Assembly: GCA_947470805.1 (NCBI GenBank)
Contig: CANIVU010000006.1
Span: 84,733-148,732 of the forward strand
Length of the DNA stretch: 64,000 bases
Source: Acidobacteriota bacterium
GTDB lineage: Bacteria > Acidobacteriota > Terriglobia > Bryobacterales > Bryobacteraceae
Reading direction: 5' to 3'
Each line of letters starts with the position of its first letter. Within the stretch, counting starts at the first letter, position 1. Below the pieces are notes generated by a model. That model saw only the letters and a program-made list of their open reading frames with translations. It was not told the origin of the DNA and did not search any database. This document shows positions 1 to 64,000 of this stretch, one piece after another. Made by a program: the position numbers and the translations under genes.

Positions 1-1444
1 CCCGCAGGTCGTAACAAAGCAAACGTGCCTGCTTATTCTGCAAGACGTCTTTCCCATGCTGCACAACATACAGCAATCCCCGGCTCAACACCGGCAACGA
101 CCACGTCTCCCGCGCCGCGAACAACCACGCCCGCGAGCCCTCCTTGAAACCACCAGGATTCAAATCCATCCACATCAAATGCCCGAATTCCCCCAGCACC
201 AGAAACCGCCCATCCACGTGCAGCAAATTGCCCCGATAGAGGCTCATCATCTGCTCCCGTTGCTGCCCACCGGCCTGAAATGTCTCTTTCCACTCCAGGC
301 TCGTTCGCCACGCTACCTTGCCCGTCTTTACTTCCACGCACGCCAAAGAAGCATCGGGCTCATTGCGTCCGTCGAAACCATACAAATACCCGTCCTTGTG
401 GATCGGCGTATTGAAGTGCAGTCCGAACTCCGGCGTCGTCCACAGCACCTTATGCTTGAAATCCGGAGTGATCTCTAACATCGTTCCGCCCGTCTTGTAA
501 CTGGCGGAGACAAATACGTAGTTACCCATGATCACAGGGCAGGACGCATTCACCGATTCATAACTCTTGCTTCGCCACGGATAAGTGAAATCCACCGCGC
601 CCGTCGCCGGGTCCAACATGATCAGCCCGCCCGTTGGCGGTTGGCTCTCCCCGCCGGCAAAAACAAACACCCGCCGCTTCCCGTGCACCACGGCCGGAAT
701 CGGCGATGCATAACTCCCGCCCCACTCGTTCCCGGCCCCCCACCGCATCTGCCCGGTCAACTTGTCCAACCCAATCACGCACGGGCCACCCGGCGCGCCC
801 ACGTTCACAATCAGCAGATCCCCTTCCACCAGCGGCGTCGACGCCACCCCGAAAAAGTCCTGCGGCACTTTAAACTCATCCCGCAACTGCCGCCGCCACA
901 GCACCTGGCCCGACGGCAAATGCAAACAGTGCAGCACCCCTTCCGCCCCCACCACATACACCCGCTCGCCATCGATCACCGGGCTCGACCGCGGCCCGTT
1001 GTTATACCCGTAGCGGTCCTCGAATGACGTCTGGTAGTTATGCTTCCAATACCGCTCGCCCGTCTCCGGATGCAGACATTCCACCGTCTCCTGATTCCCG
1101 CGCCGGTGCAGGAATACTAACTTATCCCCGGCAATCGCCGGCGAGGCGTAACCAGTGCCTTTGGCCATCTCCCACACCAGAGGCGGCCCGCTTGCCGGGA
1201 ACTTCTTGCTCAGCCGCGTTTCGCGCGAAACGCCATTGTGTTGCGGGCCCAGGAATGAAGTCCAATCCTCCGTCACCGCCCCTTTCGCCAACGCCCCCGG
1301 CTTCTTGTGCTTCACGGCATCGGGATTCGCCTGCGCCGGGGCCTTGACGCCATTGGGCGCATTGACCTTGGGCGGCGCCGGATCGGTGTACTTTTTCTGG
1401 CCCAGTGCGGACAGTGAAGAGAAGAGCAGCGTGCGTCGTTTCAT
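1..1444 (-). CDS. PQQ-like beta-propeller protein, 3' end outside window
   Basis: The frame starts at an ATG (MKRRTLLFSS) and is still open at the left edge after 481 codons, so only the C-terminus is missing. A short basic-hydrophobic leader suggests export. The body carries repeated turns of the TGxxxW type seen in PQQ-binding and BamB-like propellers (TGERYW, SGQVLW, TGQMRW, TGKVAW), each followed by short beta-strand-like segments. Such proteins are common secreted propellers in Acidobacteria and Planctomycetes, where the exact ligand is usually unknown. No quinoprotein-dehydrogenase active-site features were recognised, so an enzymatic role is not claimed. It is divergent from the esterase gene to its right. 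Confidence 0.8.
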   Translation of the reverse strand, partial: MKRRTLLFSSLSALGQKKYTDPAPPKVNAPNGVKAPAQANPDAVKHKKPGALAKGAVTEDWTSFLGPQHNGVSRETRLSKKFPASGPPLVWEMAKGTGYASPAIAGDKLVFLHRRGNQETVECLHPETGERYWKHNYQTSFEDRYGYNNGPRSSPVIDGERVYVVGAEGVLHCLHLPSGQVLWRRQLRDEFKVPQDFFGVASTPLVEGDLLIVNVGAPGGPCVIGLDKLTGQMRWGAGNEWGGSYASPIPAVVHGKRRVFVFAGGESQPPTGGLIMLDPATGAVDFTYPWRSKSYESVNASCPVIMGNYVFVSASYKTGGTMLEITPDFKHKVLWTTPEFGLHFNTPIHKDGYLYGFDGRNEPDASLACVEVKTGKVAWRTSLEWKETFQAGGQQREQMMSLYRGNLLHVDGRFLVLGEFGHLMWMDLNPGGFKEGSRAWLFAARETWSLPVLSRGLLYVVQHGKDVLQNKQARLLCYDLR

Positions 1445-1487
1445 GTAGCGGCGGAACCTATTCTCTCATTACACTGGCAGCAGTTCC

Positions 1488-3731
1488 ATGCGACCCCTTT
1501 CGCTCCTCCTCCTCGCCCTGCCCCTCATCGCCCAGGACCCCGCTCGCACCCTCGCCGAGCTTCTCTCGCTCCTCAAACCCTCGCGCGTCCCCGCCGATGG
1601 CCGGCTCAACCCGACCGACAAAACCTGGGAAGATTGGGTCCGCCGAACCGGTGAACGGCCGCCCGATTTTGACAAACTCCCCTCCACCCCCGGACTGCCA
1701 GACGCCCTCGCCGGCGTTACCACGCCAGCCCAATGGCCCGCCCGCAAACAACAACTCCGCCGCGACGTCCAACACTGGATCTTCGGCCAATTTCCGCCCA
1801 CGCCAACCAACCTCCGCGCCGTCGTCACCGCCAACCGCCGAGACGGCGCCGTCACGGTCCGCGAAGTGCGCCTGGAGTTCGGCCCGGACCACCGCGCCAC
1901 CCTCCGCGTTGAACTCATCATCCCCGACGGCCCCGGCCCCTTCCCCGTCTTCCTCACGAACCACGCTGCCAACCGCCCCTGGGTCTACACTGCCGTCCGG
2001 CGCGGCTATATCGCAGCCATCTATCACGCCACCGACCCCCGTTACGCCAACGGCGACGACTCCGACGCCTGGCTCGACGTCTATCCCGGCATCGATTTCC
2101 CCGTCCTCGCACGCTGGGCGTGGGCCGCCTCGCGCACCGTCGATTACCTCATCACGCTCCCCGAAGTCGACAAAGCCAAGATCGGCACCACCGGCCATTC
2201 GCGCAACGGCAAGAGCGCCCTCCTCGCCGCTGCCATGGACGACCGCATCGCCGCCGTCGTGCCCTCCAGCGGCAACAGCGGCGAATCCGACCCCTGGCGC
2301 TTCACCACCGAGCCCTTTGCCAACGAAAGCATCGAACTGCTCACCGGCGGCCAGTCCCACTGGTTCCACCCACGCCTCCGCTTCTTCTCCGGCCGCGAAG
2401 ATAAACTGCCCGTCGATCAGAATACGCTCCTCTCCCTCGTCGCCCCGCGAGGCCTGATGCTCTACACCGGCTACGCCGAGTCGGCCTCGAATCCCGTCGG
2501 CTTCGAACAGGCCTACCGCGACGCGCTCCGCGTCTACAGATTCCTGGGCCGCGAACAAAACATCTGGCTGCATCTGCGAATCGGCGAACACGGCACCAAT
2601 GCCGAAGACATCGAAATCTTCTGCGATTTCTTCGATTCCGTCTTCGGCCGGCGCCCGCGTCAGAAGCTCGAAACCTGGGCCCACGGCTACACCTTCGATG
2701 CCTGGAAGAAGCTCTCGAAAGAAACCATCGATCCGCTCCGCCCGCCCGTAACCGCGGACCCGAAATTGCAGATCGAATGGGCTCTCGGCACCGAACCGCC
2801 CGGCGCGCCGAATAGGCAGTTACGCCACGCGCCGCTCGAAGTATCGATGGCCGATAACGCCCTCGCCGCCCAATTCAAACGGCCCGCCACAGATGCCGCC
2901 ACGCGCGACCGCATCGCTAAGGAAGGCATGGCCTGGCGCGAAGTCCCCATCGGCGATGGCATCGTTGGCGACCTCTTCTACCCCGCCAATCACAAGGCCG
3001 GCAAGCTCCCCGTTGTCATCTGGCTGCACGGCTACAGCTACCAATACGGCTGGTCCATCCAGTCCCCCTGGCTGACGAATATCAACGACCTCCGGCTCGA
3101 TCAACGCCTCTCGCTCCCCGCCCTCGTCAAGCGCGGCTTCGCCGTTCTCGTCTTCGATCAAATCGGCTTCGGCACGCGCGTCCTCGATGCCCGCGAATTC
3201 TACACCCGCTACCCGCGCTGGTCGCTGATGGGCAAGATGGTGGCCGACACGCGCGCCGCCATCGATACCTGCACGCAAATCGATATTCTCGACCCGCAGC
3301 GCATCTCCCTCGGCGGCTACTCGCTCGGCGCCAAAGTCGGCCTGCTCACGATGGCGCTCGACCCACGTGTCCACTCTCTCGCCGCCGTAGCCGGCTTCGA
3401 TCCGCTCCGCCGCGATACGAAAGATAAAGGCGTCGAAGGCGTCCGCCACTACTCACATATCCACGGCTTAATGCCGCGCCTTGGCTTCTTCGAAGGCCAC
3501 GAAGCCAGCCTCCCATTCGACTTCGACGCCGCGCTGAAACTCGCCGCACCGCGCCCCGTCCTGCTCATCGCGCCGACGCTCGACCGCTACGCTCGCGCCG
3601 CCGACGTCGCCGCCACCGTCAACGCCGTCACCTACCCGGCGCTGCAACTCGAAACCCCGCTCGACTTCAACCGCTTCCACCGCCCCACCCAGCAGCGAGT
3701 CGTTGACTGGTTCGCCGAACGCGGCCGCTAA
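1488..3731 (+). CDS. Secreted two-domain alpha/beta hydrolase (CE15-like plus acetyl-xylan-esterase-like)
   Basis: The 747-residue product starts with a signal peptide (MRPLSLLLLALPLIAQ). The N-terminal half holds a serine nucleophile motif GHSRNGKSA and a later GEHGTN histidine, resembling glucuronoyl esterase (CE15) proteins. The C-terminal half is a second alpha/beta hydrolase with VIWLHGYS, a nucleophile elbow GGYSLGAK, and a PVLLIAPTLDR strand that would lead to the acid residue. Both catalytic centres look intact, so it probably removes ester decorations or ester cross-links from plant cell-wall polysaccharide. The order of two different esterase folds in one chain is the unusual point. 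A TACACT box 12 bases before the ATG may be its -10 element. Confidence 0.78.
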   Translation: MRPLSLLLLALPLIAQDPARTLAELLSLLKPSRVPADGRLNPTDKTWEDWVRRTGERPPDFDKLPSTPGLPDALAGVTTPAQWPARKQQLRRDVQHWIFGQFPPTPTNLRAVVTANRRDGAVTVREVRLEFGPDHRATLRVELIIPDGPGPFPVFLTNHAANRPWVYTAVRRGYIAAIYHATDPRYANGDDSDAWLDVYPGIDFPVLARWAWAASRTVDYLITLPEVDKAKIGTTGHSRNGKSALLAAAMDDRIAAVVPSSGNSGESDPWRFTTEPFANESIELLTGGQSHWFHPRLRFFSGREDKLPVDQNTLLSLVAPRGLMLYTGYAESASNPVGFEQAYRDALRVYRFLGREQNIWLHLRIGEHGTNAEDIEIFCDFFDSVFGRRPRQKLETWAHGYTFDAWKKLSKETIDPLRPPVTADPKLQIEWALGTEPPGAPNRQLRHAPLEVSMADNALAAQFKRPATDAATRDRIAKEGMAWREVPIGDGIVGDLFYPANHKAGKLPVVIWLHGYSYQYGWSIQSPWLTNINDLRLDQRLSLPALVKRGFAVLVFDQIGFGTRVLDAREFYTRYPRWSLMGKMVADTRAAIDTCTQIDILDPQRISLGGYSLGAKVGLLTMALDPRVHSLAAVAGFDPLRRDTKDKGVEGVRHYSHIHGLMPRLGFFEGHEASLPFDFDAALKLAAPRPVLLIAPTLDRYARAADVAATVNAVTYPALQLETPLDFNRFHRPTQQRVVDWFAERGR

Positions 3732-3753
3732 CTCGGTGTATGCTCAACGAAGT

Positions 3754-4341
3754 ATGCTCCGCCTGCTACTCCTCCTAACCGCCACGCTAACAGCCCAGGA
3801 CTGGCGCCCCGTCACCGGTTGGCAGGAAACGAACTTCACCGGCCACGGCCCGGCCCGCTTCGAAAAAGACGTCATCTACCTCGACCTCGGCGCCCCCATG
3901 ACCGGGGTCACCCGCGCCGCCGATTTTCCCAAAACCAACTACGAAATCCGCTATGAAGCCGCCCGGCTGCATGGGGGCGACTTCTTCGCCAGCCTGACGT
4001 TCCCCGTCGGCGACTCGCACTGCACCTGGGTCACCGGCGGCTGGGGTGGCGACATCGTCGGCCTCTCTAACATCGATGGCTGGGACGCCTCCGACAACGA
4101 AACCCGCAGCTATTTCACCTTTGAAACCGGCCGCTGGTACGCCTTCCGCATCCAAGTCACCCCGGCCACGATCCGCGTCTGGATCGACGAGCAATCGGTC
4201 GTCAACGTCCCCATCGCCGGCCGCAAAATCGACCTCCGTCGCGGGGAAATGAACCTCTCCACGCCGCTCGGTTTCGCCAGTTACAACACAGCGGGCGGTA
4301 TCCGAAAAGTCGAATACCGCCCAATGGCCAAATCAAACTGA
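3754..4341 (+). CDS. Secreted LamG/DUF1080-like beta-sandwich protein
   Basis: The start was placed at the ATG that opens a clean signal peptide (MLRLLLLLTATLTAQ), 51 bases downstream of the longest possible start; the product is then 195 residues. The mature part reads as alternating beta strands with a conserved-looking WYAFRIQV and IRVWIDEQSVV segment, typical of concanavalin-like/3-keto-disaccharide-hydrolase-type sandwiches that bind carbohydrate. No catalytic residues can be assigned. It lies 22 bases after the two-domain esterase on the same strand and is likely co-transcribed, which fits a role in polysaccharide binding or breakdown. Confidence 0.6.
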   Translation: MLRLLLLLTATLTAQDWRPVTGWQETNFTGHGPARFEKDVIYLDLGAPMTGVTRAADFPKTNYEIRYEAARLHGGDFFASLTFPVGDSHCTWVTGGWGGDIVGLSNIDGWDASDNETRSYFTFETGRWYAFRIQVTPATIRVWIDEQSVVNVPIAGRKIDLRRGEMNLSTPLGFASYNTAGGIRKVEYRPMAKSN

Positions 4342-4346
4342 AAAAA

Positions 4347-5486
4347 CTACCGGGACTTAACCTTCGTCCAACTCCGCGACGCCGCCGAAGCCAGCACCGC
4401 ATCCGTCACATCGTCCGTCGCCAAGCCCTCCCGGAACGTCGGCGCCGCGGCCTTTCCGCCGCCCACCGCCGTCAGGAAATCGGCTACCTGATGCACGAAG
4501 GTGTGTTCGTAGCCGATCTGCAAACCGGGCACCCACCAGTTGGCCATATAGGGGTGTTCCCGATCCGTAATATGGATGCTCTTCCAGCCGCGTAACTTAC
4601 CTTCGTCTTTGTGATCGAAGTACTGCAAGCGGTGTAAGTCGTGTAAGTCCCACATGATCGAAGCATTTTCGCCGTTGATCTCCAACGTGTACAGCGCCTT
4701 GTGCCCGCGCGCATACCGCGTCGCCTCGAACGTCGCCAGCGAACCGTTGTTGAACTTCGCCAGGAACAGGCTCGCGTCGTCGATGCCAACCGGCTCCACT
4801 TCGCCTGTCAGGCTGTGTTTACGGGCCTTGATGAAGGTCTCCGTCATTGCCGACACTTCATCAATGCCGCCGTTCAACCACATCGCGGTATCAATGCAGT
4901 GTGCCAGCAAGTCGCCGGTCACGCCGCTGCCGGCCACCTTTACGTCCAGCCGCCACAGGCCTTCCCCGCCCTGCGGCAGGTCGCTCGAAATGGTCCAGTC
5001 CTGGAGGAACTTCGCGCGGTAATGGAAGATGCGGCCCAGCCGTCCTTCGTCAATCAATTGCTTGGCTAACGTAACTGCCGGGACGCGCCGGTAGTTATAC
5101 CAAACCATGTTCGGCACGCCGGCTTTTTCCACCGCGTCCACAATGGCTTCGGACTCGGCGCCATTCCGCCCCAGCGGCTTTTCGCACATCACCATCTTGC
5201 CCGCTTTGGCGGCGGCAATGGCGATCTCGGCGTGCGTGTCGTTCGGGCTCGCAATATCGATCAGATCGATATCCGGCGACTCGACAACCTTTCGCCAATC
5301 AGTCTCCACGTTGGCGTAACCCCACTTGGTGGCGAACTCCTTGGCGCGCTCGGCATTCCGTGCGCACACCGTCTGCAACACCGGCTGATACGGCACGTCA
5401 AAGAAATTGGTCACCTTCCGGAACGCATTGGAATGCGTGCGTCCCATGAAGCCATAGCCAATCAAACCTACCCGAAGATTCTTCAT
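4347..5486 (-). CDS. Gfo/Idh/MocA family NAD(P)-dependent oxidoreductase
   Basis: A 379-residue cytoplasmic protein with an N-terminal Rossmann motif (GLIGYGFMG) followed by the family signature CEKPLGRN, whose lysine acts in catalysis, and a C-terminal beta-sheet substrate domain. These enzymes oxidise or reduce sugars, inositols and sugar derivatives. The gene starts three bases after the stop of a sugar isomerase/epimerase-like gene, a pairing typical of sugar or cyclitol catabolic units. The exact substrate cannot be told from sequence. Confidence 0.9.
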
Positions 5487-5489
5487 AAC

Positions 5490-6536
5490 TTAGTTCCACC
5501 CGTGCGCGTCGCGCACCGAAATCATGGCCTGCAAAACTTCGTTCCAGGTCTGCTGGTTCAACATCACATCGTTCGAGAACATGCACCCGTCCCAGCAGAT
5601 ATGCTGCACGGCGCGCGTCAGGTTCCCGCCGTCGTCGCGCAGCCACGCGCCCGAATCGCGCACGATGTCCAAGCGGCCATTGGGATCAAACGGCTGGCAG
5701 TGCCGACCCGTTTTGTCGTGCGATCCCGAACCCTTCACAGTGCCATCGTTCTGCGCCACGTGGAAGTCAATCATCCAAGGCCGCAACGCGCGCGCCATCG
5801 TTTTGTAAGCCTCGCCCAGCGCTACCGTGTCGTTCCAGTCAAAGTTCTCCGGCAGCAACGCGTCTTCCGGCGCGTTGTAGCCCATCGTGAACAACATAGT
5901 GTGCGCCATATCGGCCTGGAAGCCCAATGTATCCGGGCGTCCCACCATCTCCAACAACTTCACGTTCTGCCGCCAGCTGTGCATGCCGGCCCAGCAGATT
6001 TCGCCTTCGGCCGCCAGCCGTTCTCCGTATTCCTCGGCAATATTGCACGCCTTGGTGAACGTGTCGGCAATACGCCGCGTCCCGGCTTCCGGATCGGCCA
6101 ACCAGTCGTGCGGCCCGGTGGCGGAATCAATGCGCACCACCCCATACTTCCGCACGCCCAGATCCTTCAACTTCTTGCCAATACGACACGCCTTGCGGAC
6201 CTGCGTCAGGAACTTCGCCTGCTCCTCGTCGTCGCCCATCGCCGATCCGCCGCCGGTCGGCCCCCACACCGGGGCCACCATCGAACCCACGCGCAACCCG
6301 CGCCCGCCGATGTCGTCGGCCAGCTTCTTCAGGTCGTCATCGGACGAGTCGATATCGGTGTGCGGCAGACAAAGGAACAGGTCCACGCCGTCAAACTTCA
6401 CGCCGTTTACCGACGCCCCACACGTCAAATCCAACATCGTTTCCAGCGAAATCGGCGGCTCCGAATCGGGACCTTTGCCCACCAATCCAGGCCACATCGC
6501 ATTATGCAGCGCGGGAGACGCATTCTTTGTGCTCAT
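5490..6536 (-). CDS. Sugar phosphate isomerase/epimerase-like TIM barrel protein
   Basis: The start at MSTKNAS was chosen because a good ribosome binding site (GGAGG) sits eight bases upstream; the longer frame would run into hemL. The 348-residue product has the TIM-barrel features of the AP_endonuc_2/xylose-isomerase-like superfamily: [10 protein letters not shown] near the start, [13 protein letters not shown], a [10 protein letters not shown] strand carrying likely metal ligands, and [12 protein letters not shown] near the end. It is co-directional with, and immediately upstream of, the Gfo/Idh/MocA gene. A 3-keto-sugar or inositol-type substrate is a reasonable inference. Confidence 0.8.
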
Positions 6537-6573
6537 CAGAAAATCCTCCGGGATAGCATACACCAACAGCGGT

Positions 6574-7830
6574 TTAGAAGAACGAGGCGATGGCCTTGCG
6601 CGTGTGCTCGATATCGGCGTCCGTATGCGCCGCCGATAGGAACGCCGCCTCAAACTGCGACGGCGGGAAGTACACGCCCTGCTCCAGCAAGTGATGGAAG
6701 AACTTGCCGAATAGCGCCGTATCGCTCGTCTTCGCCGTCTCGTAATCCACCACCGGCGTCTGCGTGAAGAACAGCGTAAACATCGAACCCACGCGGTTCA
6801 CCGTGAACTCCGATGGCAGCCCTGCGCACAGCGCCGCGGCCTTTTCTTCCAACCGCGCATAGAGCCCCGTGTCCTTCCGGATATTGCGCAACATCGCCAA
6901 CCCCGCGCTCACCGCCAGTGGATTGCCCGACAGCGTTCCCGCCTGGTACACATTCCCCACCGGCGCCACCTTGCGCATAATCTCCTTGCGTCCGCCGTAC
7001 GCCCCAATCGGCAGCCCGCCACCGATCACCTTCCCAAAGGTCGACAGATCCGGCACCACGCCGAACAACGACTGCGCCCCGCCCGGCGCCACGCGGAAGC
7101 CAGTCATCACCTCGTCAAAAATCAACAAAGCCCCGTGTTTACGCGTCTCCGCCACCAGCGCGCCCAGGAACTCCGGCGTCGGCAGCACGCAACCCATGTT
7201 GCCCACCACAGGCTCCAGAATCACGCAGGCAATCTCGTCCCCGTGCGCGGCGAACGCCTGCTCCAACGCTTCCACATTGTTATAAGGCAGCGCCAGCGTC
7301 GTATCGGCAAACGCCTTCGGCACGCCAGCCGTGTCGGCAATGCCCAACGTCGCCATGCCGCTCCCGGCCTTCACCAGCAACGAGTCCACATGCCCGTGGT
7401 AGCAGCCTTCAAACTTGATCGTCAGGTCACGCCCGGTAAACCCACGCGCCACACGCAGAGCCGACATCGTCGCCTCGGTACCGGAGTTCACCAGCCGGAT
7501 CATCTCCATCGACGGCACAGCGTCGCGGATCTCCTCGGCCAGCTCAATTTCCCGCTCCGTCGGCGCGCCAAAGCTCGTGCCAATCGTCAGCGCGTCCTCG
7601 ATCGCCGCCAGAATCTCCGGATGCCGGTGGCCCAACAGCATCGGCCCCCACGATCCAATAAAGTCGATGTACTCATTCCCATCCACGTCCCACAGCCGGG
7701 CCCCGTTGGCCTTGGCCATGAACCGCGGCGTGCCGCCAACGCTGCGGAACGCGCGCACCGGAGAGTTCACTCCGCCCGGTACCAACTCCTGGCCGCGGGC
7801 AAGCAATGCTTCAGATCGAGCAGTATTCAT
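6574..7830 (-). CDS. hemL: Glutamate-1-semialdehyde 2,1-aminomutase
   Basis: The 418-residue product matches HemL across its length: the start region [14 protein letters not shown], the substrate-loop segment [16 protein letters not shown], the PLP-phosphate and aspartate segment [11 protein letters not shown], and the PLP-binding lysine in [18 protein letters not shown]. It converts glutamate-1-semialdehyde to 5-aminolevulinate, the C5 route to haem and other tetrapyrroles. Its ATG overlaps the stop of the upstream flavoprotein gene by four bases (ATGA), so translation is probably coupled. Confidence 0.97.
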
Positions 7831-8984
7831 TCGTTTCCTTCACTTACTATCCGGCGCAAAAACAAATTCACGCCAATCTCGGTCAGCGTCAGATGCAGCG
7901 TCGATTTAATCTGCTTCCGCAAATCATGATAAGGCATCGTGCCGGCAAACAACTCCTGCACAATCCCGTTCAGCCGCGTGCTCCGGCGCAAAAACTGAAT
8001 CATGCGGTCCGTATTCGCGCCAAACAAATACCGGCCCAAAAACAACCGGCGCGCCAGCGTCGACGCATACGCCAGGTCATGAACAAACTCCCCCGTCACC
8101 GCTCCCGCGTACTCCGCCTCGCGCCCTTCGGCCGCCAGTGTCCCAGCCAACTCCCCCGATCGCATCGCGTAATAAATCCCCTCGCCCGTCACCGGATCCA
8201 CTAGCCCACCCGCATCCCCCGCCGCAAGCCATCCATCCCCCGCTAACCGGTTCCCCCGCCAGGACGACGCCTCCAAAGACGGTAACATATGTCCATAAAA
8301 AGTCGCGCCCTCGCGCGAAATCCCACGCGATTCCATGTACCGTTCCAACCGCGCGCGCATCTCCGTTGCGGCCTCGCCCTTCCCGCAGATCCCCACCGAC
8401 AAATGCCCTGCCCGCGGAAACACCCACAAATACCCTTCAAATCCCCCAAAAAACTCCAGATCAATATGCCCCTGCTCCCGCGGCACGTAGTAACCCAGCG
8501 CCGTCATCGTGTCGGCCGCCTGAAACGCCGTCCCCGTATCCCGCAGCGGATTCCGCGCCCCCGTCGCCACAATCACAAAGTCCGCCTTCACCTCGCCCGC
8601 CGCGGTCCGCACCGCCCACCGCTCCGCCTCTCGCCGCATTCCCAACACCCGCTCCCGCCGCAACTCCGCCCCCGCCCCCGCCGCCCGATCCAGCAGCAGT
8701 TGATTCAACTCCCGCCGAGAAAAAATCAACATCGGCTTATCCAACGTCAAACTCACCGCACCGGCTCCAGGCGAATGCAGACAAGTTCGAGTCACCCGCC
8801 GGACTGAGCCACTTTTCTCCAAAAACGGGTACTGCCGGTAAGCCTTATACGTTACGCCGCCGCCACAAGGCTTCTCCCACGCCATCTTTTCATCGAACAA
8901 AATCGCGTGCGCCCCGGCGGCGGCCACCTGCCGGGCAGCCATTGCGCCCGCCGGACCGCCGCCTAGCACCGCGATTGTTCTCAC
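7827..8984 (-). CDS. Geranylgeranyl-reductase family FAD-dependent oxidoreductase
   Basis: The 385-residue protein begins with an FAD-binding [14 protein letters not shown] motif, carries the family segment EKPCGGGVT soon after, and ends its flavin fold with a [19 protein letters not shown] motif. This is the geranylgeranyl reductase family, which saturates isoprenoid chains of lipids, quinones or chlorophyll side chains. The gene is coupled by four-base overlaps both to the lipoprotein gene before it and to hemL after it. In a non-photosynthetic host a menaquinone or polyprenol substrate is more likely than chlorophyll, but this is inference. Confidence 0.88.
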
Positions 8985-9382
8985 GGATGGGCCTTGGGTG
9001 TCGACGGCGCATGCACCGCCCCGTTGGCCGGCTCACCCGCCGGCGGATGGCCCGCCGGCATCTCACCCGTCGGCATCGCCGAGTTCCCGTGCGGGCTCGA
9101 CTTCTCCGACGGCTTCACCGTCCACTTCCCGCCCTCCATCACCATCGCATAATTCATCTGAATCCCCGCCCCGCCTTCCTTCGGCGAAACCGACACCACC
9201 GCGTCGGCTTCCTTGTCCCGGAAACTGACGGAGACAATCTCGATCTTCATCGATTGCGACATCAAGTCGCTTCGCTTCGCCAAATGGTCCAGAATTGCCT
9301 GTTTCACGGCATCCTGATTCTGAGGGGCTTTGGCGCATCCGGCCAACAGCACAAGGAGGAGAGAGAGTATTCGTACGGCCAC
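8981..9382 (-). CDS. Small lipoprotein, function unknown
   Basis: The GTG at the right end was chosen because it opens a lipoprotein signal directly (VAVRILSLLLVLLAGC, lipobox LAGC) and because a perfect TATAAT lies six bases before it; a longer ATG frame would include 18 unconvincing residues. The 133-residue product has a folded part with predicted beta strands and a Pro/His/Gly-rich tail (GEMPAGHPPAGEP). It leads the unit with the flavoprotein and hemL, overlapping the former by four bases. No family was recognised. Confidence 0.75.
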   Translation of the reverse strand: MAVRILSLLLVLLAGCAKAPQNQDAVKQAILDHLAKRSDLMSQSMKIEIVSVSFRDKEADAVVSVSPKEGGAGIQMNYAMVMEGGKWTVKPSEKSSPHGNSAMPTGEMPAGHPPAGEPANGAVHAPSTPKAHP

Positions 9383-9388
9383 ACCCGG

Positions 9389-9417
9389 ATTATAACGGGG
9401 AAGCCTATAATTGGGAA
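9389..9417 (-). promoter_or_regulatory. Promoter of the lipoprotein-flavoprotein-hemL unit
   Basis: Read leftward, TTCCCA and a perfect TATAAT are separated by 17 bases, and the GTG start follows the -10 box after six bases. Transcription would therefore begin at the start codon itself, giving a leaderless mRNA. A second TATAAT reads rightward at 9406-9411 and could serve the kinase gene on the other strand. Confidence 0.6.
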
Positions 9418-9442
9418 AGGGAGACTTGCACTGCAATTACGC

Positions 9443-11975
9443 GTGTGGCTACTCCTCGTGCTCAGTCTGCCCGCCGCTGGACAACCGGATGGGTTCGTAA
9501 GTTCGCTCTCTAGATTGCGAACACTGACGCGAGACGAACTTGGCCGAACCCCAGAGGCCCGCCTGGAAGCGATCGTTACGTTCGTCAACCCCGCCGGCAA
9601 GTTCATCTTCCTGCAACAGGGCGAAAGCGCCGCCTACGCGCAACCAGGTCCCGGCTTCCATCTGCCCGAACTCCGCGCCGGACAACGTGTACGCGTAAAG
9701 GCCATCGCCGCCCCTTGCAGCTACTCGCCCTGCCTCGTCCTTCGTCAGCTCGAAGTGCTCGGTGACGCCCAATTGCCGCAAGCCGTCAAAGCAACGCCCG
9801 AAGAAATCGAAAAGACGGTCTACGAAGCCCGCCGCGTAATCGTCCACGGCACCATCCGCGCCGTTGCCCCCATGAACGATCCGGACTGGCCCAACTCCGC
9901 CACCATGCTCCTCGAGGCCGGCGGCCGCCGCTGGCCCATGATCGTCGCCGGGATCGACCAGGATTACATCGAACGCTTTGACGATGCTACCGTCACCGTC
10001 GAAGCCGTCGTCGGCACACAGGCTAACAGCGCCCGCCAACTCGTCACCCCAACCTTCGTCGTCCAGAATCCGTCGCTCGTCACGTTCATCAGCGATTCGC
10101 TCTCCACTCCCCCCGGGCCGCTTGTGCCGGCTTCCGATCTGCTGCAGTACGGCGGTCCCGCCACCGCCGGAGCCCGCGTCCGCATTCGCGGTTCCGTCAC
10201 CATTTGCCCTGCCCCGCGTTGGTCTCTTTCTGCAAGACAAAGAGTCCGGCGTCTTTCTGGAAAGCCTGCAGGAAATGACGGTCCAACCAGGCGACATCGT
10301 CGAAGCCGAGGGCCGCGTCACGCCGGGCAATCGCCGCCCCTACCTTCGCGATGCCAAATGGTCCATCGTCTCCCGCAACAACCCCCTCGTCGTCCCCCAC
10401 CCCGTCACCGGACAACTGCTGGGCTTGGACCAGAACGATAGCCGCCGCATCCGAATTGAAGCGGTCTTCGAAGGCGATAACCGCCAGGCAGCCGTCCGGC
10501 CTCGCCTGGTCATCAATTTCCGAAGTCACGACGGCGTCCGTTTCGTCGGGTTTCTCGAGGACCCCGTCGCCACAATCCCGGACTACGCCCCCGGCACCAT
10601 TCTTCGCATCGCCGGCGTGCTCCGTGTCGATTCCGACCCGGTCAGCCCAAGACGCGACATCTATCGCATTCTCATCTCTGGCCCCAACGACATCGTCATC
10701 ATCGACCTCCCTCCCTGGTGGAAAGCCACCTACGTCACCACCACCCTCGCTGTCATCTCAATCCTCGGTGTCCTCTCCTTCATCTGGGTCTGGACCCTAC
10801 GCGCCCGCGTCCATCGCCAAACGGCCGAACTGCGCGCGGCCAAAGAAGCCGCCGAAGAGGCCAACCGCGCCAAGGCTCAGTTCCTCGCCCACATCAGCCA
10901 CGAGATCCGAACACCGATGAACGGTGTCCTTGGCATGATCGAACTCGCCACCCGCACCGCAAAAGACACCGTTACCGCCGAAAGTCTCGCCACCGCCGGA
11001 GAGTCCGCTCACGATCTCCTCAGCCTTCTCAACGACGTCCTCGATCTCTCCAAACTCGACGCCGGTAAACTCGACCTCGAACGCACCGCCTTCTCCGTCC
11101 CCGCCGTGCTTACCTCCGCGCACCGCCTCTTCTCGGTCCGCGCCGACGAAAAGGGACTCCGCCTCGCCATCGACCTCGCCCCCTCCCGCCCCTCCTGGTC
11201 CTACGGCGATCCATCCCGCCTCCGCCAGGTCATTCACAACCTCCTCGCCAACGCCATCAAGTTCACTCCCGTCGGCTCCGTCACACTGCGTGCCTTCGCT
11301 GCCGGCGACTCCGTGACATTCGAAGTTGAGGACACCGGCATTGGCATTCCGCCCTCCCAAATAGAGGCCATCTTCCAGCCCTTCGAGCAAGCCGATTCCT
11401 CCATCACCCGTCGCTACGGCGGCACCGGGCTCGGCCTCCCCATCGCCGCCCGCATCGTCACCGCCATGGGCGGCCACCTCGCCGTCACCAGCCACTTCGG
11501 CAGTGGCAGCCGCTTCCAGTTCACGCTCCAACTCGCCCCCGCCTCCCCTGTTTCCGTCGGACCACAGGCTCCCCTCCATTCCGTCCGCTCCCTCCGGATC
11601 CTCGTTGCCGAAGACAACAAGGTCAATCTCACCGTCGTCCGCCGTATGCTCGAACACCACGGCCACACGGTCATCCCGGCCGCTAACGGCCGCATCGCGC
11701 TCGACCTCTGGCACTCCGAAAATCCAGACCTCATCCTCATGGATATTCAAATGCCGGAATTCGACGGCCTCTCCGCCGCGCGCGCCATTCGCGAAGCGGA
11801 AGCTCCTGGCGCGCGCGTCCCCATCATCGCCCTCACCGCCCATGCCCTCGATGGCTACGCGGAAAAGACAAAGGAAGCCGGCATGGATTCCTATCTCACC
11901 AAGCCGATTCGAGAAGCCGACTTACTGCTCGCAATCCATCACCTAATCCCCACGCTCACCGCCGACGCCCAATAA
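9443..11975 (+). pseudogene. Hybrid sensor histidine kinase, split by a frameshift
   Basis: The start is uncertain; the GTG that opens a signal-like segment (VWLLLVLSLPAAG) is used. The first frame encodes an exported region with OB-fold-like repeats (VIVHGTIRAV, ARVRIRGSVT). At about 10202 the homologous reading continues in the next frame (FALPRVGLFLQDKES), so one extra base, or two missing, breaks the gene; dropping the A at 10202 restores GSVT-FALPRVG. The second frame encodes a membrane segment (VTTTLAVISILGVLSFIWVW), a HisKA box SHEIRTPMNG, HATPase boxes (NLLANAIKF, DTGIGIPP, GGTGLGLPIA) and a receiver domain with LILMDIQMP. The kinase and receiver motifs are all intact. It overlaps the TolC gene tail to tail. 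Confidence 0.82.
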
Positions 11976-13160
11976 AAGCAGGCTCTCCAGCTCCGCCACC
12001 GCGCGCCAGCCCTCTCGCAACGCGTCGTTATACTCGTCCTGCAATTCAAAGTAACTCCGCTGCGCGTTCAGTACCTTCGGATACTCCCCTTGCATCCCGC
12101 GGAAGTTACTCACATACGTCTCATACGCCCGCCGTGCCTCGCCCAGAGCCGAGTCCCGATACCGCGTAACCGTCACCCGTGCCGACTCATACCGCTGCCA
12201 CGCCGCCGCAAACCGCGCCTGCAAAGCCCGCTCCGTTCGCGCCCCTTCCAGCTGCGCCCGCTCCACACCCGCCCGCGCCGCTCGCAGGTTCCCTTGTTGC
12301 CGGTTGAAAATCGGAATCTCCACGCCCACATCGAAGATCCCCTCCAGCCCCACCGGCCGCCCCCCGGGCACGTCCCCATACTCTCCATTCCGCCGCAGCC
12401 CGCCGCGCACTTGCAGGTCCGGCACTCGCGCCGCCCGCGCCTGCCGTAGCGCCCACTGCGCCCGTGCCTTCTCGGTAACCGCCATTGTCACCTCCGGGCT
12501 CTGCGCCCGTACCTGCGCCCACAGCACCTCCCGCGACAGCTCCGGAAAATCATCAACAACTCCGTCCAGTTCCCGGGGCGCCAGCCCGTCCGTGTTCAAC
12601 AACGCTGCCAGCTCCGCCCACGCCCGGGTTTCCATCTGCCGCGCCTGCTCCAGCCGCACCGCCGCGCGCTGCGTTTCTACATCGGCCAACCGGATATCCG
12701 GTTCGTCCAATCGCCCGATATTCTGCAGTTCCCGTGCAATCTTCGCTGTCTCCGCCGCCGTCTCCGCCAGTTTCGTCCGCACCCGCGTCCGCTCCCCCGC
12801 CGCCAACGTGTCGTAGAACAGCATCCGCAACTGTCCGCGCAGCCGCAACCGCCACGCCTCCCGCATCGCCCGCGCTCGCTCTACCTCCTGCCCCGCCAGG
12901 CTCTTGTCGATGCCCAGCTTCCCGCCCATCACAATCCGCTGCTCCACAAAGCCGCCCACGCTCCCGCCGCGCGTCGCCCGCGATACGTGTTCCCCCGTCG
13001 CGCCAATCGTCGGGTTCGGATACAGTCCCGCCTGCGTCTGCCGTCCCTCGGCCATCTTCACCGAAGCCTCCGCCTGCTGATACTCCGGGTTCTGGCTCAA
13101 CAGCCGCCCTTCCAAATCGGCCAGCGTCAAGCCCGCCGCCAGCAACAAAATCGGCGTCAT
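11943..13160 (-). CDS. TolC/CusC-family outer membrane efflux channel protein
   Basis: The 405-residue product has the outer membrane factor layout: an N-terminal exported segment, then two repeats of long amphipathic helices rich in Ala, Arg and Glu (LRARRAGVERAQLE-type heptads), with a NPTIGATGE beta segment and VGVEIPIFNRQQGNLRAARAG, a typical porin-strand-plus-helix junction. Its ATG overlaps the stop of the multicopper oxidase gene by four bases. Together these point to export of copper or another metal. No inner-membrane RND pump or membrane-fusion gene is present next to it. Confidence 0.88.
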   Translation of the reverse strand: MTPILLLAAGLTLADLEGRLLSQNPEYQQAEASVKMAEGRQTQAGLYPNPTIGATGEHVSRATRGGSVGGFVEQRIVMGGKLGIDKSLAGQEVERARAMREAWRLRLRGQLRMLFYDTLAAGERTRVRTKLAETAAETAKIARELQNIGRLDEPDIRLADVETQRAAVRLEQARQMETRAWAELAALLNTDGLAPRELDGVVDDFPELSREVLWAQVRAQSPEVTMAVTEKARAQWALRQARAARVPDLQVRGGLRRNGEYGDVPGGRPVGLEGIFDVGVEIPIFNRQQGNLRAARAGVERAQLEGARTERALQARFAAAWQRYESARVTVTRYRDSALGEARRAYETYVSNFRGMQGEYPKVLNAQRSYFELQDEYNDALREGWRAVAELESLLLLGVGGERGD

Positions 13161-14356
13161 TGCGCACCCCCTTCGTGATGCTGATGCCCGCCCGCCGGCG
13201 CCTTCCGTGGCGGTGGATTCTTCCGCAACGCCTCAATCTTCCCGTACACTTCGGGCGATACCACGCGCACCAGCGTCATCATGCCCCCCATCGCCGCCGT
13301 CCACCCCTTCCGCAACCCGTAGTTCTCTGGCTTATGCGAATACGGGTCGTCGTCGGGCATCCACATGTCCTGCGGATAGCCCGCCACCTTCTTCTTTTCC
13401 GGATCGTCCTTGGGCCAGTGCCCTGCCCCGTGGGACATCGGCCCCACCATCGGAAACATGTTGTTCATCATGTGGTGCGGCAAGTGGCAGTGCAGCATCC
13501 ATTCGCCCTCCGTCTTCGCCACGAACTCAATCTCCCGCACCTGCGCCACACCCACCAACACCGTGTTCTGCGGGTACCACATCGTCTCCGGAACGCGCCC
13601 GCCCTCGGTCCCCGTCATCACAAATTGAAACCCGTGCAAGTGGATCGGATGGTGGTCCATTCCCATGTTCAACAACCGGATCCGCACCCGCTCCCCCTGC
13701 TTCACCACCATCGGCGTGCAGTCCGGCCCGGATCGCCCGTTGAACGTCAGCCAGTTAAACTCCATTGCCAACGAATTTGGTACGGCATTGTTCGGCCGAA
13801 GATCCCATTCCTGCAGAATCAGCCCGAAATCGTGGTCCACGCGCGGCCCGGTCGGCGCCTTCGGATGAATCAGAAAGAACCCGATCGCCCCCATCATCTC
13901 CTGCATCGGGAAGTGCGAATGGTAAAAGCACGTGTTCGTCTGGTTCAGCGTGAACTCGTAAACGTGCGTCTCCCCCGGCAGCGTCGGATCCTGGCCTAGT
14001 CCCACACTGCCGTCCTGCGTATCGAGAACCTCAAACCCGTGCCAGTGGATCGCCGTCGGTTCCGGTAGCTTGTTCGTGAAGACAACCCGGACGCGGTCCC
14101 CCTCGGTCACCTCCATCGTCGGCCCTGGAACGCTCCCGTTATAGCCCCACGCCGTCATCTTCCGACCCGGCGCGATCTCGGTTTCCACCACCTCCGCCGC
14201 AAGGTGAAACTCCTTCACGCCATCCACAATCCGTGACGCCAACTTCCCCAAATCCGGGGTAACAAATGGGGCCGGCGCAACCGCCGGCGCGGCCGCCTGC
14301 AAGGCAGCGCCGCTCGAAAACATACGGCCCAGAAAGCCGCGTCGATGAAAAGACAT
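13157..14356 (-). CDS. Multicopper oxidase, copper-resistance type
   Basis: The start at MSFHRRGFLG has an AGAGGAG ribosome site four bases upstream and gives a 399-residue protein with a Tat-like leader (HRRGFLGRMF). All four copper-binding blocks are visible: IHWHGFEV, CFYHSHFPM, HHPIHLHGF and HCHLPHHMMNNM, so type 1, 2 and 3 copper sites should form. The C-terminus is rich in His and Met (HQHHEGG). The enzyme probably oxidises Cu(I) in the periplasm. It is the second gene of a leftward unit with a small Cys protein before it and the TolC channel after it. Confidence 0.92.
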   Translation of the reverse strand: MSFHRRGFLGRMFSSGAALQAAAPAVAPAPFVTPDLGKLASRIVDGVKEFHLAAEVVETEIAPGRKMTAWGYNGSVPGPTMEVTEGDRVRVVFTNKLPEPTAIHWHGFEVLDTQDGSVGLGQDPTLPGETHVYEFTLNQTNTCFYHSHFPMQEMMGAIGFFLIHPKAPTGPRVDHDFGLILQEWDLRPNNAVPNSLAMEFNWLTFNGRSGPDCTPMVVKQGERVRIRLLNMGMDHHPIHLHGFQFVMTGTEGGRVPETMWYPQNTVLVGVAQVREIEFVAKTEGEWMLHCHLPHHMMNNMFPMVGPMSHGAGHWPKDDPEKKKVAGYPQDMWMPDDDPYSHKPENYGLRKGWTAAMGGMMTLVRVVSPEVYGKIEALRKNPPPRKAPAGGHQHHEGGAQ

Positions 14357-14411
14357 AAAACTCCTCTGAAGTTCACGGACAAGAGAAAACTCTCGCGGAC
14401 AGAGGAGAAAA

Positions 14412-14690
14412 TCAGAGTCGAAGCGGAGTGCGTTGTGCCGGTACCAACCGAAGCGGCGCGACAACCCGCTCGGCCACCGGCACGGCCACCGATGCGTGCA
14501 CCCAGGCCACGCCTACCGAAACCACAGCCTTTGCCACCGGCAAATCGTCCGTCGGCTGCAACCCATGCGCACAGCCACCGCTAATCGCGGCCGCCACGCA
14601 CACCGTGCCACACCACGCATTCGCCACCGGTGCAATCAGCAGCACTAGGATCAACAACAGGAATGGCATGCGCCGGTTCACCTCTTTCAT
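14412..14690 (-). CDS. Small secreted cysteine-containing protein
   Basis: A 92-residue product starting MKEVNRRMPFLLLILVLL, with a CAGGAG ribosome site eight bases upstream. After a strong signal peptide ending APVANA the mature part begins WCGTVC and has a third cysteine soon after. It is the first gene of the copper-type unit, 55 bases before the multicopper oxidase. A role as a periplasmic metal-binding or sensor peptide is plausible but only inferred from position and cysteines. No family was recognised. Confidence 0.6.
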   Translation of the reverse strand: MKEVNRRMPFLLLILVLLIAPVANAWCGTVCVAAAISGGCAHGLQPTDDLPVAKAVVSVGVAWVHASVAVPVAERVVAPLRLVPAQRTPLRL

Positions 14691-14728
14691 GATAACGGCT
14701 CCTGCTGCGAGTTGGGGGTCCCTTCCCG

Positions 14729-14734
14729 TAACCT
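14729..14734 (+). promoter_or_regulatory. Putative -10 box (TAACCT) of the CHAT gene, leaderless type
   Basis: TAACCT stands exactly six bases before the ATG of the CHAT gene, and no Shine-Dalgarno sequence is present. This is the spacing expected when transcription starts at the start codon. Confidence 0.45.
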
Positions 14735-14740
14735 GTTTAA

Positions 14741-17083
14741 ATGCGGCCCTTCTTCATCGCCATCGCGCTAGCCCTCTCCCTCGCCGCCCAGGACGATCCC
14801 GCCGTCATCTCCAAACGCGCCGCCGCTCTCGCCGCCCAGTCCCGCCACGAATCCGCCATCGCCGAATACCAGAAGGCCCTCGAAATCCACCGCAACAAGG
14901 GTGACCGCTTCAACGAAGGCGTCGTCCTTAATAACATCGCCGCCAGTTGGACATCCCTCGGCGATCCCGACGCCGCCCTCCCCCTCTTCGCCGAAACCCT
15001 CGCCATCCGCGAATCCCTCAACGATCAACTCGGCCTCGCCTACACTCTCCTCGGCATCGCCAACGCCCACTGGTTCGCAGCCGAACCCCAAAAGGCGCTC
15101 GACGCATACCGCCGCCTCATCGCCCAGGCCACCGTTCTCAAAAACGATATCCTCCTCGCCCACGCCATCAACAATGGCGGCCTCGTCCTCCAGTCGCTCG
15201 GTGACGATTCCACCGCCCTCGCCCAGCACCTCCGCGCCCTCGCGCTCTTCCAAAAAACAACCCAGCGCCTCTTCGAAGGCTACGCCCGCAATAACGCCGG
15301 CCTTGCCCAACTCAACCTCAACCGCCCCACCGACGCCCGCAGCAGCTTCAATGATGCCCTTGCCATCTTCCGCGAAGCCCAAGACACCCGTGCCCAGGCC
15401 TACGCCCTGCACAACCTCGGTGATCTCGAAGCCAAAGCCAACCACCCCGACACCGCCATCCCCTTCTACCGCCAGTCCCTCGAATTCAAACGCACCGCCC
15501 GCGACCGCTACGGCGAAGCCTGGTCGCTCGCCCGCCTCGCCGAAGCCAACGCCGCCAAAGGCGACAACGCCGGCGCCACCATCCTCCTCCAACAGGCGCT
15601 CCACCTCCATCGCTCCATCGCCGATCGCTCCGGTGAAGCCGCCGCCCTTGCCCTCCTAGCCCACATCGAACGCCGCACTGGCGACATCCCCCGCGCCACC
15701 GGGCACCTGGAAGAAGCGCTCACCATCATCGAACGCACTCGAAACTCCCTCGCCACTCCGGAGTTACGCGGAAGTTACTTCGCCACCCGTCAGTCGATCT
15801 ATGAATTCCTGACAAGTATGTTAGTCGAACAGAAGGACCCCCGCGCCCTGGAAATCAGTGAGCGCAGCCGCGCCCGCCTCCTGCTCGACAACCTCGCTGG
15901 CGACCCCAAACTCGAAGCCCTCCGCCGCTCCATCCACGCCCTCGGCCAACGTCTCCAGCGCGCCACCACCCCCGCCGACGCCGAAGCCGGCCGCACCCGC
16001 CTCCGCCAACTCGAAGCCGCCGCCGCCAAGTTCCCCACCCCCGATCGTGGCCGCCCCAAAAACCTGTCCGAACTCCAAAAACTCGCCACCCCCACCACCG
16101 CCATCCTCGAATACTGGCTCGGCGACGACCGCTCCGCCCTCTTCCTCATCCGCCCCGAAAAAGTCCTCATCATTCCCCTCCCGCCCCGCAAATTCATCGA
16201 AGCCCAAACCACTCGCCTCCTTGAACAACTCACCGCCCGCGCCCTGCAAATCTCCAATGAAACGCCCGCCGCCCGCAAACAGCGCCTCGCCACGGCCGAC
16301 GCCGAATGGCCTCAGATCGCCGCCGCCCTGGCCAAACAAATCTGGCCCGCCGAACAGCTCAAACAAACCTCCAACGTCCTCATCGTCCCCCACCACGCCC
16401 TCGCCCACCTCCCCTTTTCCCTCCTCCCTGGTACCGAAAACACCCGCCTCACCGCCATTCCCGCCGCCTCCCTTCTCCCCTATCTCGGCACCCGCTCAAG
16501 CGCCAAACAAACCATCGCCATCTACGCCGCGCCGGAGTTCACAAAAGATCTTCCCGCCCTCCCCTTTGCCCGCACCGAAGCCGAGTTGATCGCAAAACTC
16601 TCCCCCGCCGCCACCCTCCGCCTCGGCCCCGCGGCCGCCAACACCCCCACTCTCCCCAAAGAGCTCGCCGCCCATCGATACCTCCACTTCGCCACTCACG
16701 TCGAACTCGCCTCCCCGCCCCGCATCGAACTCACTAACTCACGCCTAACTCTAAACAACATCTACGAACTTACTCTCGATGCCGACTTAGTCACCCTCTC
16801 CGCCTGCCGCACCGCGCTCGGCAAAGACCTGAACGGCGAAGGCCTGTTGAGCTTCACCCACGCCTTTCTCTACGCCGGAGCCAACCGGGTCCTCGCCACT
16901 CTCTGGAGCGTCGACGATCAGGCCACCGCCGAATTCATGCGCAACTTCTACACCGCCCTGCTCACCAAACAGCGCACCCCCGCTGAAGCTCTCGCCGACG
17001 CCCGCACCGCCCTCCGCAAAACACCCCGCTACAGCCACCCCTGGTACTGGGCCGCCTTCGTCCTCCACGGCCAGCCCCAATAA
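14741..17083 (+). CDS. Secreted TPR-CHAT domain protease
   Basis: The 780-residue protein has a signal peptide (MRPFFIAIALALSLAAQ), then about seven TPR-like helix pairs (residues 25-280, for example AIAEYQKALEIHRNKGD) and a C-terminal CHAT domain from about residue 480. The caspase-like dyad is intact: His653 in HFATH and Cys689 in LSACRTALG. The last segment GANRVLATLWSVDD and the terminal WAAFVLHG are also typical of CHAT proteins. CHAT proteases cleave specific partner proteins. The next two genes encode a sigma factor and a single-pass anti-sigma-like protein, so the partner may be the extracytoplasmic part of the latter. Confidence 0.9.
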   Translation: MRPFFIAIALALSLAAQDDPAVISKRAAALAAQSRHESAIAEYQKALEIHRNKGDRFNEGVVLNNIAASWTSLGDPDAALPLFAETLAIRESLNDQLGLAYTLLGIANAHWFAAEPQKALDAYRRLIAQATVLKNDILLAHAINNGGLVLQSLGDDSTALAQHLRALALFQKTTQRLFEGYARNNAGLAQLNLNRPTDARSSFNDALAIFREAQDTRAQAYALHNLGDLEAKANHPDTAIPFYRQSLEFKRTARDRYGEAWSLARLAEANAAKGDNAGATILLQQALHLHRSIADRSGEAAALALLAHIERRTGDIPRATGHLEEALTIIERTRNSLATPELRGSYFATRQSIYEFLTSMLVEQKDPRALEISERSRARLLLDNLAGDPKLEALRRSIHALGQRLQRATTPADAEAGRTRLRQLEAAAAKFPTPDRGRPKNLSELQKLATPTTAILEYWLGDDRSALFLIRPEKVLIIPLPPRKFIEAQTTRLLEQLTARALQISNETPAARKQRLATADAEWPQIAAALAKQIWPAEQLKQTSNVLIVPHHALAHLPFSLLPGTENTRLTAIPAASLLPYLGTRSSAKQTIAIYAAPEFTKDLPALPFARTEAELIAKLSPAATLRLGPAAANTPTLPKELAAHRYLHFATHVELASPPRIELTNSRLTLNNIYELTLDADLVTLSACRTALGKDLNGEGLLSFTHAFLYAGANRVLATLWSVDDQATAEFMRNFYTALLTKQRTPAEALADARTALRKTPRYSHPWYWAAFVLHGQPQ

Positions 17084-17098
17084 CGCAAAATAGAAACG

Positions 17099-17689
17099 AT
17101 GTCTCCGCAGTGGGCCCTCAGTGCCGAAGCATTCTCCGGTCTCCTCGCCGCCCTCCATCCGGATCGCGACCAGGCCGCCCTGCGCTATGAGGATCTCCGC
17201 ACCCGCCTCGTCCGCGTCTTCCTCTGGGAACACGCCATCGATCCGGAAGCCCTCGCCGATGACGCCCTCACCCGTCTCGCCCGTCGGCTCGAAGAAGGCG
17301 AACAGATCCAGAACCTTCCCGCCTTCCTCAACGGCATCGCCCGCAATCTTCTCAAGGAAGAATCCAACCGCCGCCATCGCCTGGAACCCCTGACAGACCT
17401 TCCCGCCCCCGTCTCCAACCACGACATCGAACGCGAACACGCCGCCCTCGAATCCTGCCTCGCCACCTGGGAACCCGATAAACGCCAACTCCTCCTGGCC
17501 TATTACCAGGGCGACCAATCCGCCCGCATTCAAGGCCGCCAACGCCTCGCCGCCCAGCTCGGCCTCGAACTGAACGCCCTGCGGAACCGCGCCCTCCGCC
17601 TCCGCGACCGCCTTGAGGCCTGCATCCGAAAACAATTGGAGCGTGATATTCCGCCCGAATCCTTCACTCAATTCAGGAGAGGCCAATGA
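17099..17689 (+). CDS. ECF-like RNA polymerase sigma factor
   Basis: The 196-residue product begins 15 bases after the CHAT gene. Its N-terminal half resembles sigma region 2 (LRTRLVRVFLWE, DDALTRLARRLEEG, FLNGIARNLLKEE) and the C-terminal half resembles region 4 with a helix-turn-helix (RLAAQLGLELNALRNRALRLRDRL). It would direct RNA polymerase to a small regulon. Its stop overlaps the ATG of the anti-sigma-like gene by four bases, the usual arrangement for a sigma/anti-sigma pair. Confidence 0.78.
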   Translation: MSPQWALSAEAFSGLLAALHPDRDQAALRYEDLRTRLVRVFLWEHAIDPEALADDALTRLARRLEEGEQIQNLPAFLNGIARNLLKEESNRRHRLEPLTDLPAPVSNHDIEREHAALESCLATWEPDKRQLLLAYYQGDQSARIQGRQRLAAQLGLELNALRNRALRLRDRLEACIRKQLERDIPPESFTQFRRGQ

Positions 17690-18348
17690 ACCCGGACCTC
17701 TTCCGCCAATTCATGCTCTCCGCCGCCAACCCCGAACAGCGCGACCAGCTCCGCGAACGCCTGATCGCCGATCAAGACCTATCGGACCAACTCCGCGATC
17801 AGGAAACCGACTGGATCGATGCCTACGCCGCCGGCACCCTCCCCCCTGCCGACGCGCGCGCCCTTTACCAGCACCTCCAACAAACCGGCCAGCTCCATCG
17901 CATCCCCACCGCAGCCGCCCTGGCAAAACGCAAATCGCAATCCGCCAGTGTCTTCCCCTACGCCCTCGGTCTCGCCGCCACGCTGCTGTTGGTCTTCACC
18001 GCCGTCTTCCACCAGCCGCGATCAAAAGCACCCGAACCCCTCCCGCAAATCACCCTGGCCCTCGTCCCCGGAGCCCTCCGCGACGCAAGTGCCACCCAAT
18101 CGGTAACCGCCAAAAACAACCAACCCATCCTCCTCCAACTCCAATATCAGGACACCGCCCCGCAAGGCGAATGCCACGTCGAAATCGCCGGCCAGCCGTT
18201 CGGAGAAGACGCCCCCTGCGGCCTCGACTTCCATCCCTACACCCTCCCGCCGGACCTCGCCCCCGGCCGCTATACCCTCAAACTCACAACCCCTAAAGGG
18301 GAACTCATCCACACCTACCAGCTCACTCTCAAGAAGGAGGTGCCGTAA
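17686..18348 (+). CDS. Single-pass anti-sigma-like membrane protein
   Basis: A 220-residue protein in three parts: a cytoplasmic helical region of about 85 residues with a DWIDAYAAGTLP segment like those of acidobacterial anti-sigma proteins, one membrane span (FPYALGLAATLLLVFTAVF) and an exported beta-sandwich domain with two cysteines. No zinc-binding HxxxCxxC motif is present. The coupling to the sigma gene and the CHAT protease upstream suggest it holds the sigma factor at the membrane until a signal arrives. It meets the flavoprotein gene tail to tail with a 20-base overlap. Confidence 0.65.
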   Translation: MNPDLFRQFMLSAANPEQRDQLRERLIADQDLSDQLRDQETDWIDAYAAGTLPPADARALYQHLQQTGQLHRIPTAAALAKRKSQSASVFPYALGLAATLLLVFTAVFHQPRSKAPEPLPQITLALVPGALRDASATQSVTAKNNQPILLQLQYQDTAPQGECHVEIAGQPFGEDAPCGLDFHPYTLPPDLAPGRYTLKLTTPKGELIHTYQLTLKKEVP

Positions 18349-19315
18349 ACCCCATCCGTTTCCAGTTCTCGGCGACAAACAATCCACGGCCCTTCAAACG
18401 CGCCGTCGCCCACGAACCCACCACTGGCAACCCAGGCAACGGCAACTGCAACACCCCCCGCTCCGGCCCCAGTGGCACCGCCATCGCCACCCGTCCCGCC
18501 GCCCGATACCCGGCCGTTTTTCCCAGTAACTGCCCCGCCAAATGGAACGCCTGCTTGCGCGCCAAAAAGGTCAAAGGCGGCTCCCCGCAATCGGCCGCAT
18601 CCCCAATCGCAAAAACGCCCTCCCGCCCCGCAACCCGGAACTGCCCATCCACCTTCACCCGGCCCTCCGCTCCCAGGCACGGCACGCTGAACGCCGCGCC
18701 ATACCCGGCAATTCGTAACGCAGCCCCAGTCTCACCCCCGCCAAACACCACGGAAACTCCCATCTCCCGCAACATCCCCGCCGCCCGCTCCCCCAGCCAC
18801 GGGTTCCCCGCCCCCGCCAACAACCGCTCCCCCCGCGCCACAATCGTCACCGCCTTCCGCGGATAACGCCAACGAATCTCCCCCGCCAGTTCCACCGCCA
18901 CCGGCCCATCCCCATCCACCGCCACGCTCTCGGCCTCCGCCAACTCCGCGCTCAACCGCCCCGCCTCCCGTCGAAACTCCACAGCCGCTGTAAACGAGGA
19001 CTTAAACGGCATCCGGTGCCGCGATCCCGACGCCACCACCACCACATCCGCCTCGTAACTTCCCGCCACCCCGCGCACCCCGCCACTCTCCGCCGAAACA
19101 GCCTCATCCTGCACCACCCGCCCACGCCGCAACAAACGGTCGTAGGGAATCAACAACCGTTCAAAAAAGGAAGCATCCGCATACGCGCGCATCGCCCCAA
19201 CGTTGTGATAAAACCGATCCTTCTGTTCCACCAGCACCACATCAAACGCCTCGTCCAACGCGCGCGCCAGCGTCACTCCGGCATAGCCGCCGCCAACAAT
19301 GACAACCCGCTTCAA
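18329..19315 (-). CDS. NDH-2/FSP1-like FAD-dependent pyridine nucleotide oxidoreductase
   Basis: A TTG start was chosen because it overlaps the TGA of the protease gene as TTGA and leads directly into the FAD motif (LKRVVIVGGGYAGVTLARAL); a longer frame adds 25 unlikely residues. The 328-residue product has a second nucleotide-binding region, although its glycine motif is unusual (VAVDGDGPVAVELAGEI), and a flavin motif FAIGDAADCG. It resembles type II NADH:quinone reductases and AIFM2/FSP1 proteins that reduce quinones with NAD(P)H. Tight coupling to a papain-like protease is unexpected. Confidence 0.8.
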   Translation of the reverse strand: MKRVVIVGGGYAGVTLARALDEAFDVVLVEQKDRFYHNVGAMRAYADASFFERLLIPYDRLLRRGRVVQDEAVSAESGGVRGVAGSYEADVVVVASGSRHRMPFKSSFTAAVEFRREAGRLSAELAEAESVAVDGDGPVAVELAGEIRWRYPRKAVTIVARGERLLAGAGNPWLGERAAGMLREMGVSVVFGGGETGAALRIAGYGAAFSVPCLGAEGRVKVDGQFRVAGREGVFAIGDAADCGEPPLTFLARKQAFHLAGQLLGKTAGYRAAGRVAMAVPLGPERGVLQLPLPGLPVVGSWATARLKGRGLFVAENWKRMGFTAPPS

Positions 19316-20610
19316 TTCTGTTTCCGATCCAGCAGCACCGCCACAAACTCCGCGTCCGACTCCATCAACACCTTCTTCGGGATATAACAATACCCCCCGT
19401 CTCCCCAGTCACTCCCCCACGAATTCTTCACCACATAGTAATTGCCCGAGTAACCAACGACTAACATCGCGTGTCGGCCATGCTGCCCGCTCGCCGCCTC
19501 GGACGCACTGACAATCCCATTCCGCCCGATCTCGGAAAACCGCGGCCCCGTATTCATCGCCAGATGCACCGGACACCCCGCGCTCAGCGCCTTTTTCACG
19601 TCGTCAATCGCAATCGGCCACGGCCGCGCCGGCAGCCGGTGCTGCGCCGCGTCGCTCGCCAAAAACTGCTCACTGGCCATCGGCTCCGGCGCATCGTCCG
19701 GCCACAACCGCTGCTGACAAGTCCCCTCCTGCGCCAATACCTGTCCCGGCTCCGGCCCGCCCACCGTCCCATCCCCGCCCGTATACGCATACCGGTAACT
19801 CCGCGCGTCACCCTGCATCTGCTGAAACTGCAACATCGTGTAATTCGCCGATAACCGCGGCACATTCGCCTGCAAAATCCGGTGTGACATCTCGGTCGCA
19901 TGCGTCCACGCGAACGCCGAACATCGCGAAGTCTGCCGCTGGTCGGCCACCGGCGTCGCATACCCCCGCAAGTCCACCGCATCCCGCACGACAGCCGAAG
20001 CAAACGGCTCCGGCAACGGCCGCGTCTCCGCCCGCTCCCCGCCCATCCCGGGCACCGAAACCTCAATCGGGCTCCAGTCAATCCCCGTATATCGCGATTG
20101 CAACAGCGCCAGCACCGCCATCGGCAGGAACCCGAACGCATGCAGCCGCCCATCACGTTCAAACAGATGCACCGTCTCGCCCGTCCCCGGCGCCAACTGC
20201 TCAAACTGTGCAGCGAAACCCGGCTCGGTAAACGCTCGATACCCGTTCTCGGTCAACTGCGAGGTCAGCGTGTCGCCAAAGAACGGATGCTCACCAAACA
20301 GGTTCGTGGCCGACTCCGCGTAATCGTCCTCCGACCAATCCCCCTCATCGTCCTCGAAGTCCTCTTCATCGGCATTCGGAAAATCTTCCGCCGAACCAAA
20401 CGCCCGCTCGTCCACCTCCGGCAACTCGTCCGCCGGCTCGTCATCCTCATCGAACTCTTCAGAATCCTCAGACTCCTCGTAGTCCTCCTCCTCTACGGGT
20501 TCGTCCTCGTCGAACTCTTCCTCGTCTTCAAACTCCTCCGGCTCGTCACCGCCATCGGAATCATCGAAGAAGTCGAAGTCATCGTCGTCCGGCGAGCAGA
20601 AGTAGCGCAT
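19312..20610 (-). CDS. Papain-like (C1A) cysteine protease with hyper-acidic N-terminal region
   Basis: The 432-residue protein has no signal peptide. Of its first 100 residues 56 are Asp or Glu and only two are basic, forming a long disordered acidic tract. A spacer domain (residues 100-205) follows, then a papain fold: oxyanion Gln224 and nucleophile Cys230 in DQRQTSRCSAFA, His380 in GRHAMLVVGY and Asn396 in VKNSWGSDWGDGGY, so the triad is complete. The acidic tract could act as an inhibitory propeptide, bind cations or target basic proteins; none of these is shown. Its TGA overlaps the TTG start of the flavoprotein gene. Confidence 0.88.
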   Translation of the reverse strand: MRYFCSPDDDDFDFFDDSDGGDEPEEFEDEEEFDEDEPVEEEDYEESEDSEEFDEDDEPADELPEVDERAFGSAEDFPNADEEDFEDDEGDWSEDDYAESATNLFGEHPFFGDTLTSQLTENGYRAFTEPGFAAQFEQLAPGTGETVHLFERDGRLHAFGFLPMAVLALLQSRYTGIDWSPIEVSVPGMGGERAETRPLPEPFASAVVRDAVDLRGYATPVADQRQTSRCSAFAWTHATEMSHRILQANVPRLSANYTMLQFQQMQGDARSYRYAYTGGDGTVGGPEPGQVLAQEGTCQQRLWPDDAPEPMASEQFLASDAAQHRLPARPWPIAIDDVKKALSAGCPVHLAMNTGPRFSEIGRNGIVSASEAASGQHGRHAMLVVGYSGNYYVVKNSWGSDWGDGGYCYIPKKVLMESDAEFVAVLLDRKQN

Positions 20611-20682
20611 ACCCTACATCTACCAAAAAAGATGTCCCCACATCCCCGGTAACGCCTCGCCCCGCTCCATCATCCAACCGGC

Positions 20683-21057
20683 ATGATGCGCCTCTGCCTA
20701 CTCCTGCTAACCCTCACCGCCGCCCTCTCCGCCCAGGTTCGCACCGCCAACATCAACGGCGGCCGCGGCGGCGGCAAGTGCACCCTTGAACTCGTCGTCG
20801 ATGGCGTAGCCGAAGTCGAAGTCCGCGGCGACATCGCCGAAATCCACACCCGCGAGGGCCGCCCCGCCACCTGGCGTCGCTTCGATTGCAACCGCCCCAT
20901 GCCTCCCATTCCCGCCAGCTTCCGGTTCCGCGGCATCGACGGTCGCGGAACCCAGCACCTGCTCCACAAGCCCAGCCCCGACGGTCCCGCCGTCATCCTG
21001 ATCGAAGACTACAAGCGCGGCCGCGAAGCCTACACCTTCGACATTCTCTTCAAATAG
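20683..21057 (+). CDS. Small secreted protein of unknown function
   Basis: A 124-residue product with a signal peptide (MMRLCLLLLTLTAALSAQ) and a mature part rich in beta strands (KCTLELVVDGVAEVEVRGD) that keeps two cysteines, which may form a disulphide. Either of two adjacent ATG codons may be used. It is divergent from the acidic protease gene; the 72-base gap between them holds an inverted repeat ACATCT/AGATGT at 20616-20635. No family was recognised. Confidence 0.55.
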   Translation: MMRLCLLLLTLTAALSAQVRTANINGGRGGGKCTLELVVDGVAEVEVRGDIAEIHTREGRPATWRRFDCNRPMPPIPASFRFRGIDGRGTQHLLHKPSPDGPAVILIEDYKRGREAYTFDILFK

Positions 21058-21063
21058 CGCAAA

Positions 21064-21771
21064 CTACTTCCCCGCAAGCGGCCGCACCCAGATGTTCCGG
21101 AACCGCAGCAGCGTGTCCTTCACCTCCGGGTGAAAATGGTCCTGCAATAAAATCGGCCCCGGATCGCACGCCGTCTTCACTTCGCTCCCCGGCGTGTTCT
21201 TCGTAATGTTCACGTGGTCCTGCACCAGCACCCCGTTGTGCAACAGCGTCAACGTCGCGGGCTTCGTCACCTTCCCCGCCCCGTCGCACTCGGCCGCATG
21301 GAACACCATGTCGTAGGTCTGCCACTGCTCAGGCGGCCGCGAGGCGTTCACCAGCGGCGCATGCTGCCCATACACCGCCGCCGCTGACCCATTGGCGTAC
21401 GTCGGATTCTCATACGAATCCAGCACCTGCACCTCGTACCGGCCCTGTATATAAACGCCCGAATTCCCCCGCGCCTGGCTCTTGGCCTGCGCCATTAAAG
21501 GCGTCGAAAACTCAACGTGAATCTGCGCGCTTCCAAACGTCTTCTTCGTCAAAATATCCCCGGTGCCGCTCTTGCAAACCAGCACCCCATCCCGCACCAT
21601 CCACTCCGCCGGCCGCCCATCTTTATGCGTCCATTCCCCGGCCGACTTCCCGTCAAACAGCACCACCGCGTCCGACGGCGCCTTCCCCTCCCCGCCCGGC
21701 GTCACCACCCGCGGCTGCGGCCCGCTCTGCGCCAACGCCGCCATCGAAACCACAAAAATCAAATACCGCAT
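21064..21771 (-). CDS. DUF1080 (3-keto-disaccharide hydrolase-type) secreted protein
   Basis: The ATG is used because GGAGGTG lies just before it; a GTG two codons earlier sits inside that site. The 235-residue product has a signal peptide and the DUF1080 hallmarks: VVLFDGKSAGEWTH, WMVRDGVLVCKSGTGDILTKK, NSGVYIQGRYEVQVLDSY and a closing FRNIWVRPL. Members bind or hydrolyse oxidised sugars and are abundant in Planctomycetes and Acidobacteria. The gene lies two bases after the stop of the amidohydrolase gene and is surely co-transcribed with it. Confidence 0.9.
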   Translation of the reverse strand: MRYLIFVVSMAALAQSGPQPRVVTPGGEGKAPSDAVVLFDGKSAGEWTHKDGRPAEWMVRDGVLVCKSGTGDILTKKTFGSAQIHVEFSTPLMAQAKSQARGNSGVYIQGRYEVQVLDSYENPTYANGSAAAVYGQHAPLVNASRPPEQWQTYDMVFHAAECDGAGKVTKPATLTLLHNGVLVQDHVNITKNTPGSEVKTACDPGPILLQDHFHPEVKDTLLRFRNIWVRPLAGK

Positions 21772-21773
21772 GC

Positions 21774-22571
21774 TCACCTCCAGAAAACCTGTTCCGCCGT
21801 CTTTCCCAACAGCCAGTCTTTATCTTCCTTCCGCAAAAACGGAAGCCCGTCCTTCACCAGGCCAATGGACGCCGCATACGTGTGCCCGCCCTCAACCTGG
21901 AACGGACAATCGCTCGCCCACATAATCCGCCGCGGCCCGTAGTCTTCAAACACCCGCTGGATCAATGGCGCCAAATCCCGATACGGCGCGGTCTTCTTCC
22001 CCAACGCATAAAACGCCGAAGCCTTCACATGCACCCGCTTATGCTTCGCCAATCCACACAGCAGCCGCACATCCGCGTCCCGCACTTCCCCCGTCGCCCC
22101 AATCCGCGCCAAATGGTCAATTACCACCGGCGTGTCCGGATACTTCGCGCACATCCGGTCAATCACCGGCAACGACTCCGGCCCCACCAGCGCGCACATC
22201 GCCTGCCCGTTCTCCGCCCCAGCTCGCCACATCACGTCCGAATCCAATCCCGTCCCCGCCAGCACACGAAACCCGCGCACACCGTGCTTCCGCAAGTCTT
22301 TCATCACCCCGGCCACGCCCGGCGATTTCGAATCCACCACCGCCACCCCGGAAAACACCTTCGGGAACTTCTTCATCATGTCCAACATGTAGGAATTATC
22401 GAAGCGATAAAAACTCATCTGGATCAAAACGACCCGCGAAACCCCAACCGGCTTCGAATGCGCAAACAGATCCTCCGGCGTAAACCGAGCCGGTGAATAG
22501 TCCCGCTCATTGGCCACCCGCGGGTACCGGGTCTTGTCATCCGTCCAAACATGCACATGGGCGTCGATCAT
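21774..22571 (-). CDS. Metal-dependent amidohydrolase (amidohydrolase 2/PDC-lactonase-like)
   Basis: The 265-residue TIM-barrel protein starts with the metal motif MIDAHVHVW, has VVIDHLARIG for a later histidine, VHVKASAFYAL and the terminal MWASDCPFQ aspartate, all in the order of the amidohydrolase_2 family (2-pyrone-4,6-dicarboxylate lactonase, L-fucono- or L-rhamnono-lactonase). A sugar lactone or aromatic lactone is the likely substrate. It is coupled to the DUF1080 gene and divergent from an MFS transporter of the organic-anion type, which supports a carbohydrate-acid role. Confidence 0.85.
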   Translation of the reverse strand: MIDAHVHVWTDDKTRYPRVANERDYSPARFTPEDLFAHSKPVGVSRVVLIQMSFYRFDNSYMLDMMKKFPKVFSGVAVVDSKSPGVAGVMKDLRKHGVRGFRVLAGTGLDSDVMWRAGAENGQAMCALVGPESLPVIDRMCAKYPDTPVVIDHLARIGATGEVRDADVRLLCGLAKHKRVHVKASAFYALGKKTAPYRDLAPLIQRVFEDYGPRRIMWASDCPFQVEGGHTYAASIGLVKDGLPFLRKEDKDWLLGKTAEQVFWR

Positions 22572-22586
22572 AGGCTAAGCAGCAAG

Positions 22587-22592
22587 TATACT
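22587..22592 (+). promoter_or_regulatory. Putative -10 box (TATACT) of the MFS gene, leaderless type
   Basis: TATACT ends exactly six bases before the chosen ATG of the MFS gene and there is no good ribosome site. The box also supports this ATG over an upstream in-frame start at 22551. Confidence 0.5.
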
Positions 22593-22598
22593 TTGGGA

Positions 22599-23813
22599 AT
22601 GTCTTTTCGCGGCGGATCCGGGATTCTAGCCCTGCTAGTCCTCTCGGTCACCATCAACTACATCGATCGCGGCGCACTCTCCGTAGCCGCCCCCATCATG
22701 AAAACCGAACTCGGTCTCACCACCGAGCAAATCGGCCTCCTCCTCTCGGCCTTCTTCTGGACCTACGCCACGGCGCAGCTCATCGTCGGCCCCATCGTCG
22801 ACAAATACCCCGTCAAATGGGTCTACGCCATCGGCTTCTTCATCTGGTCCTCGGCCACCGCCGCCGTCGGCTTCGCCTACTCCCTGCCCATGTTGCTGAT
22901 GTTCCGTTTCATCCTCGGCCTCGGTGAATCGGTCGCCTACCCCGCCTGCGGAAAAATCATCGTCCGCGCCTTCCCCGAAGAACGCCGCGGCTTCGCCAAC
23001 GCCATGGTCGACGCTGGTTCCAAAGCCGGCCCCGGCTTGAGCACCCTCTTCGGCGGCCTCGCCGTTGCCGCCTACGGCTGGCGCGCCGTCTTCGTCATCA
23101 TCGGCGTCGGCAGCCTCCTCTGGCTCGTCCCCTGGCTCAAACTCGTCCCCGCCAAAGACGACGCCCACGGCATCGAGCACGGCCCTGGCCCCGGCTGGTC
23201 CGAAATGCTCACCAACCGCCAGGTCTGGGTCACCTCCCTCGGCATGTTGACCTACGGCTATACCAACTACTTCATGCTCACCTGGCTCCCCAGCTACCTC
23301 ATCAAGGAGCGCGGCTTTTCCATGGCCGAAATGGCGACACTTGGCTCCATCCCCTTCTGGACGATGGCCCTGTCTTCCCTCGTCTCCGGCTGGCTCAGCG
23401 ATCGCCTCATCCGCGGCGGCCGCGACGCCGGCGCCGTCCGCAAAGGCTTCGCCGCCATCGGCCTCCTCCTCTGCGGCGCCGCCATGCTCCCCGCGCCCAT
23501 GGTCACCAGCGCGGCCCACTCCCTCGGCCTCATCACCTTCGCCTGCGCCGCCATCGGCATGTACAGCTCCAACGTCTGGGCCATCACCCAAACCCTCGCC
23601 GGCCCCACCGCCGCCGGCCGATGGACCGGCTTCCAAAACTTCTTCGGTAACCTCGGCGGCGTCGTCGCCCCCATCGTCACCGGCATGATCGTCGCCCAAA
23701 CCGGGTCGTTCCTCTTCGCCTTCTGGACCGCCGCCGCCATCCTTGGCTTGGGCGTCGCCGCCTACGCCATCTTCCTTCGCAAACTGGAACCCGTGCAATG
23801 GAAAACAACCTAG
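22599..23813 (+). CDS. MFS transporter, anion:cation symporter type
   Basis: The 404-residue product has twelve hydrophobic segments. The N-terminal NYIDRGALSVAAPIMKTELGL is the signature region of the ACS family (glucarate, galactonate, phthalate transporters), and GLGESVAYPACGKIIVRAFPEERRG matches its loop 4 to 5 motif. It probably takes up an organic or sugar acid. It is the first gene of a three-gene unit with an M20 hydrolase and a class V aminotransferase, and it overlaps the hydrolase gene by 16 bases. Confidence 0.88.
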   Translation: MSFRGGSGILALLVLSVTINYIDRGALSVAAPIMKTELGLTTEQIGLLLSAFFWTYATAQLIVGPIVDKYPVKWVYAIGFFIWSSATAAVGFAYSLPMLLMFRFILGLGESVAYPACGKIIVRAFPEERRGFANAMVDAGSKAGPGLSTLFGGLAVAAYGWRAVFVIIGVGSLLWLVPWLKLVPAKDDAHGIEHGPGPGWSEMLTNRQVWVTSLGMLTYGYTNYFMLTWLPSYLIKERGFSMAEMATLGSIPFWTMALSSLVSGWLSDRLIRGGRDAGAVRKGFAAIGLLLCGAAMLPAPMVTSAAHSLGLITFACAAIGMYSSNVWAITQTLAGPTAAGRWTGFQNFFGNLGGVVAPIVTGMIVAQTGSFLFAFWTAAAILGLGVAAYAIFLRKLEPVQWKTT

Positions 23814-24922
23814 ACGTCCTCGCCCTCCTCGCCGACCTCGTCGCCATTCCCAGCGTCAACCTCGCCTACGACGGCGGCGTCCCGGAAACCGCCGTCGCCC
23901 AGTATGTGGAGCGATTCTTCGCCCACCACCACATCGAAACCTTCCGCCAGGAAGTAGAGCCCGGCCGTTACAACGTCATCGCCCGCCTCCCCGGCCATAA
24001 CCCCAACCGCCGCGTCATCCTCGAAGCCCACATGGATACGGTTTCGGTGAACGGCATGACCATCCCGCCCTTCGAGCCCAAAATCGAAGACGGCCGCCTC
24101 TACGGCCGCGGGTCCTGCGACACCAAGGCCGGCCTCGCCGCCATGATGCACGCCATGGCCAGCATCAAGGCGGCCGGGAAGGTCCCCCCCTGCGAAATCT
24201 GGCTCGCCGCCGTCGTCGACGAAGAATACTCCTTCACAGGCGTCCTCCGCCTCTGCGAGGGCCTCGAAGCCGCCGCCGCCATCGTCGCCGAACCCACCGA
24301 AATGCGCCTCGTTTCGGCCTCAAAAGGCGTCCTCCGCTGGCGCATGCGTACCCGCGGCAAAGCCGCCCACAGTGCCAAACCCCATCTTGGCGTAAACGCT
24401 ATCTCCCACATGGCCACCGTCATCCAGGCCCTCGATCAGCAAGCCAAAACGCTGGCCAAATCCACCCACCCCCTCCTCGGCCCCGCCACCCTCAACATCG
24501 GCCTCATTCGCGGCGGCGAACAGGTCAACTTCGTCCCCGACCTCTGCGAAATCACCCTCGATCGCCGCCTCATCCCCGGCGAAGATCCCATGCAAATCTG
24601 GCACGGCTACGCCGCCCTCGCCGCCCAACTCGGCGCCGAAATCGAAGCCCCCTTCATCGCCGACAGTCCGCTTGAAACCGCCACCACCGCCGACGTCGTC
24701 CACACCGCCCAACGCGTCCTGGTCGATCTTGGCCGCCCCGTCGCCCCCGTCGGCGTCCCCTTCGGCTCCGACGCCAGCAAACTCGGCCGCATCGGCATCC
24801 CCAGCATCATCTTCGGCCCCGGCTCCATCGACCGTGCCCACGCCGCCATCGAATACGTCGAAACCGATCAGGTCCTCGAGGCCGCCACCTTCTTCCGCCA
24901 GTTCATTCTCGAATTCAAATGA
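23798..24922 (+). CDS. M20 family metallohydrolase (ArgE/DapE-like)
   Basis: The 374-residue protein shows the di-zinc metallopeptidase motifs: EAHMDTV with the first His and Asp, YGRGSCDTKAGLAAMM with the bridging Asp, AVVDEEYSFTGV with the general-base Glu pair, and a late GSDASKLGRIGIPSIIFGPGSI region. A lid-type dimerisation domain lies between (LGVNAISHMATVIQAL). Members deacylate N-acyl amino acids or cleave small peptides. Its ATG lies inside the end of the MFS gene and its stop overlaps the aminotransferase start. Confidence 0.9.
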   Translation: MENNLDVLALLADLVAIPSVNLAYDGGVPETAVAQYVERFFAHHHIETFRQEVEPGRYNVIARLPGHNPNRRVILEAHMDTVSVNGMTIPPFEPKIEDGRLYGRGSCDTKAGLAAMMHAMASIKAAGKVPPCEIWLAAVVDEEYSFTGVLRLCEGLEAAAAIVAEPTEMRLVSASKGVLRWRMRTRGKAAHSAKPHLGVNAISHMATVIQALDQQAKTLAKSTHPLLGPATLNIGLIRGGEQVNFVPDLCEITLDRRLIPGEDPMQIWHGYAALAAQLGAEIEAPFIADSPLETATTADVVHTAQRVLVDLGRPVAPVGVPFGSDASKLGRIGIPSIIFGPGSIDRAHAAIEYVETDQVLEAATFFRQFILEFK

Positions 24923-26022
24923 GCAACGTCGTCTTCCCCACAGCGCAAACCCGCGCCTATTTGGACACCGCCGCCGAAGGCCTCCCTCCCCTCTGCGTCC
25001 AAGCCGCGCTCGCCGAATACTGGCAGGAAAAAGCGAAAGGCACCCCCGGCCGCAACCGCCACTACGAAGTCCAGGCCCAGGCCGAACAAGCCATCGCCAC
25101 CATGCTCGGCGCCCCCGCCAGCGATGTCGTCCTCCTCTCCAACACCTCCGACGCCCTCAACCTCTTCGCCAACTCCATCCAATGGAAACCCGGCGACGAA
25201 GTCCTCATCAGCGATCTCGAATTCCCCAGCGGTGTCCTCGTCTGGCTCCGCCTCCGCCAGCTGGGCGTGAAGGTCGTCCTCATCGAATCGCACAACGGCG
25301 AGAGCCACATCGAGGATTGGACAGCCAAAATTACCGAAAACACCAAGGTCGTCTGCGTCAGTCAGGTCAGCTACAAAACCGGCACCCAAATCCCTTTCCT
25401 CGAAGCCCTGGGCGCCGCCGTCCACGCCGCAGGAGCGTACTTTATCGTTGACGCCACCCAGGCCCTCGGCCGCGTCCCCGTCAACGTCAAAAACGTCGAT
25501 TTCCTCGTCGCCAGCAGCTATAAGTGGTTACTGACAACCCATGGCCTCGGCATCGTCTACATCGCCCCCGCCCTCCGCGACACAATCCACGAAGCCACCG
25601 CCGGCTGGCACTCCGTCGAACAGGTCTTCCACCCCGACCGTTTCACCACCTATACCCCAAAGAAAACCGCCGGTGTCCTGCAATCCGGCATGCCCAACTT
25701 CCCCGCTTTGTACGCCACCAACGCCAGCGCCAACTTACTCCTCAACCTCGGCATCGCCAACATCGATAACACCCTCAAACCCCTCGTCACCCACCTCCGC
25801 CGCGAGTTACACAAGCAAGGCCACAACTTACTAACTCCAGCCGACCCAACTTACGCTTCCGGAATCGTCAGCCTCGCCCACGAAACACCCGAAGCGAAAA
25901 TGGCCGATCTCGCCGAAAAAGGCATCATCGTCTGGGGTGGCGACGGCCGCATCCGCATCTCTGTCCACCTCTACAACGACGCCGGCGATATCGAACGCCT
26001 CCTCGCCGCCCTACGCCCCTAA
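24919..26022 (+). CDS. Class V PLP-dependent aminotransferase (cysteine-desulfurase-like)
   Basis: The 367-residue protein carries the class V fold: [11 protein letters not shown] at the start, [39 protein letters not shown] with the PLP aspartate, and the PLP lysine in [14 protein letters not shown]. No clear mobile cysteine loop of true cysteine desulfurases was recognised, so an isopenicillin-N-epimerase-like or lyase role is equally possible. It overlaps the M20 gene by four bases (ATGA) and meets the broken kinase gene tail to tail. Confidence 0.85.
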
Positions 26023-27860
26023 AATCGCTGCGGCAACGCCATCCAATAGCTCCCGTTTCCGCACCGGCTTCGCCAGATACCCCGTACACCCCACCTCCAG
26101 ACACCGTTCCCGGTATCCCATCACCGCGTGCGCCGTCAGCGCCACAATCGGCACCGCCGAACCGCTTGCCCGGATCAACCTCGTCGCCTCCAAACCATCC
26201 ATCTCCGGCATCTCCACGTCCATCAAGATCAGATCAAACCGCGTCCCCGCCGCCCATTCACCGCCCGCTCCACTCGATACCCCTGGTTCGTCAAGTGCCG
26301 TTCCACAATCGCAAAATTGTCGTCGTTGTCCTCGGCGACCAGAATATGCGCCGTTGACACCGCGGGCACCCCGGAAGGCGCCGCCGCCACAACCGCCATC
26401 CCCACCTCCAATGGCACCCACACCTGGAACTCCGCCCCCGCTCCAGGTACATTCCGCACCGAAATCTGCCCGCCCATCGCATCCACCAACGACTTCACAA
26501 TACTCAGCCCCAGCCCCGCGCCCCCCTTCCGTCGCGTCGTAGAACTGTCGCCCTGGAAAAACCGGTCGAACAGATACGGCAACGCCTCCTCCGGTATCCC
26601 CCCACCGCTGTCCGTCACCCGGAACGACATCCCCGTCCCCTCGGCCTTCACGTCCACCCGCACATACCCCTGATCGGTGAACTTCACCGCGTTCTCCGTA
26701 AGGTTCACCACCACCTGCCGCAACCGCGCCGCGTCACCCATAACAATCTCCGGCAGCCCGCTGTCGATCGCCAGCTCGAAGTCCAGCCCCTTCCCCCCGG
26801 CTTTCTCGGCCACCGGCGCCATCGCCTCCCGCAGCCGCGCCCCCAGCGGAAACGCCACCCGTTCTCACTCAATCTGCCCGGCTTCAATCTTCGACACATC
26901 CAGAAGATCCGAAATCAGCCGCATCAAAGTCTCGGCGTTCTCATTCACCCTCTTCAGCGCCTGCTGCACCTCCGGCTCCCGAGCACTCTCCAGCGCCAGT
27001 TCCATCGTTCCCAGGATCACGTTCAACGGCGTCCGCATCTCGTGGCTGATCGTCGCCAAAAACTGCGTCTTCGCCTCGCTCGCCTGCTCGGCCGCCTGCT
27101 GCGCCACCCGCAGCGCGCTGATGTCGGTTTGGATCGCCACAAACCGCTCCACCTCACCCGCCGCATTCCGGATCGGCGAAATGTGAATCGAGGTCCAATA
27201 CTTCTCCCCGGCCTTCGTATAGTTCAAAATCTCGCACTGTACAGACCGCCCCGTCCGCACCCCCTCCTGCAACAGCCGCACCGTCCCCTGATCCGTTTCC
27301 GGCCCCTGCAACAGCCGCCCCGGCTTCTGCCCCACCACCTCCGCCAACGTGTACCCCGTCTTCCGCGCAAACGCCTCGTTCACCCACTCCGCCCGGCCCC
27401 GCCCGTCGGCAATCACCACCAAACTATCCGTATAACTCGCCACCAGCGACAGCATCTCCAACTCCGCCTGCGCCGCCCGCTGCTGCGTCATGTCACGCAA
27501 CGTCCCAACAACGCCGCCCTCCTCCAACCCCACCGCCGACAGCTCCATCCACACCAAACCGCCATCCTGGTGCCGCATCCTGACCTCTGTCAACAGCCGC
27601 ACGTCCCCCCAATCGGCCTCCGCCACAAACGCCCGCAGCGGCACCCCCACACATGCCGCCACCTCGTACCCCAGCGTCTTCGTCCACGCCCGGTTCAGAA
27701 ACGTTATCGTCCCGCCCGCGCACGTCTCAAAAACGACCTCCGTCAACAGCTCAATTCGCCGCCGCATCCGGTTTTCCGATGCCAGCAACGCCTCCGTCAA
27801 TCGGTGCGTCGCCTGCACGTGAATGTCGTTCGTTACCAGATCAACGGCTGAATTGGGCAT
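26011..27860 (-). pseudogene. PAS-PAS hybrid histidine kinase with a nonsense codon and a frameshift
   Basis: The first 331 codons encode two PAS domains (LLTEVVFETCAGGTITFLNR; VIADGRGRAEWVNEAFARKTGYTLAEVVG) and the HisKA box SHEMRTPLNVILG, then stop at an in-frame TGA (26865-26867) right after SKIEAGQIE. The same frame resumes with ERVAFPLGARLREA and a full HATPase domain ([31 protein letters not shown]) and begins a receiver domain ([11 protein letters not shown]). Around 26230-26250 the reading shifts frame into [17 protein letters not shown], and the receiver looks about five to seven residues short at the junction. Two independent lesions argue for a decayed gene. The GTG after the TGA could still start a headless protein. 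Confidence 0.82.
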
Positions 27861-27871
27861 ATAAGGAGGTC

Positions 27872-28498
27872 CTACGCCACCACCGGCATAAATTGTTCCG
27901 TCAATGCCGCGCTGGATATCACACCAGCGTACAGCGGAAAAATGCTCTCACAGTAAGACGCCTGCTCCCCCGCCGACCGCGCCGACACACAATCGGACAG
28001 AATCGACACTTTGTACCCCCGCTCATACGCCGCCCTCCCCGTGGAATCAATACACAAGGACGTGATCATACCCCCCAGTAACAAATGCGTGATACCCCGC
28101 TCCCTCAGCGTCTCTTCCAGATCGGTGTTCGAAAAGGCATTGAACCCCTGCTTCCCGTTCACATACACCACCCGGTCCCCGAATGCCAACATTTCCGGAA
28201 TCGTCTCCGCCCCCTTACTCCCCGCCCGAAACGCGCCGGAGTTCTTAATCGTTCCCAGAATCCCTTCCGTCTCCGCCAGCGCCCGGTAATCCGCCGTCAA
28301 AATGATCGGCGTCGAAATAATGGTCATCTCCGTCCCGGCCACCGCGCGCAGCATCTTGAGCGTATTGGCCAATACACTGTCCACGCGGTTCGGTTCCTCA
28401 ACCACCCCGCGCAGAATACCATCCAGTGCGAAGTAGTCGTTCTGATACCCCACCAGTACAATCGCCGTCGTCTTGGGGTCTATCTGTTCTCGTTGCAT
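27872..28498 (-). CDS. Isochorismatase-family cysteine hydrolase, catalytic Asp replaced
   Basis: The start MQREQIDPKTTAIV was chosen by fit to the family; longer frames add a spurious hydrophobic stretch. The 208-residue product keeps the nucleophile Cys149 in GGMITSLCIDSTGRAA and the likely Lys116 in YVNGKQGFNAF. The usual catalytic Asp of the first strand (VIDMQNDF pattern) is Gly17 here (VLVGYQNDYF). A subfamily with this GYQNDYF pattern may exist, so loss of hydrolase activity is not certain. The gene is divergent from the toxin-antitoxin pair. Confidence 0.75.
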   Translation of the reverse strand: MQREQIDPKTTAIVLVGYQNDYFALDGILRGVVEEPNRVDSVLANTLKMLRAVAGTEMTIISTPIILTADYRALAETEGILGTIKNSGAFRAGSKGAETIPEMLAFGDRVVYVNGKQGFNAFSNTDLEETLRERGITHLLLGGMITSLCIDSTGRAAYERGYKVSILSDCVSARSAGEQASYCESIFPLYAGVISSAALTEQFMPVVA

Positions 28499-28570
28499 CG
28501 TACCAAACACCATGCAAACGAAGAACCAAACAAAACCCCAATAAAACAGCACTTCGCCCGCCGCCGAACC

Positions 28571-28603
28571 GGAACACTGTTCCGTTTCGTGCTGTTCCGT
28601 TTC
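28571..28603. promoter_or_regulatory. Candidate operator of the toxin-antitoxin pair
   Basis: A perfect 13-base palindrome GGAACACTGTTCC (28571-28583) overlaps the first of two 12-base direct repeats CTGTTCCGTTTC (28577-28588 and 28592-28603), 15 bases apart. It lies about 45-75 bases before the antitoxin gene in an AT-richer gap of 147 bases. Ribbon-helix-helix antitoxins usually bind such repeated half-sites to repress their own operon, so this is the likely site of autoregulation. Confidence 0.55.
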
Positions 28604-28645
28604 AAACAGCCTCCCGCAGCCATGAATGGGCCATACTAAACCCAC

Positions 28646-28861
28646 ATGCGCACCACAATCGAACTTCCCGACGAACTCCTCGAAAAAGAGCGCCTACAAG
28701 CCTCCGTCTCCGGCATTACGTTGAAGGAGCTGTTCATCGCAGCCCTGGAACGCCGCCTCGCGACCCCAGCAAAAGTCCGTCACGAACCGCCGGCCATCCC
28801 CGGCCCCGCCAACCTCCATCTCCTGACCCGCGCGGAACTCGATGAAGCCATGTTTGGCTGA
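28646..28861 (+). CDS. VapB-like type II antitoxin
   Basis: A 71-residue protein starting MRTTIELPDELL, the beta strand and first helix of a ribbon-helix-helix DNA-binding domain, followed by GITLKELFIAALERRL, the second helix. The C-terminal part (PANLHLLTRAELDEAMFG) would wrap the toxin. It overlaps the toxin gene by 20 bases, the classic arrangement. A CATACT box eight bases before the ATG may be its -10 element. Confidence 0.85.
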   Translation: MRTTIELPDELLEKERLQASVSGITLKELFIAALERRLATPAKVRHEPPAIPGPANLHLLTRAELDEAMFG

Positions 28862-29243
28862 CACCAGCTTTCTCCTCCCCCTCCTGGTCCGCACCCACGC
28901 CCAACTCGGCCTCGTTCGCCTGCTCTCCAACCAACGCGTCATGCAGAACTACGCCCTCACCGCACGCGCCGCCTGGGACGTCACCACCGACCTGTTATCC
29001 GACGAACGCGTCGACTCCCGGCCAGAGCCGGCCGGTATCGACGAGGCCTCCCCCCGCCTCCTCCGCTATCCGGTTCCAACGCAATCCCTCGTCGCCGCCA
29101 CCTATCTCGCCGCCTTCGCCCTCACCCGCCAGACGGCCCTGGTCACCTTCGACCAAGGCTTCCGCCAATTCCCCGGCTTAACCCTCGAACTCCTTACAAC
29201 CGCTCCAGCCGCGTCGTCGAGTCCCCAAACTCCTTCACATTAA
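28842..29243 (+). CDS. VapC-like PIN toxin, apparently degenerate
   Basis: The 133-residue product starts with the PIN strand CLADTSFLLPLL (Asp7) and ends with LVTFDQGFRQFPGL (Asp104), as in VapC RNases. Compared with the usual VapC layout of this subfamily, about 25-35 residues appear to be missing between LLVRTHA and QLGLVRLLSN, where the helix and the strand before TQLG normally lie. The usual Asp in the LWTDAYLAA motif is Ala85/Ala86 here (SLVAATYLAAFA). Toxin activity is therefore doubtful while the antitoxin looks intact. The last 50 bases overlap the DUF1552 gene on the other strand. Confidence 0.7.
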   Translation: MKPCLADTSFLLPLLVRTHAQLGLVRLLSNQRVMQNYALTARAAWDVTTDLLSDERVDSRPEPAGIDEASPRLLRYPVPTQSLVAATYLAAFALTRQTALVTFDQGFRQFPGLTLELLTTAPAASSSPQTPSH

Positions 29244-30516
29244 TCCCAAATCGGTCCAGCAACGACAAATACAAGCTGCACATCTTCCGGTTGTCCGGCT
29301 TATCCTGCAAATAATCCAACACCCGGCCCGTCTTCAACGTCCCACCCAGCCCGCCAGTCAACAACAAAGGTAACCGGAAGTTATCGTGTTTCCGCCCGAT
29401 CCACAGATTCGAAAGGAACATCAGGCAAGTGTTATCCAACACCGTCCCCTCGCCTTCCTTCATCGAATCCAACTTAGACGCCAGATACGCATACTGGCTC
29501 ACGTGGAACCGCGCAATCCGCTCGTACCCATCATTGTTGTTGGCGTGCGAAGCCGCGTGATGCCCCTCTTTCACGTTCAAAAAGGGATAGTACATCGCCG
29601 ACAAATCCCGCGAAATCAACAGCGACGCCACCCGCGTCTTATCCGTCTGGAATGCAATCGCAATCAGATCGCACATCAACTTGGCGTGCTCCCGCAGATC
29701 CTCCGGCAACCCGTTCGCCGGCCGGTCCATATGCTCCGCCACCTTGTTCCGCCCCTTCGCCGCATCATCAGCGCCAAGCTTCTCTTTCCGCATCCCCTCC
29801 ACGCGCTTTTCCACTTCCCGAACGCTAGTCAGATACTCGTCCAACTTACTCTTATCCGACGACGAAATCTCCCGCGTCAACGCTGTCGCCCGGTCCTTCA
29901 CCCGGTCCAAAACACTAATATTCAACAAACTCCCGCGGTTATCAAAAAGGTTATCCCACGCCTGGGAAGGATACACTTCCACCGGCACCGGCGAGTCCGG
30001 GCTCTGCCACGAAATATGCGAGCTATACGCCATCGAGAAATTCGTCTCGTGATACCCCGTCATCGGCTGTTCGCAAGCCAGCACGATGCTCGATTGCGCC
30101 GTGTCTTCCCCGATCTTGCTCGCAATCATCTGGTCCACGCTGATCCCGGAATGGATCACCGCGCCCCGCGCAATCTTCGCGCCTGACAGCAAACTCCCCG
30201 TCTGCCCCGGATGAATCCCCTGCCCCGTGAGCGCCTTCACATACAGGCCCTCAATCACGTTCAGCTTATGCTTCAACGGCTCCAACGGCTCAAGCGTCTT
30301 GCTCAGCCGCATCGCCGCGCCTTCCCCGCTCGCCGCCCAGTGGTCTTCGTTAATCCCGTTGCCCAGGAACACCACGCCAAACCGCTTCGGGAACGCCGAC
30401 GCTGGCGGCGTATCCGCATACGCGCTCATCGATTCCAGCCACGGCAGTGCCACCGTGCAACCAGCTCCGCGCAACACCGTGCGCCGTGAAAGGACAGATC
30501 CGGATTTCTTCTTCAT
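29194..30516 (-). CDS. DUF1552 domain-containing exported protein
   Basis: The 440-residue protein has a Tat-like leader (LSRRTVLRGAGCTVALPWLE) and the features of DUF1552: FPKRFGVVFLGNGINEDHW, GLYVKALTGQGIHPGQTGSLLSG, SYSSHISW-type segments and LDNTCLMFLSNLWIGRKHDN. The function of the family is unknown; it is nearly always encoded beside a DUF1592-type cytochrome protein, as here, 14 bases downstream of it on the same strand. A role in an extracytoplasmic degradative complex is inferred from that association only. Confidence 0.92.
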   Translation of the reverse strand: MKKKSGSVLSRRTVLRGAGCTVALPWLESMSAYADTPPASAFPKRFGVVFLGNGINEDHWAASGEGAAMRLSKTLEPLEPLKHKLNVIEGLYVKALTGQGIHPGQTGSLLSGAKIARGAVIHSGISVDQMIASKIGEDTAQSSIVLACEQPMTGYHETNFSMAYSSHISWQSPDSPVPVEVYPSQAWDNLFDNRGSLLNISVLDRVKDRATALTREISSSDKSKLDEYLTSVREVEKRVEGMRKEKLGADDAAKGRNKVAEHMDRPANGLPEDLREHAKLMCDLIAIAFQTDKTRVASLLISRDLSAMYYPFLNVKEGHHAASHANNNDGYERIARFHVSQYAYLASKLDSMKEGEGTVLDNTCLMFLSNLWIGRKHDNFRLPLLLTGGLGGTLKTGRVLDYLQDKPDNRKMCSLYLSLLDRFGINVKEFGDSTTRLERL

Positions 30517-30530
30517 GGGGTTCGCCTCAA

Positions 30531-33497
30531 CTAATCGGCCGACTGGGTCGACGCCGGGATTCTCTTCTTCAAAAACTGCGGACTGGTCACAACACTCTCA
30601 ATCAACGTCTGGAACCGGAAGCCGCCCGCCGCCGCCCGCGCCCGCATCGTGTCGACAAGCGCTTCATCGGACAACTGCAGCGAACGGTTCAACGCAAACG
30701 CAACCAGCTTACGGCTGATCGTAGCAACAAAATCCTTCTCGCGGTTCTGCTTGATAAACTCCTGCAGCCCCGCCACGCCCACGCCCACCTTCCCGCCCGG
30801 ATAGGTCGCCGCCGTGTCCACCGGCCGCCCCGCCAGATCGGTCTTCCGCGCATTGCCAACAGGGCCATACCCCTCGAACGCCAGCCCAAACGAATCGATC
30901 TTCGCATGGCACGCCGAACACAGCGCATGCTCCCGGTGCTTGGCCAGCATCTCCCGCAACGGCCGCTCCGACGTGGCTTCATCATGCGGCAACTCCGGCA
31001 CCACCGGCGGCGGCGGCGGAATAATCTCGCCTAAAACCTGCTTCACCACCCACGCCCCGCGCTTCACCGGGCTCGTCCGCAACCCCGGCGAATTCTGCGT
31101 CAGGAACACCGCCATCGGCAACAGCCCGCCCCGCCCGTACTCCGAGGCATCGTCCACCCGCTGCCACCCCTCGCCCTTCACCGGAATCCCATAGTGCTTC
31201 GCCAGCACCGGGTTCACAAAGGTGTGCTTCCCATACAGTAATTCCAGCACCGGCCGGTTATTCACAATCGCGTCTTCCAACAACCGGATCGGCTCCTGGA
31301 ACATCGCCTCGCGCAGCGCATCGTTGAACTCCGGGAACCGCTGCCGGTCCACCGAATTGTTCTTCTCAAACTGCCGGAACATCAACCAGTTGCCCGTAAA
31401 CTCGGTCGCAAACCCGCGCACCCGCGCGTCCTTCAACATCCGCCGCGCCTGCGCCAACAGCACCTCCGGCCGCTGCAAATCCCCCGCCTTGGCATGCTGC
31501 AACAGCTCCGCGTCCGGCATGCTCGCCCACAGGAAATAGCTCAGCCGGTTCGCCAACGCCAACCCGTCCAACGCCACCGTCCCGCCGCTCTTCGCCGGCC
31601 CCTTGCTGCTCCGCAAATCAAACCGGTACAAGTAGTCCGGAGCCATCAGCACACTCACAACAGATTCCCGCAGCGCGTCTTCGTGCCCCAACTCATTCTT
31701 CTTCCGCAGCGTCTGATAATGGGCCAACACCCCGGCCCGCTCCGCCGCCGTCAATGGCCGCCGGTACGCCCGCTCTGCAAAACGAACCAGAGCATCCAAA
31801 TGCTTTGGCTCCGCTGCCGCCTTCTGCTTCTCCAGCCCCCGCAGCGTCTCGTTAATCCCGTCGTAATGAAACCGGATCGCCTTCGCGGCCACCGGGTCGT
31901 TCCCCGGGTCGGCCGCCGCCTTCGCCAGATACTTATCCCGCATCGCCGCAATCACGGCAGTATCGGTAATCTCTTTCCCCACCGGCCGGTCGGCCGAAGC
32001 CTCCGCGCCCTTCCCGTCCACCTCGCCCGCCTGGTTCGTGAAGTACTGCACGAAAGTCCGCGCCGTCGCCTGCGCCGCGTAGTCGAACTCGTTCCACAAC
32101 CGGTCCAACTCCGCCTTCCCCTTCTCATCCAGAACCAGCTCCATCAACGGCCGGTCGTCCCGGAAGAAGCCCAACACACTGTGGTACCCGGCGTTCAACA
32201 GCCGCCCCTTGTCCTGCGAATCATCGGGGAAATAACGCCCCCGCTCGGTCACCATGAACTGGTCCGGAAACACCTTCGCAAACCGCGCAAACGCCGCCTC
32301 GTACCGCGCCCGCTCCTTCGCCGGCACCACCAGGTCCATGTCCGCCGCCCGGCCCTTATTCACCAACGCCGCCCAGCGCGGCGCCCCCTCCATGTGCAGC
32401 CCCGCATACCGCGGAATCACCGGCGCCTTTATCGGCGGATCGGTATCCAGTCGCAGCGAAGCGGGATCAAACTCCCGCCGGTGCGTGGCGTACTCTTCAT
32501 TCTTCCAGTGCAAGAGCGGCTGCGACCCCGCCGGCAAACCCTTCACCTTCGGCGCCGCGAACTGCATCCCCGTATGCCGCCGGATCCGCACCACAAACGC
32601 CTCCATCTCCCCGCACAACTTCGCCCGTTCCGCCGCGTCCGCCGGTAGCGCCGCAAACATCCGCTGCAGCTTAAACACCGGCCCCGCGGAACCCTTCTCG
32701 TTCAACAACTCCCAAACCACCGGCAAATACCGCGAGCTAACATGAAGTTCCGCCGCCACCGCCGCCAACGTTCCCTTGCGATTCCGAACCCGCCACGCCG
32801 CCTCAAAATAATCAGCCAGCTTCACCGGCTGGCGCCCATAAAACGCCATAATCCGCTGCACCGCCCACTTCTCCCGATCGGTCTCAACCAGCATCGTGTG
32901 CGGCGCAAAATCAATCGTGTCCGGCGTCAGCACCATGTGGTTCGCCACATCCCGCGCCGCCTGCAAATACTTGTTCAGCAGCGCCGGCGACATCGTCAGC
33001 GACTCGCCCGAATTATCAAACCCCGCCGGATTCGAAGGATCAATCGGAAACTCCTTCGTGATCTTCATATCCTGCCCGGTCAAATCCCGAATCGTGTAGT
33101 TGTACTCCGCATGGCTCAACCGCCGTGCCGACACCAGCCCCGGGTCCCCGGCCGACTTCCGGATCTCCTCCACCCGCACCCGATGGATCCACCCGATCAC
33201 CGCTTCCGACTCAGCCGCCGGCGGCGCCGGAATCGGCTTCGGCGGCATGTCTTTCAACGTCAACCGTTCGGCAATCAACGCCCAATGCGGATAATCCTTC
33301 GCCACCATCGCCGTCGACGTATACGCGGTCAAATCAAACTGCGCCGCCGGCGTCTTCCCGCTATGACACCCCACGCAATTCTTCGCAATAAACGGCTTCA
33401 CCGTCTGCGCAAACTGCGCATCCAGCCCAGCCGCCGGAGCGCCAAAAGAAGAAACCGCGCAAGCGGCAAAAAGGAAAAGGAGTGCTCGAAATGACAT
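30531..33497 (-). CDS. DUF1587/1592/1588/1585-type exported protein with haem motifs
   Basis: The 988-residue protein has a signal peptide and an N-terminal CVGCHSGK haem c motif of the planctomycete cytochrome type. It continues with LSHAEYNYTIRDLTG (DUF1587), YRRPLTAAERAGVLAHY (DUF1595), ANRLSYFLWASMPDAELL (DUF1592), NSPGLRTSPVKRGAWVVKQVLGE with a second CSACHAKIDSFGLAFE (DUF1588), and a DUF1585 end (FALNRSLQLSDEALVDTM). The domain order is complete. Such proteins are thought to be periplasmic redox proteins linked to polymer use; no substrate is established. The gene begins the unit with the DUF1552 gene. Confidence 0.92.
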   Translation of the reverse strand: MSFRALLFLFAACAVSSFGAPAAGLDAQFAQTVKPFIAKNCVGCHSGKTPAAQFDLTAYTSTAMVAKDYPHWALIAERLTLKDMPPKPIPAPPAAESEAVIGWIHRVRVEEIRKSAGDPGLVSARRLSHAEYNYTIRDLTGQDMKITKEFPIDPSNPAGFDNSGESLTMSPALLNKYLQAARDVANHMVLTPDTIDFAPHTMLVETDREKWAVQRIMAFYGRQPVKLADYFEAAWRVRNRKGTLAAVAAELHVSSRYLPVVWELLNEKGSAGPVFKLQRMFAALPADAAERAKLCGEMEAFVVRIRRHTGMQFAAPKVKGLPAGSQPLLHWKNEEYATHRREFDPASLRLDTDPPIKAPVIPRYAGLHMEGAPRWAALVNKGRAADMDLVVPAKERARYEAAFARFAKVFPDQFMVTERGRYFPDDSQDKGRLLNAGYHSVLGFFRDDRPLMELVLDEKGKAELDRLWNEFDYAAQATARTFVQYFTNQAGEVDGKGAEASADRPVGKEITDTAVIAAMRDKYLAKAAADPGNDPVAAKAIRFHYDGINETLRGLEKQKAAAEPKHLDALVRFAERAYRRPLTAAERAGVLAHYQTLRKKNELGHEDALRESVVSVLMAPDYLYRFDLRSSKGPAKSGGTVALDGLALANRLSYFLWASMPDAELLQHAKAGDLQRPEVLLAQARRMLKDARVRGFATEFTGNWLMFRQFEKNNSVDRQRFPEFNDALREAMFQEPIRLLEDAIVNNRPVLELLYGKHTFVNPVLAKHYGIPVKGEGWQRVDDASEYGRGGLLPMAVFLTQNSPGLRTSPVKRGAWVVKQVLGEIIPPPPPVVPELPHDEATSERPLREMLAKHREHALCSACHAKIDSFGLAFEGYGPVGNARKTDLAGRPVDTAATYPGGKVGVGVAGLQEFIKQNREKDFVATISRKLVAFALNRSLQLSDEALVDTMRARAAAGGFRFQTLIESVVTSPQFLKKRIPASTQSAD

Positions 33498-33526
33498 GAA
33501 TTGGTTTCAGACAGAGAAATGCGGGC

Positions 33527-33561
33527 AAAAAGGGCCTCTCCAGTCTATCGAAGAGAGGCCC
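33527..33561 (-). terminator. Rho-independent terminator of the BNR-repeat gene
   Basis: Read leftward, GGGCCTCTC and GAGAGGCCC form a perfect 9-base stem around a 12-base loop, followed at once by TTTTTGC. It lies 38 bases after the stop of the BNR-repeat gene and before the start of the DUF1592-type gene, separating the two leftward units. Confidence 0.85.
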
Positions 33562-33599
33562 CTTATGACAGGCGCTCAAAGTCGAAACTTCGTTACGGG

Positions 33600-36500
33600 T
33601 TACTGCAAAGGAAACGACGGTAACCGCCCCGGCGTCGCCGGCGCCCCCGCCGCGTCAAAGCTCTTATCCAAAGCCTTCAAATCCACATCCAAAATCACCC
33701 GCAACTTCTCCACCTCCCGCTGCAACTCCCGCGCCGCCACCGCATACCCCTCCACCCAACTCCCCAACGGCCGCCCCGTCCCGCCCCGCGAACTGAACAG
33801 GATCGAATTCACCCGCCCGCTGATCGATGTCGGCGTCCCCTCATACCGCCCCGCCGCAAACGCATCGCCAGAAACCACCCGCCGCATCGCGCTCAACTTC
33901 TGCTCCACCGCCCGCAGATCCTGCAACGCCTTCGCCGGCAACCCCGGCGTCAACGCCGCCGCCGACCGCAACGCCGCCGTCTTCGCCCGCGCCCCTTCCA
34001 TCCCGTCCACAGTCGCGTTCACGGCCTTCTGCAATCGCGAAACCTTCTGCTGGAACTCCGTCAACAACCGGAACTCCGTCTCGTTCGTCCCATCCGACAC
34101 CACGCGGAAGCTCCGCGCCTCGCCCACCGCCGTCAACACGCCGTCCACGCGCGTCTGCATCTGGACTTTATAAACACCCGGCATCACCAGATTCCCCTGC
34201 GGCTGCGGCCGTCCCCCGGCCTCTTCGCTCAAACCATCCCCACCGCCCCGAGCCACGGCCGACACCGGCTCGCGCAAGTCCCACGCCACCCGGTTGAACC
34301 CCTTCGCCGCCGGCCCGGTCACCTGCCGCACCGCGCGCCCCGCCGCATCGGTAATCGTAAACACCACCGCCGGCGGCTCCTCTTCAGCCTCCGCCCGCAA
34401 CGCGTCCAACGTCGGATACGCCGGCGCCGGCCCGTCCTTCTTCCGCTCCGCCTCCCGCCGCGCATCCCGCTTGCTCTTCAACCCGTCTTTCAGAAAATAC
34501 GTGAAGACCGCCCCAAACGGCGGATTCTCCGCCGCATACAGCATCTCTCCCTGCGTGCCCTTCCCCGCCCCGCCCAGTTTCCGCGTCGGCAAGTACAACA
34601 ACGCATCCCGCACCGGGTACAGCTGCGTCTCCCCCGTCATCGATCGCAACGCCGAATAATCGTCCAGAACATAAATCCCGCGCCCAAACGTCCCCAACAG
34701 CAAATCGTTCTCCCGCTTCTGAATCACAATGTCGTGCACCGGAATCACCGGCATCCCGCCCGTAATCGGCGTCCACTTCTTCCCGCCATCGTTCGTGAAG
34801 AAAGCGCCAAACTCCGTCCCCGCAAACAGCAGGTCGCGCTGGATCGGGTCCTCCGCAAACGCCTTCACCGCCCCATTCTCCGGCAGGTTCCCCACAATCG
34901 GAGCCCACGTCCGCCCGCTATCCACAGACTTGAAAAGGTATGGCTTAAAGTCCCCATTTTGATGGTTGTCATAGGCCGCATACATCACGGCAACATCGTG
35001 CGCACTCGCCGCCAGCTTCTTCACATACCCGTTCTCCGGCGCTCCCGCAATCGGAGCCACCTTCCGCCAATCGGTCCCGGCGTTCTCGCTCACGTGGATC
35101 AACCCATCGTCGCTCCCCGCCATCAACAACCCATCCTTCTTCGGGCTCTCCACAATCACGGAAAGATTCCCATACAGCGCCGTCGATTGATTCTTCGCAA
35201 TCGCATCCGGCCCCCACACCTTGCCCATCACCGTCAACTGGTTCCGCTCCAGCGCCCTGGTCAAATCCGGGCTAACAGCCTTCCAAGTCCCGCCCCGGTC
35301 ATCGCTCCGGAAAATCTTCTGCGCGCCAAAATAAATCCGCCCCGCCTTGTGCACGCTCGGCGTAAACGGCGAATCCCAGTTCCACCGTAACGGAGCCTCG
35401 CCGGGCGCCTCCAACGGCTGAATCCCAAACGCCTCTCCCGTCCGCTTGTCCACCCGCGAAAGCCCGCCATTCTGGCTTTCCGCATAAATCAAGTTCGGAT
35501 CAAACGGATCAATCTTCGAAATGAACCCATCCCCGCCCCGCGTCACAAACCAGTCGTCCGTAAGAATCCCATGCCCGCTCTTGGTCCGCACCGGCCCGGC
35601 CAGCGAGTTGTTATCCTGCGTACCGCCATACACGTTATAAAACGGCTTCGCGTCATCCACGCTGATGTCATAAAACTGCGTCACCGGCAGATTGGACTTA
35701 TAAATCCAATTCGCGCCCTTATCCCACGTCTCATACAACCCGCCGTCACATCCAACCAAATAATGATTCGTATTCTCCGGCTCAATCCAAATCACGTGAT
35801 TGTCAACGTGTTTATTCTTCTCCCCCAACGGCCTAACGTTCCGCCCCCCGTCATCGGACACGCGGAACATCACATCGGGAATATAAATCCGGTTCGCCTG
35901 CTTCGGGTCCACATACACCTTGGCGTAGTACATCGGCTGCGCCAGCACGTCATTCACCTTCGTCCAGTTCGCCCCGGCATCCTCACTGCGGTACAACCCG
36001 CTCAGCCGCCCGGTGGCCTCAATCGTCGCGTACATCACGTCCGGCTCACTCGGCGCAATCGCCATCCCAATCCGCCCCAACTCGCCCCCCGGTAGCCCAT
36101 TTCCGGTCATCTTCTGCCAAGTCGCCCCCGCGTCGACGCTCTTATAAATCGCACTCTCCGGCCCGCCATTGATCAGCGTGTAGAAGTGCCGCCGCCGCTG
36201 CCACGCCGCCGCGAACAACACATTCGGGTTCCGCGGGTCCATGACAACATCGGTCACCCCCGTGTTCTCGCTGATGGTCAAGGAAGCCTTCCAGCTCTTC
36301 CCCCCGTCCGTACTCCTAAACAGCCCCCGCTCCCCGCCCGGCCCCCACAGCGGCCCCTGCGCCGCCACGTACACAATATTCGAATCCTTCGGATCAATCA
36401 CGATCTTCGAAATATGTTCGCTCTTCTTCAGCCCCAGGTTCTTCCACGTCGCCCCGCCGTCGTCGCTCCGGTAGACCCCATCGCCATACCCCACACTGCG

Positions 36501-36815
36501 CTGCGAATTGTCCTCGCCCGTCCCCACCCAAACGGTGTTCGGGTTCCGGGGATCCAGCGTCACATAGCCAATCGAATAGCTCCCCTGCTTATCAAACACC
36601 GGCGTCCAAGTCGCGCCGTTGTTCACGGTCTTCCAAACCCCGCCGGACGCCACTCCAACATAGTAGAGCCCCGGATTCCGCGGATGCACGGCAATCGTCG
36701 AAATCCGCCCCGACATCAGCGCCGGCCCAATAGCCCGCAGCTTCAGCCCTGCCACATCCTGTCCAAAGGCAAAGCCCATCAATCCCAGAAGAAGAGAAAC
36801 CATCCGCATGGCCAT
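33600..36815 (-). CDS. Large secreted BNR/sortilin-like beta-propeller protein
   Basis: The 1071-residue protein has a signal peptide (MRMVSLLLGLMGFAFGQ) and many BNR repeats of the SxDxGxTW type (SDDGGATWKNLG, STDGGKSWKA, SVDAGATWQKM, SEDAGANWTKV, SVDSGRTWAPI, TNDGGKKWTPI), which build one or two propellers like VPS10/sortilin and exo-sialidase-like proteins. The C-terminal third is a beta domain plus a helical region (LLTEFQQKVSRLQKAVNA). Such proteins are annotated as glycosyl hydrolases by fold, but no catalytic residues of sialidases were seen. It ends in a clear terminator. Confidence 0.9.
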   Translation of the reverse strand: MAMRMVSLLLGLMGFAFGQDVAGLKLRAIGPALMSGRISTIAVHPRNPGLYYVGVASGGVWKTVNNGATWTPVFDKQGSYSIGYVTLDPRNPNTVWVGTGEDNSQRSVGYGDGVYRSDDGGATWKNLGLKKSEHISKIVIDPKDSNIVYVAAQGPLWGPGGERGLFRSTDGGKSWKASLTISENTGVTDVVMDPRNPNVLFAAAWQRRRHFYTLINGGPESAIYKSVDAGATWQKMTGNGLPGGELGRIGMAIAPSEPDVMYATIEATGRLSGLYRSEDAGANWTKVNDVLAQPMYYAKVYVDPKQANRIYIPDVMFRVSDDGGRNVRPLGEKNKHVDNHVIWIEPENTNHYLVGCDGGLYETWDKGANWIYKSNLPVTQFYDISVDDAKPFYNVYGGTQDNNSLAGPVRTKSGHGILTDDWFVTRGGDGFISKIDPFDPNLIYAESQNGGLSRVDKRTGEAFGIQPLEAPGEAPLRWNWDSPFTPSVHKAGRIYFGAQKIFRSDDRGGTWKAVSPDLTRALERNQLTVMGKVWGPDAIAKNQSTALYGNLSVIVESPKKDGLLMAGSDDGLIHVSENAGTDWRKVAPIAGAPENGYVKKLAASAHDVAVMYAAYDNHQNGDFKPYLFKSVDSGRTWAPIVGNLPENGAVKAFAEDPIQRDLLFAGTEFGAFFTNDGGKKWTPITGGMPVIPVHDIVIQKRENDLLLGTFGRGIYVLDDYSALRSMTGETQLYPVRDALLYLPTRKLGGAGKGTQGEMLYAAENPPFGAVFTYFLKDGLKSKRDARREAERKKDGPAPAYPTLDALRAEAEEEPPAVVFTITDAAGRAVRQVTGPAAKGFNRVAWDLREPVSAVARGGGDGLSEEAGGRPQPQGNLVMPGVYKVQMQTRVDGVLTAVGEARSFRVVSDGTNETEFRLLTEFQQKVSRLQKAVNATVDGMEGARAKTAALRSAAALTPGLPAKALQDLRAVEQKLSAMRRVVSGDAFAAGRYEGTPTSISGRVNSILFSSRGGTGRPLGSWVEGYAVAARELQREVEKLRVILDVDLKALDKSFDAAGAPATPGRLPSFPLQ

Positions 36816-36855
36816 CTATTCTGCCTGAAATGCGTGCCAAGCACCAATTTTCTCT

Positions 36856-37221
36856 TCACAATCTCGGACGATACCGGAACATCATCCCCACCCAAACCTG
36901 GAACGGCAGCGAACCCATCACCCCCGCCCGAAACCAGAACGGCCCCCCGGCCAACTCCCCCATCACCGTCCGCGCGTCCACCACCACCATCAGCAGAAAA
37001 AACACCCCCGCATGCACCCACGTCCGGTGCCCCGTCACGGAAAACGCCACCACACACCCGGCAATCCCCGCCGCCACAATCAACAACAGAAACGCCAAAT
37101 CGTTCCCCGGCAAATACGCCCCCGGAACCACCCGCTCAGCCACCAAATGAAACCCATCGATGGCAAACAGCCCCAGCGGTAACGAAACCACCGTCCGCAC
37201 CCACTGCACGACCGCCTTCAC
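36856..37221 (-). CDS. Small four-span membrane protein of the cobalt operon
   Basis: The GTG start overlaps the TGA of cbtA as GTGA, giving a 121-residue product with about four hydrophobic segments (LAFLLLIVAAGIAGCVVAFSV; VHAGVFFLLMVVVDA). No family was recognised. Its coupling to cbtA makes it the last gene of the nitrile hydratase-cobalt operon; a helper role in cobalt uptake is possible but unproven. A much longer in-frame reading exists upstream but lies wholly over cbtA and is low-complexity. Confidence 0.6.
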   Translation of the reverse strand: MKAVVQWVRTVVSLPLGLFAIDGFHLVAERVVPGAYLPGNDLAFLLLIVAAGIAGCVVAFSVTGHRTWVHAGVFFLLMVVVDARTVMGELAGGPFWFRAGVMGSLPFQVWVGMMFRYRPRL

Positions 37222-37874
37222 TCCAACCACCCCGCCACCGGACCAAGCACCAACCAGAACAGCCCGTTCCCCAGCACCGTCACCACCGAAAACGCGCGAA
37301 TCAAATCCGCCGGAACCACCGCCATCCCCTCCGCCTGCGGAGCCCCCACCAAGTGCGGCAACAAAACCAACACCCCCGCCGCCAAAGTAAACGGCCACCG
37401 CCGCCATCCTTTCGCCACTAGCAGCAAGGCCGCCCCCGTCGCCGCCACAGTCAACACCCACCACACCTGCCGCGCCGCCAAATCAGCCACCGGAACTCCC
37501 GGCGGCTCCGGAGGCAACCCCAACGCCGGGGCCCCCACAAAGGTAACGAACCCAGCCAATCCCCACACCCACCCGTTCCGCCGCGTAATCGGAATCCCCG
37601 CCAACGCCGGGATCGCCACCAGCAACGCCGCATACCCGATCCCGGTCAATACCGTCGAAGCGGCCGTATAGTAGTTCCGCTCCACCCCCTCCGCCGGCTT
37701 CCACTCGGCCTCATGATGGTGCCCCTCATGACCCGCATGCCCCTCGTGAACTTCATACCGCTCCGCCGCCAGAATCCGCGGCACAACGAAGAAATACTGA
37801 AACGCAAACAGCACCGCCCCCGCCATCGCGCCCGCCACCAGCGCCGCGCGCATCAGCTGCTGAAACGGCTTCAT
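37218..37874 (-). CDS. cbtA: CbtA family cobalt transporter subunit
   Basis: The start MKPFQQLMRAALVAG was chosen for the family fit and lies seven bases after cbtB. The 218-residue protein has the CbtA layout: a first membrane span, a His-rich loop (HEGHAGHEGHHHEAEW) expected to bind cobalt, then further spans with the conserved ALGLPPEPPG segment and a late LLPHLVGAP segment. CbtAB is a predicted cobalt importer, often under B12 control; here it sits inside a cobalt-type nitrile hydratase operon, which explains the metal need. Confidence 0.92.
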   Translation of the reverse strand: MKPFQQLMRAALVAGAMAGAVLFAFQYFFVVPRILAAERYEVHEGHAGHEGHHHEAEWKPAEGVERNYYTAASTVLTGIGYAALLVAIPALAGIPITRRNGWVWGLAGFVTFVGAPALGLPPEPPGVPVADLAARQVWWVLTVAATGAALLLVAKGWRRWPFTLAAGVLVLLPHLVGAPQAEGMAVVPADLIRAFSVVTVLGNGLFWLVLGPVAGWLE

Positions 37875-37881
37875 ACACCCA

Positions 37882-38061
37882 CTAGTGGCAGGGGAAACCG
37901 TTGGCGTGACGCGTATCGTGCGTCGCGTTGTGGGCCGCGGAAGGCGTCGAGAACCCCACACAATAAAGCACAATCAACCCAAACCCAAGAACCGCAATCG
38001 CCGGCAGCCGCTCCGCCAGCGGAAGCGTTCTCGACGCGGGTATGGAAATAGAGTTATTCAA
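37882..38061 (-). CDS. cbtB: CbtB family cobalt transporter subunit
   Basis: This 59-residue protein was found by reading the gap between cbtA and the activator gene. A TTG start overlaps the stop of the activator gene, giving MNNSISIPASRT, a single membrane span (AIAVLGFGLIVLYCVGF) and the CbtB signature tail with a histidine series AAHNATHDTRHANGFPCH. It pairs with CbtA as the small subunit of the cobalt transporter. The short length and unusual start make it easy to miss. Confidence 0.9.
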   Translation of the reverse strand: MNNSISIPASRTLPLAERLPAIAVLGFGLIVLYCVGFSTPSAAHNATHDTRHANGFPCH

Positions 38062-38872
38062 CGCAAAGCCTCTCTTCTTGTATCACATCGCCCACATACC
38101 GCTGGAACTGCCGCACCGCCAACTCCGCCGGCATCTCCGTATCGGTCTCGTCCACCAGCATACGTTCCACGTAGTCGTAGACCAAGTCCACATCCCCGGC
38201 GTGGTTGATCGAATGAAACCACATCGACCGCCCGTGTATCTGCAGCAGAATCACATTCGCCAGCGGGCACGGCCCCAGACACCCCGAAACGGTCAAATGA
38301 AACCGCCGCCGCATCCCGCGCTTTTTCCACTGCTGTTTGAACTCAGCCAGCGGCAGCGCCGGAAACCCCTTCTCCGTCTGCCCGCAACAACAGCCGTTGC
38401 AGACAAACAGATGCCCATCCTGCACCCGGATCTGTTTCGACACCCCGTCTTCCCGAGTCACAGAAATCAGCGGACTCTGCCGGTACGCGTAGCTAATCCG
38501 GAACCCCGGCCTCAGCTGCACCGGTTGCCCGTGCGGCGTGTGGCGATAGGCGTCGGCCCACGCCGCCTTACGCTCAAACAACTCCGGCGCCCCAGTCAGC
38601 CCCTTCGCCGTCACCAGCTTTTCCAACGTAGCCACCCAGTGCTGGTAGTATTCACTGCCGTCTTCGTCGGCCTCATCCCGTTCCACCGCCGCCGCCAGCT
38701 CTGCGGAAAGCGCCTCAGCCCACTCCGTCCAACTGAAATAGCCCAACGCCGACAGCCGCACCGCCATCGCAAACGCCTGCGCCTGCCACGGCTCCGCAAA
38801 CACCGGCCCGTCTTCATCCCGAGGCAGACTCGGCAGTTCGCAAAACGCCGCGGGAAACTCAAGCCCGCTCAA
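38054..38872 (-). CDS. Nitrile hydratase activator fused to a [2Fe-2S] ferredoxin-like domain
   Basis: A TTG start overlapping the end of the beta-subunit gene gives 272 residues. Residues 1-120 match nitrile hydratase activators of the P14K/NhlE type (EPWQAQAFAMAVRLSALGYFSWTEWAEAL; YYQHWVATLEKLV; RHTPHGQPVQL). Residues 150-240 form a thioredoxin-like ferredoxin domain: HLFVCNGCCCGQ (Cys158, 161, 162, 163) and VSGCLGPCPLAN (Cys198, 202). Known activators are about half this length and lack the second domain. The fusion suggests that cobalt insertion or cysteine oxidation of the alpha subunit is assisted by a metal or Fe-S site. Confidence 0.82.
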   Translation of the reverse strand: MSGLEFPAAFCELPSLPRDEDGPVFAEPWQAQAFAMAVRLSALGYFSWTEWAEALSAELAAAVERDEADEDGSEYYQHWVATLEKLVTAKGLTGAPELFERKAAWADAYRHTPHGQPVQLRPGFRISYAYRQSPLISVTREDGVSKQIRVQDGHLFVCNGCCCGQTEKGFPALPLAEFKQQWKKRGMRRRFHLTVSGCLGPCPLANVILLQIHGRSMWFHSINHAGDVDLVYDYVERMLVDETDTEMPAELAVRQFQRYVGDVIQEERLCVE

Positions 38873-39527
38873 GATAGTCGTCCCACAAATCCAGATAAAC
38901 GAAGTCGTGCGCCGATGCCTCCGGCCCCCACAACTCCCGCGCGCTGAACCGCACCGCGTACACATGCTGCCGCTTCGGCCCACGCCCATCGGCATTGGTA
39001 TCAGGGAAATTGTGTACCCCGTGGTCCCGGTCAATCACGCCCATCTTCCCGCGCGCATACCGCGGCAACCGCGTGTGCCCCAGCGGTTGTATGTTGAGTG
39101 CCCGCACCCGCTCACCGGCCCGAAACTTCGGCACAATCCCCGGCTCGTAGCTCGACGGAATGTTCCGGTTCAACGCCACCGCCGGCACCATCTCCGGTGT
39201 CAACGCCGGCGTCAGCCTCTCACTCCCTGCCGCCGCCCTTCCCGACTCCACTTCCTCGCGCGTCACCGTCCCCGTCTTGATCAGCAGCGTGACCATCCGC
39301 GTGAACCACTTTTCGTAGTAGCTCATGCGCAGGTACTCCGCCGGAGGAAGCATTTCAATAAAATACCGGCCGGTGTCGATATTCCATTTCCGCCAGGGTC
39401 CAAGCGCGCGCGTAATCGCGTAAACCCGCCCCTCCCAAACCTCGTGAAACACCGGCTCGGTCGCCTCCGGATCCTGCGGGACACGTCCAAAACCGTGCAT
39501 CCCCCCCATATCGTGGATGCCGTTCAT
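38859..39527 (-). CDS. nthB: Nitrile hydratase beta subunit
   Basis: The 222-residue protein begins [16 protein letters not shown], the near-invariant start of beta subunits, and has [39 protein letters not shown] and the C-terminal SH3-like part ([50 protein letters not shown]). It forms the heterodimer with the alpha subunit and shapes the nitrile pocket. The ATG overlaps the alpha stop by four bases. Confidence 0.97.
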
Positions 39528-40183
39528 TTCGCCACCTGCTTCGGAGACGCCAGGTTCTCCACGCCAATCATCGAATTCCGCGTCACCAGCGCAGCCAGCG
39601 CCGCCTCGTCCAGATCCTCCGTGCCCGCCGGACGTTCCGGAATCACCAGATAGCGAAGTTCAGCCGTACTATCCCACACCCGGACCTCAACATCAGCCGC
39701 CAGTTCCAGCCCAAACTCCTGCAACACCCCACGCGGATCAATAACCGCCCGGGACCGGTAGGCGTTCGACTTATACCAGGCCGGCGGCAGCCCCAGCACC
39801 GGCCACGGATAGCAGGAGCAAAGCGTGCAAACCACCACATTCTGGATCTTCGGAGTATTCTCCAGGGCAACCATATGCTCGCCCTGCACGCCCAGAAACC
39901 CAAATTCCGCAATCGCCGTCGACGCATCGGCCAGCAGACGCGCCTTATACGCCGCGTCCGTCCAAGCCCGCGCCACCACCCGCGCCCCGTTTCGCGGACC
40001 GACCTTATGTTCGTACGTATCAACCAGCGCATCCAGCGCCGCCGGGTCCACCAGCCCCTTCTCAACCAGCAGCGATTCAAGGGACTTCACCCGCAAACTA
40101 ATATCCGACGGGACCGTCTGATGTTGATGATCGGCCTGCTGGGCCTCACCGCCAGACGCGGACTCTGCTCCGGTAACGCTCAT
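39524..40183 (-). CDS. nthA: Cobalt-type nitrile hydratase alpha subunit
   Basis: The 219-residue product has the metal motif [14 protein letters not shown] with Cys119, Cys122, Ser123 and Cys124. Threonine at position 120 marks the cobalt type; iron enzymes have serine there. The substrate region [23 protein letters not shown] is also typical. Nitrile hydratase converts nitriles to amides in the cytoplasm. It is the first gene of a six-gene coupled operon: alpha, beta, activator, cbtB, cbtA and a small membrane protein. No amidase gene lies nearby. No clear ribosome site was seen before the ATG. Confidence 0.96.
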
Positions 40184-40285
40184 TGCGGCGATGAAACCTC
40201 ATCGGGATGGTTCAATGGAATTCTCCTGGCATCGCGTTAGAATCCGCCATCTTAGCAGGAATTCGAGGTACACGAGAATGAGCAA

Positions 40286-40314
40286 TTGACACTCGCCCCC
40301 TCCAACTCCATAAT
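40286..40314 (+). promoter_or_regulatory. Sigma-70-type promoter of the small membrane protein gene
   Basis: TTGACA is followed after 17 bases by CATAAT, a near-perfect consensus promoter. Transcription would begin near 40321, and AGGA eight bases before the ATG at 40337 serves as the ribosome site. Confidence 0.7.
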
Positions 40315-40336
40315 TCCAAGGAACAGGATCCCCCCA

Positions 40337-40756
40337 ATGGCCAATCCGCACCCCAAAATCGCCACCCCCTGGTACTTCTGGGCCGTCGCCGTCCTCGCGA
40401 TCGTCTGGAACGGTCTCGGCATCGTCCTCTGGGGCGGAACCACGTTCACGCCAACCAGCTTCCTCGAGGGCATGCCGCAAGCCCACCGCGATTACGTAAG
40501 CAGCCTCCCCCTCTGGAGCACATTCACTTGGGGCCTCGGCGTCATCGGCGGCACCGCCGGCTCCATCCTGCTGCTCCTCCGCCACCGTCTTTCGGTACCG
40601 GTATTCGCCGCCTCCCTCTTCGGCGCCGTGACAAACTCGCTCGTCTATGTCACCAACCCACCGCCGCCCGGCTTCTTCAATCCGGGGCTAACCCTCTTCA
40701 TCACCGGCTTCGCCCTCTTCCTTCTCTGGTTCGCCCACAGCAGACAGCAGCGCTGA
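40337..40756 (+). CDS. Four-span integral membrane protein, function unknown
   Basis: The 139-residue product has four hydrophobic segments (YFWAVAVLAIVWNGLGIVLW; TWGLGVIGGTAGSILLLL; VPVFAASLFGAVTNSLVYV; TLFITGFALFLLWF) and a polar loop HRDYVSSLPLWST. It resembles small inner-membrane proteins found in many Proteobacteria and Acidobacteria without known role. It is divergent from the nitrile hydratase operon and has its own consensus promoter. The 155 bases after it are AT-richer and hold no gene that could be supported. Confidence 0.75.
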   Translation: MANPHPKIATPWYFWAVAVLAIVWNGLGIVLWGGTTFTPTSFLEGMPQAHRDYVSSLPLWSTFTWGLGVIGGTAGSILLLLRHRLSVPVFAASLFGAVTNSLVYVTNPPPPGFFNPGLTLFITGFALFLLWFAHSRQQR

Positions 40757-40911
40757 AGCCCCTCCAAATTGCCCCCTGTGGAAAAGTCGGTCACAAGGCA
40801 AATGACTTTATTTTCAAACCGCTAACCCCCGCTTCCCCAAACACCTACAGCCAAATCCAAAAACCCCAAGCCGCCGGTTACTAGCCAACCCCTCCCTAGA
40901 CTAAAGGGAGT

Positions 40912-41526
40912 ATGGCACTTCAAAACCATTCCAATCGACGCGCCGAATCCGCCCGGATCAACGGCGCCAAAAGCCAGGGCCCGAAAACGCCCGAAGGCCT
41001 CCTCAAAGCAAGAACCAGCTCTCTAACCCATGGTCTCTTCGCAAACGAAGAAACCCTCAAAGCCTCGGTAAGCCAGGAAGGCTTCCTAAAGTTAAGGGAA
41101 TCCTTCTACAAATACTGGAACCCCGAAGACGAATACATCGCCACCCGTGTCGATGAACTCACCTTCGCCCACTGGGAACTGGCCCGATTGATGCTAGTCC
41201 GCCGCTCCGAACTAGCCGAACTCCACTTGAACACCGGCGGAGTCCTCCAAGCCGAACTAGAAGCCTGCAAACCCGGATCCCTGGTCTACCGCCTGGAGGT
41301 CAGAATCAATCGCCACCAGTCCACGATCTCAAGACTGGAACGCGACATCATGCGCCTAAAGAAATTCGCGGCCATGCAAGGACCCTCCCAAGAGTCATTG
41401 AAAACAAACGACGAGCCCGAAACGCCGCCGCCAACGGAGTCTGAAACCGCCGAAATCCCGGCCCCAACGCCGGCCCAAACCATCGTCAACAGCCCGCCCG
41501 CTGGCGAAATCCAGCCCGTAATGTAA
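40912..41526 (+). CDS. Protein of the NGAKSQGPKTPEG family, function unknown
   Basis: The 204-residue protein starts with ARINGAKSQGPKTPEGLLKART and SLTHGLFA, a signature found in many multi-copy proteins of Acidobacteria and Planctomycetes with no assigned role. The middle is helical (residues 60-160), the tail Pro/Glu-rich and probably disordered. It lacks a signal peptide. A TAGACT box nine bases before the ATG is a likely -10 element, leaving almost no leader. Its codon use is less GC-rich than its neighbours. Confidence 0.7.
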   Translation: MALQNHSNRRAESARINGAKSQGPKTPEGLLKARTSSLTHGLFANEETLKASVSQEGFLKLRESFYKYWNPEDEYIATRVDELTFAHWELARLMLVRRSELAELHLNTGGVLQAELEACKPGSLVYRLEVRINRHQSTISRLERDIMRLKKFAAMQGPSQESLKTNDEPETPPPTESETAEIPAPTPAQTIVNSPPAGEIQPVM

Positions 41527-41539
41527 CCCCAAAATGCCC

Positions 41540-41561
41540 GGACCACACCCGAAGTGTGTCC
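41540..41561. terminator. Possible bidirectional hairpin between convergent genes
   Basis: GGACCACAC and GTGTGTCC pair with one bulged base in the 47-base gap between two convergent genes. There is no T-run on either strand, so termination here is only suggested. Confidence 0.3.
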
Positions 41562-41573
41562 AAAGATTCGGCC

Positions 41574-42974
41574 CTACGCCAGCATCTTCGTCGCCACCTT
41601 CCCCGCCACATCCGTCAGCCGGAACGGCCGCCCGCCATACATAAAAGTCAGCCGGTCATGCTGCAGCCCCATCAAATGCAGCATCGTCGCGTGCATGTCG
41701 TTAATGTGCATCCGGTCCTCGACCGCGTAATACCCAAACTCATCCGTCGCCCCATACACAAACCCCTTCTTCACCCCCGCCCCGGCCATCCACATCGAGT
41801 ACCCATACGGGCTATGATCCCGCCCATCCCCGGCCTCGGCAATCGGCGTCCGCCCAAACTCGCCACCCCAAATCACCAGCGTCTCCTCCAACAACCCGCG
41901 CGCTTTCAAATCCGTCAACAACCCCGCAATCGGCCGGTCCACCGCCAGCGCCGTCCGCGTATGCAGCCGAACAAGCTCACTATGCGCATCCCAACCCACC
42001 TCGTTCCCCGGCCCATACTCGTGGTTAATCTGGATGAACCGCACATTCCGCTCCGCCAACCGCCGCGCCATCAAACACTGCCACCCGAAATCAGCCGTCT
42101 CCGGCGCGTCCATCCCGTATAACTTCTTAGTAACTTCACTCTCTTTACTAACATCAAACGCCTCCGGAGCCTCCGTCTGCATCCGGAACGCCAACTCAAA
42201 ACTCTGTATCCGCGCCTCCAACTCCGGGTCCTGCTGCCGTCGCGCCGCGCTCGACGCATTGATCTTCTGAATCATGTCCAACTCATACCGCTGCTGCTCC
42301 GCCGTCAGCCCATAATTCTTCAAATGCTCAATCGGCTCGTTGATATTCTCAATCGCCATCCCGCCCAGCCCCACCGCCGTGCCCTGATACGCCGCCGGCA
42401 AAAATCCCGAACTCCACTTCTTCGCCCCGCCATGCGACAACCCCGGCTTCAAAGTAATATACGCCGGTAAGTTCCGATTTTCCGTCCCCAGCCCGTAAAT
42501 CACCCACGACCCCATACTCGGCCGAGTAAATGTATTCGACCCCGTATGCAGCTGCAACGTCGCCCCGCCATGCGCGACACTGTCCCCAACCATCGAACGA
42601 ATCACACACAAGTCATCGGCGTGCCGCGCCACATGCGGGAATAACTCGCTGATCTCAATCCCGCTCTGCCCGTGCTTCTTGAACTCCCACGGCGACTTCA
42701 ACAACCCCTGCACATTGTTCTCCGCGAACGTCAGCGGCCGCTTAAACGGCAACGGCTTCCCGTGATCGCGAATCAACCGCGGCTTCGGATCAAATGTGTC
42801 CAAATGCGACGGCCCGCCATGCATGAACATGAAGATCACGCGCTTGGCCTTCGCCGGAAAATGCGGAGCCCGTGCCGCCAGCGGATTCGCCGCCTCCGCC
42901 ATCAGCCCCTGCAGGCCCATCAACCCGAACCCGCACGCCGCCCGGCGCAACAAATACCGACGCGATACTGACAT
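41574..42974 (-). CDS. DUF1501 domain-containing exported protein
   Basis: The ATG of MSVSRRYLLRRAACGFG is preceded by GAGGGA and opens a Tat-like leader. The 466-residue product has the sulfatase-related DUF1501 fold: KRVIFMFMHGGPSHLDTFDPKP, VIRSMVGDSVAHGGATLQLHTG, VIWGGEFGRTPIAEAGDGRDHSPYGYSMWMAGAGVKKG. Role unknown; it is almost always the partner of a PSD1 cytochrome protein, encoded here just upstream with eight bases between stop and start. Confidence 0.93.
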   Translation of the reverse strand: MSVSRRYLLRRAACGFGLMGLQGLMAEAANPLAARAPHFPAKAKRVIFMFMHGGPSHLDTFDPKPRLIRDHGKPLPFKRPLTFAENNVQGLLKSPWEFKKHGQSGIEISELFPHVARHADDLCVIRSMVGDSVAHGGATLQLHTGSNTFTRPSMGSWVIYGLGTENRNLPAYITLKPGLSHGGAKKWSSGFLPAAYQGTAVGLGGMAIENINEPIEHLKNYGLTAEQQRYELDMIQKINASSAARRQQDPELEARIQSFELAFRMQTEAPEAFDVSKESEVTKKLYGMDAPETADFGWQCLMARRLAERNVRFIQINHEYGPGNEVGWDAHSELVRLHTRTALAVDRPIAGLLTDLKARGLLEETLVIWGGEFGRTPIAEAGDGRDHSPYGYSMWMAGAGVKKGFVYGATDEFGYYAVEDRMHINDMHATMLHLMGLQHDRLTFMYGGRPFRLTDVAGKVATKMLA

Positions 42975-42982
42975 AAGTTCCC

Positions 42983-45529
42983 TCACGGCACGTAGATAAA
43001 ATCGTTCGACGCAATCAGCGTCCGGCACAGGCTCGCCCACGCCAGCAGCCGCCCCTCATCGTTCCCCGGCAACTTCGGGAACCCGGCCATATACGCCAAA
43101 CTCCCCTGCACCTCGCCCGCCCCCGGCGTCCGGCCCAACACCGTCTCCCACGCCTCGCGCACCCGCCCGGCATCGTCCGTCCCGCTCTTCAGCAGCTTCG
43201 AGGCCAGCGCCCGCGACCGCTCTGTCACAAACTTGCTGTTCATCATATACAGCGCCTGCGGAGCCACGTTCGTCTGCTCCCGGATTTCCGTCGAAGTCGT
43301 CGCATCGCCAAAATCAAACAGCGTAAACAGCGTCGACAAATTCGACCGCCGCAACGGCAGATACACCGTCCGGCGCTTGGAATCATCCGGGTGCATCGAC
43401 TTACGCGCATCGCTAAACTCGTTGTCCGTCCCCGTCCCGCTCGTCAACGCCCCGCCCATCGCCAGGTCCAGGCTCCCGTCCAACAACAACAGCGAATCCC
43501 GAATCTCCTCCACCGTCTTCCGCCGCATAGGAAACCTCGTCCACAACCGGTTATCGGCGTCTTTCTCGGCGTTCGCCGCCGAAGTCTCCCCGCTCATCTG
43601 GTAGGCCTCGGAAGCCATAATCAGCCGGTGCATCGCCTTGAACGACGAGCCCCGCCTCACAAACTCCGCCGCCAGCCAGTCCAGCAATTCCGGATGCGTC
43701 GGCCGCTCCCCCGCCACCCCGAAGTTACTCGGCGTCCGCACCAACCCCTGCCCAAAATGTCCCTGCCAGATCCGGTTCACCATCACCCGCAACGGCAGCG
43801 GATGCCCGCCATCGGCCATCCAGTTGGCAAGCTCACGCCGCCCGCTCCCAGCCCGCACCGCGGTTTGATTCCCCCCTGCCAGCACCACCGGAAACTGCTT
43901 GGCAACCAGGTCCCCCTTCGCCTCCGGGTTCCCCCGCACGAACACGTGCTGGTCGACAGACTTATCCTCCGCAACCCCGCAAGCAAACGGCGGCTCAACC
44001 GGCGCCGCGGCCTGAACGGCCTTCAACTCCGTCTTCAACTTCGCCACCGCCTCGGAGTCCTTCTCCGGCAGCCCCAACGGCCCCTTCGCCGCCACAACTT
44101 CCGTATAAAACCGGTTCAGCCCCGCCGGAAACTTCGGCGCCTCTTTCAAAATCCCGGCCTTGAAATCGGCCTGCGCCTTCTCCCGCCGCGCCACCTCGGC
44201 AAAGTAGTTCGCCTGATACGCCGCCGCGTCGCCATTCTTATACCAGTCCTCCAGGTGAATCCGGCGCTCCTTGTTCGGCTTCAAGTAAGCAACCCACCGC
44301 GCCAGCACCGCCGCGTCCAACGACGCATCCACCGCCCCCGTCTTCGCCGCCAACATATACCGCGCAATGTCCGGCGCCAGCCGCTCCCGCCACTTCCGCG
44401 CCTCCGCCGCCACCGCGCCATCAATCTCCTTCTGCTTCTCCGCCACCCGCTTCTGGTGCGCGTTCCACGGCTCCAACTCGGCCTTCCCCGCCAGCGGCAC
44501 ATAGAACAGCTTCGACACTGTTCCCTCGATCTGCTCAAACTGCCGCGTGCTCGCAAAGATCGAAGCCAGCGAGTAATAATCCTTCGTCGTCACCGGGTCA
44601 AACTTATGGTCATGGCACCGCGCGCAAGAAATCGTCAGCCCCAGAAACGCCTTCCCGACCACGTCAATCTGTTCATCGACGGCGTCATAGAACATCTTGA
44701 CCTTGTCCTGTTCGGCAACTAACTTTGGCCCCAGCGCCAGAAACCCGGTTGCGATGATGCCAGCCGTGTTCACCTCCTGCCCCGCCGGCGGCGGCAACAG
44801 GTCGCCCGCAATCTGGTTCCGCACAAACTCCGGAAACGGCATGTCCCGGTTGAAGGCGTCGATCACCCAATCCCGATACTTCCACGCATGCGGATACCGG
44901 TAGTCCTCATCGGCCCCCGTCGAATCGGCATACCGCGCCACGTCCATCCAATGCCGGCCCCACTTCTCGCCATACCGGGGAGAAGCCAGAAACCGCTCCA
45001 CCGCCGCCGCAAACGCCCCCGGCGAGATGTCGGCCATAAACAACCGCACGTCCTCCGCCGTCGGCGGCAAGCCAGTCAGGTCAAACGCCGCCCGGCGCAA
45101 CAGCGTCAATCGGTCCACCGGCCCCGCCGGCGTCAACCCGCGCTCGGCCCGCCTGGCGCGCAAAAACTCATCGATCGACTTCCCCGTCCCCGGCTTCAGC
45201 GGCTGAAACGCCCAGTGATCGGTACCGCCTTTGGAAACAGTCTTCGGCCAAGGCGCACCGGCGCGAGCCCATTCGCTCAACGCGCCCAACTCGTCGCCCT
45301 TAAGCTTCCCGGTGGGCGGCATCTTCACCTTGCCGTCGTATGAAATCGCCGCAGCCAGCCGTTCAGCGGCCTTCGAAACACCCACCCCGCTGGCAAAGTC
45401 GACGCCCGCCATCGCCGCCGTCCCCGAGTGGCAAGCGAGACACTTCGCCGCCAGCACCGGCCGCACCCGTTCTTCGAATCCCGCCTGTCCCCAGGCGCAC
45501 ACCGCGAACAGCAGCAAATAGCGCATCAC
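42983..45529 (-). CDS. PSD1/DUF1549/DUF1553 exported protein with haem c motifs
   Basis: The 848-residue protein has a short signal peptide (MRYLLLFAVCAWG) and a CLACHSGTAAM haem motif. DUF1549 follows (RLTLLRRAAFDLTGLPPTAEDV, GRHWMDVARYADS) with a second motif CARCHDHKFDP, and DUF1553 ends the protein (RRELANWMADGGHPLPLRVMVNRIWQGHFG; RRSNLSTLFTLFD). The GTG start is favoured over the ATG one codon later because TACACT lies six bases before it. The protein probably works with the DUF1501 partner outside the cytoplasm on polymers, but the reaction is not established. Confidence 0.93.
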   Translation of the reverse strand: MMRYLLLFAVCAWGQAGFEERVRPVLAAKCLACHSGTAAMAGVDFASGVGVSKAAERLAAAISYDGKVKMPPTGKLKGDELGALSEWARAGAPWPKTVSKGGTDHWAFQPLKPGTGKSIDEFLRARRAERGLTPAGPVDRLTLLRRAAFDLTGLPPTAEDVRLFMADISPGAFAAAVERFLASPRYGEKWGRHWMDVARYADSTGADEDYRYPHAWKYRDWVIDAFNRDMPFPEFVRNQIAGDLLPPPAGQEVNTAGIIATGFLALGPKLVAEQDKVKMFYDAVDEQIDVVGKAFLGLTISCARCHDHKFDPVTTKDYYSLASIFASTRQFEQIEGTVSKLFYVPLAGKAELEPWNAHQKRVAEKQKEIDGAVAAEARKWRERLAPDIARYMLAAKTGAVDASLDAAVLARWVAYLKPNKERRIHLEDWYKNGDAAAYQANYFAEVARREKAQADFKAGILKEAPKFPAGLNRFYTEVVAAKGPLGLPEKDSEAVAKLKTELKAVQAAAPVEPPFACGVAEDKSVDQHVFVRGNPEAKGDLVAKQFPVVLAGGNQTAVRAGSGRRELANWMADGGHPLPLRVMVNRIWQGHFGQGLVRTPSNFGVAGERPTHPELLDWLAAEFVRRGSSFKAMHRLIMASEAYQMSGETSAANAEKDADNRLWTRFPMRRKTVEEIRDSLLLLDGSLDLAMGGALTSGTGTDNEFSDARKSMHPDDSKRRTVYLPLRRSNLSTLFTLFDFGDATTSTEIREQTNVAPQALYMMNSKFVTERSRALASKLLKSGTDDAGRVREAWETVLGRTPGAGEVQGSLAYMAGFPKLPGNDEGRLLAWASLCRTLIASNDFIYVP

Positions 45530-45535
45530 TAAAGA

Positions 45536-45541
45536 AGTGTA
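45536..45541 (-). promoter_or_regulatory. Putative -10 box (TACACT) of the PSD1 gene, leaderless type
   Basis: Read leftward, TACACT is followed by six bases and the GTG start codon. No ribosome site is present. Confidence 0.45.
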
Positions 45542-45645
45542 AAGGATTTAATCCCGTCCCGCCGCACAGGACCACAGCCTCCCAACCCGGCCGCCCCCGC
45601 AGCCAAGCAGTCAGGACCCCACCAAACCGGTAGCACCGTGCCCAT

Positions 45646-45821
45646 CCCGTCCGCACAACTCGCCGTCAAGCTCCGCCAACCCAACCGCCCGCACGATCCG
45701 CGGACAAACACGCACCCCTACGAAGCCCCGCGAGCCCCGCGCGACGCAACCCGTCCGCACAACTCTCCGTCAAGCTCCGCCAACCCAAAGGCCCGCACGA
45801 TCCGCAGACAAACACGCACCC
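45646..45821. repeat. Two 72-base direct repeats, 104 bases apart
   Basis: Unit 1 is 45646-45717 and unit 2 is 45750-45821; they differ at four positions, counted by eye, and are separated by 32 bases of C-rich sequence. Both begin CCCGTCCGCACAACTC and end GACAAACACGCACCC. On the minus strand both units can be read as a similar peptide (RIVRA.GLAELDGELCGR), which may point to a decayed coding repeat. No terminal inverted repeats or transposase are seen. Confidence 0.85.
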
Positions 45822-45872
45822 TAACCGGGGTCGCACAAACCTTGCCTAGCGCACGCCGCCGCCGTCCAGGGC

Positions 45873-46550
45873 TTAGTTTCCGGTCGCCGTAACCGCCGGC
45901 TTCTTCGTGATCGAATAATCCAGGTATTTGATGATCAGCTCGGTCGTCCCCAGGAAACGCACATCCGCCGTCGATTGGTTCAGCGACGAATACCACAGGT
46001 CGCCCACCTTCCGGAACTCCTGCACCACATACGCACGGCCCACCAGCCACGACATATTTCGCGTCGTCCGGCCCTCCATCCGCACCATGGCCATATCCTT
46101 CATGTTTACGCAACCACGCCCATCGAACGTGAACCGCGTCCGCTTCCGCGCCACCAACTCAAACATCTGACAGCCCGCGCCCTTGGCCGCGTCGCCGGTC
46201 AACGGCCGCAACTCATAGTTATTCGCGTTGACGTTGCCGTCCCGGTCCTTTTTTGCCGCCGCCGCCACTTCGCCTTCCACAATCCGCGTCAGAATCGTCT
46301 TCCGCAGCCCCTCGGCGTTGGTCTTCAAAATCTCGAAACGCTTACTGCCATCGGCGGACGTAATCATCCGCACGTCCATCGTCGCGTCTTCTTTCCACCG
46401 GGCGTTTCGCACGGCGTACTGGCGAGTCGACCGCACCTCATGCACCTGAGCGTCCCGCTGGCGCTCGGCCTGGGCGATCAACGACGCCAGCTCCGCTTCT
46501 CCAGCGGCGGCGACGGACGCGCACAACAGCCCAATAGCCAGTCTTACCAC
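45873..46550 (-). CDS. Exported protein, outer-membrane-lipoprotein-sorting-like, function unknown
   Basis: A GTG start was chosen because it opens the signal peptide (VVRLAIGLLCASVAAAG) and has TATGGT six bases upstream. The 225-residue mature protein is rich in beta strands (ADGSKRFEILKTNAEGLRKTIL; KRTRFTFDGRGCVNMKDMAMVRMEGRTTRN) reminiscent of LolA/LolB-like or MucB-like open barrels. Two cysteines may pair. No firm family was recognised. It is divergent from ridA over a 39-base gap. Confidence 0.65.
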   Translation of the reverse strand: MVRLAIGLLCASVAAAGEAELASLIAQAERQRDAQVHEVRSTRQYAVRNARWKEDATMDVRMITSADGSKRFEILKTNAEGLRKTILTRIVEGEVAAAAKKDRDGNVNANNYELRPLTGDAAKGAGCQMFELVARKRTRFTFDGRGCVNMKDMAMVRMEGRTTRNMSWLVGRAYVVQEFRKVGDLWYSSLNQSTADVRFLGTTELIIKYLDYSITKKPAVTATGN

Positions 46551-46556
46551 GTGCCA

Positions 46557-46583
46557 ACCATAGCAGGTTTTTTCCGATACGAT
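46557..46583. promoter_or_regulatory. Back-to-back -10 boxes for two leaderless genes
   Basis: TATGGT (46557-46562, leftward) and TACGAT (46578-46583, rightward) each lie six bases before their start codon. The two promoters overlap within 39 bases, so the genes cannot easily be transcribed at the same time. The strand-composition switch of the window falls here. Confidence 0.5.
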
Positions 46584-46589
46584 GTTGCG

Positions 46590-47036
46590 ATGGACGAGAA
46601 GAAGAAAACGCAAGCCCGCCGCGCGCTGCTGTTGGCCGGCGCCGGAGCCGGTTCGCTGATGGCCCAGCCCAAGGGCGATTGGTCGCCAAAGAAACAGATC
46701 GCCGGCGGCCCGGTCCGCTCCGGCCACCTTCTGTTCCTCAGCGGCATCGGCGGCTGGTATCCGGAACGGCGCCCCAAGGCCGGCGACATCAAGGAGCAGA
46801 CGGCCGACGCGCTCACCATCATGAAGGAGTCGCTCACCAAGGCCGGCTCGTCGATGGAGAACGTCCTGAAGGTCCAGGTTTCGCTGGTCGATCCGGAGAA
46901 AAACTGGGACGCCATGAACGACGTCTACAACACCTTCTTCGTGAAGGACCGGCCGGCGCGCTCCTACTTCGGCACCACCGGCTTCCGCCGGCCGGGCCAG
47001 TTACTCCAGATTGATTGTATCGCCTACGTCGACTAA
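46590..47036 (+). CDS. Exported RidA-family protein
   Basis: The 148-residue protein carries an N-terminal leader with paired arginines (QARRALLLAGAGAGSLM), suggesting Tat export, and a RidA/YjgF body: VRSGHLLFLSGIGGWYP, EQTADALTIMKESLTKAGSSMENVLKVQVSL, YNTFFVKDRPARSYFGTTGF with the usual arginine, and LLQIDCIAYVD. Cytoplasmic RidA removes reactive enamines; exported versions are common in this group but their role is unclear. It stands alone between divergent and convergent neighbours. Confidence 0.87.
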   Translation: MDEKKKTQARRALLLAGAGAGSLMAQPKGDWSPKKQIAGGPVRSGHLLFLSGIGGWYPERRPKAGDIKEQTADALTIMKESLTKAGSSMENVLKVQVSLVDPEKNWDAMNDVYNTFFVKDRPARSYFGTTGFRRPGQLLQIDCIAYVD

Positions 47037-47044
47037 CTTGCTAC

Positions 47045-47950
47045 TTACTTGAAATTACTGTACGGCCCGGCGTCCTTCCAGTTCGTCAAGCTCAAGCCCT
47101 CGCTGTCCCATACCACCGTGCCACCGGCGATGGTCAGCACGCAGCGCAACTCGCCGTTGGCGGAGAGCTTGGAATTCGACGAATCCAGGTACGCCGCCGG
47201 GCCCTTGCGCATTTCCAAGACCGCGATGTCGGCCGCGCCACCAACGCTGAGCGTCCCCAACTCGGGATGGCCGATCGCCTTGGCGCTGTTCACTGTGGTC
47301 CGCGCCACCACCTGCTCCAGCGTCAGGCCCATGGCCAGAAACTTCGACATGACGTTGGTCATGTTCGCCCGCGGCAACATCAGGCTTTGCCGGTTCAGGT
47401 CCGTCGAGATCGTGTCCGGCAACAAGCCCGCCTTCACCACCGGCACGGCCACCTTGAACAGAAAACCATCGGAGCCGTGGCCCACGTCGAGCAGGACACC
47501 GCGCTTCCGCGCCGCCGCCAGATCCGTTCCCGGCTTGCCGTAGATGTGCGTGAGGATGTCGCCCGCCTTCAACCCGTCAGGCGACTGGCTGGTGCGCACT
47601 CCGGTGACGATCCGGAGCTTCGGATGCTCTTCGCCCTCCTTGGGAGCGGATGGCAGCGCGACGGTTGTCACTCCGGCGCGCAGGGAGTTGTGTTCTTCGC
47701 TGGGGTGGGACTGGATGTCGATCAAGCCCGGCGTCACCACGTAGTCGCTCAGGTCAACCACGCGGCGCGCGTGCGCGGCCGGGATGCCTTTGGCGATCTT
47801 GCTGATCTTGCCGGCGGTGATGCCGATATCGAGCCGTTCGTTCCGCCCGTTCTTCGGGTCCAATACCTGGCCACCCTTGAGCAGCAGGTCGTAGATGTCC
47901 TGGGCGCCCAGGGGCGCGAGCAACGCCGCCAACAGCAGTCCCGTTCTCAT
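47045..47950 (-). CDS. Shortened exported amidohydrolase paralogue lacking metal ligands
   Basis: The 301-residue product has a signal peptide (MRTGLLLAALLAPLGAQ) and clear similarity to the upstream gene (LLLKGGQVLDPKNGRNERLDI; PGLIDIQSHP; RGVLLDVGHGSDGFLF; LLPDTISTDLNRQS; GGAADIAVLEM). The first metal motif HxH is changed to QSH, and about 80 residues holding the bridging lysine and the second histidine pair of the upstream paralogue are absent. Catalysis as a binuclear enzyme is therefore unlikely. It is coupled to its paralogue by ATGA. Confidence 0.8.
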   Translation of the reverse strand: MRTGLLLAALLAPLGAQDIYDLLLKGGQVLDPKNGRNERLDIGITAGKISKIAKGIPAAHARRVVDLSDYVVTPGLIDIQSHPSEEHNSLRAGVTTVALPSAPKEGEEHPKLRIVTGVRTSQSPDGLKAGDILTHIYGKPGTDLAAARKRGVLLDVGHGSDGFLFKVAVPVVKAGLLPDTISTDLNRQSLMLPRANMTNVMSKFLAMGLTLEQVVARTTVNSAKAIGHPELGTLSVGGAADIAVLEMRKGPAAYLDSSNSKLSANGELRCVLTIAGGTVVWDSEGLSLTNWKDAGPYSNFK

Positions 47951-49146
47951 TGGTTCCACTCCTTGGCTCCGCGGCCTTCGAGGTCGAACACCTCTTCCCC
48001 GCCCCGGACGGTGTAGATGCATTCCAGCTTCTGCTTACCGAGGTACTTGTGCTGCCAGGCATCCTTGAAAGCAAAGACGCCGTCGCGTAAGCGGAACACG
48101 GCCACATCGGCGATCTGGCCTTCACCCATCGTTCCGATCTCCGGAAAACGGCCGATGGACTTGGCCGGGTTCATGGTGGAACGGAGGATTGCGTCCTGCA
48201 GTTTCATGCCGAGATTGAGCATCTTCGAGATGCAGTTGGCCATGTCGCTTTCGGCCATCATGATGCTGGAGGAATGGAGGTCGGTGGAGATGGTGTCGGG
48301 GTAGAAGCCCTGGGCCATGGCCTTGGTCGCCACGGGCCAGAGGAAGCTGCCGCCGCCGTGCCCCAAATCGAAGAGGACGCCGCGGGCGCGGGCTTCGGCC
48401 ATATAGGGCTGCACTTTGCCGGAGACACGATCGACCACTTCTAACTGCCGGTCATTGAACACATGGGTGTGCATGTCGCCGGGTCGTAACTTCCCGAGTA
48501 ACTTATCCTTACTCGTGCGGCCGGTGAGAGTGAAGATTTTGTCATCCACCATGACCGGCACTTTGGCGATGTTACCGGCGGCGATGGCGCGGTCGATGGC
48601 GGTCCAGCCGTTGCCGCCGAAGTGGGCGGTTTTGATGCCGACGATGTAGGTGCGGCGGTCGAGGATCTTGGCTGCGGTCTTCTCCGGCTCCATGTCCTCG
48701 GTGTTGTCTTCGAAGGCCGTGCCGACCATACCGTGGCCGACAATATTGATCAGCGAAAGCACTCGCGTTTTCGAGGTTTTGATGACCTTTTCGAGCATCT
48801 CATCGAAGGTCCGCCAGCCGGCACCGCCGGCGTCGACGATGGTGGTGGTCCCGGCCGGCAGCGCGGTGTCATCGGGATGAATCGACCCGCTGTAGCCGAA
48901 GACGTGGGCATGGAGATCGATGAGGCCGGGAGTTACGTAGAGGCCTTTGGCGTCGACGACTTTCTTTGCATCGGAGGCCGGGATGTTACTCGCTACGCGG
49001 GCGATCTTGCCGCCGGAGATAGCGACGTCCATAACGGCGTCGATGCGATTGGCCGGATCGATGACGTGCCCTTGCCGGATGACCAGATCATAGCGGGGCT
49101 GGGCCCAGGCGGCGAGAGCGAGAACAAACGGGAGGAACCGCTTCAT
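47947..49146 (-). CDS. Exported dihydroorotase-like amidohydrolase
   Basis: The ATG at MKRFLPFVLALAAWAQ has a strong CGGAGGAG site and overlaps the previous stop by four bases. The 399-residue enzyme keeps all metal ligands expected for the D-aminoacylase/dihydroorotase group: DLHAHV, a lysine in YIVGIKTAHFGG, the pair GDMHTHVF, LFDLGHGGGSF and the aspartate in TISTDLHSSS. It probably hydrolyses a cyclic amide or N-acyl compound in the periplasm. It lies between a SelA-like gene and its shortened paralogue in one unit. Confidence 0.88.
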   Translation of the reverse strand: MKRFLPFVLALAAWAQPRYDLVIRQGHVIDPANRIDAVMDVAISGGKIARVASNIPASDAKKVVDAKGLYVTPGLIDLHAHVFGYSGSIHPDDTALPAGTTTIVDAGGAGWRTFDEMLEKVIKTSKTRVLSLINIVGHGMVGTAFEDNTEDMEPEKTAAKILDRRTYIVGIKTAHFGGNGWTAIDRAIAAGNIAKVPVMVDDKIFTLTGRTSKDKLLGKLRPGDMHTHVFNDRQLEVVDRVSGKVQPYMAEARARGVLFDLGHGGGSFLWPVATKAMAQGFYPDTISTDLHSSSIMMAESDMANCISKMLNLGMKLQDAILRSTMNPAKSIGRFPEIGTMGEGQIADVAVFRLRDGVFAFKDAWQHKYLGKQKLECIYTVRGGEEVFDLEGRGAKEWNQ

Positions 49147-50687
49147 GCGCTCCTCCGGGCGGACCACTTGGCCTTTCCGTACTCGCCGAGGTCGAGGTCG
49201 CCCGACATGGTTTCGCCTTCCACGCGGCCGTTGAAACCGTATGGCAGCGACTGGCCGCCGATGGGCAGCGCGGAGTGGAAGGCTACTTTATCCCCGTCAA
49301 TGGATCCGTTCAGCCGGCCTTCGAGCGCCCAGCCCATATGGGTGCCGGTCACCTTGTTGCCCTTGGCGTTGAGGAACAGCTTGTGGTTGGCGGAGCCGGT
49401 GATGTAGGTCACGGCCACTTCCCAGCGGCCAGACAGGTCCGCAGCGGGGGGCGCGATGGCGGCTTTGGCGCGGCCTTTCGGGGCTTCGCGGAAGATGGCG
49501 GCAAGGCGGGTGGCGACGATCTTGTAATCGTCGGGCCGGAGGGCGACGGGACGGATGACGAAGGAGTTGCCTTCGCCGGAGGCGTGGGAGGCGATACGCG
49601 GTTCGCCGTCGGAGAGGAGTTTGCCGACTTCGCCGGCGGTGAGGCCGATCACGGCCGGATCCCAACTGACAGTGAGGGTCGGGAACGGGCCGCCGCGGGC
49701 GGGCGGGTTGACCTTGGTCTTGACGCCGGGAACGGCGGAGACGGTGGCGCCGATGTGCGAGTACCAGCCGTCCCACTCCTTGAACTCCGCCTGCATGTTG
49801 CGTTTTTTGACGAAGATCTCGGCGGCGACGACCATGCCGACGATCTCCTCTTTGCTGACCTTCATGGCGCGACCGAAGGCGTGGTGGGGGGCGCTGTTGG
49901 CCCAGGCTGCCTGGACGAGATCCTTCCGGCCGACGAGCAAGCCGGCGGTGGAGGGACCGCGGAGGATTTTGCCGCCGCTGTAGGCGACCAGATCGGCGCC
50001 GAGGGCGAGGTAAGGGTTGGGGACGATGAGGTAATCCGCAGCCGCGTCGACCAGGATGGGGATGCCGGCTTTTTTGGCGATGGGCGCGACTTCTTTGAGG
50101 CCGAACTTGGCGCCGCCGAAGTGTTCGCCGAGGATCTGGATCATCGCCGTGCGGGGACCGATGGCGGCTTCGAGTTCGGCGACCGAGTTCACTTCGACGA
50201 TCTCGACGCCGACGGTGCGGGTGGCGTGATCGTAGACGTTGCGGGACTCCTTCGGCATGATGACCTGATTCTTCAGGCCGCGCATGTCGGGAAGTTGTTG
50301 CATCTTTTCCGGGTCGGCGCCGACGATGCAGGCGACGGTGGCGTGGGTGAGCGCGGCGGCGGCGCCAGAGGTGACAATACCCCAGGGGACCTGCAGAACT
50401 TCGGCCAGGCGCGCCGAGGCCTTCTCCATCAGTTCGTCCATGTTGACGTGGAACTGGGAGGCCTGTTCGATGGCCGCGATCACTTCGGGGAGGAGCCGCG
50501 AGCCGCCGTTGATGGTGAGCGTGGCGGTGGTGTTGATAAAGGGCCGGACGCCCAGACGGGTGTAGACGTCCGGTGTTGGCGCGGTGGCGGCCGGAGCCGC
50601 AACCGGAGTGGCGGCCAGGAGGGCCGCGGCGCTGAATAAGTCTCGCCGGTCGAAGCCGGCCTTGGAGCCCTTTTTGGTGGAGTGCAT
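49143..50687 (-). CDS. Exported SelA-like PLP enzyme with C-terminal beta domain
   Basis: The 514-residue protein has a Tat leader (FDRRDLFSAAALLAATP), then a fold-type I PLP domain like SelA and D-glucosaminate-6-phosphate ammonia-lyase: YTRLGVRPFINTTATLTINGGSRLLPEV, VTSGAAAALTHATVACIVG, ILVDAAADYL and the PLP lysine in YSGGKILRGPSTAG. Residues 420-514 form an added beta domain (SGRWEVAVTYITGSANHKLFL). No selenocysteine genes are nearby, so an ammonia-lyase or racemase-like role with the following amidohydrolases is more likely. AAAGGGGGAAG precedes the start. Confidence 0.85.
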   Translation of the reverse strand: MHSTKKGSKAGFDRRDLFSAAALLAATPVAAPAATAPTPDVYTRLGVRPFINTTATLTINGGSRLLPEVIAAIEQASQFHVNMDELMEKASARLAEVLQVPWGIVTSGAAAALTHATVACIVGADPEKMQQLPDMRGLKNQVIMPKESRNVYDHATRTVGVEIVEVNSVAELEAAIGPRTAMIQILGEHFGGAKFGLKEVAPIAKKAGIPILVDAAADYLIVPNPYLALGADLVAYSGGKILRGPSTAGLLVGRKDLVQAAWANSAPHHAFGRAMKVSKEEIVGMVVAAEIFVKKRNMQAEFKEWDGWYSHIGATVSAVPGVKTKVNPPARGGPFPTLTVSWDPAVIGLTAGEVGKLLSDGEPRIASHASGEGNSFVIRPVALRPDDYKIVATRLAAIFREAPKGRAKAAIAPPAADLSGRWEVAVTYITGSANHKLFLNAKGNKVTGTHMGWALEGRLNGSIDGDKVAFHSALPIGGQSLPYGFNGRVEGETMSGDLDLGEYGKAKWSARRSA

Positions 50688-50759
50688 AGACTTCCCCCTT
50701 TGTGTGGTGCGGTCGTTTAATAGAGTCTACTTCAAATGGAGCTCCTGTTGAATCGGCGG

Positions 50760-52127
50760 CTATCGCTTTCGGAAGCGAAAGGCAGGCGGCAAAATGTTAC
50801 CTGTTTCCCATGAGATGGAGTTGTACTGTAGGTCCTGATGCCTGCTAAGCTCAATAGTAGAGGTACCCGTCGGAGGATTGGGGGAATGGACAATAAAGCG
50901 ATTGCTCCTGACTTCCCTCATGTTCGCGATCGCAATCGATGACTGGTTCGATTGAGAAGGAGTAAAGTGAACAGTATTTTCAAAGAACGAAACGCGGGCG
51001 GGTTGGAGAGGCGAGTACAGAGAAATTCCGTGCTCGACGTAGATTGTGTTTCCGCGAAACTCAATCGATTGCAAAGCAGCAATTCTGCCGGCCTGCAACG
51101 GGCCAAAGGAAATACCACGCCGTCCTGAGAAGACGAAAGTGGAATGTTCCGTCGTGGACACAGCGGAAGCGGCGACGTAGGCGACCGGTTCGGTATCGTC
51201 GCGCGTGGCCTGAATCAGGCTTCGAGAAACGACAAACGAGTCGACATGCCCTGGCCAAATACAGGTGAGCTGAGCCCCCATGTTCTCTGAAAACACACAC
51301 TCTTCAAAACGCAGGTCTCCGGTCATGACATCCTCGTCGGGCGTCGTCCTGACGGGTTCGATGTCGACACCGGCCGAGGGTTCATGGCGTCCATAACTCC
51401 CACCGGTCCGGCCCGTGTCGGCAAAGGTGCATCGAATGAACCGCCCCGTGCGCAACTGGATTATCGACAGACCCTGGCGGCCGTTGTTCCGCAGGCGAAC
51501 ATCCTGCACGAGCGCTTCGCGGTCGGCGATGGTGCTGTTGCCACCGAGGGTGATTCCGTCGGTTGGAAAGTGATGAATGTGCAGATTTTCGAGACGATAC
51601 CGGCGGCAGTTCGTCGTCAGAATGCCGGCGCCGCCGCCTTCGACGACGCCCGAGTCGCGGGTCATTTGATCCACGTTGCCGTTGAGCTCAAACCCGGAGA
51701 TCACAAAATCGGAACTATCGATCATTTCGAATGGAGTTACACCGATGTAGTCACTTTCAGCGAGCCGGCCCTGCCTTCTTGCCGCGGGCCGGTGAAAGTC
51801 TCCTTTTACATCAATGGTCGCGCCATTGCCGGAGATGGTGACACCGTGACAGGCGCGAAAGACGATGTTGGCGGTGGGGTTCTTTCGAGCACCTCGAAGG
51901 ATCCGGAAGCGATCAATCCGATACACCCCTGGCGGAAACCAGAGAGTGGAGCCCTCCGGCATCCTGCATAGCTGTTGGGCGGCCCGGACAAGGGCCGGAT
52001 AGTCATCGGTGACTCCATCGCCGACCGCGCCAAGACTCTTCACATTCAGGGTCTGCCCCTGCTGTGGCATAGCGTGCACCGTTGCGCGCGCACAAATAAG
52101 CACAACCAAAAGACTAAGTAAGGACAT
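50760..52127 (-). CDS. Exported right-handed beta-helix (pectate-lyase-superfamily) protein A
   Basis: The start at MSLLSLLVVLICARATVHA gives a signal peptide and a 455-residue protein. The mature part begins LNVKSLGAVGDGVTDDYPALVRAAQQLC, the signature of the Pectate_lyase_3/polygalacturonase-like group, then runs through parallel beta-helix coils (GVTISGNGATIDVKGDF; FVISGFELNGNVDQM; LENLHIHHFPTDGITLGGNS). It is a paralogue of the divergent gene to its right, sharing these blocks in the same order. Depolymerisation or epimerisation of the exopolysaccharide made by the neighbouring cluster is a plausible role. Confidence 0.85.
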   Translation of the reverse strand: MSLLSLLVVLICARATVHAMPQQGQTLNVKSLGAVGDGVTDDYPALVRAAQQLCRMPEGSTLWFPPGVYRIDRFRILRGARKNPTANIVFRACHGVTISGNGATIDVKGDFHRPAARRQGRLAESDYIGVTPFEMIDSSDFVISGFELNGNVDQMTRDSGVVEGGGAGILTTNCRRYRLENLHIHHFPTDGITLGGNSTIADREALVQDVRLRNNGRQGLSIIQLRTGRFIRCTFADTGRTGGSYGRHEPSAGVDIEPVRTTPDEDVMTGDLRFEECVFSENMGAQLTCIWPGHVDSFVVSRSLIQATRDDTEPVAYVAASAVSTTEHSTFVFSGRRGISFGPLQAGRIAALQSIEFRGNTIYVEHGISLYSPLQPARVSFFENTVHFTPSQSNQSSIAIANMREVRSNRFIVHSPNPPTGTSTIELSRHQDLQYNSISWETGNILPPAFRFRKR

Positions 52128-52146
52128 TGACCTATGCACTGTTCTC

Positions 52147-52185
52147 TTTATACCGACGAAAGTCTGATAGACAGCAGAAAGTCTG
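52147..52185. promoter_or_regulatory. Promoter and repeat region between the beta-helix genes
   Basis: Leftward TATAAA (52152-52147) suits the -10 box of protein A. Just behind it are two direct repeats GAAAGTCTG (52158-52166 and 52177-52185), 19 bases apart, each able to form a small palindrome (GTCTgatAGAC, CAGAaagTCTG). The spacing of nearly two helix turns suggests a regulator binding site between the divergent genes. Confidence 0.45.
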
Positions 52186-52287
52186 CGCCAAGACCGGACC
52201 GTTGAAAGAGACAGGATGTAGTCGGCGCAGCGACGCACATTCGATCCGGAAACAGTGAATCCGGCAGTAATCAAGGAGATCATGTTC

Positions 52288-53721
52288 ATGAATCGAATCC
52301 AATTCATTACGGGACTTTTCAGTTTGTGTGTTATCCAGGCCATGACGGCCGCGACGGCACTCAATGTCACGCAATTTGGGGCGAAGGGAGACGGCGTTAC
52401 AGACGATTACGCCGCTCTACAGGCAGCCGCCACGGCAGTCTGCAAAACACCGGGCGCCACCCTGGTATTTCCTCCAGGAACCTACAAAATCGATCGTCAT
52501 CGCGTGGTGGGCGGCGCGAAGAAGAATACGACGAAAGATATCCAGTACACCAACTGCAACGGCGTGACGATATCCGGATACGGAGCAAAGATTGATGTTC
52601 AGGGCAATTTTGCGCGCAACCCCGATGTGTACCCGACCTCGGCGTATGCCGTGAGCTACGACGAAGGGATCATTCCCTTCTTTATGCTAAACTCCACGGG
52701 CTTCACGATCAGCGGCTTCGAACTCGATGGCAACGTCGATCAGATGAGCCGGTCGCCGATCGTGATTGAGGGAATGAACGCGGGGGTACTGACGAGAAAC
52801 TGCAACAACTACCAACTGCTCGACTTGTACATCCACCACTTCCACACGGACGGCATTAGCCTGGGTCACGGGTCGACGGTGGCCGATACGGGGGCGACAC
52901 TCACCAATATCACCGCGAAAAACAATGCGCGGCAAGGATTATCCGTCCTACAGGTGCGGGGAGCAAAGATTGACAGCAGTCTGTTCAGCGACACCGGCGT
53001 CACGGGCAACTACGGCATGCACTCGCCTGGAGCAGGCGCGGACGTGGAACCGGAACGGACTCCTCCGGCAGTAAACGTCAAGACCGGCCTGATTGAATTC
53101 ACCAACTGCCGGTTCGAGGAGAATCTGGGTTCCCAGTTCATCTCCACGGTCCCGAGCCGGGTGGAATCGGTCACTGTGCGCAACTCGGTGATCCGGGCGA
53201 CGCGGGCGGGTGCCGACCCAGCCGCCTATCTGAATGCAGCAGCGACGTCGGTAAATACCGGGAACACCTTTTACCTGGCCGCGCAGAAGGCGATCGTTCT
53301 AGGCCCGACCAGCGCTGTGCACTATCCGTCGCTGGTCCAAGCCACGTACTCAGGGAACACGATCCAGGCATCCGACCGGTTTGGAATCTATCCTCCGATC
53401 CAGTATGCGCCGGTAGATTTTGTCGGCAACACGGTCACCGTCACGCCGGTAGCGCCGGAGAAGGCGTTCCTCATGTTCTCCAACATTAACCGGGCGTCCG
53501 CCAATACGTTCAACCTGGCGGCCTCCGGATATGCGGGGAACACCGGAACACTACCCTATGCGATCGTCTACATGGGAGTGAAGACGGTTACGGGCAATCA
53601 ATACACAACTAACTTGACCAGTCCTAAGTCGTTCTACACGATCTACTACGGACCGGGCATGCAAGTCTCCGCCGAAGCGTTCCTGACCGGGACGACCTTC
53701 AAGGGACTTACCATCCAGTAG
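52288..53721 (+). CDS. Exported right-handed beta-helix (pectate-lyase-superfamily) protein B
   Basis: AAGGAG nine bases upstream sets the start at MNRIQFITGLFSLCV. The 477-residue product has a signal peptide and begins LNVTQFGAKGDGVTDDYAALQAAATAVC, followed by helix coils GVTISGYGAKIDVQGNF, FTISGFELDGNVDQMS and YIHHFHTDGISLGHGS. The last 120 residues are Thr/Asn-rich coils. It is clearly paralogous to protein A, and the two are transcribed away from a shared 160-base region. It converges with the polysaccharide operon. Confidence 0.85.
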   Translation: MNRIQFITGLFSLCVIQAMTAATALNVTQFGAKGDGVTDDYAALQAAATAVCKTPGATLVFPPGTYKIDRHRVVGGAKKNTTKDIQYTNCNGVTISGYGAKIDVQGNFARNPDVYPTSAYAVSYDEGIIPFFMLNSTGFTISGFELDGNVDQMSRSPIVIEGMNAGVLTRNCNNYQLLDLYIHHFHTDGISLGHGSTVADTGATLTNITAKNNARQGLSVLQVRGAKIDSSLFSDTGVTGNYGMHSPGAGADVEPERTPPAVNVKTGLIEFTNCRFEENLGSQFISTVPSRVESVTVRNSVIRATRAGADPAAYLNAAATSVNTGNTFYLAAQKAIVLGPTSAVHYPSLVQATYSGNTIQASDRFGIYPPIQYAPVDFVGNTVTVTPVAPEKAFLMFSNINRASANTFNLAASGYAGNTGTLPYAIVYMGVKTVTGNQYTTNLTSPKSFYTIYYGPGMQVSAEAFLTGTTFKGLTIQ

Positions 53722-53744
53722 CTAGCGCCTCCCCCCCGCCGCGA

Positions 53745-55643
53745 TCAACGCGCCACAACGGTTAGCGCTGTCACGGCGGGGAGTTCGTTTTGCCGCCAGC
53801 GGAGCGAGGGCTGATACTCGGGAACCAGTTCCGCCATATGCCGAACGAGAGCAATTGGCTTCCGGCGATCCACCAGCAGTTGCGCCTCCCGGAGCCACTC
53901 GATCATGCGTCCTTCTCCGACACCTACCGCGCGGAAGATCCGGATCTTTGGATGGTAGGTGGGCATGATGTCTTCGCCTTCGGTTCGCAGCTCCTCAAAG
54001 AGCTTTTCGCCAGGGCGCAGCCCGGTGAACTGGATGCGTACGTCTTCATCCGGCACTTTGCCGGAGAGACGGATGAGGTTCCGGGCCAGATCAACGATGC
54101 GGACCGGTTCGCCCATTTCTAGCACGAAGATCTCTGAGCCGGACTTCATGGCCGAGGCCTGCAGCACGAGTTGAACGGCTTCCCGGATGGTCATGAAGTA
54201 GCGGCGCATCTCGGGGTCGGTGACGGTGACGGGACCGCCGTCGGCGATCTGTTTCTGGAAGATAGGCACGACACTGCCGTTGCTGCCGAGGACATTGCCA
54301 AAGCGAACCGAGACAAAATTGGTATGCCGTCCGGCCGAGCAGGAGACGATGAGTTCGGCGATGCGCTTGGTGGCGCCCATGACGTTGGTGGGGTTGACGG
54401 CCTTGTCGGAGGAGATCATGACGAAGTCGGCGACGCGGTGGCGCGAGGCCGACTGGACGAGGTTCCAGGTGCCGATGACGTTGTTGGCAACGGCTTCGAT
54501 GACGTTGGTCTCCATCATCGGGACGTGCTTGTAGGCCGCGGCGTGAAAGAGCGCGGCGACACCGTGTTGTAGGATAACCTCGTCGACACGAACGGCGTCG
54601 CGGATATCACCGATTTCGGGTATGAGTTCCAGGTCCGGGTAGGCCTGGCGGATTTCGAGATCGATGCGGAAGAGATCGCTCTCGGCCTGGTCGAAGATGA
54701 CCAGTTTTCGTGGTTGGAAACTGGCGAGTTGACGGCACAGTTCGGAACCAATCGAGCCGCCGCCTCCGGTGACGAGGACGCATTTGCCAGTAAGGCTTTG
54801 GCGGATCTCTTCGGTATCCAGGGTGACCGGATCACGACCGAGCAGATCTTCCAAGGAGATGTTCCGGATTTGCCCGCTGAGCACCTTTTCGGCCAGGAGT
54901 TCGCCAACGCCGGGGACGATCTTGCAAGGTACGGAAGCGGCGCGGCAGTTGGCCAGGGCTTCCTTCATCGCCGGGCCGCCGATGGAAGGCATGGCGACGA
55001 TGATCTCTTCGATAGGGTGGCCACGGTGGCGGAGCTGATCGACCACCGCGGCGGCGTCCCGTCCGCGACCCTGAACGCGCACGCCCCCGACGAGGGCGCC
55101 ACGCTTGCGGCGATCGTCGTCGAGGAAGCCTTGGATGGAGTAGCCGAGCGAGGGATTAGCGTGGAGTTCGCGGACGAGCGTGAGTCCGGCGCCGCCGGCT
55201 CCGTAGATGAGGACATTCTTCTTCCCGGAGCGGTTACCGCGTTGCGCCGACAGCTCGCGAGAGATACGCATGGCGAATACGGCGGTCCCGGTGGCGCCGG
55301 CGCACAGCAAAAGGTCCAACGGGAAGAACGCCGGGGGAACATCGAAAAGTACGAAGACAACGGCGGCAAATACGACAGACGCGATGACATTCGTGCGGAT
55401 AACGCGGATGGCTTCGGCGAGTCCGACATGTTCCCAGACCTGGTGGTGCATCTTCAGGAGATAGAAGACGCAAACCTTCACCACCAGCGCGGTGGCGATG
55501 ACGGCCCCAATCACCTGACCGGGCAAGCCAGCGCGATTGAAATCGTATTGGAGGCCAAAGGCGGCAAAGGCGCTGAGGCCGATCAAAACGGCATAGACGA
55601 ACGCAATCCAGGTACTGGTGCGGGAGGTAACAACAGGGTTCAT
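53745..55643 (-). CDS. Membrane UDP-sugar 4,6-dehydratase (PglF/WbpM/CapD-like)
   Basis: The 632-residue protein has four N-terminal membrane spans, a first Rossmann domain (NVLIYGAGGAGLTLVREL) and a second catalytic SDR domain with VLVTGGGGSIGSELCRQL, ALFHAAAYKHVPMME and SSDKAVNPTNVMGATKR. This is the PglF/WbpM/FlaA1 family that converts UDP-GlcNAc to the 4-keto-6-deoxy sugar. It is the last gene of the operon and pairs with the aminotransferase before it for the second step. Confidence 0.93.
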   Translation of the reverse strand: MNPVVTSRTSTWIAFVYAVLIGLSAFAAFGLQYDFNRAGLPGQVIGAVIATALVVKVCVFYLLKMHHQVWEHVGLAEAIRVIRTNVIASVVFAAVVFVLFDVPPAFFPLDLLLCAGATGTAVFAMRISRELSAQRGNRSGKKNVLIYGAGGAGLTLVRELHANPSLGYSIQGFLDDDRRKRGALVGGVRVQGRGRDAAAVVDQLRHRGHPIEEIIVAMPSIGGPAMKEALANCRAASVPCKIVPGVGELLAEKVLSGQIRNISLEDLLGRDPVTLDTEEIRQSLTGKCVLVTGGGGSIGSELCRQLASFQPRKLVIFDQAESDLFRIDLEIRQAYPDLELIPEIGDIRDAVRVDEVILQHGVAALFHAAAYKHVPMMETNVIEAVANNVIGTWNLVQSASRHRVADFVMISSDKAVNPTNVMGATKRIAELIVSCSAGRHTNFVSVRFGNVLGSNGSVVPIFQKQIADGGPVTVTDPEMRRYFMTIREAVQLVLQASAMKSGSEIFVLEMGEPVRIVDLARNLIRLSGKVPDEDVRIQFTGLRPGEKLFEELRTEGEDIMPTYHPKIRIFRAVGVGEGRMIEWLREAQLLVDRRKPIALVRHMAELVPEYQPSLRWRQNELPAVTALTVVAR

Positions 55644-55660
55644 ATGATCCGCCTTTCCTA

Positions 55661-56821
55661 CTATGCGAGGGCCACGGCGCGGCGACTGACTCCGGCGAAG
55701 CGGAGCCGTTCGAGGCTGGCCGACAGGACGCCAGCAACGGTATCGATTTCCGATGCCGACAGAGCGTTGAAAAAGGGCAGCGCGATGGTGCGCGCGGAGA
55801 CAGATTCGGTAAGCGGGAAGTCGCCAGGACGGTAACCGAAGCTATCGACGAAGTAACTCTGTAAGTGAATCGGCGAGAAGTAGTTATTACAACCGATGCC
55901 GCTGGCACGGAGGTCGCCGAGTAACTGGTCCCGGTGATCGCGGGAGAACTCCGGGCGGAGCGTTACGACATAGACAAACCAGCTGATGTTGATACCTAGC
56001 GGAGGCGGGGGAGGCAGGATCAATTCGTCCAACTGACGGAGGGCGAGGCCGTAGTTTGCGGCCACGTGTGAGCGCTTTTCGACGATCTCCGGCAGCCGCG
56101 CCATTTGGGCGGTACCGAGAGCGCAATTGATATCGCTCAAGCGGTAGTTGTAACCCATGCGCTCGTGTTGCAGCCAGGCGCCGGACTCCCCGCGGCCTTG
56201 GTTGCGCCAACTGCGGCAGAGCGCGGCGACGGCCGGGTCGTCGGTAACAATGGCGCCGCCCTCGCCGGTAGTGATCTGTTTGTTGGGATAGAAGGCAAAC
56301 GTTCCCATGGCTCCCCAGGCGCCGGCGGCGCGGCCGTCGATGGTGGAGCCGAGCGCTTCGCAGGAGTCTTCGATGATGACGAGGTTGTGACGCATGGCAA
56401 TATCGACGATCGCTTTCATGTCACAGGGCCGGCCGAAGACGTGAACGGGGAGAATGGCGCGGGTGCGGGGGGTGATGGCGGCTTCAATGCGGGCTGGGTC
56501 GAGGTTGAGAGTGACCGGGTCGATGTCGACAAAGACGGGCACGGCGCGTTCAAACAATATGCAGTTGCTGGAGGCGACGAAGCTGAAGGGACTGGTGATG
56601 ACCTCGTCGCCGGGACCTAGTCCGGCCGCCTTTACGCAGAGGTGGAGGGCGCTGGTGCCGCTGTTGACGGCGACAGCGTGGCGCGTTCCGGTGAAGCTTG
56701 CCAGGGCGGCCTCAAATTCGCCTACGCAGGGGCCGAGGCTCAAGGTGGAGCCGGAGAGAACGCGCGTAACAGCGGCGCGTTCGAGGCTGGTGATATCGGG
56801 AGAGGAGAGGGGAATGGTCAT
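55661..56821 (-). CDS. DegT/DnrJ/EryC1/StrS sugar aminotransferase (PglE-like)
   Basis: The 386-residue PLP enzyme shows ALASFTGTRHAVAVNSGTSALHLC, EVITSPFSFVASSNCILFE, VIIEDSCEALGS and the PLP lysine in FAFYPNKQITTGEGGAI. It would transfer an amino group to the 4-keto sugar made by the dehydratase, giving a UDP-4-amino sugar as in bacillosamine synthesis. The histidine or alanine variation at other motif positions does not exclude other 3- or 4-amino sugars. Confidence 0.93.
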   Translation of the reverse strand: MTIPLSSPDITSLERAAVTRVLSGSTLSLGPCVGEFEAALASFTGTRHAVAVNSGTSALHLCVKAAGLGPGDEVITSPFSFVASSNCILFERAVPVFVDIDPVTLNLDPARIEAAITPRTRAILPVHVFGRPCDMKAIVDIAMRHNLVIIEDSCEALGSTIDGRAAGAWGAMGTFAFYPNKQITTGEGGAIVTDDPAVAALCRSWRNQGRGESGAWLQHERMGYNYRLSDINCALGTAQMARLPEIVEKRSHVAANYGLALRQLDELILPPPPPLGINISWFVYVVTLRPEFSRDHRDQLLGDLRASGIGCNNYFSPIHLQSYFVDSFGYRPGDFPLTESVSARTIALPFFNALSASEIDTVAGVLSASLERLRFAGVSRRAVALA

Positions 56822-56825
56822 AGTT

Positions 56826-57896
56826 TCATCTCGCAGTCAAAGTAAGTAATTCATGCCGGACGGCGGCTGGATCCCGATACGGTGGGAAGAAGCCCTGGCC
56901 GAGGGGCGGCGCGGCGTGCCCGGAGAGGGCATCAAATTTGTTGCGGTCGACGATCCAGCCGCCGAAGGCGAAGCGATCCCGGCGGGAGGAGAGACGGCGT
57001 TTGAATTCAAAGAGCGAATCCTGTTTGCCGCCGACGCCACCACCAAGGTGGAAGGTCGTTGCGCCACGGGCGCGGCACCAGTCGCCGACGTCGTCGAGCA
57101 GCAACTTCAGGGGAGAAGCGGCGGCAAACACAGGGTCGGAACCGGTGAGGTGAGCGTGGAGGATTCCGTGATGTTCGAGCACGCAGATGGCGGAAACAAC
57201 GTGGGCTTCGATGCGTGTGCAAAAGAGATGAATGCGCCCGTTGAGGTGACGGCGAATCGATTGCACCCAGTTCGGCGCGAGCAGGTATGAGGGCGGCGCG
57301 GAGCGGGCGCGCATGGCGCCATTGTAAAGGGCGACAAACGCATCGCCGTCGCGCCAGTCAGGATCTTCGGTAGTTGTCATCCCTCGACGGCGGGCGGCGG
57401 CGATTTCCTGGCGAACGGTCTTGGGATAGTGAGCCTGGTGTTGCTCGCGGGTGAGGCGTAGATCCATGGAGACGCTGTGGCCGGGTTGGACGACGAAGCT
57501 GTTGGCGTCCCATTCGGGCATCAGACGGTCGTTGCCGAGGAGTGGATTGAAACGGGTGAAGGCGCAGACGACGCCCGTATCCACCCAGGATTGACGAAGC
57601 GCCGCGGAGGCACGATGGAGAAAACCGGGCGGGGCGCCGGGACTGGCAACGGGGCCGGGGTAGCCGTAGACGGAGGTGATGTCGAAACAGGAGTTGTCAT
57701 CGGGAATGGGCCGGAGGAGATAGGGGAAGGCGAAGGTCCGCTCGCCTTGGCGATAGACGAAGAGGCGGGCACTTCCCTCCCCCAACTGTTCTGCCAGCGC
57801 GTGGTAGCCGAGTGTATGGTAGACATCGTGTGGCACACCGGCCAGACGGGATCCCCAGGACTGGCCATCGGTGGTTCGAATTGTTTCGGCGTTCAC
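56826..57896 (-). CDS. FemAB/GNAT-like acyltransferase
   Basis: A GTG start overlaps the dioxygenase stop as GTGA and gives 356 residues. The two-lobe layout with HSVSMDLRLTREQHQAHYPKTVRQEIAAARRRGMTT and the C-terminal AASPLKLLLDDVGDWCRARGATTFHLGGGVGGKQDSLFEFKRRL fits the BioF2/FemAB-like GNAT group found in polysaccharide clusters. It probably adds an acyl or aminoacyl group to the glycan. It lies between the aminotransferase and the dioxygenase gene. Confidence 0.78.
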   Translation of the reverse strand: MNAETIRTTDGQSWGSRLAGVPHDVYHTLGYHALAEQLGEGSARLFVYRQGERTFAFPYLLRPIPDDNSCFDITSVYGYPGPVASPGAPPGFLHRASAALRQSWVDTGVVCAFTRFNPLLGNDRLMPEWDANSFVVQPGHSVSMDLRLTREQHQAHYPKTVRQEIAAARRRGMTTTEDPDWRDGDAFVALYNGAMRARSAPPSYLLAPNWVQSIRRHLNGRIHLFCTRIEAHVVSAICVLEHHGILHAHLTGSDPVFAAASPLKLLLDDVGDWCRARGATTFHLGGGVGGKQDSLFEFKRRLSSRRDRFAFGGWIVDRNKFDALSGHAAPPLGQGFFPPYRDPAAVRHELLTLTAR

Positions 57897-58720
57897 GCGG
57901 CGACGCCGCTCCCGAGGCGGGGGAAGACGCGGTTGTCGGAATAGTCGGGCAGGCCGTTGGCGTCGCGGGCGCAAAGGCAATCGTTGAACAAGCGAATGGG
58001 TGTGCCATCGGGGCGTAGGGCCGGCCGGTAATGGTTGCGCGAGCTTTGCATGTGAATGGCGAAGGCGACGCGCGGACGATGGCCGGTGTTGGGATAGCTG
58101 CCGTGGACGGCGCGGCCATGGTGAAAGCTGACCTGGCCGCGCTTAAGGGCCATCGGAACCAGGGCATCGGCCGGCGCGAAGGTGGCGTGGGCCATGTCCT
58201 GCTTGTGGAAGGACAGATTGCGGCTCTGTATTTGGCTGGAGCCGTGGTGGCTGGCATCGACGACGACGAGGGGGCCGAGTTCGATGGGGCAGTCGTCGAG
58301 TGGGATCCAGGCGGTGATCATTTCATCGGCGGAACAGGTGGCCCAATAGTCGGAATCGACATGCCATCCGACGGCGGAGACGGAGGAGACTGGTGGCTTG
58401 CAGACCATCTGATCGTCAAAGAGACGGACGAAGGAGTCCTGCAAAAGAGCGGCGGCGAAGTCGCCGATAGGGGGGAAGACCGCCAGGGCGCGGACGTCGC
58501 TATTTTGGAGAGACAGATACTCGTTGTTCCGCGTACCGGGGGCACCGCCGGGCATCCAGTCGGCATAGCCGCTGGTTGCCGGCAGGTCCCAATCGCGATG
58601 GCCGGCCCAGTGGTCGACCAGGCCGGCCATGGCCCGGTCCAGAAGAGTAACGGGCACGATGGGCCGGGTGACGAACCAGCCGTGTGTCTGGAAAAACGCG
58701 ACATCGGCCGGGGCGATCAT
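57893..58720 (-). CDS. Phytanoyl-CoA dioxygenase family protein
   Basis: The 275-residue protein has the Fe(II)/2-oxoglutarate dioxygenase ligands in GWHVDSDYW (His and Asp) and SFHHGRAVHGSYPN (second His), with a likely 2-oxoglutarate arginine at HRPRVAF. Such enzymes hydroxylate small molecules or sugar residues. In a polysaccharide operon a glycan or nucleotide-sugar hydroxylation is inferred. It is coupled at both ends by four-base overlaps. Confidence 0.85.
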   Translation of the reverse strand: MIAPADVAFFQTHGWFVTRPIVPVTLLDRAMAGLVDHWAGHRDWDLPATSGYADWMPGGAPGTRNNEYLSLQNSDVRALAVFPPIGDFAAALLQDSFVRLFDDQMVCKPPVSSVSAVGWHVDSDYWATCSADEMITAWIPLDDCPIELGPLVVVDASHHGSSQIQSRNLSFHKQDMAHATFAPADALVPMALKRGQVSFHHGRAVHGSYPNTGHRPRVAFAIHMQSSRNHYRPALRPDGTPIRLFNDCLCARDANGLPDYSDNRVFPRLGSGVAA

Positions 58721-59403
58721 ACAGCGACCGCGACGGAAATGGCCGCGGCTGGGCGCTCCGAGCAGACATTGACGATGCGAGCCGGGACGCCGATGGCCGA
58801 GGAGCGCGAGGGGACGTCCCTGGCAGCGAAGGAGTTGGCGCCGATTAGGGCGAACGAACCCACGGCGATTCCGGTATTACAGAACGCCAGGGTGGACACG
58901 ACGACGCAGTCGCCGAGGACACAACGGGAGCCGACGACGGCATTGGAGAGCAGCACGCAGCCGCCGCCGATGATCGCGTCGTGGCCTACGCCGGCACGGA
59001 AGTAGAGAAGGCTATGGTCGCCAAGATGGGAATTGATGTCGATGATGGCATAGGGCATGACGATGGAGCCGGCGCCGAGGGAACTGGAGGAGGCGATGAG
59101 TGCGGTGTGATGGATGGCGGAGATAAATTTGCCGCCGCGGGCTTCCATGTTGCGGCTAACGACGAGGCGCGCGGCGGGGTTGCCGACGGCGCAGAGGAAC
59201 ACGTCGTTGGGTTGGGGCCAGTAGGTATCGGGGCTGCCGATGATGGGTGGGAGGCCGGGGTCGGACCATTGGGTAACCCGGGAGTCGAGAAAGGCGCTGA
59301 TGCCCAACTCGGGAAACCAGGCGCATAACTCCCGGCCAAGATCACCGGCGCCAATTACGATTAAGCGGCGGCCTTCCAGTTGCATAGTGTGATTAGTTGT
59401 CAT
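58717..59403 (-). CDS. NeuD/PglD-type sugar O/N-acetyltransferase
   Basis: The 228-residue protein starts with a Rossmann-like UDP-sugar binding domain (RLIVIGAGDLGRELCAWF) and continues as a left-handed beta-helix of hexapeptide repeats (HTALIASSSSLGAGSIVMPYAIIDINSHLGDHSL) with a catalytic-type histidine at INSHLGDH. It matches PglD, which N-acetylates the 4-amino sugar to give UDP-diNAc-bacillosamine. All three bacillosamine enzymes are in this operon. Confidence 0.88.
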   Translation of the reverse strand: MTTNHTMQLEGRRLIVIGAGDLGRELCAWFPELGISAFLDSRVTQWSDPGLPPIIGSPDTYWPQPNDVFLCAVGNPAARLVVSRNMEARGGKFISAIHHTALIASSSSLGAGSIVMPYAIIDINSHLGDHSLLYFRAGVGHDAIIGGGCVLLSNAVVGSRCVLGDCVVVSTLAFCNTGIAVGSFALIGANSFAARDVPSRSSAIGVPARIVNVCSERPAAAISVAVAV

Positions 59404-60008
59404 GAGATAGTTCCTTGAAATTCTTCATTGGTGGCAACTCCAGGTTTAGAGATTCCAGATCTGGAAAAGACCCGGTAAACGGTCAAGAGGACAATTTGGA
59501 GATCGAGTATGAGCCCGCGATGGTCGACATACCACAGGTCCTGTTCGAAGCGTTCGCCCCAGGAGACGGCGTTGCGGCCATTGACCTGCGACCAGCCGGT
59601 GATGCCCTGGGGTATGGAGTGCCTGCGGCGTTCTTTCGGCGAGTAGCGGGGGATGTAGATATCGAGCAGCGGCCGCGGCCCGACGACAGACATGTCGCCG
59701 CGGAGGATGTTCCAGAATTGGGGCAATTCGTCGAGACTGGCGCTGCGTAGAAAGCGTCCGAAGGCGTTGAGGCGTTTGTCGTCGGTGACGGCCCGGGGAT
59801 CGCCGCCGGGCGGGGGCGCCAGGGAGCGGAACTTGTAGAGAGTGAACAGGCGTTCGCCGCCACCGACTCTGGTTTGCCGGAAGAGAACGGGTGAGCCGAG
59901 CCACCAGCGAACGGCGATGGCAACAGCGATCCCCAGCGGCAGAACGAGAGGAGCAATCGCCAGAACAAACAGGACGTCGAAGATACGCTTTCCGTATTGT
60001 AAGTACAT
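59400..60008 (-). CDS. Phosphoglycosyl transferase (PglC/WcaJ-like sugar transferase)
   Basis: The 202-residue protein has one N-terminal membrane segment (FDVLFVLAIAPLVLPLGIAVAI) and the monotopic phosphoglycosyl transferase motifs: RQTRVGGGERLFTLYKFRSL, FGRFLRSASLDELPQFWNILRGDMSVVGPRP and GITGWSQVNGRNAVSW. The catalytic Asp-Glu pair (LDELPQ) is present. Its short length fits PglC more than the long WbaP type. It would start the repeat unit by moving phospho-sugar to undecaprenyl phosphate. Confidence 0.92.
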   Translation of the reverse strand: MYLQYGKRIFDVLFVLAIAPLVLPLGIAVAIAVRWWLGSPVLFRQTRVGGGERLFTLYKFRSLAPPPGGDPRAVTDDKRLNAFGRFLRSASLDELPQFWNILRGDMSVVGPRPLLDIYIPRYSPKERRRHSIPQGITGWSQVNGRNAVSWGERFEQDLWYVDHRGLILDLQIVLLTVYRVFSRSGISKPGVATNEEFQGTIS

Positions 60009-60010
60009 GG

Positions 60011-61150
60011 CTAACTCGCGAGGGCTTCAGCATATAAGTCGCGATGCATGGCGAGGATGTTGTTCTGGTCATAGGGGGCTGAGCTGCAGCGGGCGAGGGC
60101 GGACATGGCGGCGACGCTATTGGGATTGGACATCATCCACAACATGGCCTCCGCGAGATGTGCCGGAGAACCGACCGGGACCTTGATTCCACAGCCCGGC
60201 TGGAGTAGATCGGCCGTGCCCCGGATGTTTGTGCCAATGACGGGGACGCCGAGGCTTAGCGATTCGATGACGGCGAGCGGCAGTCCCTCCTGCTCCGAGC
60301 AGAGGATCGTTGCAATGGATGCCTTGGTGAGGACAGGCATATCTTTGCGGAAGCCGGGAAAGCGAACGCGGGCGGCGATGCCGAGCGTCTCGGCGAGGTC
60401 CTTCATCTTCTGGAGATCCCGGCCGGAGCCGGGCAGAACGAGGATGGCGTTGACGGCGCCGAGCTGGCGGAAGGCCTCCAAAAGATCGCGGTGGCGCTTG
60501 CGCGGGATGAACTCGGCGGCCATGGTGAAGACGGCGGCGCCATCGGGAATCTTCAACTCGCGGCGGACCTGCCGGACCTGGGTTTCGGTGATGGATTGGG
60601 GGCTGAAGCGCTGGCGATCGATGCCGATGCCGGGGATGAGGCGAATGCGGTTGTCGGGCAACAGGGAGAGGCGGCGTGCGGAATCGAAATCGGTATTATT
60701 GATAGCGACGAGGTAGTCCGTCCAATGTCCGGCCATGCGTTCGAGCGCTTCAAACGCCCGGTTGCGGAGGGGGTGGCCACCGGGGTGGAAGTGGAAGCCG
60801 TGTGCAGTGTAGACCACGCGTGGGCTGGCACCGGCCGGCCGGCCGCGGAGGGCGAAACGGGAGACGAACGCAGCGACGGGAGTGTGGACGTGGACAAGAT
60901 CGTACTGGCGTTCCTGAACCACACGAGCCACGGTGGCTGGCGCCGAGAGGAGGTTGCGGGGATGGGCCGGATTGCGAGACCAGTCCACTTCCCACAGCCG
61001 GTCGAACTCGGCGGCACAGTCCGGAGAGACGGTGACGTTCTTCGCCATGGCGTCGACTTCCCAGCCGTTGGCGCGGAAGTATCTGGCGAAGGGGATCAAT
61101 CCGGCGCGGACGGAGAGTTCAATGGTTGTGATGTATAAGAGTCGAGGCAT
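60011..61150 (-). CDS. Glycosyltransferase family 4
   Basis: The start MPRLLYITTIELSVRAGLIPF was chosen by family fit and overlaps the ligase gene by 32 bases. The 379-residue product is a GT-B enzyme: DLVHVHTPVAAFVSRFALRG, VYTAHGFHFHPGG, IPGIGIDRQRFSP, and the donor-site segment SEQEGLPLAVIESLSLGVPVIGTNIRGTADLL with the conserved EX7E glutamates. It resembles PglA-type enzymes that add the second sugar to a diNAc-bacillosamine lipid. Confidence 0.9.
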   Translation of the reverse strand: MPRLLYITTIELSVRAGLIPFARYFRANGWEVDAMAKNVTVSPDCAAEFDRLWEVDWSRNPAHPRNLLSAPATVARVVQERQYDLVHVHTPVAAFVSRFALRGRPAGASPRVVYTAHGFHFHPGGHPLRNRAFEALERMAGHWTDYLVAINNTDFDSARRLSLLPDNRIRLIPGIGIDRQRFSPQSITETQVRQVRRELKIPDGAAVFTMAAEFIPRKRHRDLLEAFRQLGAVNAILVLPGSGRDLQKMKDLAETLGIAARVRFPGFRKDMPVLTKASIATILCSEQEGLPLAVIESLSLGVPVIGTNIRGTADLLQPGCGIKVPVGSPAHLAEAMLWMMSNPNSVAAMSALARCSSAPYDQNNILAMHRDLYAEALAS

Positions 61151-62435
61151 TGTTATAAGTAATCCGGGATGGAGTAAGAACGGCAGTCTGCTGACGGAGG
61201 ACGAGATAGTAACCGAGAACAATCCAACTGATTCCCGTGGCGGCGTAATTGAGTGGATTGGCCGACATGGCATTGATGGCGATGACAGCCCAGCACATAG
61301 AGACCAACCGGCCCCATTCGCCCAGATAGGGAAGTTCGCGAATGGCTCCACCAATGGCCAGGAAGAGGGCGAAGAGATAGATAGGTGAGCCTTGGAGGAG
61401 GACGCGAACGTAATCGTTGTCCATAAAGTGGCCGAGAAGATACTGGGGCTCGCCCCAGGTACCAGCGAGATGGTCGGAGTAAAAGATCATCGCCTGCTGC
61501 CAGGCCATCACGCGGCCCTCGGCATTCCGGTCGGCCGTTGCGCCTTCTGAAACAACCTGCAGGCCGCGGTTGAAGCGGGACAACATGGGCGAATCGGAGA
61601 ACCGGTCCTGCAGGCCGGCGGCGGCGAGCGTCAGGATAAGAACGCCCGATAAGCAACACAATGTGGCAATCTCGCGAGCACGGCGCGGGATGACGGCGCC
61701 GGAAAGGGCGAGGTAGGCAAGCAGCACCGCTCCCGAACCGACCAGAGCAAACATGGATCCGCGGGATTGACTGAGAACCAGCGACAACAGCGCGGCGACG
61801 AAGCCGGCGGCCGAGTACCACCCGCGCAGGGCGAACAGGGAAACCCAGAAGGCGATGACGCTCCAATAACCGAGCTCATTCGGATTGATGAACGAACCGA
61901 TGCTGCGACCGGTAATGATGTACTTTTCGCTATAACTTCCCTGGCTGACAATGTCCCATTGGTATTGAAGCTCCAGTAAGTGATTGGAAACGCCGTGGCC
62001 GTGCAGAAACTGCCCGGTGGCGAGAACGGCTTCCGCCAGAACAGCAGCGAAGACATAGCGCCCGGCGAGCAAGCCGGTAGCGGTTCCGGAGCGGGCGATC
62101 CAACAGCCGAGGACGAGAAAGGCCAGGGCGCGGATGCCGGAAAGTGAACTGACGATGGTTCGCAGGGGATAGTCCGCATAAAGAACACCGAAAAGCGGGA
62201 GGGCGATGGTAAGTGCCAGGTAGGGCGCCCAGCGGGAGCGGAAGCGCCCGGTATTCAGAGAGGCCATGGAACTGGACCCGGATTCGAGTAACAGGAGCAG
62301 TGCCACGGCGATGGGAATGAGTAACTCGAGCACAGGAACGATGCCCCGCCCGCCGCTGGAGACCCTGAGAACGAGGCGGCCGTTGAGAAGCAGGTAGGCA
62401 AGGATTACCGCGAAGAGCAGGTGCGCCTTAGCCAT
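61119..62435 (-). CDS. O-antigen ligase/polymerase (Wzy/WaaL-like) membrane protein
   Basis: The start at MAKAHLLFAVILAYLLLNG overlaps the upstream glycosyltransferase by eight bases. The 438-residue product has about eleven membrane spans and one large exported loop (WDIVSQGSYSEKYIITGRSIGSFINPNELGYWS; NRGLQVVSEGATADRNAEGRVMAWQQAM) with the R..G and E..R..W pattern of the Wzy_C family. It would polymerise or ligate lipid-linked oligosaccharides in the periplasm. Confidence 0.85.
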   Translation of the reverse strand: MAKAHLLFAVILAYLLLNGRLVLRVSSGGRGIVPVLELLIPIAVALLLLLESGSSSMASLNTGRFRSRWAPYLALTIALPLFGVLYADYPLRTIVSSLSGIRALAFLVLGCWIARSGTATGLLAGRYVFAAVLAEAVLATGQFLHGHGVSNHLLELQYQWDIVSQGSYSEKYIITGRSIGSFINPNELGYWSVIAFWVSLFALRGWYSAAGFVAALLSLVLSQSRGSMFALVGSGAVLLAYLALSGAVIPRRAREIATLCCLSGVLILTLAAAGLQDRFSDSPMLSRFNRGLQVVSEGATADRNAEGRVMAWQQAMIFYSDHLAGTWGEPQYLLGHFMDNDYVRVLLQGSPIYLFALFLAIGGAIRELPYLGEWGRLVSMCWAVIAINAMSANPLNYAATGISWIVLGYYLVLRQQTAVLTPSRITYNNASTLIHHNH

Positions 62436-63576
62436 GGTTGTCGATGACCGCGTGGATGACGGAAAGGGTTTCGTCGGCACGATGCTGCCAGGAGTGTTCC
62501 CGAACGACCGCGACGCGGCCGCGCTCCCCCATTGCCTGGGCGTTATTCGGGTTGGCGGCCAGTTCCTTCACAGCGGCTGCGATGGCGGCCGGGTCCGACG
62601 GCGGGACGACAATTCCACACTCGTGGCGGCGAACCAATTCGGCCTGGCCGGGAAAATCACTCACGATCATGGGAACCCCGCAGGCGAGCGTTTCATACAT
62701 CTTCAGAGGGGAGAAATGGGCTCGCAACTCCTTGCGTTGGGACGCGTCGTCGACGCCTTCCTGGGTGCCCGTCTGGGGGCTGACGGCTGCCAAAGCATCG
62801 CCGATGTAGTTCGCCAGTTCCAGATATGGCTTGCGGCCGAGATGGCGCACGCGGCCGTTCTGTTGGGCCGCCGTTTCAATCTCGGACCGGAGGACGCCAT
62901 CGCCGACGAAGACAAGTTGTACGTCGTCCGGCCAGGCGGGGTGGGTGGCGGCAGCGAGCAGAGTTCGAATCCCCTGCCATGGGGACATGGCCCCGAAGAA
63001 GAGAATGTAGGTGCCGTAGGCGGCGCCGGTTTGGCCACGCACAGGGTGAAAGGCTTCGACGTTGGCGCCGTTGGGAACAACGTGGACACCGTGGCCAGGT
63101 ACCTTATCGAGGACCCAGCGGCGGAGTCCGTCACTTACAGTCACGATGGCATCGCTGCCGGCGAGTGTTACATAACCGACGGCATGTATAAGTGGGCGAA
63201 ACAGTCGCGTCCAGGGGTAGATGGAGAAGATGTCTTCGTAAGTGGAATTCAGCTCCGAGACGACCGGAATGCCGACGATCCTCGCCCAGAGCAAGGTGGG
63301 CAGGGCGAGCGGGTGGGCGCGGATATAGATGGCATCGCAGTGGCCGGAGTTGCGCCAGAGGCGCAGTTGGGCGGTGGCGAAACTCCAGAGTTTTTCGGCG
63401 ATCCCGACGGGTGCGCGATTGCCGATGGCGGGCTCGAAGAGCTGCACAGCGCAGCCTCTGCGGCGGAGACCGTCGATGATCTCGTGAACGTGAGCGAAGG
63501 AAGCCTGGCCCTCGGTACTTACTTGCAGACAGAGATAACTGACGGAGGGGGCGACGGCGAGGGTGGCGGCGGTCAT
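62428..63576 (-). CDS. Glycosyltransferase family 4
   Basis: The 382-residue GT-B enzyme has CDAIYIRAHPLALPTLLWAR, VHVVPNGANVEAFHPV, YILFFGAMSPWQGIRTLL and the donor-site segment FSPLKMYETLACGVPMIVSDFPGQAEL with its glutamate. It adds a sugar to the lipid-linked unit in the cytoplasm. The ATG overlaps the stop of the truncated glycosyltransferase by four bases, so all ten genes form one translationally linked operon. Confidence 0.92.
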   Translation of the reverse strand: MTAATLAVAPSVSYLCLQVSTEGQASFAHVHEIIDGLRRRGCAVQLFEPAIGNRAPVGIAEKLWSFATAQLRLWRNSGHCDAIYIRAHPLALPTLLWARIVGIPVVSELNSTYEDIFSIYPWTRLFRPLIHAVGYVTLAGSDAIVTVSDGLRRWVLDKVPGHGVHVVPNGANVEAFHPVRGQTGAAYGTYILFFGAMSPWQGIRTLLAAATHPAWPDDVQLVFVGDGVLRSEIETAAQQNGRVRHLGRKPYLELANYIGDALAAVSPQTGTQEGVDDASQRKELRAHFSPLKMYETLACGVPMIVSDFPGQAELVRRHECGIVVPPSDPAAIAAAVKELAANPNNAQAMGERGRVAVVREHSWQHRADETLSVIHAVIDNHG

Positions 63577-63797
63577 GTGAGGGAAGTCACTCCTGTGGCT
63601 TTGACTTTTTGGCGTAGATAGGCGACCAGTTGGGCGGTGAACTTGGCCTCGGAGAACGTCGTCATTCCATATCGCCAGCCGTCCAGGTTTGGCCGGAGCG
63701 TTCCCAGTTCATGGCGGGCATATAGATCGCTAAGCGTTTCGACCAACCCTTCCACATCCCCATTCCTGACGAGATAGGTAAACCTAAATCCGGCAGT
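63573..63797 (-). pseudogene. C-terminal remnant of a glycosyltransferase, cut by an insertion sequence
   Basis: About 75 codons read AGFRFTYLVRNGDVEGLVETL and on to the stop, the end of a GT-B family 4 enzyme, from the position where the donor-site region normally gives way to the closing helices. Upstream of about 63797 the homology ends abruptly and an unrelated sequence begins that reads as a transposase on the other strand. The rest of the gene, and probably the operon promoter, lie beyond the insertion. The remnant has no start of its own. Confidence 0.65.
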
Positions 63798-64000
63798 CGG
63801 CTGAGCCCTCCGAGTTGCATTTTGGCGGAAGATGTTGAAACTGGGAGGGATGTGGGAAGACAATCCGGGGATGGAGATTCACCCTGCGGGTGAATGGGAA
63901 GAAGCACCGAGCCAGCCGATTCCGGACGGACTGCTGGACACCTACGGTGGGCGGATGCGAGTGGAGTGGGATCCATCGGCGAAGGTAACGGCCTTCGGGC
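63797..64000 (+). mobile_element. Left end of a probable insertion sequence, right end outside window
   Basis: The break in the glycosyltransferase reading and the rightward transposase-like frame mark the element. The exact end and its inverted repeat cannot be fixed because the other end is missing; the boundary is placed within about ten bases of 63797. Confidence 0.5.
63832..64000 (+). CDS. N-terminal part of a probable transposase
   Basis: The frame is open to the right edge for 56 codons from the first ATG; ATGs at 63850 and 63871 are alternatives. The segment LLDTYGGRMRVEWDP and the following SAKVTAFG resemble the start of IS4/IS1380-type transposases (a GGRxxVEWDP pattern before a PLPFFIEFL-type segment). 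The identification rests on this short motif and needs the sequence beyond the window. Confidence 0.5.
   Translation, partial: MLKLGGMWEDNPGMEIHPAGEWEEAPSQPIPDGLLDTYGGRMRVEWDPSAKVTAFG

What the first reader, a model, noticed from the sequence alone, without database searches (positions are those of the whole stretch)
46300..46800. Abrupt inversion of strand composition at about 46.55 kb
The top strand is C-rich to the left and G-rich to the right whatever the gene direction. Hand counts on 60-base lines: 16021-16080 (+ gene) C 28, G 10; 43081-43140 (- gene) C 32, G 11; 47641-47700 (- gene) G 25, C 15; 53161-53220 (+ gene) G 24, C 18. The switch lies within a few hundred bases of the 39-base divergent promoter at 46551-46589. 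C-rich to G-rich is the sign change of a replication origin. It could also be the edge of a chromosomal inversion or a chimeric assembly join. No dnaA, DnaA-box cluster or AT-rich unwinding element was seen.
Basis: partly seen in the sequence, partly recalled or inferred. Interest (0 to 1): 0.72.

Follow-up and report, generated by a model that had tools for sequence, protein, structure and literature searches.

The report
Bacterium with likely ~100 replication origins
The strand-composition switch near 47 kb is real and is one of 19 alike in the 1.5 million bases examined of this bacterium's 8.7-million-base genome, which suggests that its chromosome is likely copied from about a hundred starting sites, where bacteria are thought to use only one.

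Summary
The switch is real: top-strand GC skew is -0.29 over 1-46550 and +0.12 over 47591-64000, with the best change point at 47.5-47.6 kb. It is not unique. In 1.52 Mb of the same 8.7-Mb draft genome (Bryobacterales, Acidobacteriota) 19 C-to-G switches alternate with 19 G-to-C switches (about 109 C-to-G by extrapolation). Four-fold sites reach about +/-0.7 in genes of both strands. C-to-G switches are narrow (median 4.3 kb), G-to-C broad (9.7 kb; p about 2e-4), a sawtooth like human N-domains. The dnaA locus, with the only DnaA-box cluster found, sits on one C-to-G switch; the other 18 have no cluster. A relative at about 88% DNA identity keeps the window's switch. At two other switches, gene order and DNA run unbroken through the site in two congeners that lack the sign change, so those arose in place, not as inversion edges or misjoins. 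Best reading: many initiation zones gained in place (inferred; no replication data). Against it: no motif, no gene co-orientation, weak skew in spacers, mixed asymmetry in congeners, and one switch in a relative exactly where gene order breaks. Rivals: polar gene conversion; a scrambled single-origin chromosome.

The parts
46500..48000 (.). C-to-G polarity switch zone (predicted initiation zone)
   Evidence: change point 47531 on all bases, 47.59 kb on 4-fold and spacer sites; per-gene gradient
1..46550 (.). C-rich domain of the top strand, skew -0.289; it continues left of the window to about C6:84 kb
47591..64000 (.). G-rich domain of the top strand, skew +0.124, with a dip to about 0 at 51-54 kb; ends at the contig end
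46551..46589 (.). 39-base spacer between divergent genes, left edge of the zone
45873..46526 (-). ORF of 217 aa without Pfam match; 4-fold top-strand skew -0.44
46590..47036 (+). RidA-type protein (Ribonuc_L-PSP); 4-fold skew -0.31; ortholog in G003 +0.56 in the same frame
47045..47950 (-). amidohydrolase 1, gene in which the change point falls; 4-fold skew -0.12; G003 +0.53
47947..49167 (-). amidohydrolase 2; 4-fold skew +0.50; G003 +0.45
49143..50687 (-). class-V aminotransferase-like PLP enzyme; 4-fold skew +0.56; G003 +0.41
42983..45526 (-). PSCyt2/PSD1 protein in the C-rich domain; 4-fold skew -0.67

Best explanation
The switch near 47 kb is likely one of about a hundred places in this bacterium's chromosome where two replication forks would start and move apart. 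Shown: a strand bias independent of gene direction alternates along the 1.52 Mb read; C-to-G switches are narrow and G-to-C switches broad in this genome; and at two sites the switch lies in unbroken DNA whose congeneric counterpart lacks the sign change. Inferred: the strand made as leading strand gains G over C, as in most bacteria, so each narrow C-to-G switch would be an initiation zone and each broad G-to-C zone the stretch where neighbouring forks usually meet. Since 18 of 19 zones have no DnaA-box cluster, initiation there is predicted to be DnaA-independent (for example recombination-, R-loop- or transcription-linked), with zones gained and lost in place within the genus.
For: 19 C-to-G and 19 G-to-C switches in 1.517 Mb; median widths 4.3 and 9.7 kb, p 1.8e-4, and p 9e-5 to 1e-3 over nine settings. 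4-fold skew independent of gene strand, up to about +/-0.78; the same dependence on surrounding skew for both strands in G017, G003 C1 and G014 C1. Narrow zones: 4-fold amplitude 0.30 within 0.5 kb of C-to-G points, 0.59 at 2-4 kb, 0.67 at 8-12 kb; slower around G-to-C points, 0.27 to 0.52. The one dnaA locus, with the only cluster of 3 DnaA boxes within 500 bp in the 1.52 Mb, has its change point in or beside dnaA (C36:26285, support 26276-26823); by density alone a switch within 1 kb of a given place has a chance of about 2.5% (my arithmetic). In short spacers the G-rich strand is also T-rich (AT skew -0.14), the usual leading-strand signature (recalled). C5:52965 and C10:64981: genes colinear on both sides in G003 and G014, DNA alignable in one piece through the switch in 4 of 4 comparisons, no sign change in the relatives. 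G010 keeps the three switches that its fetched stretches cover: window, dnaA, C9.
Against: No replication data. No shared k-mer, DnaA-box or consistent AT-rich signal at the other 18 points. Genes are not co-oriented with the G-rich strand: 314 with, 345 against, of 659 genes that passed the filters. Skew in spacers of at most 300 bp is 0.18 against 0.66-0.72 at 4-fold sites, odd for a plain mutational bias. The transition asymmetry is weaker in a sign-flip test on 40 blocks (p 0.013) and mixed in congeners (2 of 5 stretches positive, 3 negative). In G010 contig C12 skew turns from C- to G-rich at about 18 kb, just where its colinearity with C10 ends, and at C3:12340 shared gene order with the congeners also ends at the switch: junction-like cases. 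Only one genome was studied in depth, from its ten largest contigs plus C36.
Confidence: 0.45

Rival explanations
1. Scrambled single-origin chromosome: many inversions and translocations have shuffled segments that keep the leading/lagging polarity of their old place, so the switches are rearrangement junctions.
For: Gene order between G000 and congeners is scrambled and ortholog polarity uncorrelated (36 reciprocal pairs, rho -0.12). Shared order with congeners ends at or within about 1 kb of the switch at C3 and in the window, and near it at C4. In G010 C12 a switch coincides with the end of colinearity with C10. A paralogous receptor-like family, possible recombination substrate, is near 4 of 19 C-to-G points against 7% of random points. 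Aberrant bacterial skews have been traced to flips at repeats (PMC7111523, passages).
Against: C5:52965 and C10:64981 lie in colinear DNA in two congeners without the sign change. In the window and at C4 polarity changes inside genes intact in congeners. Junctions should be equally sharp in both directions, but widths differ.
Confidence: 0.2
2. Recombination hot spots with strand-polar gene conversion: breaks or strand entry at fixed spots lead to heteroduplex of one defined strand on each side, and unequal repair of G:G and C:C mismatches would pull the invading strand towards C, giving opposite skews on the two sides without any origin.
For: The bias is mostly G versus C and mostly in conserved coding sites: 4-fold 0.66-0.72, spacers 0.18; G/C differences are 595 of 1675 4-fold differences between G000 and G010 (my sum from the table). 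4-fold G+C is 0.88-0.90 against 0.57 in spacers. Switches can appear in place without sequence change. Poor repair of C:C mismatches is recalled, not looked up.
Against: The dnaA origin behaves like the other switches. Domains stay flat for 40-50 kb (for example C5), not decaying. Spacers show the G+T signature usual for leading strands.
Confidence: 0.2
3. Transcription- or codon-driven skew: blocks of genes in one direction, or long transcripts, make the pattern.
For: 4-fold AT skew follows gene strand (+ negative in 8 of 8 bins, - positive in 7 of 8), and - genes are slightly more positive in GC skew in each bin.
Against: GC skew is nearly the same for + and - genes in each bin, and gene strand is not tied to domain sign.
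Confidence: 0.03
4. Assembly chimeras: contigs of short-read origin wrongly joined at the switch.
For: Draft genome of 220 contigs without a recognisable SSU rRNA.
Against: G010 shows the same genes and switch; per-gene gradients cross the switch; similar alternation in congeners.
Confidence: 0.02

Closest known systems
Human replication skew N-domains (PMC3320577, passages read)
   Same: Upward skew jumps read as changes of fork polarity at initiation zones, with gradual decline between them
   Different: Bacterium; domains of tens of kb, not megabases; 4-fold skew up to about 0.7; no replication timing data
Multi-origin archaeal chromosomes (described in PMC3269012, passages)
   Same: Several skew polarity changes on one chromosome
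   Different: A few origins there, about 109 C-to-G switches extrapolated here; no initiator gene beside the window's switch
Bacterial chromosomes proposed to have several origins from skew (Xia 2012, passages; Gao 2015, whole text in two parts)
   Same: Inference of more than one origin from composition
   Different: Those cases have few or noisy switches and Gao's two-origin cases rest on DnaA boxes; here switches are strong, many and mostly without box clusters, and two are shown to have arisen in unrearranged DNA
Canonical bacterial oriC beside dnaA
   Same: Same direction of skew change; this genome's dnaA locus has it too
   Different: The window's switch has no dnaA, no DnaA boxes within 1 kb and no AT-rich element beyond background
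Bacterial genomes with aberrant skew caused by flips at repeats (PMC7111523, passages)
   Same: Local inversions of cumulative skew
   Different: Two switches here lie in DNA colinear with relatives that lack the sign change

Membership tests
Canonical DnaA-dependent oriC | Cluster of DnaA boxes at the switch | tested here: not met
   No box (up to 1 mismatch) within 1 kb of the window's switch; only cluster of 3 in 1.52 Mb is at dnaA
Canonical DnaA-dependent oriC | dnaA or other replication gene adjacent | tested here: not met
   Neighbours are RidA, amidohydrolases, a PLP enzyme, PSCyt2/PSD1; dnaA is on C36
Canonical DnaA-dependent oriC | AT-rich unwinding element | tested here: not met
   Highest AT over 50 bases within 600 bp is 0.62 against a background median of 0.56 and 95th percentile of 0.64
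Multi-origin chromosome | Several C-to-G polarity switches independent of gene strand | tested here: met
   19 in 1.52 Mb; + and - genes nearly alike
Multi-origin chromosome | Forks shown to start at several sites | not testable with these tools
   No reads or replication data are held
Skew N-domains | Sharp upward jump, gradual decline | tested here: inconclusive
   Met in G000 (p about 2e-4; p 0.013 in the block test), mixed in congeners (2 of 5 stretches positive)
Scrambled single-origin chromosome | Gene order broken at the switch relative to kin without it | tested here: inconclusive
   Not met at C5 and C10; in the window the break is at about 46.55 kb but the change runs inside the intact cluster to its right; C4 partly, C3 break at the switch; G010 C12 junction-like
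Strand-polar gene conversion | Same strand bias absent from new mutations but present in fixed differences | not testable with these tools
   No population data

The most novel reading that the evidence does not exclude
A genus of Bryobacterales copies its chromosome in a eukaryote-like way, from about a hundred mostly DnaA-independent initiation zones some 30-90 kb apart that arise and vanish in place without any recognisable sequence, and its alternating strand composition is the fossil record of that programme.
Probability: 0.38. Interest if true: 0.97.

Novelty: new variant of a known kind. Interest (0 to 1): 0.86.

Why it matters
A recent review states that in all bacteria initiation is restricted to a single origin per chromosome, and argues why (PMC10331603, passages). 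A bacterial genus with about a hundred fork-polarity switches would break that rule; if instead the cause is strand-polar gene conversion, GC skew can be built without replication. Either outcome would change how skew is used to find origins, estimate growth from peak-to-trough coverage and check assemblies, and the coordinates here make the question testable.

Tried and rejected
Shared k-mers at the 19 C-to-G points: the best P values (about 1e-6 for 10-mers to 4e-3 for 6-mers) are no better than the number of k-mers tested would give. DnaA-box clusters or AT-rich stretches: none beyond background outside dnaA, except one point (C6:15057) at the 95th percentile of AT. tRNA genes or Rfam families at gathering score in the window: none. 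Sequence similarity among the 19 flanks: only four, sharing a paralogous family that I take for TonB receptors (recalled; not scanned); near 4 of 19 C-to-G and 1 of 19 G-to-C points against 7% of random places. Convergent gene ends: 6 of 19 by my reading, against 189 of 1143 neighbouring pairs; not pursued, as the small sense-strand C bias would draw change points there. rpoB as a co-orientation test: sense-strand skew is within 0.06 of zero except G014 (0.12), and for G000 and one G010 fragment the longest frame was not the gene's, so the sign is unsure. SSU rRNA: no match in the draft. A midpoint rule for G-to-C zones was judged by eye only and decides nothing. Literature: no paper held 'GC skew' with 'Bryobacterales', with 'sawtooth' and 'bacterial genome', with 'multiple switches' or with the terms; 8 hold 'GC skew' and Solibacter, of which I saw passages of PMC3174227 only, which mention no such pattern; the figures are not held. 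SkewDB (PMC8941118) was seen only as the start of its abstract in a listing.

Full report
What was checked. The window is G000:C6:84733-148732, the right end of a 148,732-bp contig of a draft genome of 8,706,545 bases in 220 contigs. The nearest named relatives by DnaA (60-62% identity) are Bryobacterales/Acidobacteria draft genomes; the window's own record may be left out of that list. Raw skew is -0.289 left and +0.124 right. The best change point is 47.53 kb on all bases and 47.59 kb on 4-fold and spacer sites, about 1 kb right of the divergent spacer.

It is one of many. Eleven contigs, whole or in part (the ten largest and C36, which was taken because it holds dnaA), 1,516,944 bases in all, were read. 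Each shows both signs, with raw skew of about 0.2-0.4 either way in stretches of tens of kb. At a threshold of 0.4 and 3-kb smoothing there are 19 C-to-G and 19 G-to-C switches: 12.5 C-to-G per Mb, or about 109 if the rest of the genome is alike (extrapolation). Eight within-contig C-to-G spacings run from 28 to 88 kb.

It belongs to the DNA strand, not to genes. Of 858 genes called in the first 1.12 Mb, 740 passed a score filter; their 4-fold top-strand skew follows the skew of the flanking 12 kb from about -0.75 to +0.75, nearly alike for + and - genes. Of 1,154 genes called in 1.52 Mb, 659 passed the filters for a co-orientation count: 314 with and 345 against the G-rich strand. 4-fold AT skew follows gene strand instead. 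In spacers of at most 300 bp the G-rich strand is G- and T-rich, but only by 0.18 and 0.14. That weakness is unexplained and is the best point for the conversion rival.

Shape. C-to-G switches have median width 4.3 kb and G-to-C 9.7 kb (p 1.8e-4; p 9e-5 to 1e-3 over nine settings). 4-fold amplitude rises from 0.30 within 0.5 kb of a C-to-G point to 0.59 at 2-4 kb and 0.67 at 8-12 kb, and more slowly around G-to-C points, 0.27 to 0.52. A sign-flip test on 40 blocks is weaker (p 0.013), though 10 of 11 contigs agree in sign. In five stretches of congeners two are positive and three negative. The sawtooth is therefore counted for this genome only.

Relatives. G010 (84-93% identity in the larger aligned blocks) keeps the window's switch, and its stretches aligned to the dnaA and C9 switches change sign there too. 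Against the origin reading, its contig C12 turns from C- to G-rich at about 18 kb, where its alignment to C10 ends. Congeners G003, G014 and G017 have alternating skew, mostly of lower amplitude. In the stretches read, G024 (another genus of the family) is weak and G028 (another family of the order) flat. Gene order between G000 and G003, G014, G017 is scrambled and ortholog polarity uncorrelated (36 pairs, rho -0.12).

In-place switches. Five C-to-G sites were compared with congeners. At C5:52965 and C10:64981 the genes on both sides keep order and orientation in G003 and G014, and DNA aligns in one piece through the switch itself in four of four comparisons (in G014 at C5 a second piece covers the left end). 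G000 changes from -0.57 to +0.35 and from -0.68 to +0.20 (p about 1e-29 each). The relatives give -0.61/-0.51 (G014) and -0.57/-0.15 (G003; p 1e-5, same direction, no sign change) at C5, and -0.54/-0.46 (G003) and +0.02/-0.17 (G014) at C10. At C4:116686 the genes under and right of the switch are intact; G014 is uniform, G003 graded the same way (+0.09 to +0.40, p 2e-3), and the left side is not clearly orthologous. In the window the RidA, amidohydrolase, amidohydrolase, PLP-enzyme cluster is intact in G003 with one polarity (+0.54/+0.43), while G000 (-0.18/+0.54) and G010 change inside it; left of 46.55 kb nothing is shared with the G003 stretch. At C3:12340 shared order ends at the switch, so it decides nothing. 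Two clean cases of five exclude a local junction there; the others are open.

What marks the sites. dnaA, with boxes at 25070-25258 and 26604-26616 of C36 (0-based), has its change point at 26285; it is the only cluster of three boxes within 500 bp in 1.52 Mb. The other 18 points have 0 or 1 box within 1 kb and no common k-mer. Of the 19, 13 fall inside called genes; coding fraction is 0.86.

Mechanism. The sign of the change, the G+T signature of spacers, gene-strand independence, the like behaviour of the dnaA origin and switches gained in unbroken DNA fit fork polarity changing at many initiation zones. That step is inferred. Lack of co-orientation, weak spacer skew, absent motifs, mixed asymmetry in congeners and the junction-like cases count against it. 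Polar gene conversion explains the coding/spacer contrast better, but not the flat 40-50-kb plateaus or the dnaA coincidence. Scrambling explains the mosaic of orthologs and the junction-like cases, but not the in-place switches.

Known ground. Xia 2012 (passages) and Gao 2015 (whole text) proposed bacterial chromosomes with several origins from composition. Goodall 2023 (passages) states a single origin in all bacteria. Chen 2020 (passages) reports skews up to 0.4 in complete bacterial genomes, so the amplitude here is high but not unheard of, and traces 5 of 12 aberrant patterns to flips at repeats. None of the passages seen describes about a hundred switches; my searches for such a report found none in this open-licence library.

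Noticed in passing
window 47045-49167: Two adjacent amidohydrolase genes, paralogous to each other, next to a RidA gene; the same cluster is intact in congener G003.
   Followed up: partly
4-fold sites against spacers, 1.52 Mb of G000: Skew is 0.66-0.72 at 4-fold sites but 0.18 in spacers of at most 300 bp, while codon positions 1 and 2 barely respond: the strand bias is concentrated in coding DNA although it ignores gene direction.
   Followed up: partly
G017:C1 at about 12 kb (L092): Raw skew drops abruptly from +0.38 to -0.04, a sharp G-to-C edge unlike those of G000; perhaps an insertion or rearrangement.
   Followed up: no
G010:C12 at about 18 kb (L230): A C-to-G switch just where colinearity with G000 C10 ends.
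   Followed up: partly
rpoB loci L111-L117: Skew around rpoB is near zero in most of the 7 genomes of the genus searched (G014 0.12), despite strong skew elsewhere.
   Followed up: partly
window 14741-17083: TPR-CHAT protein of 780 aa.
   Followed up: no
window 53745-63447: Run of polysaccharide-type genes: Polysacc_synt_2, DegT aminotransferase, PhyH, two glycosyltransferases.
   Followed up: no
G001-G024 dnaA search: Several congeners have extra short matches to the DnaA ATPase model besides full dnaA, which G000 lacks.
   Followed up: no
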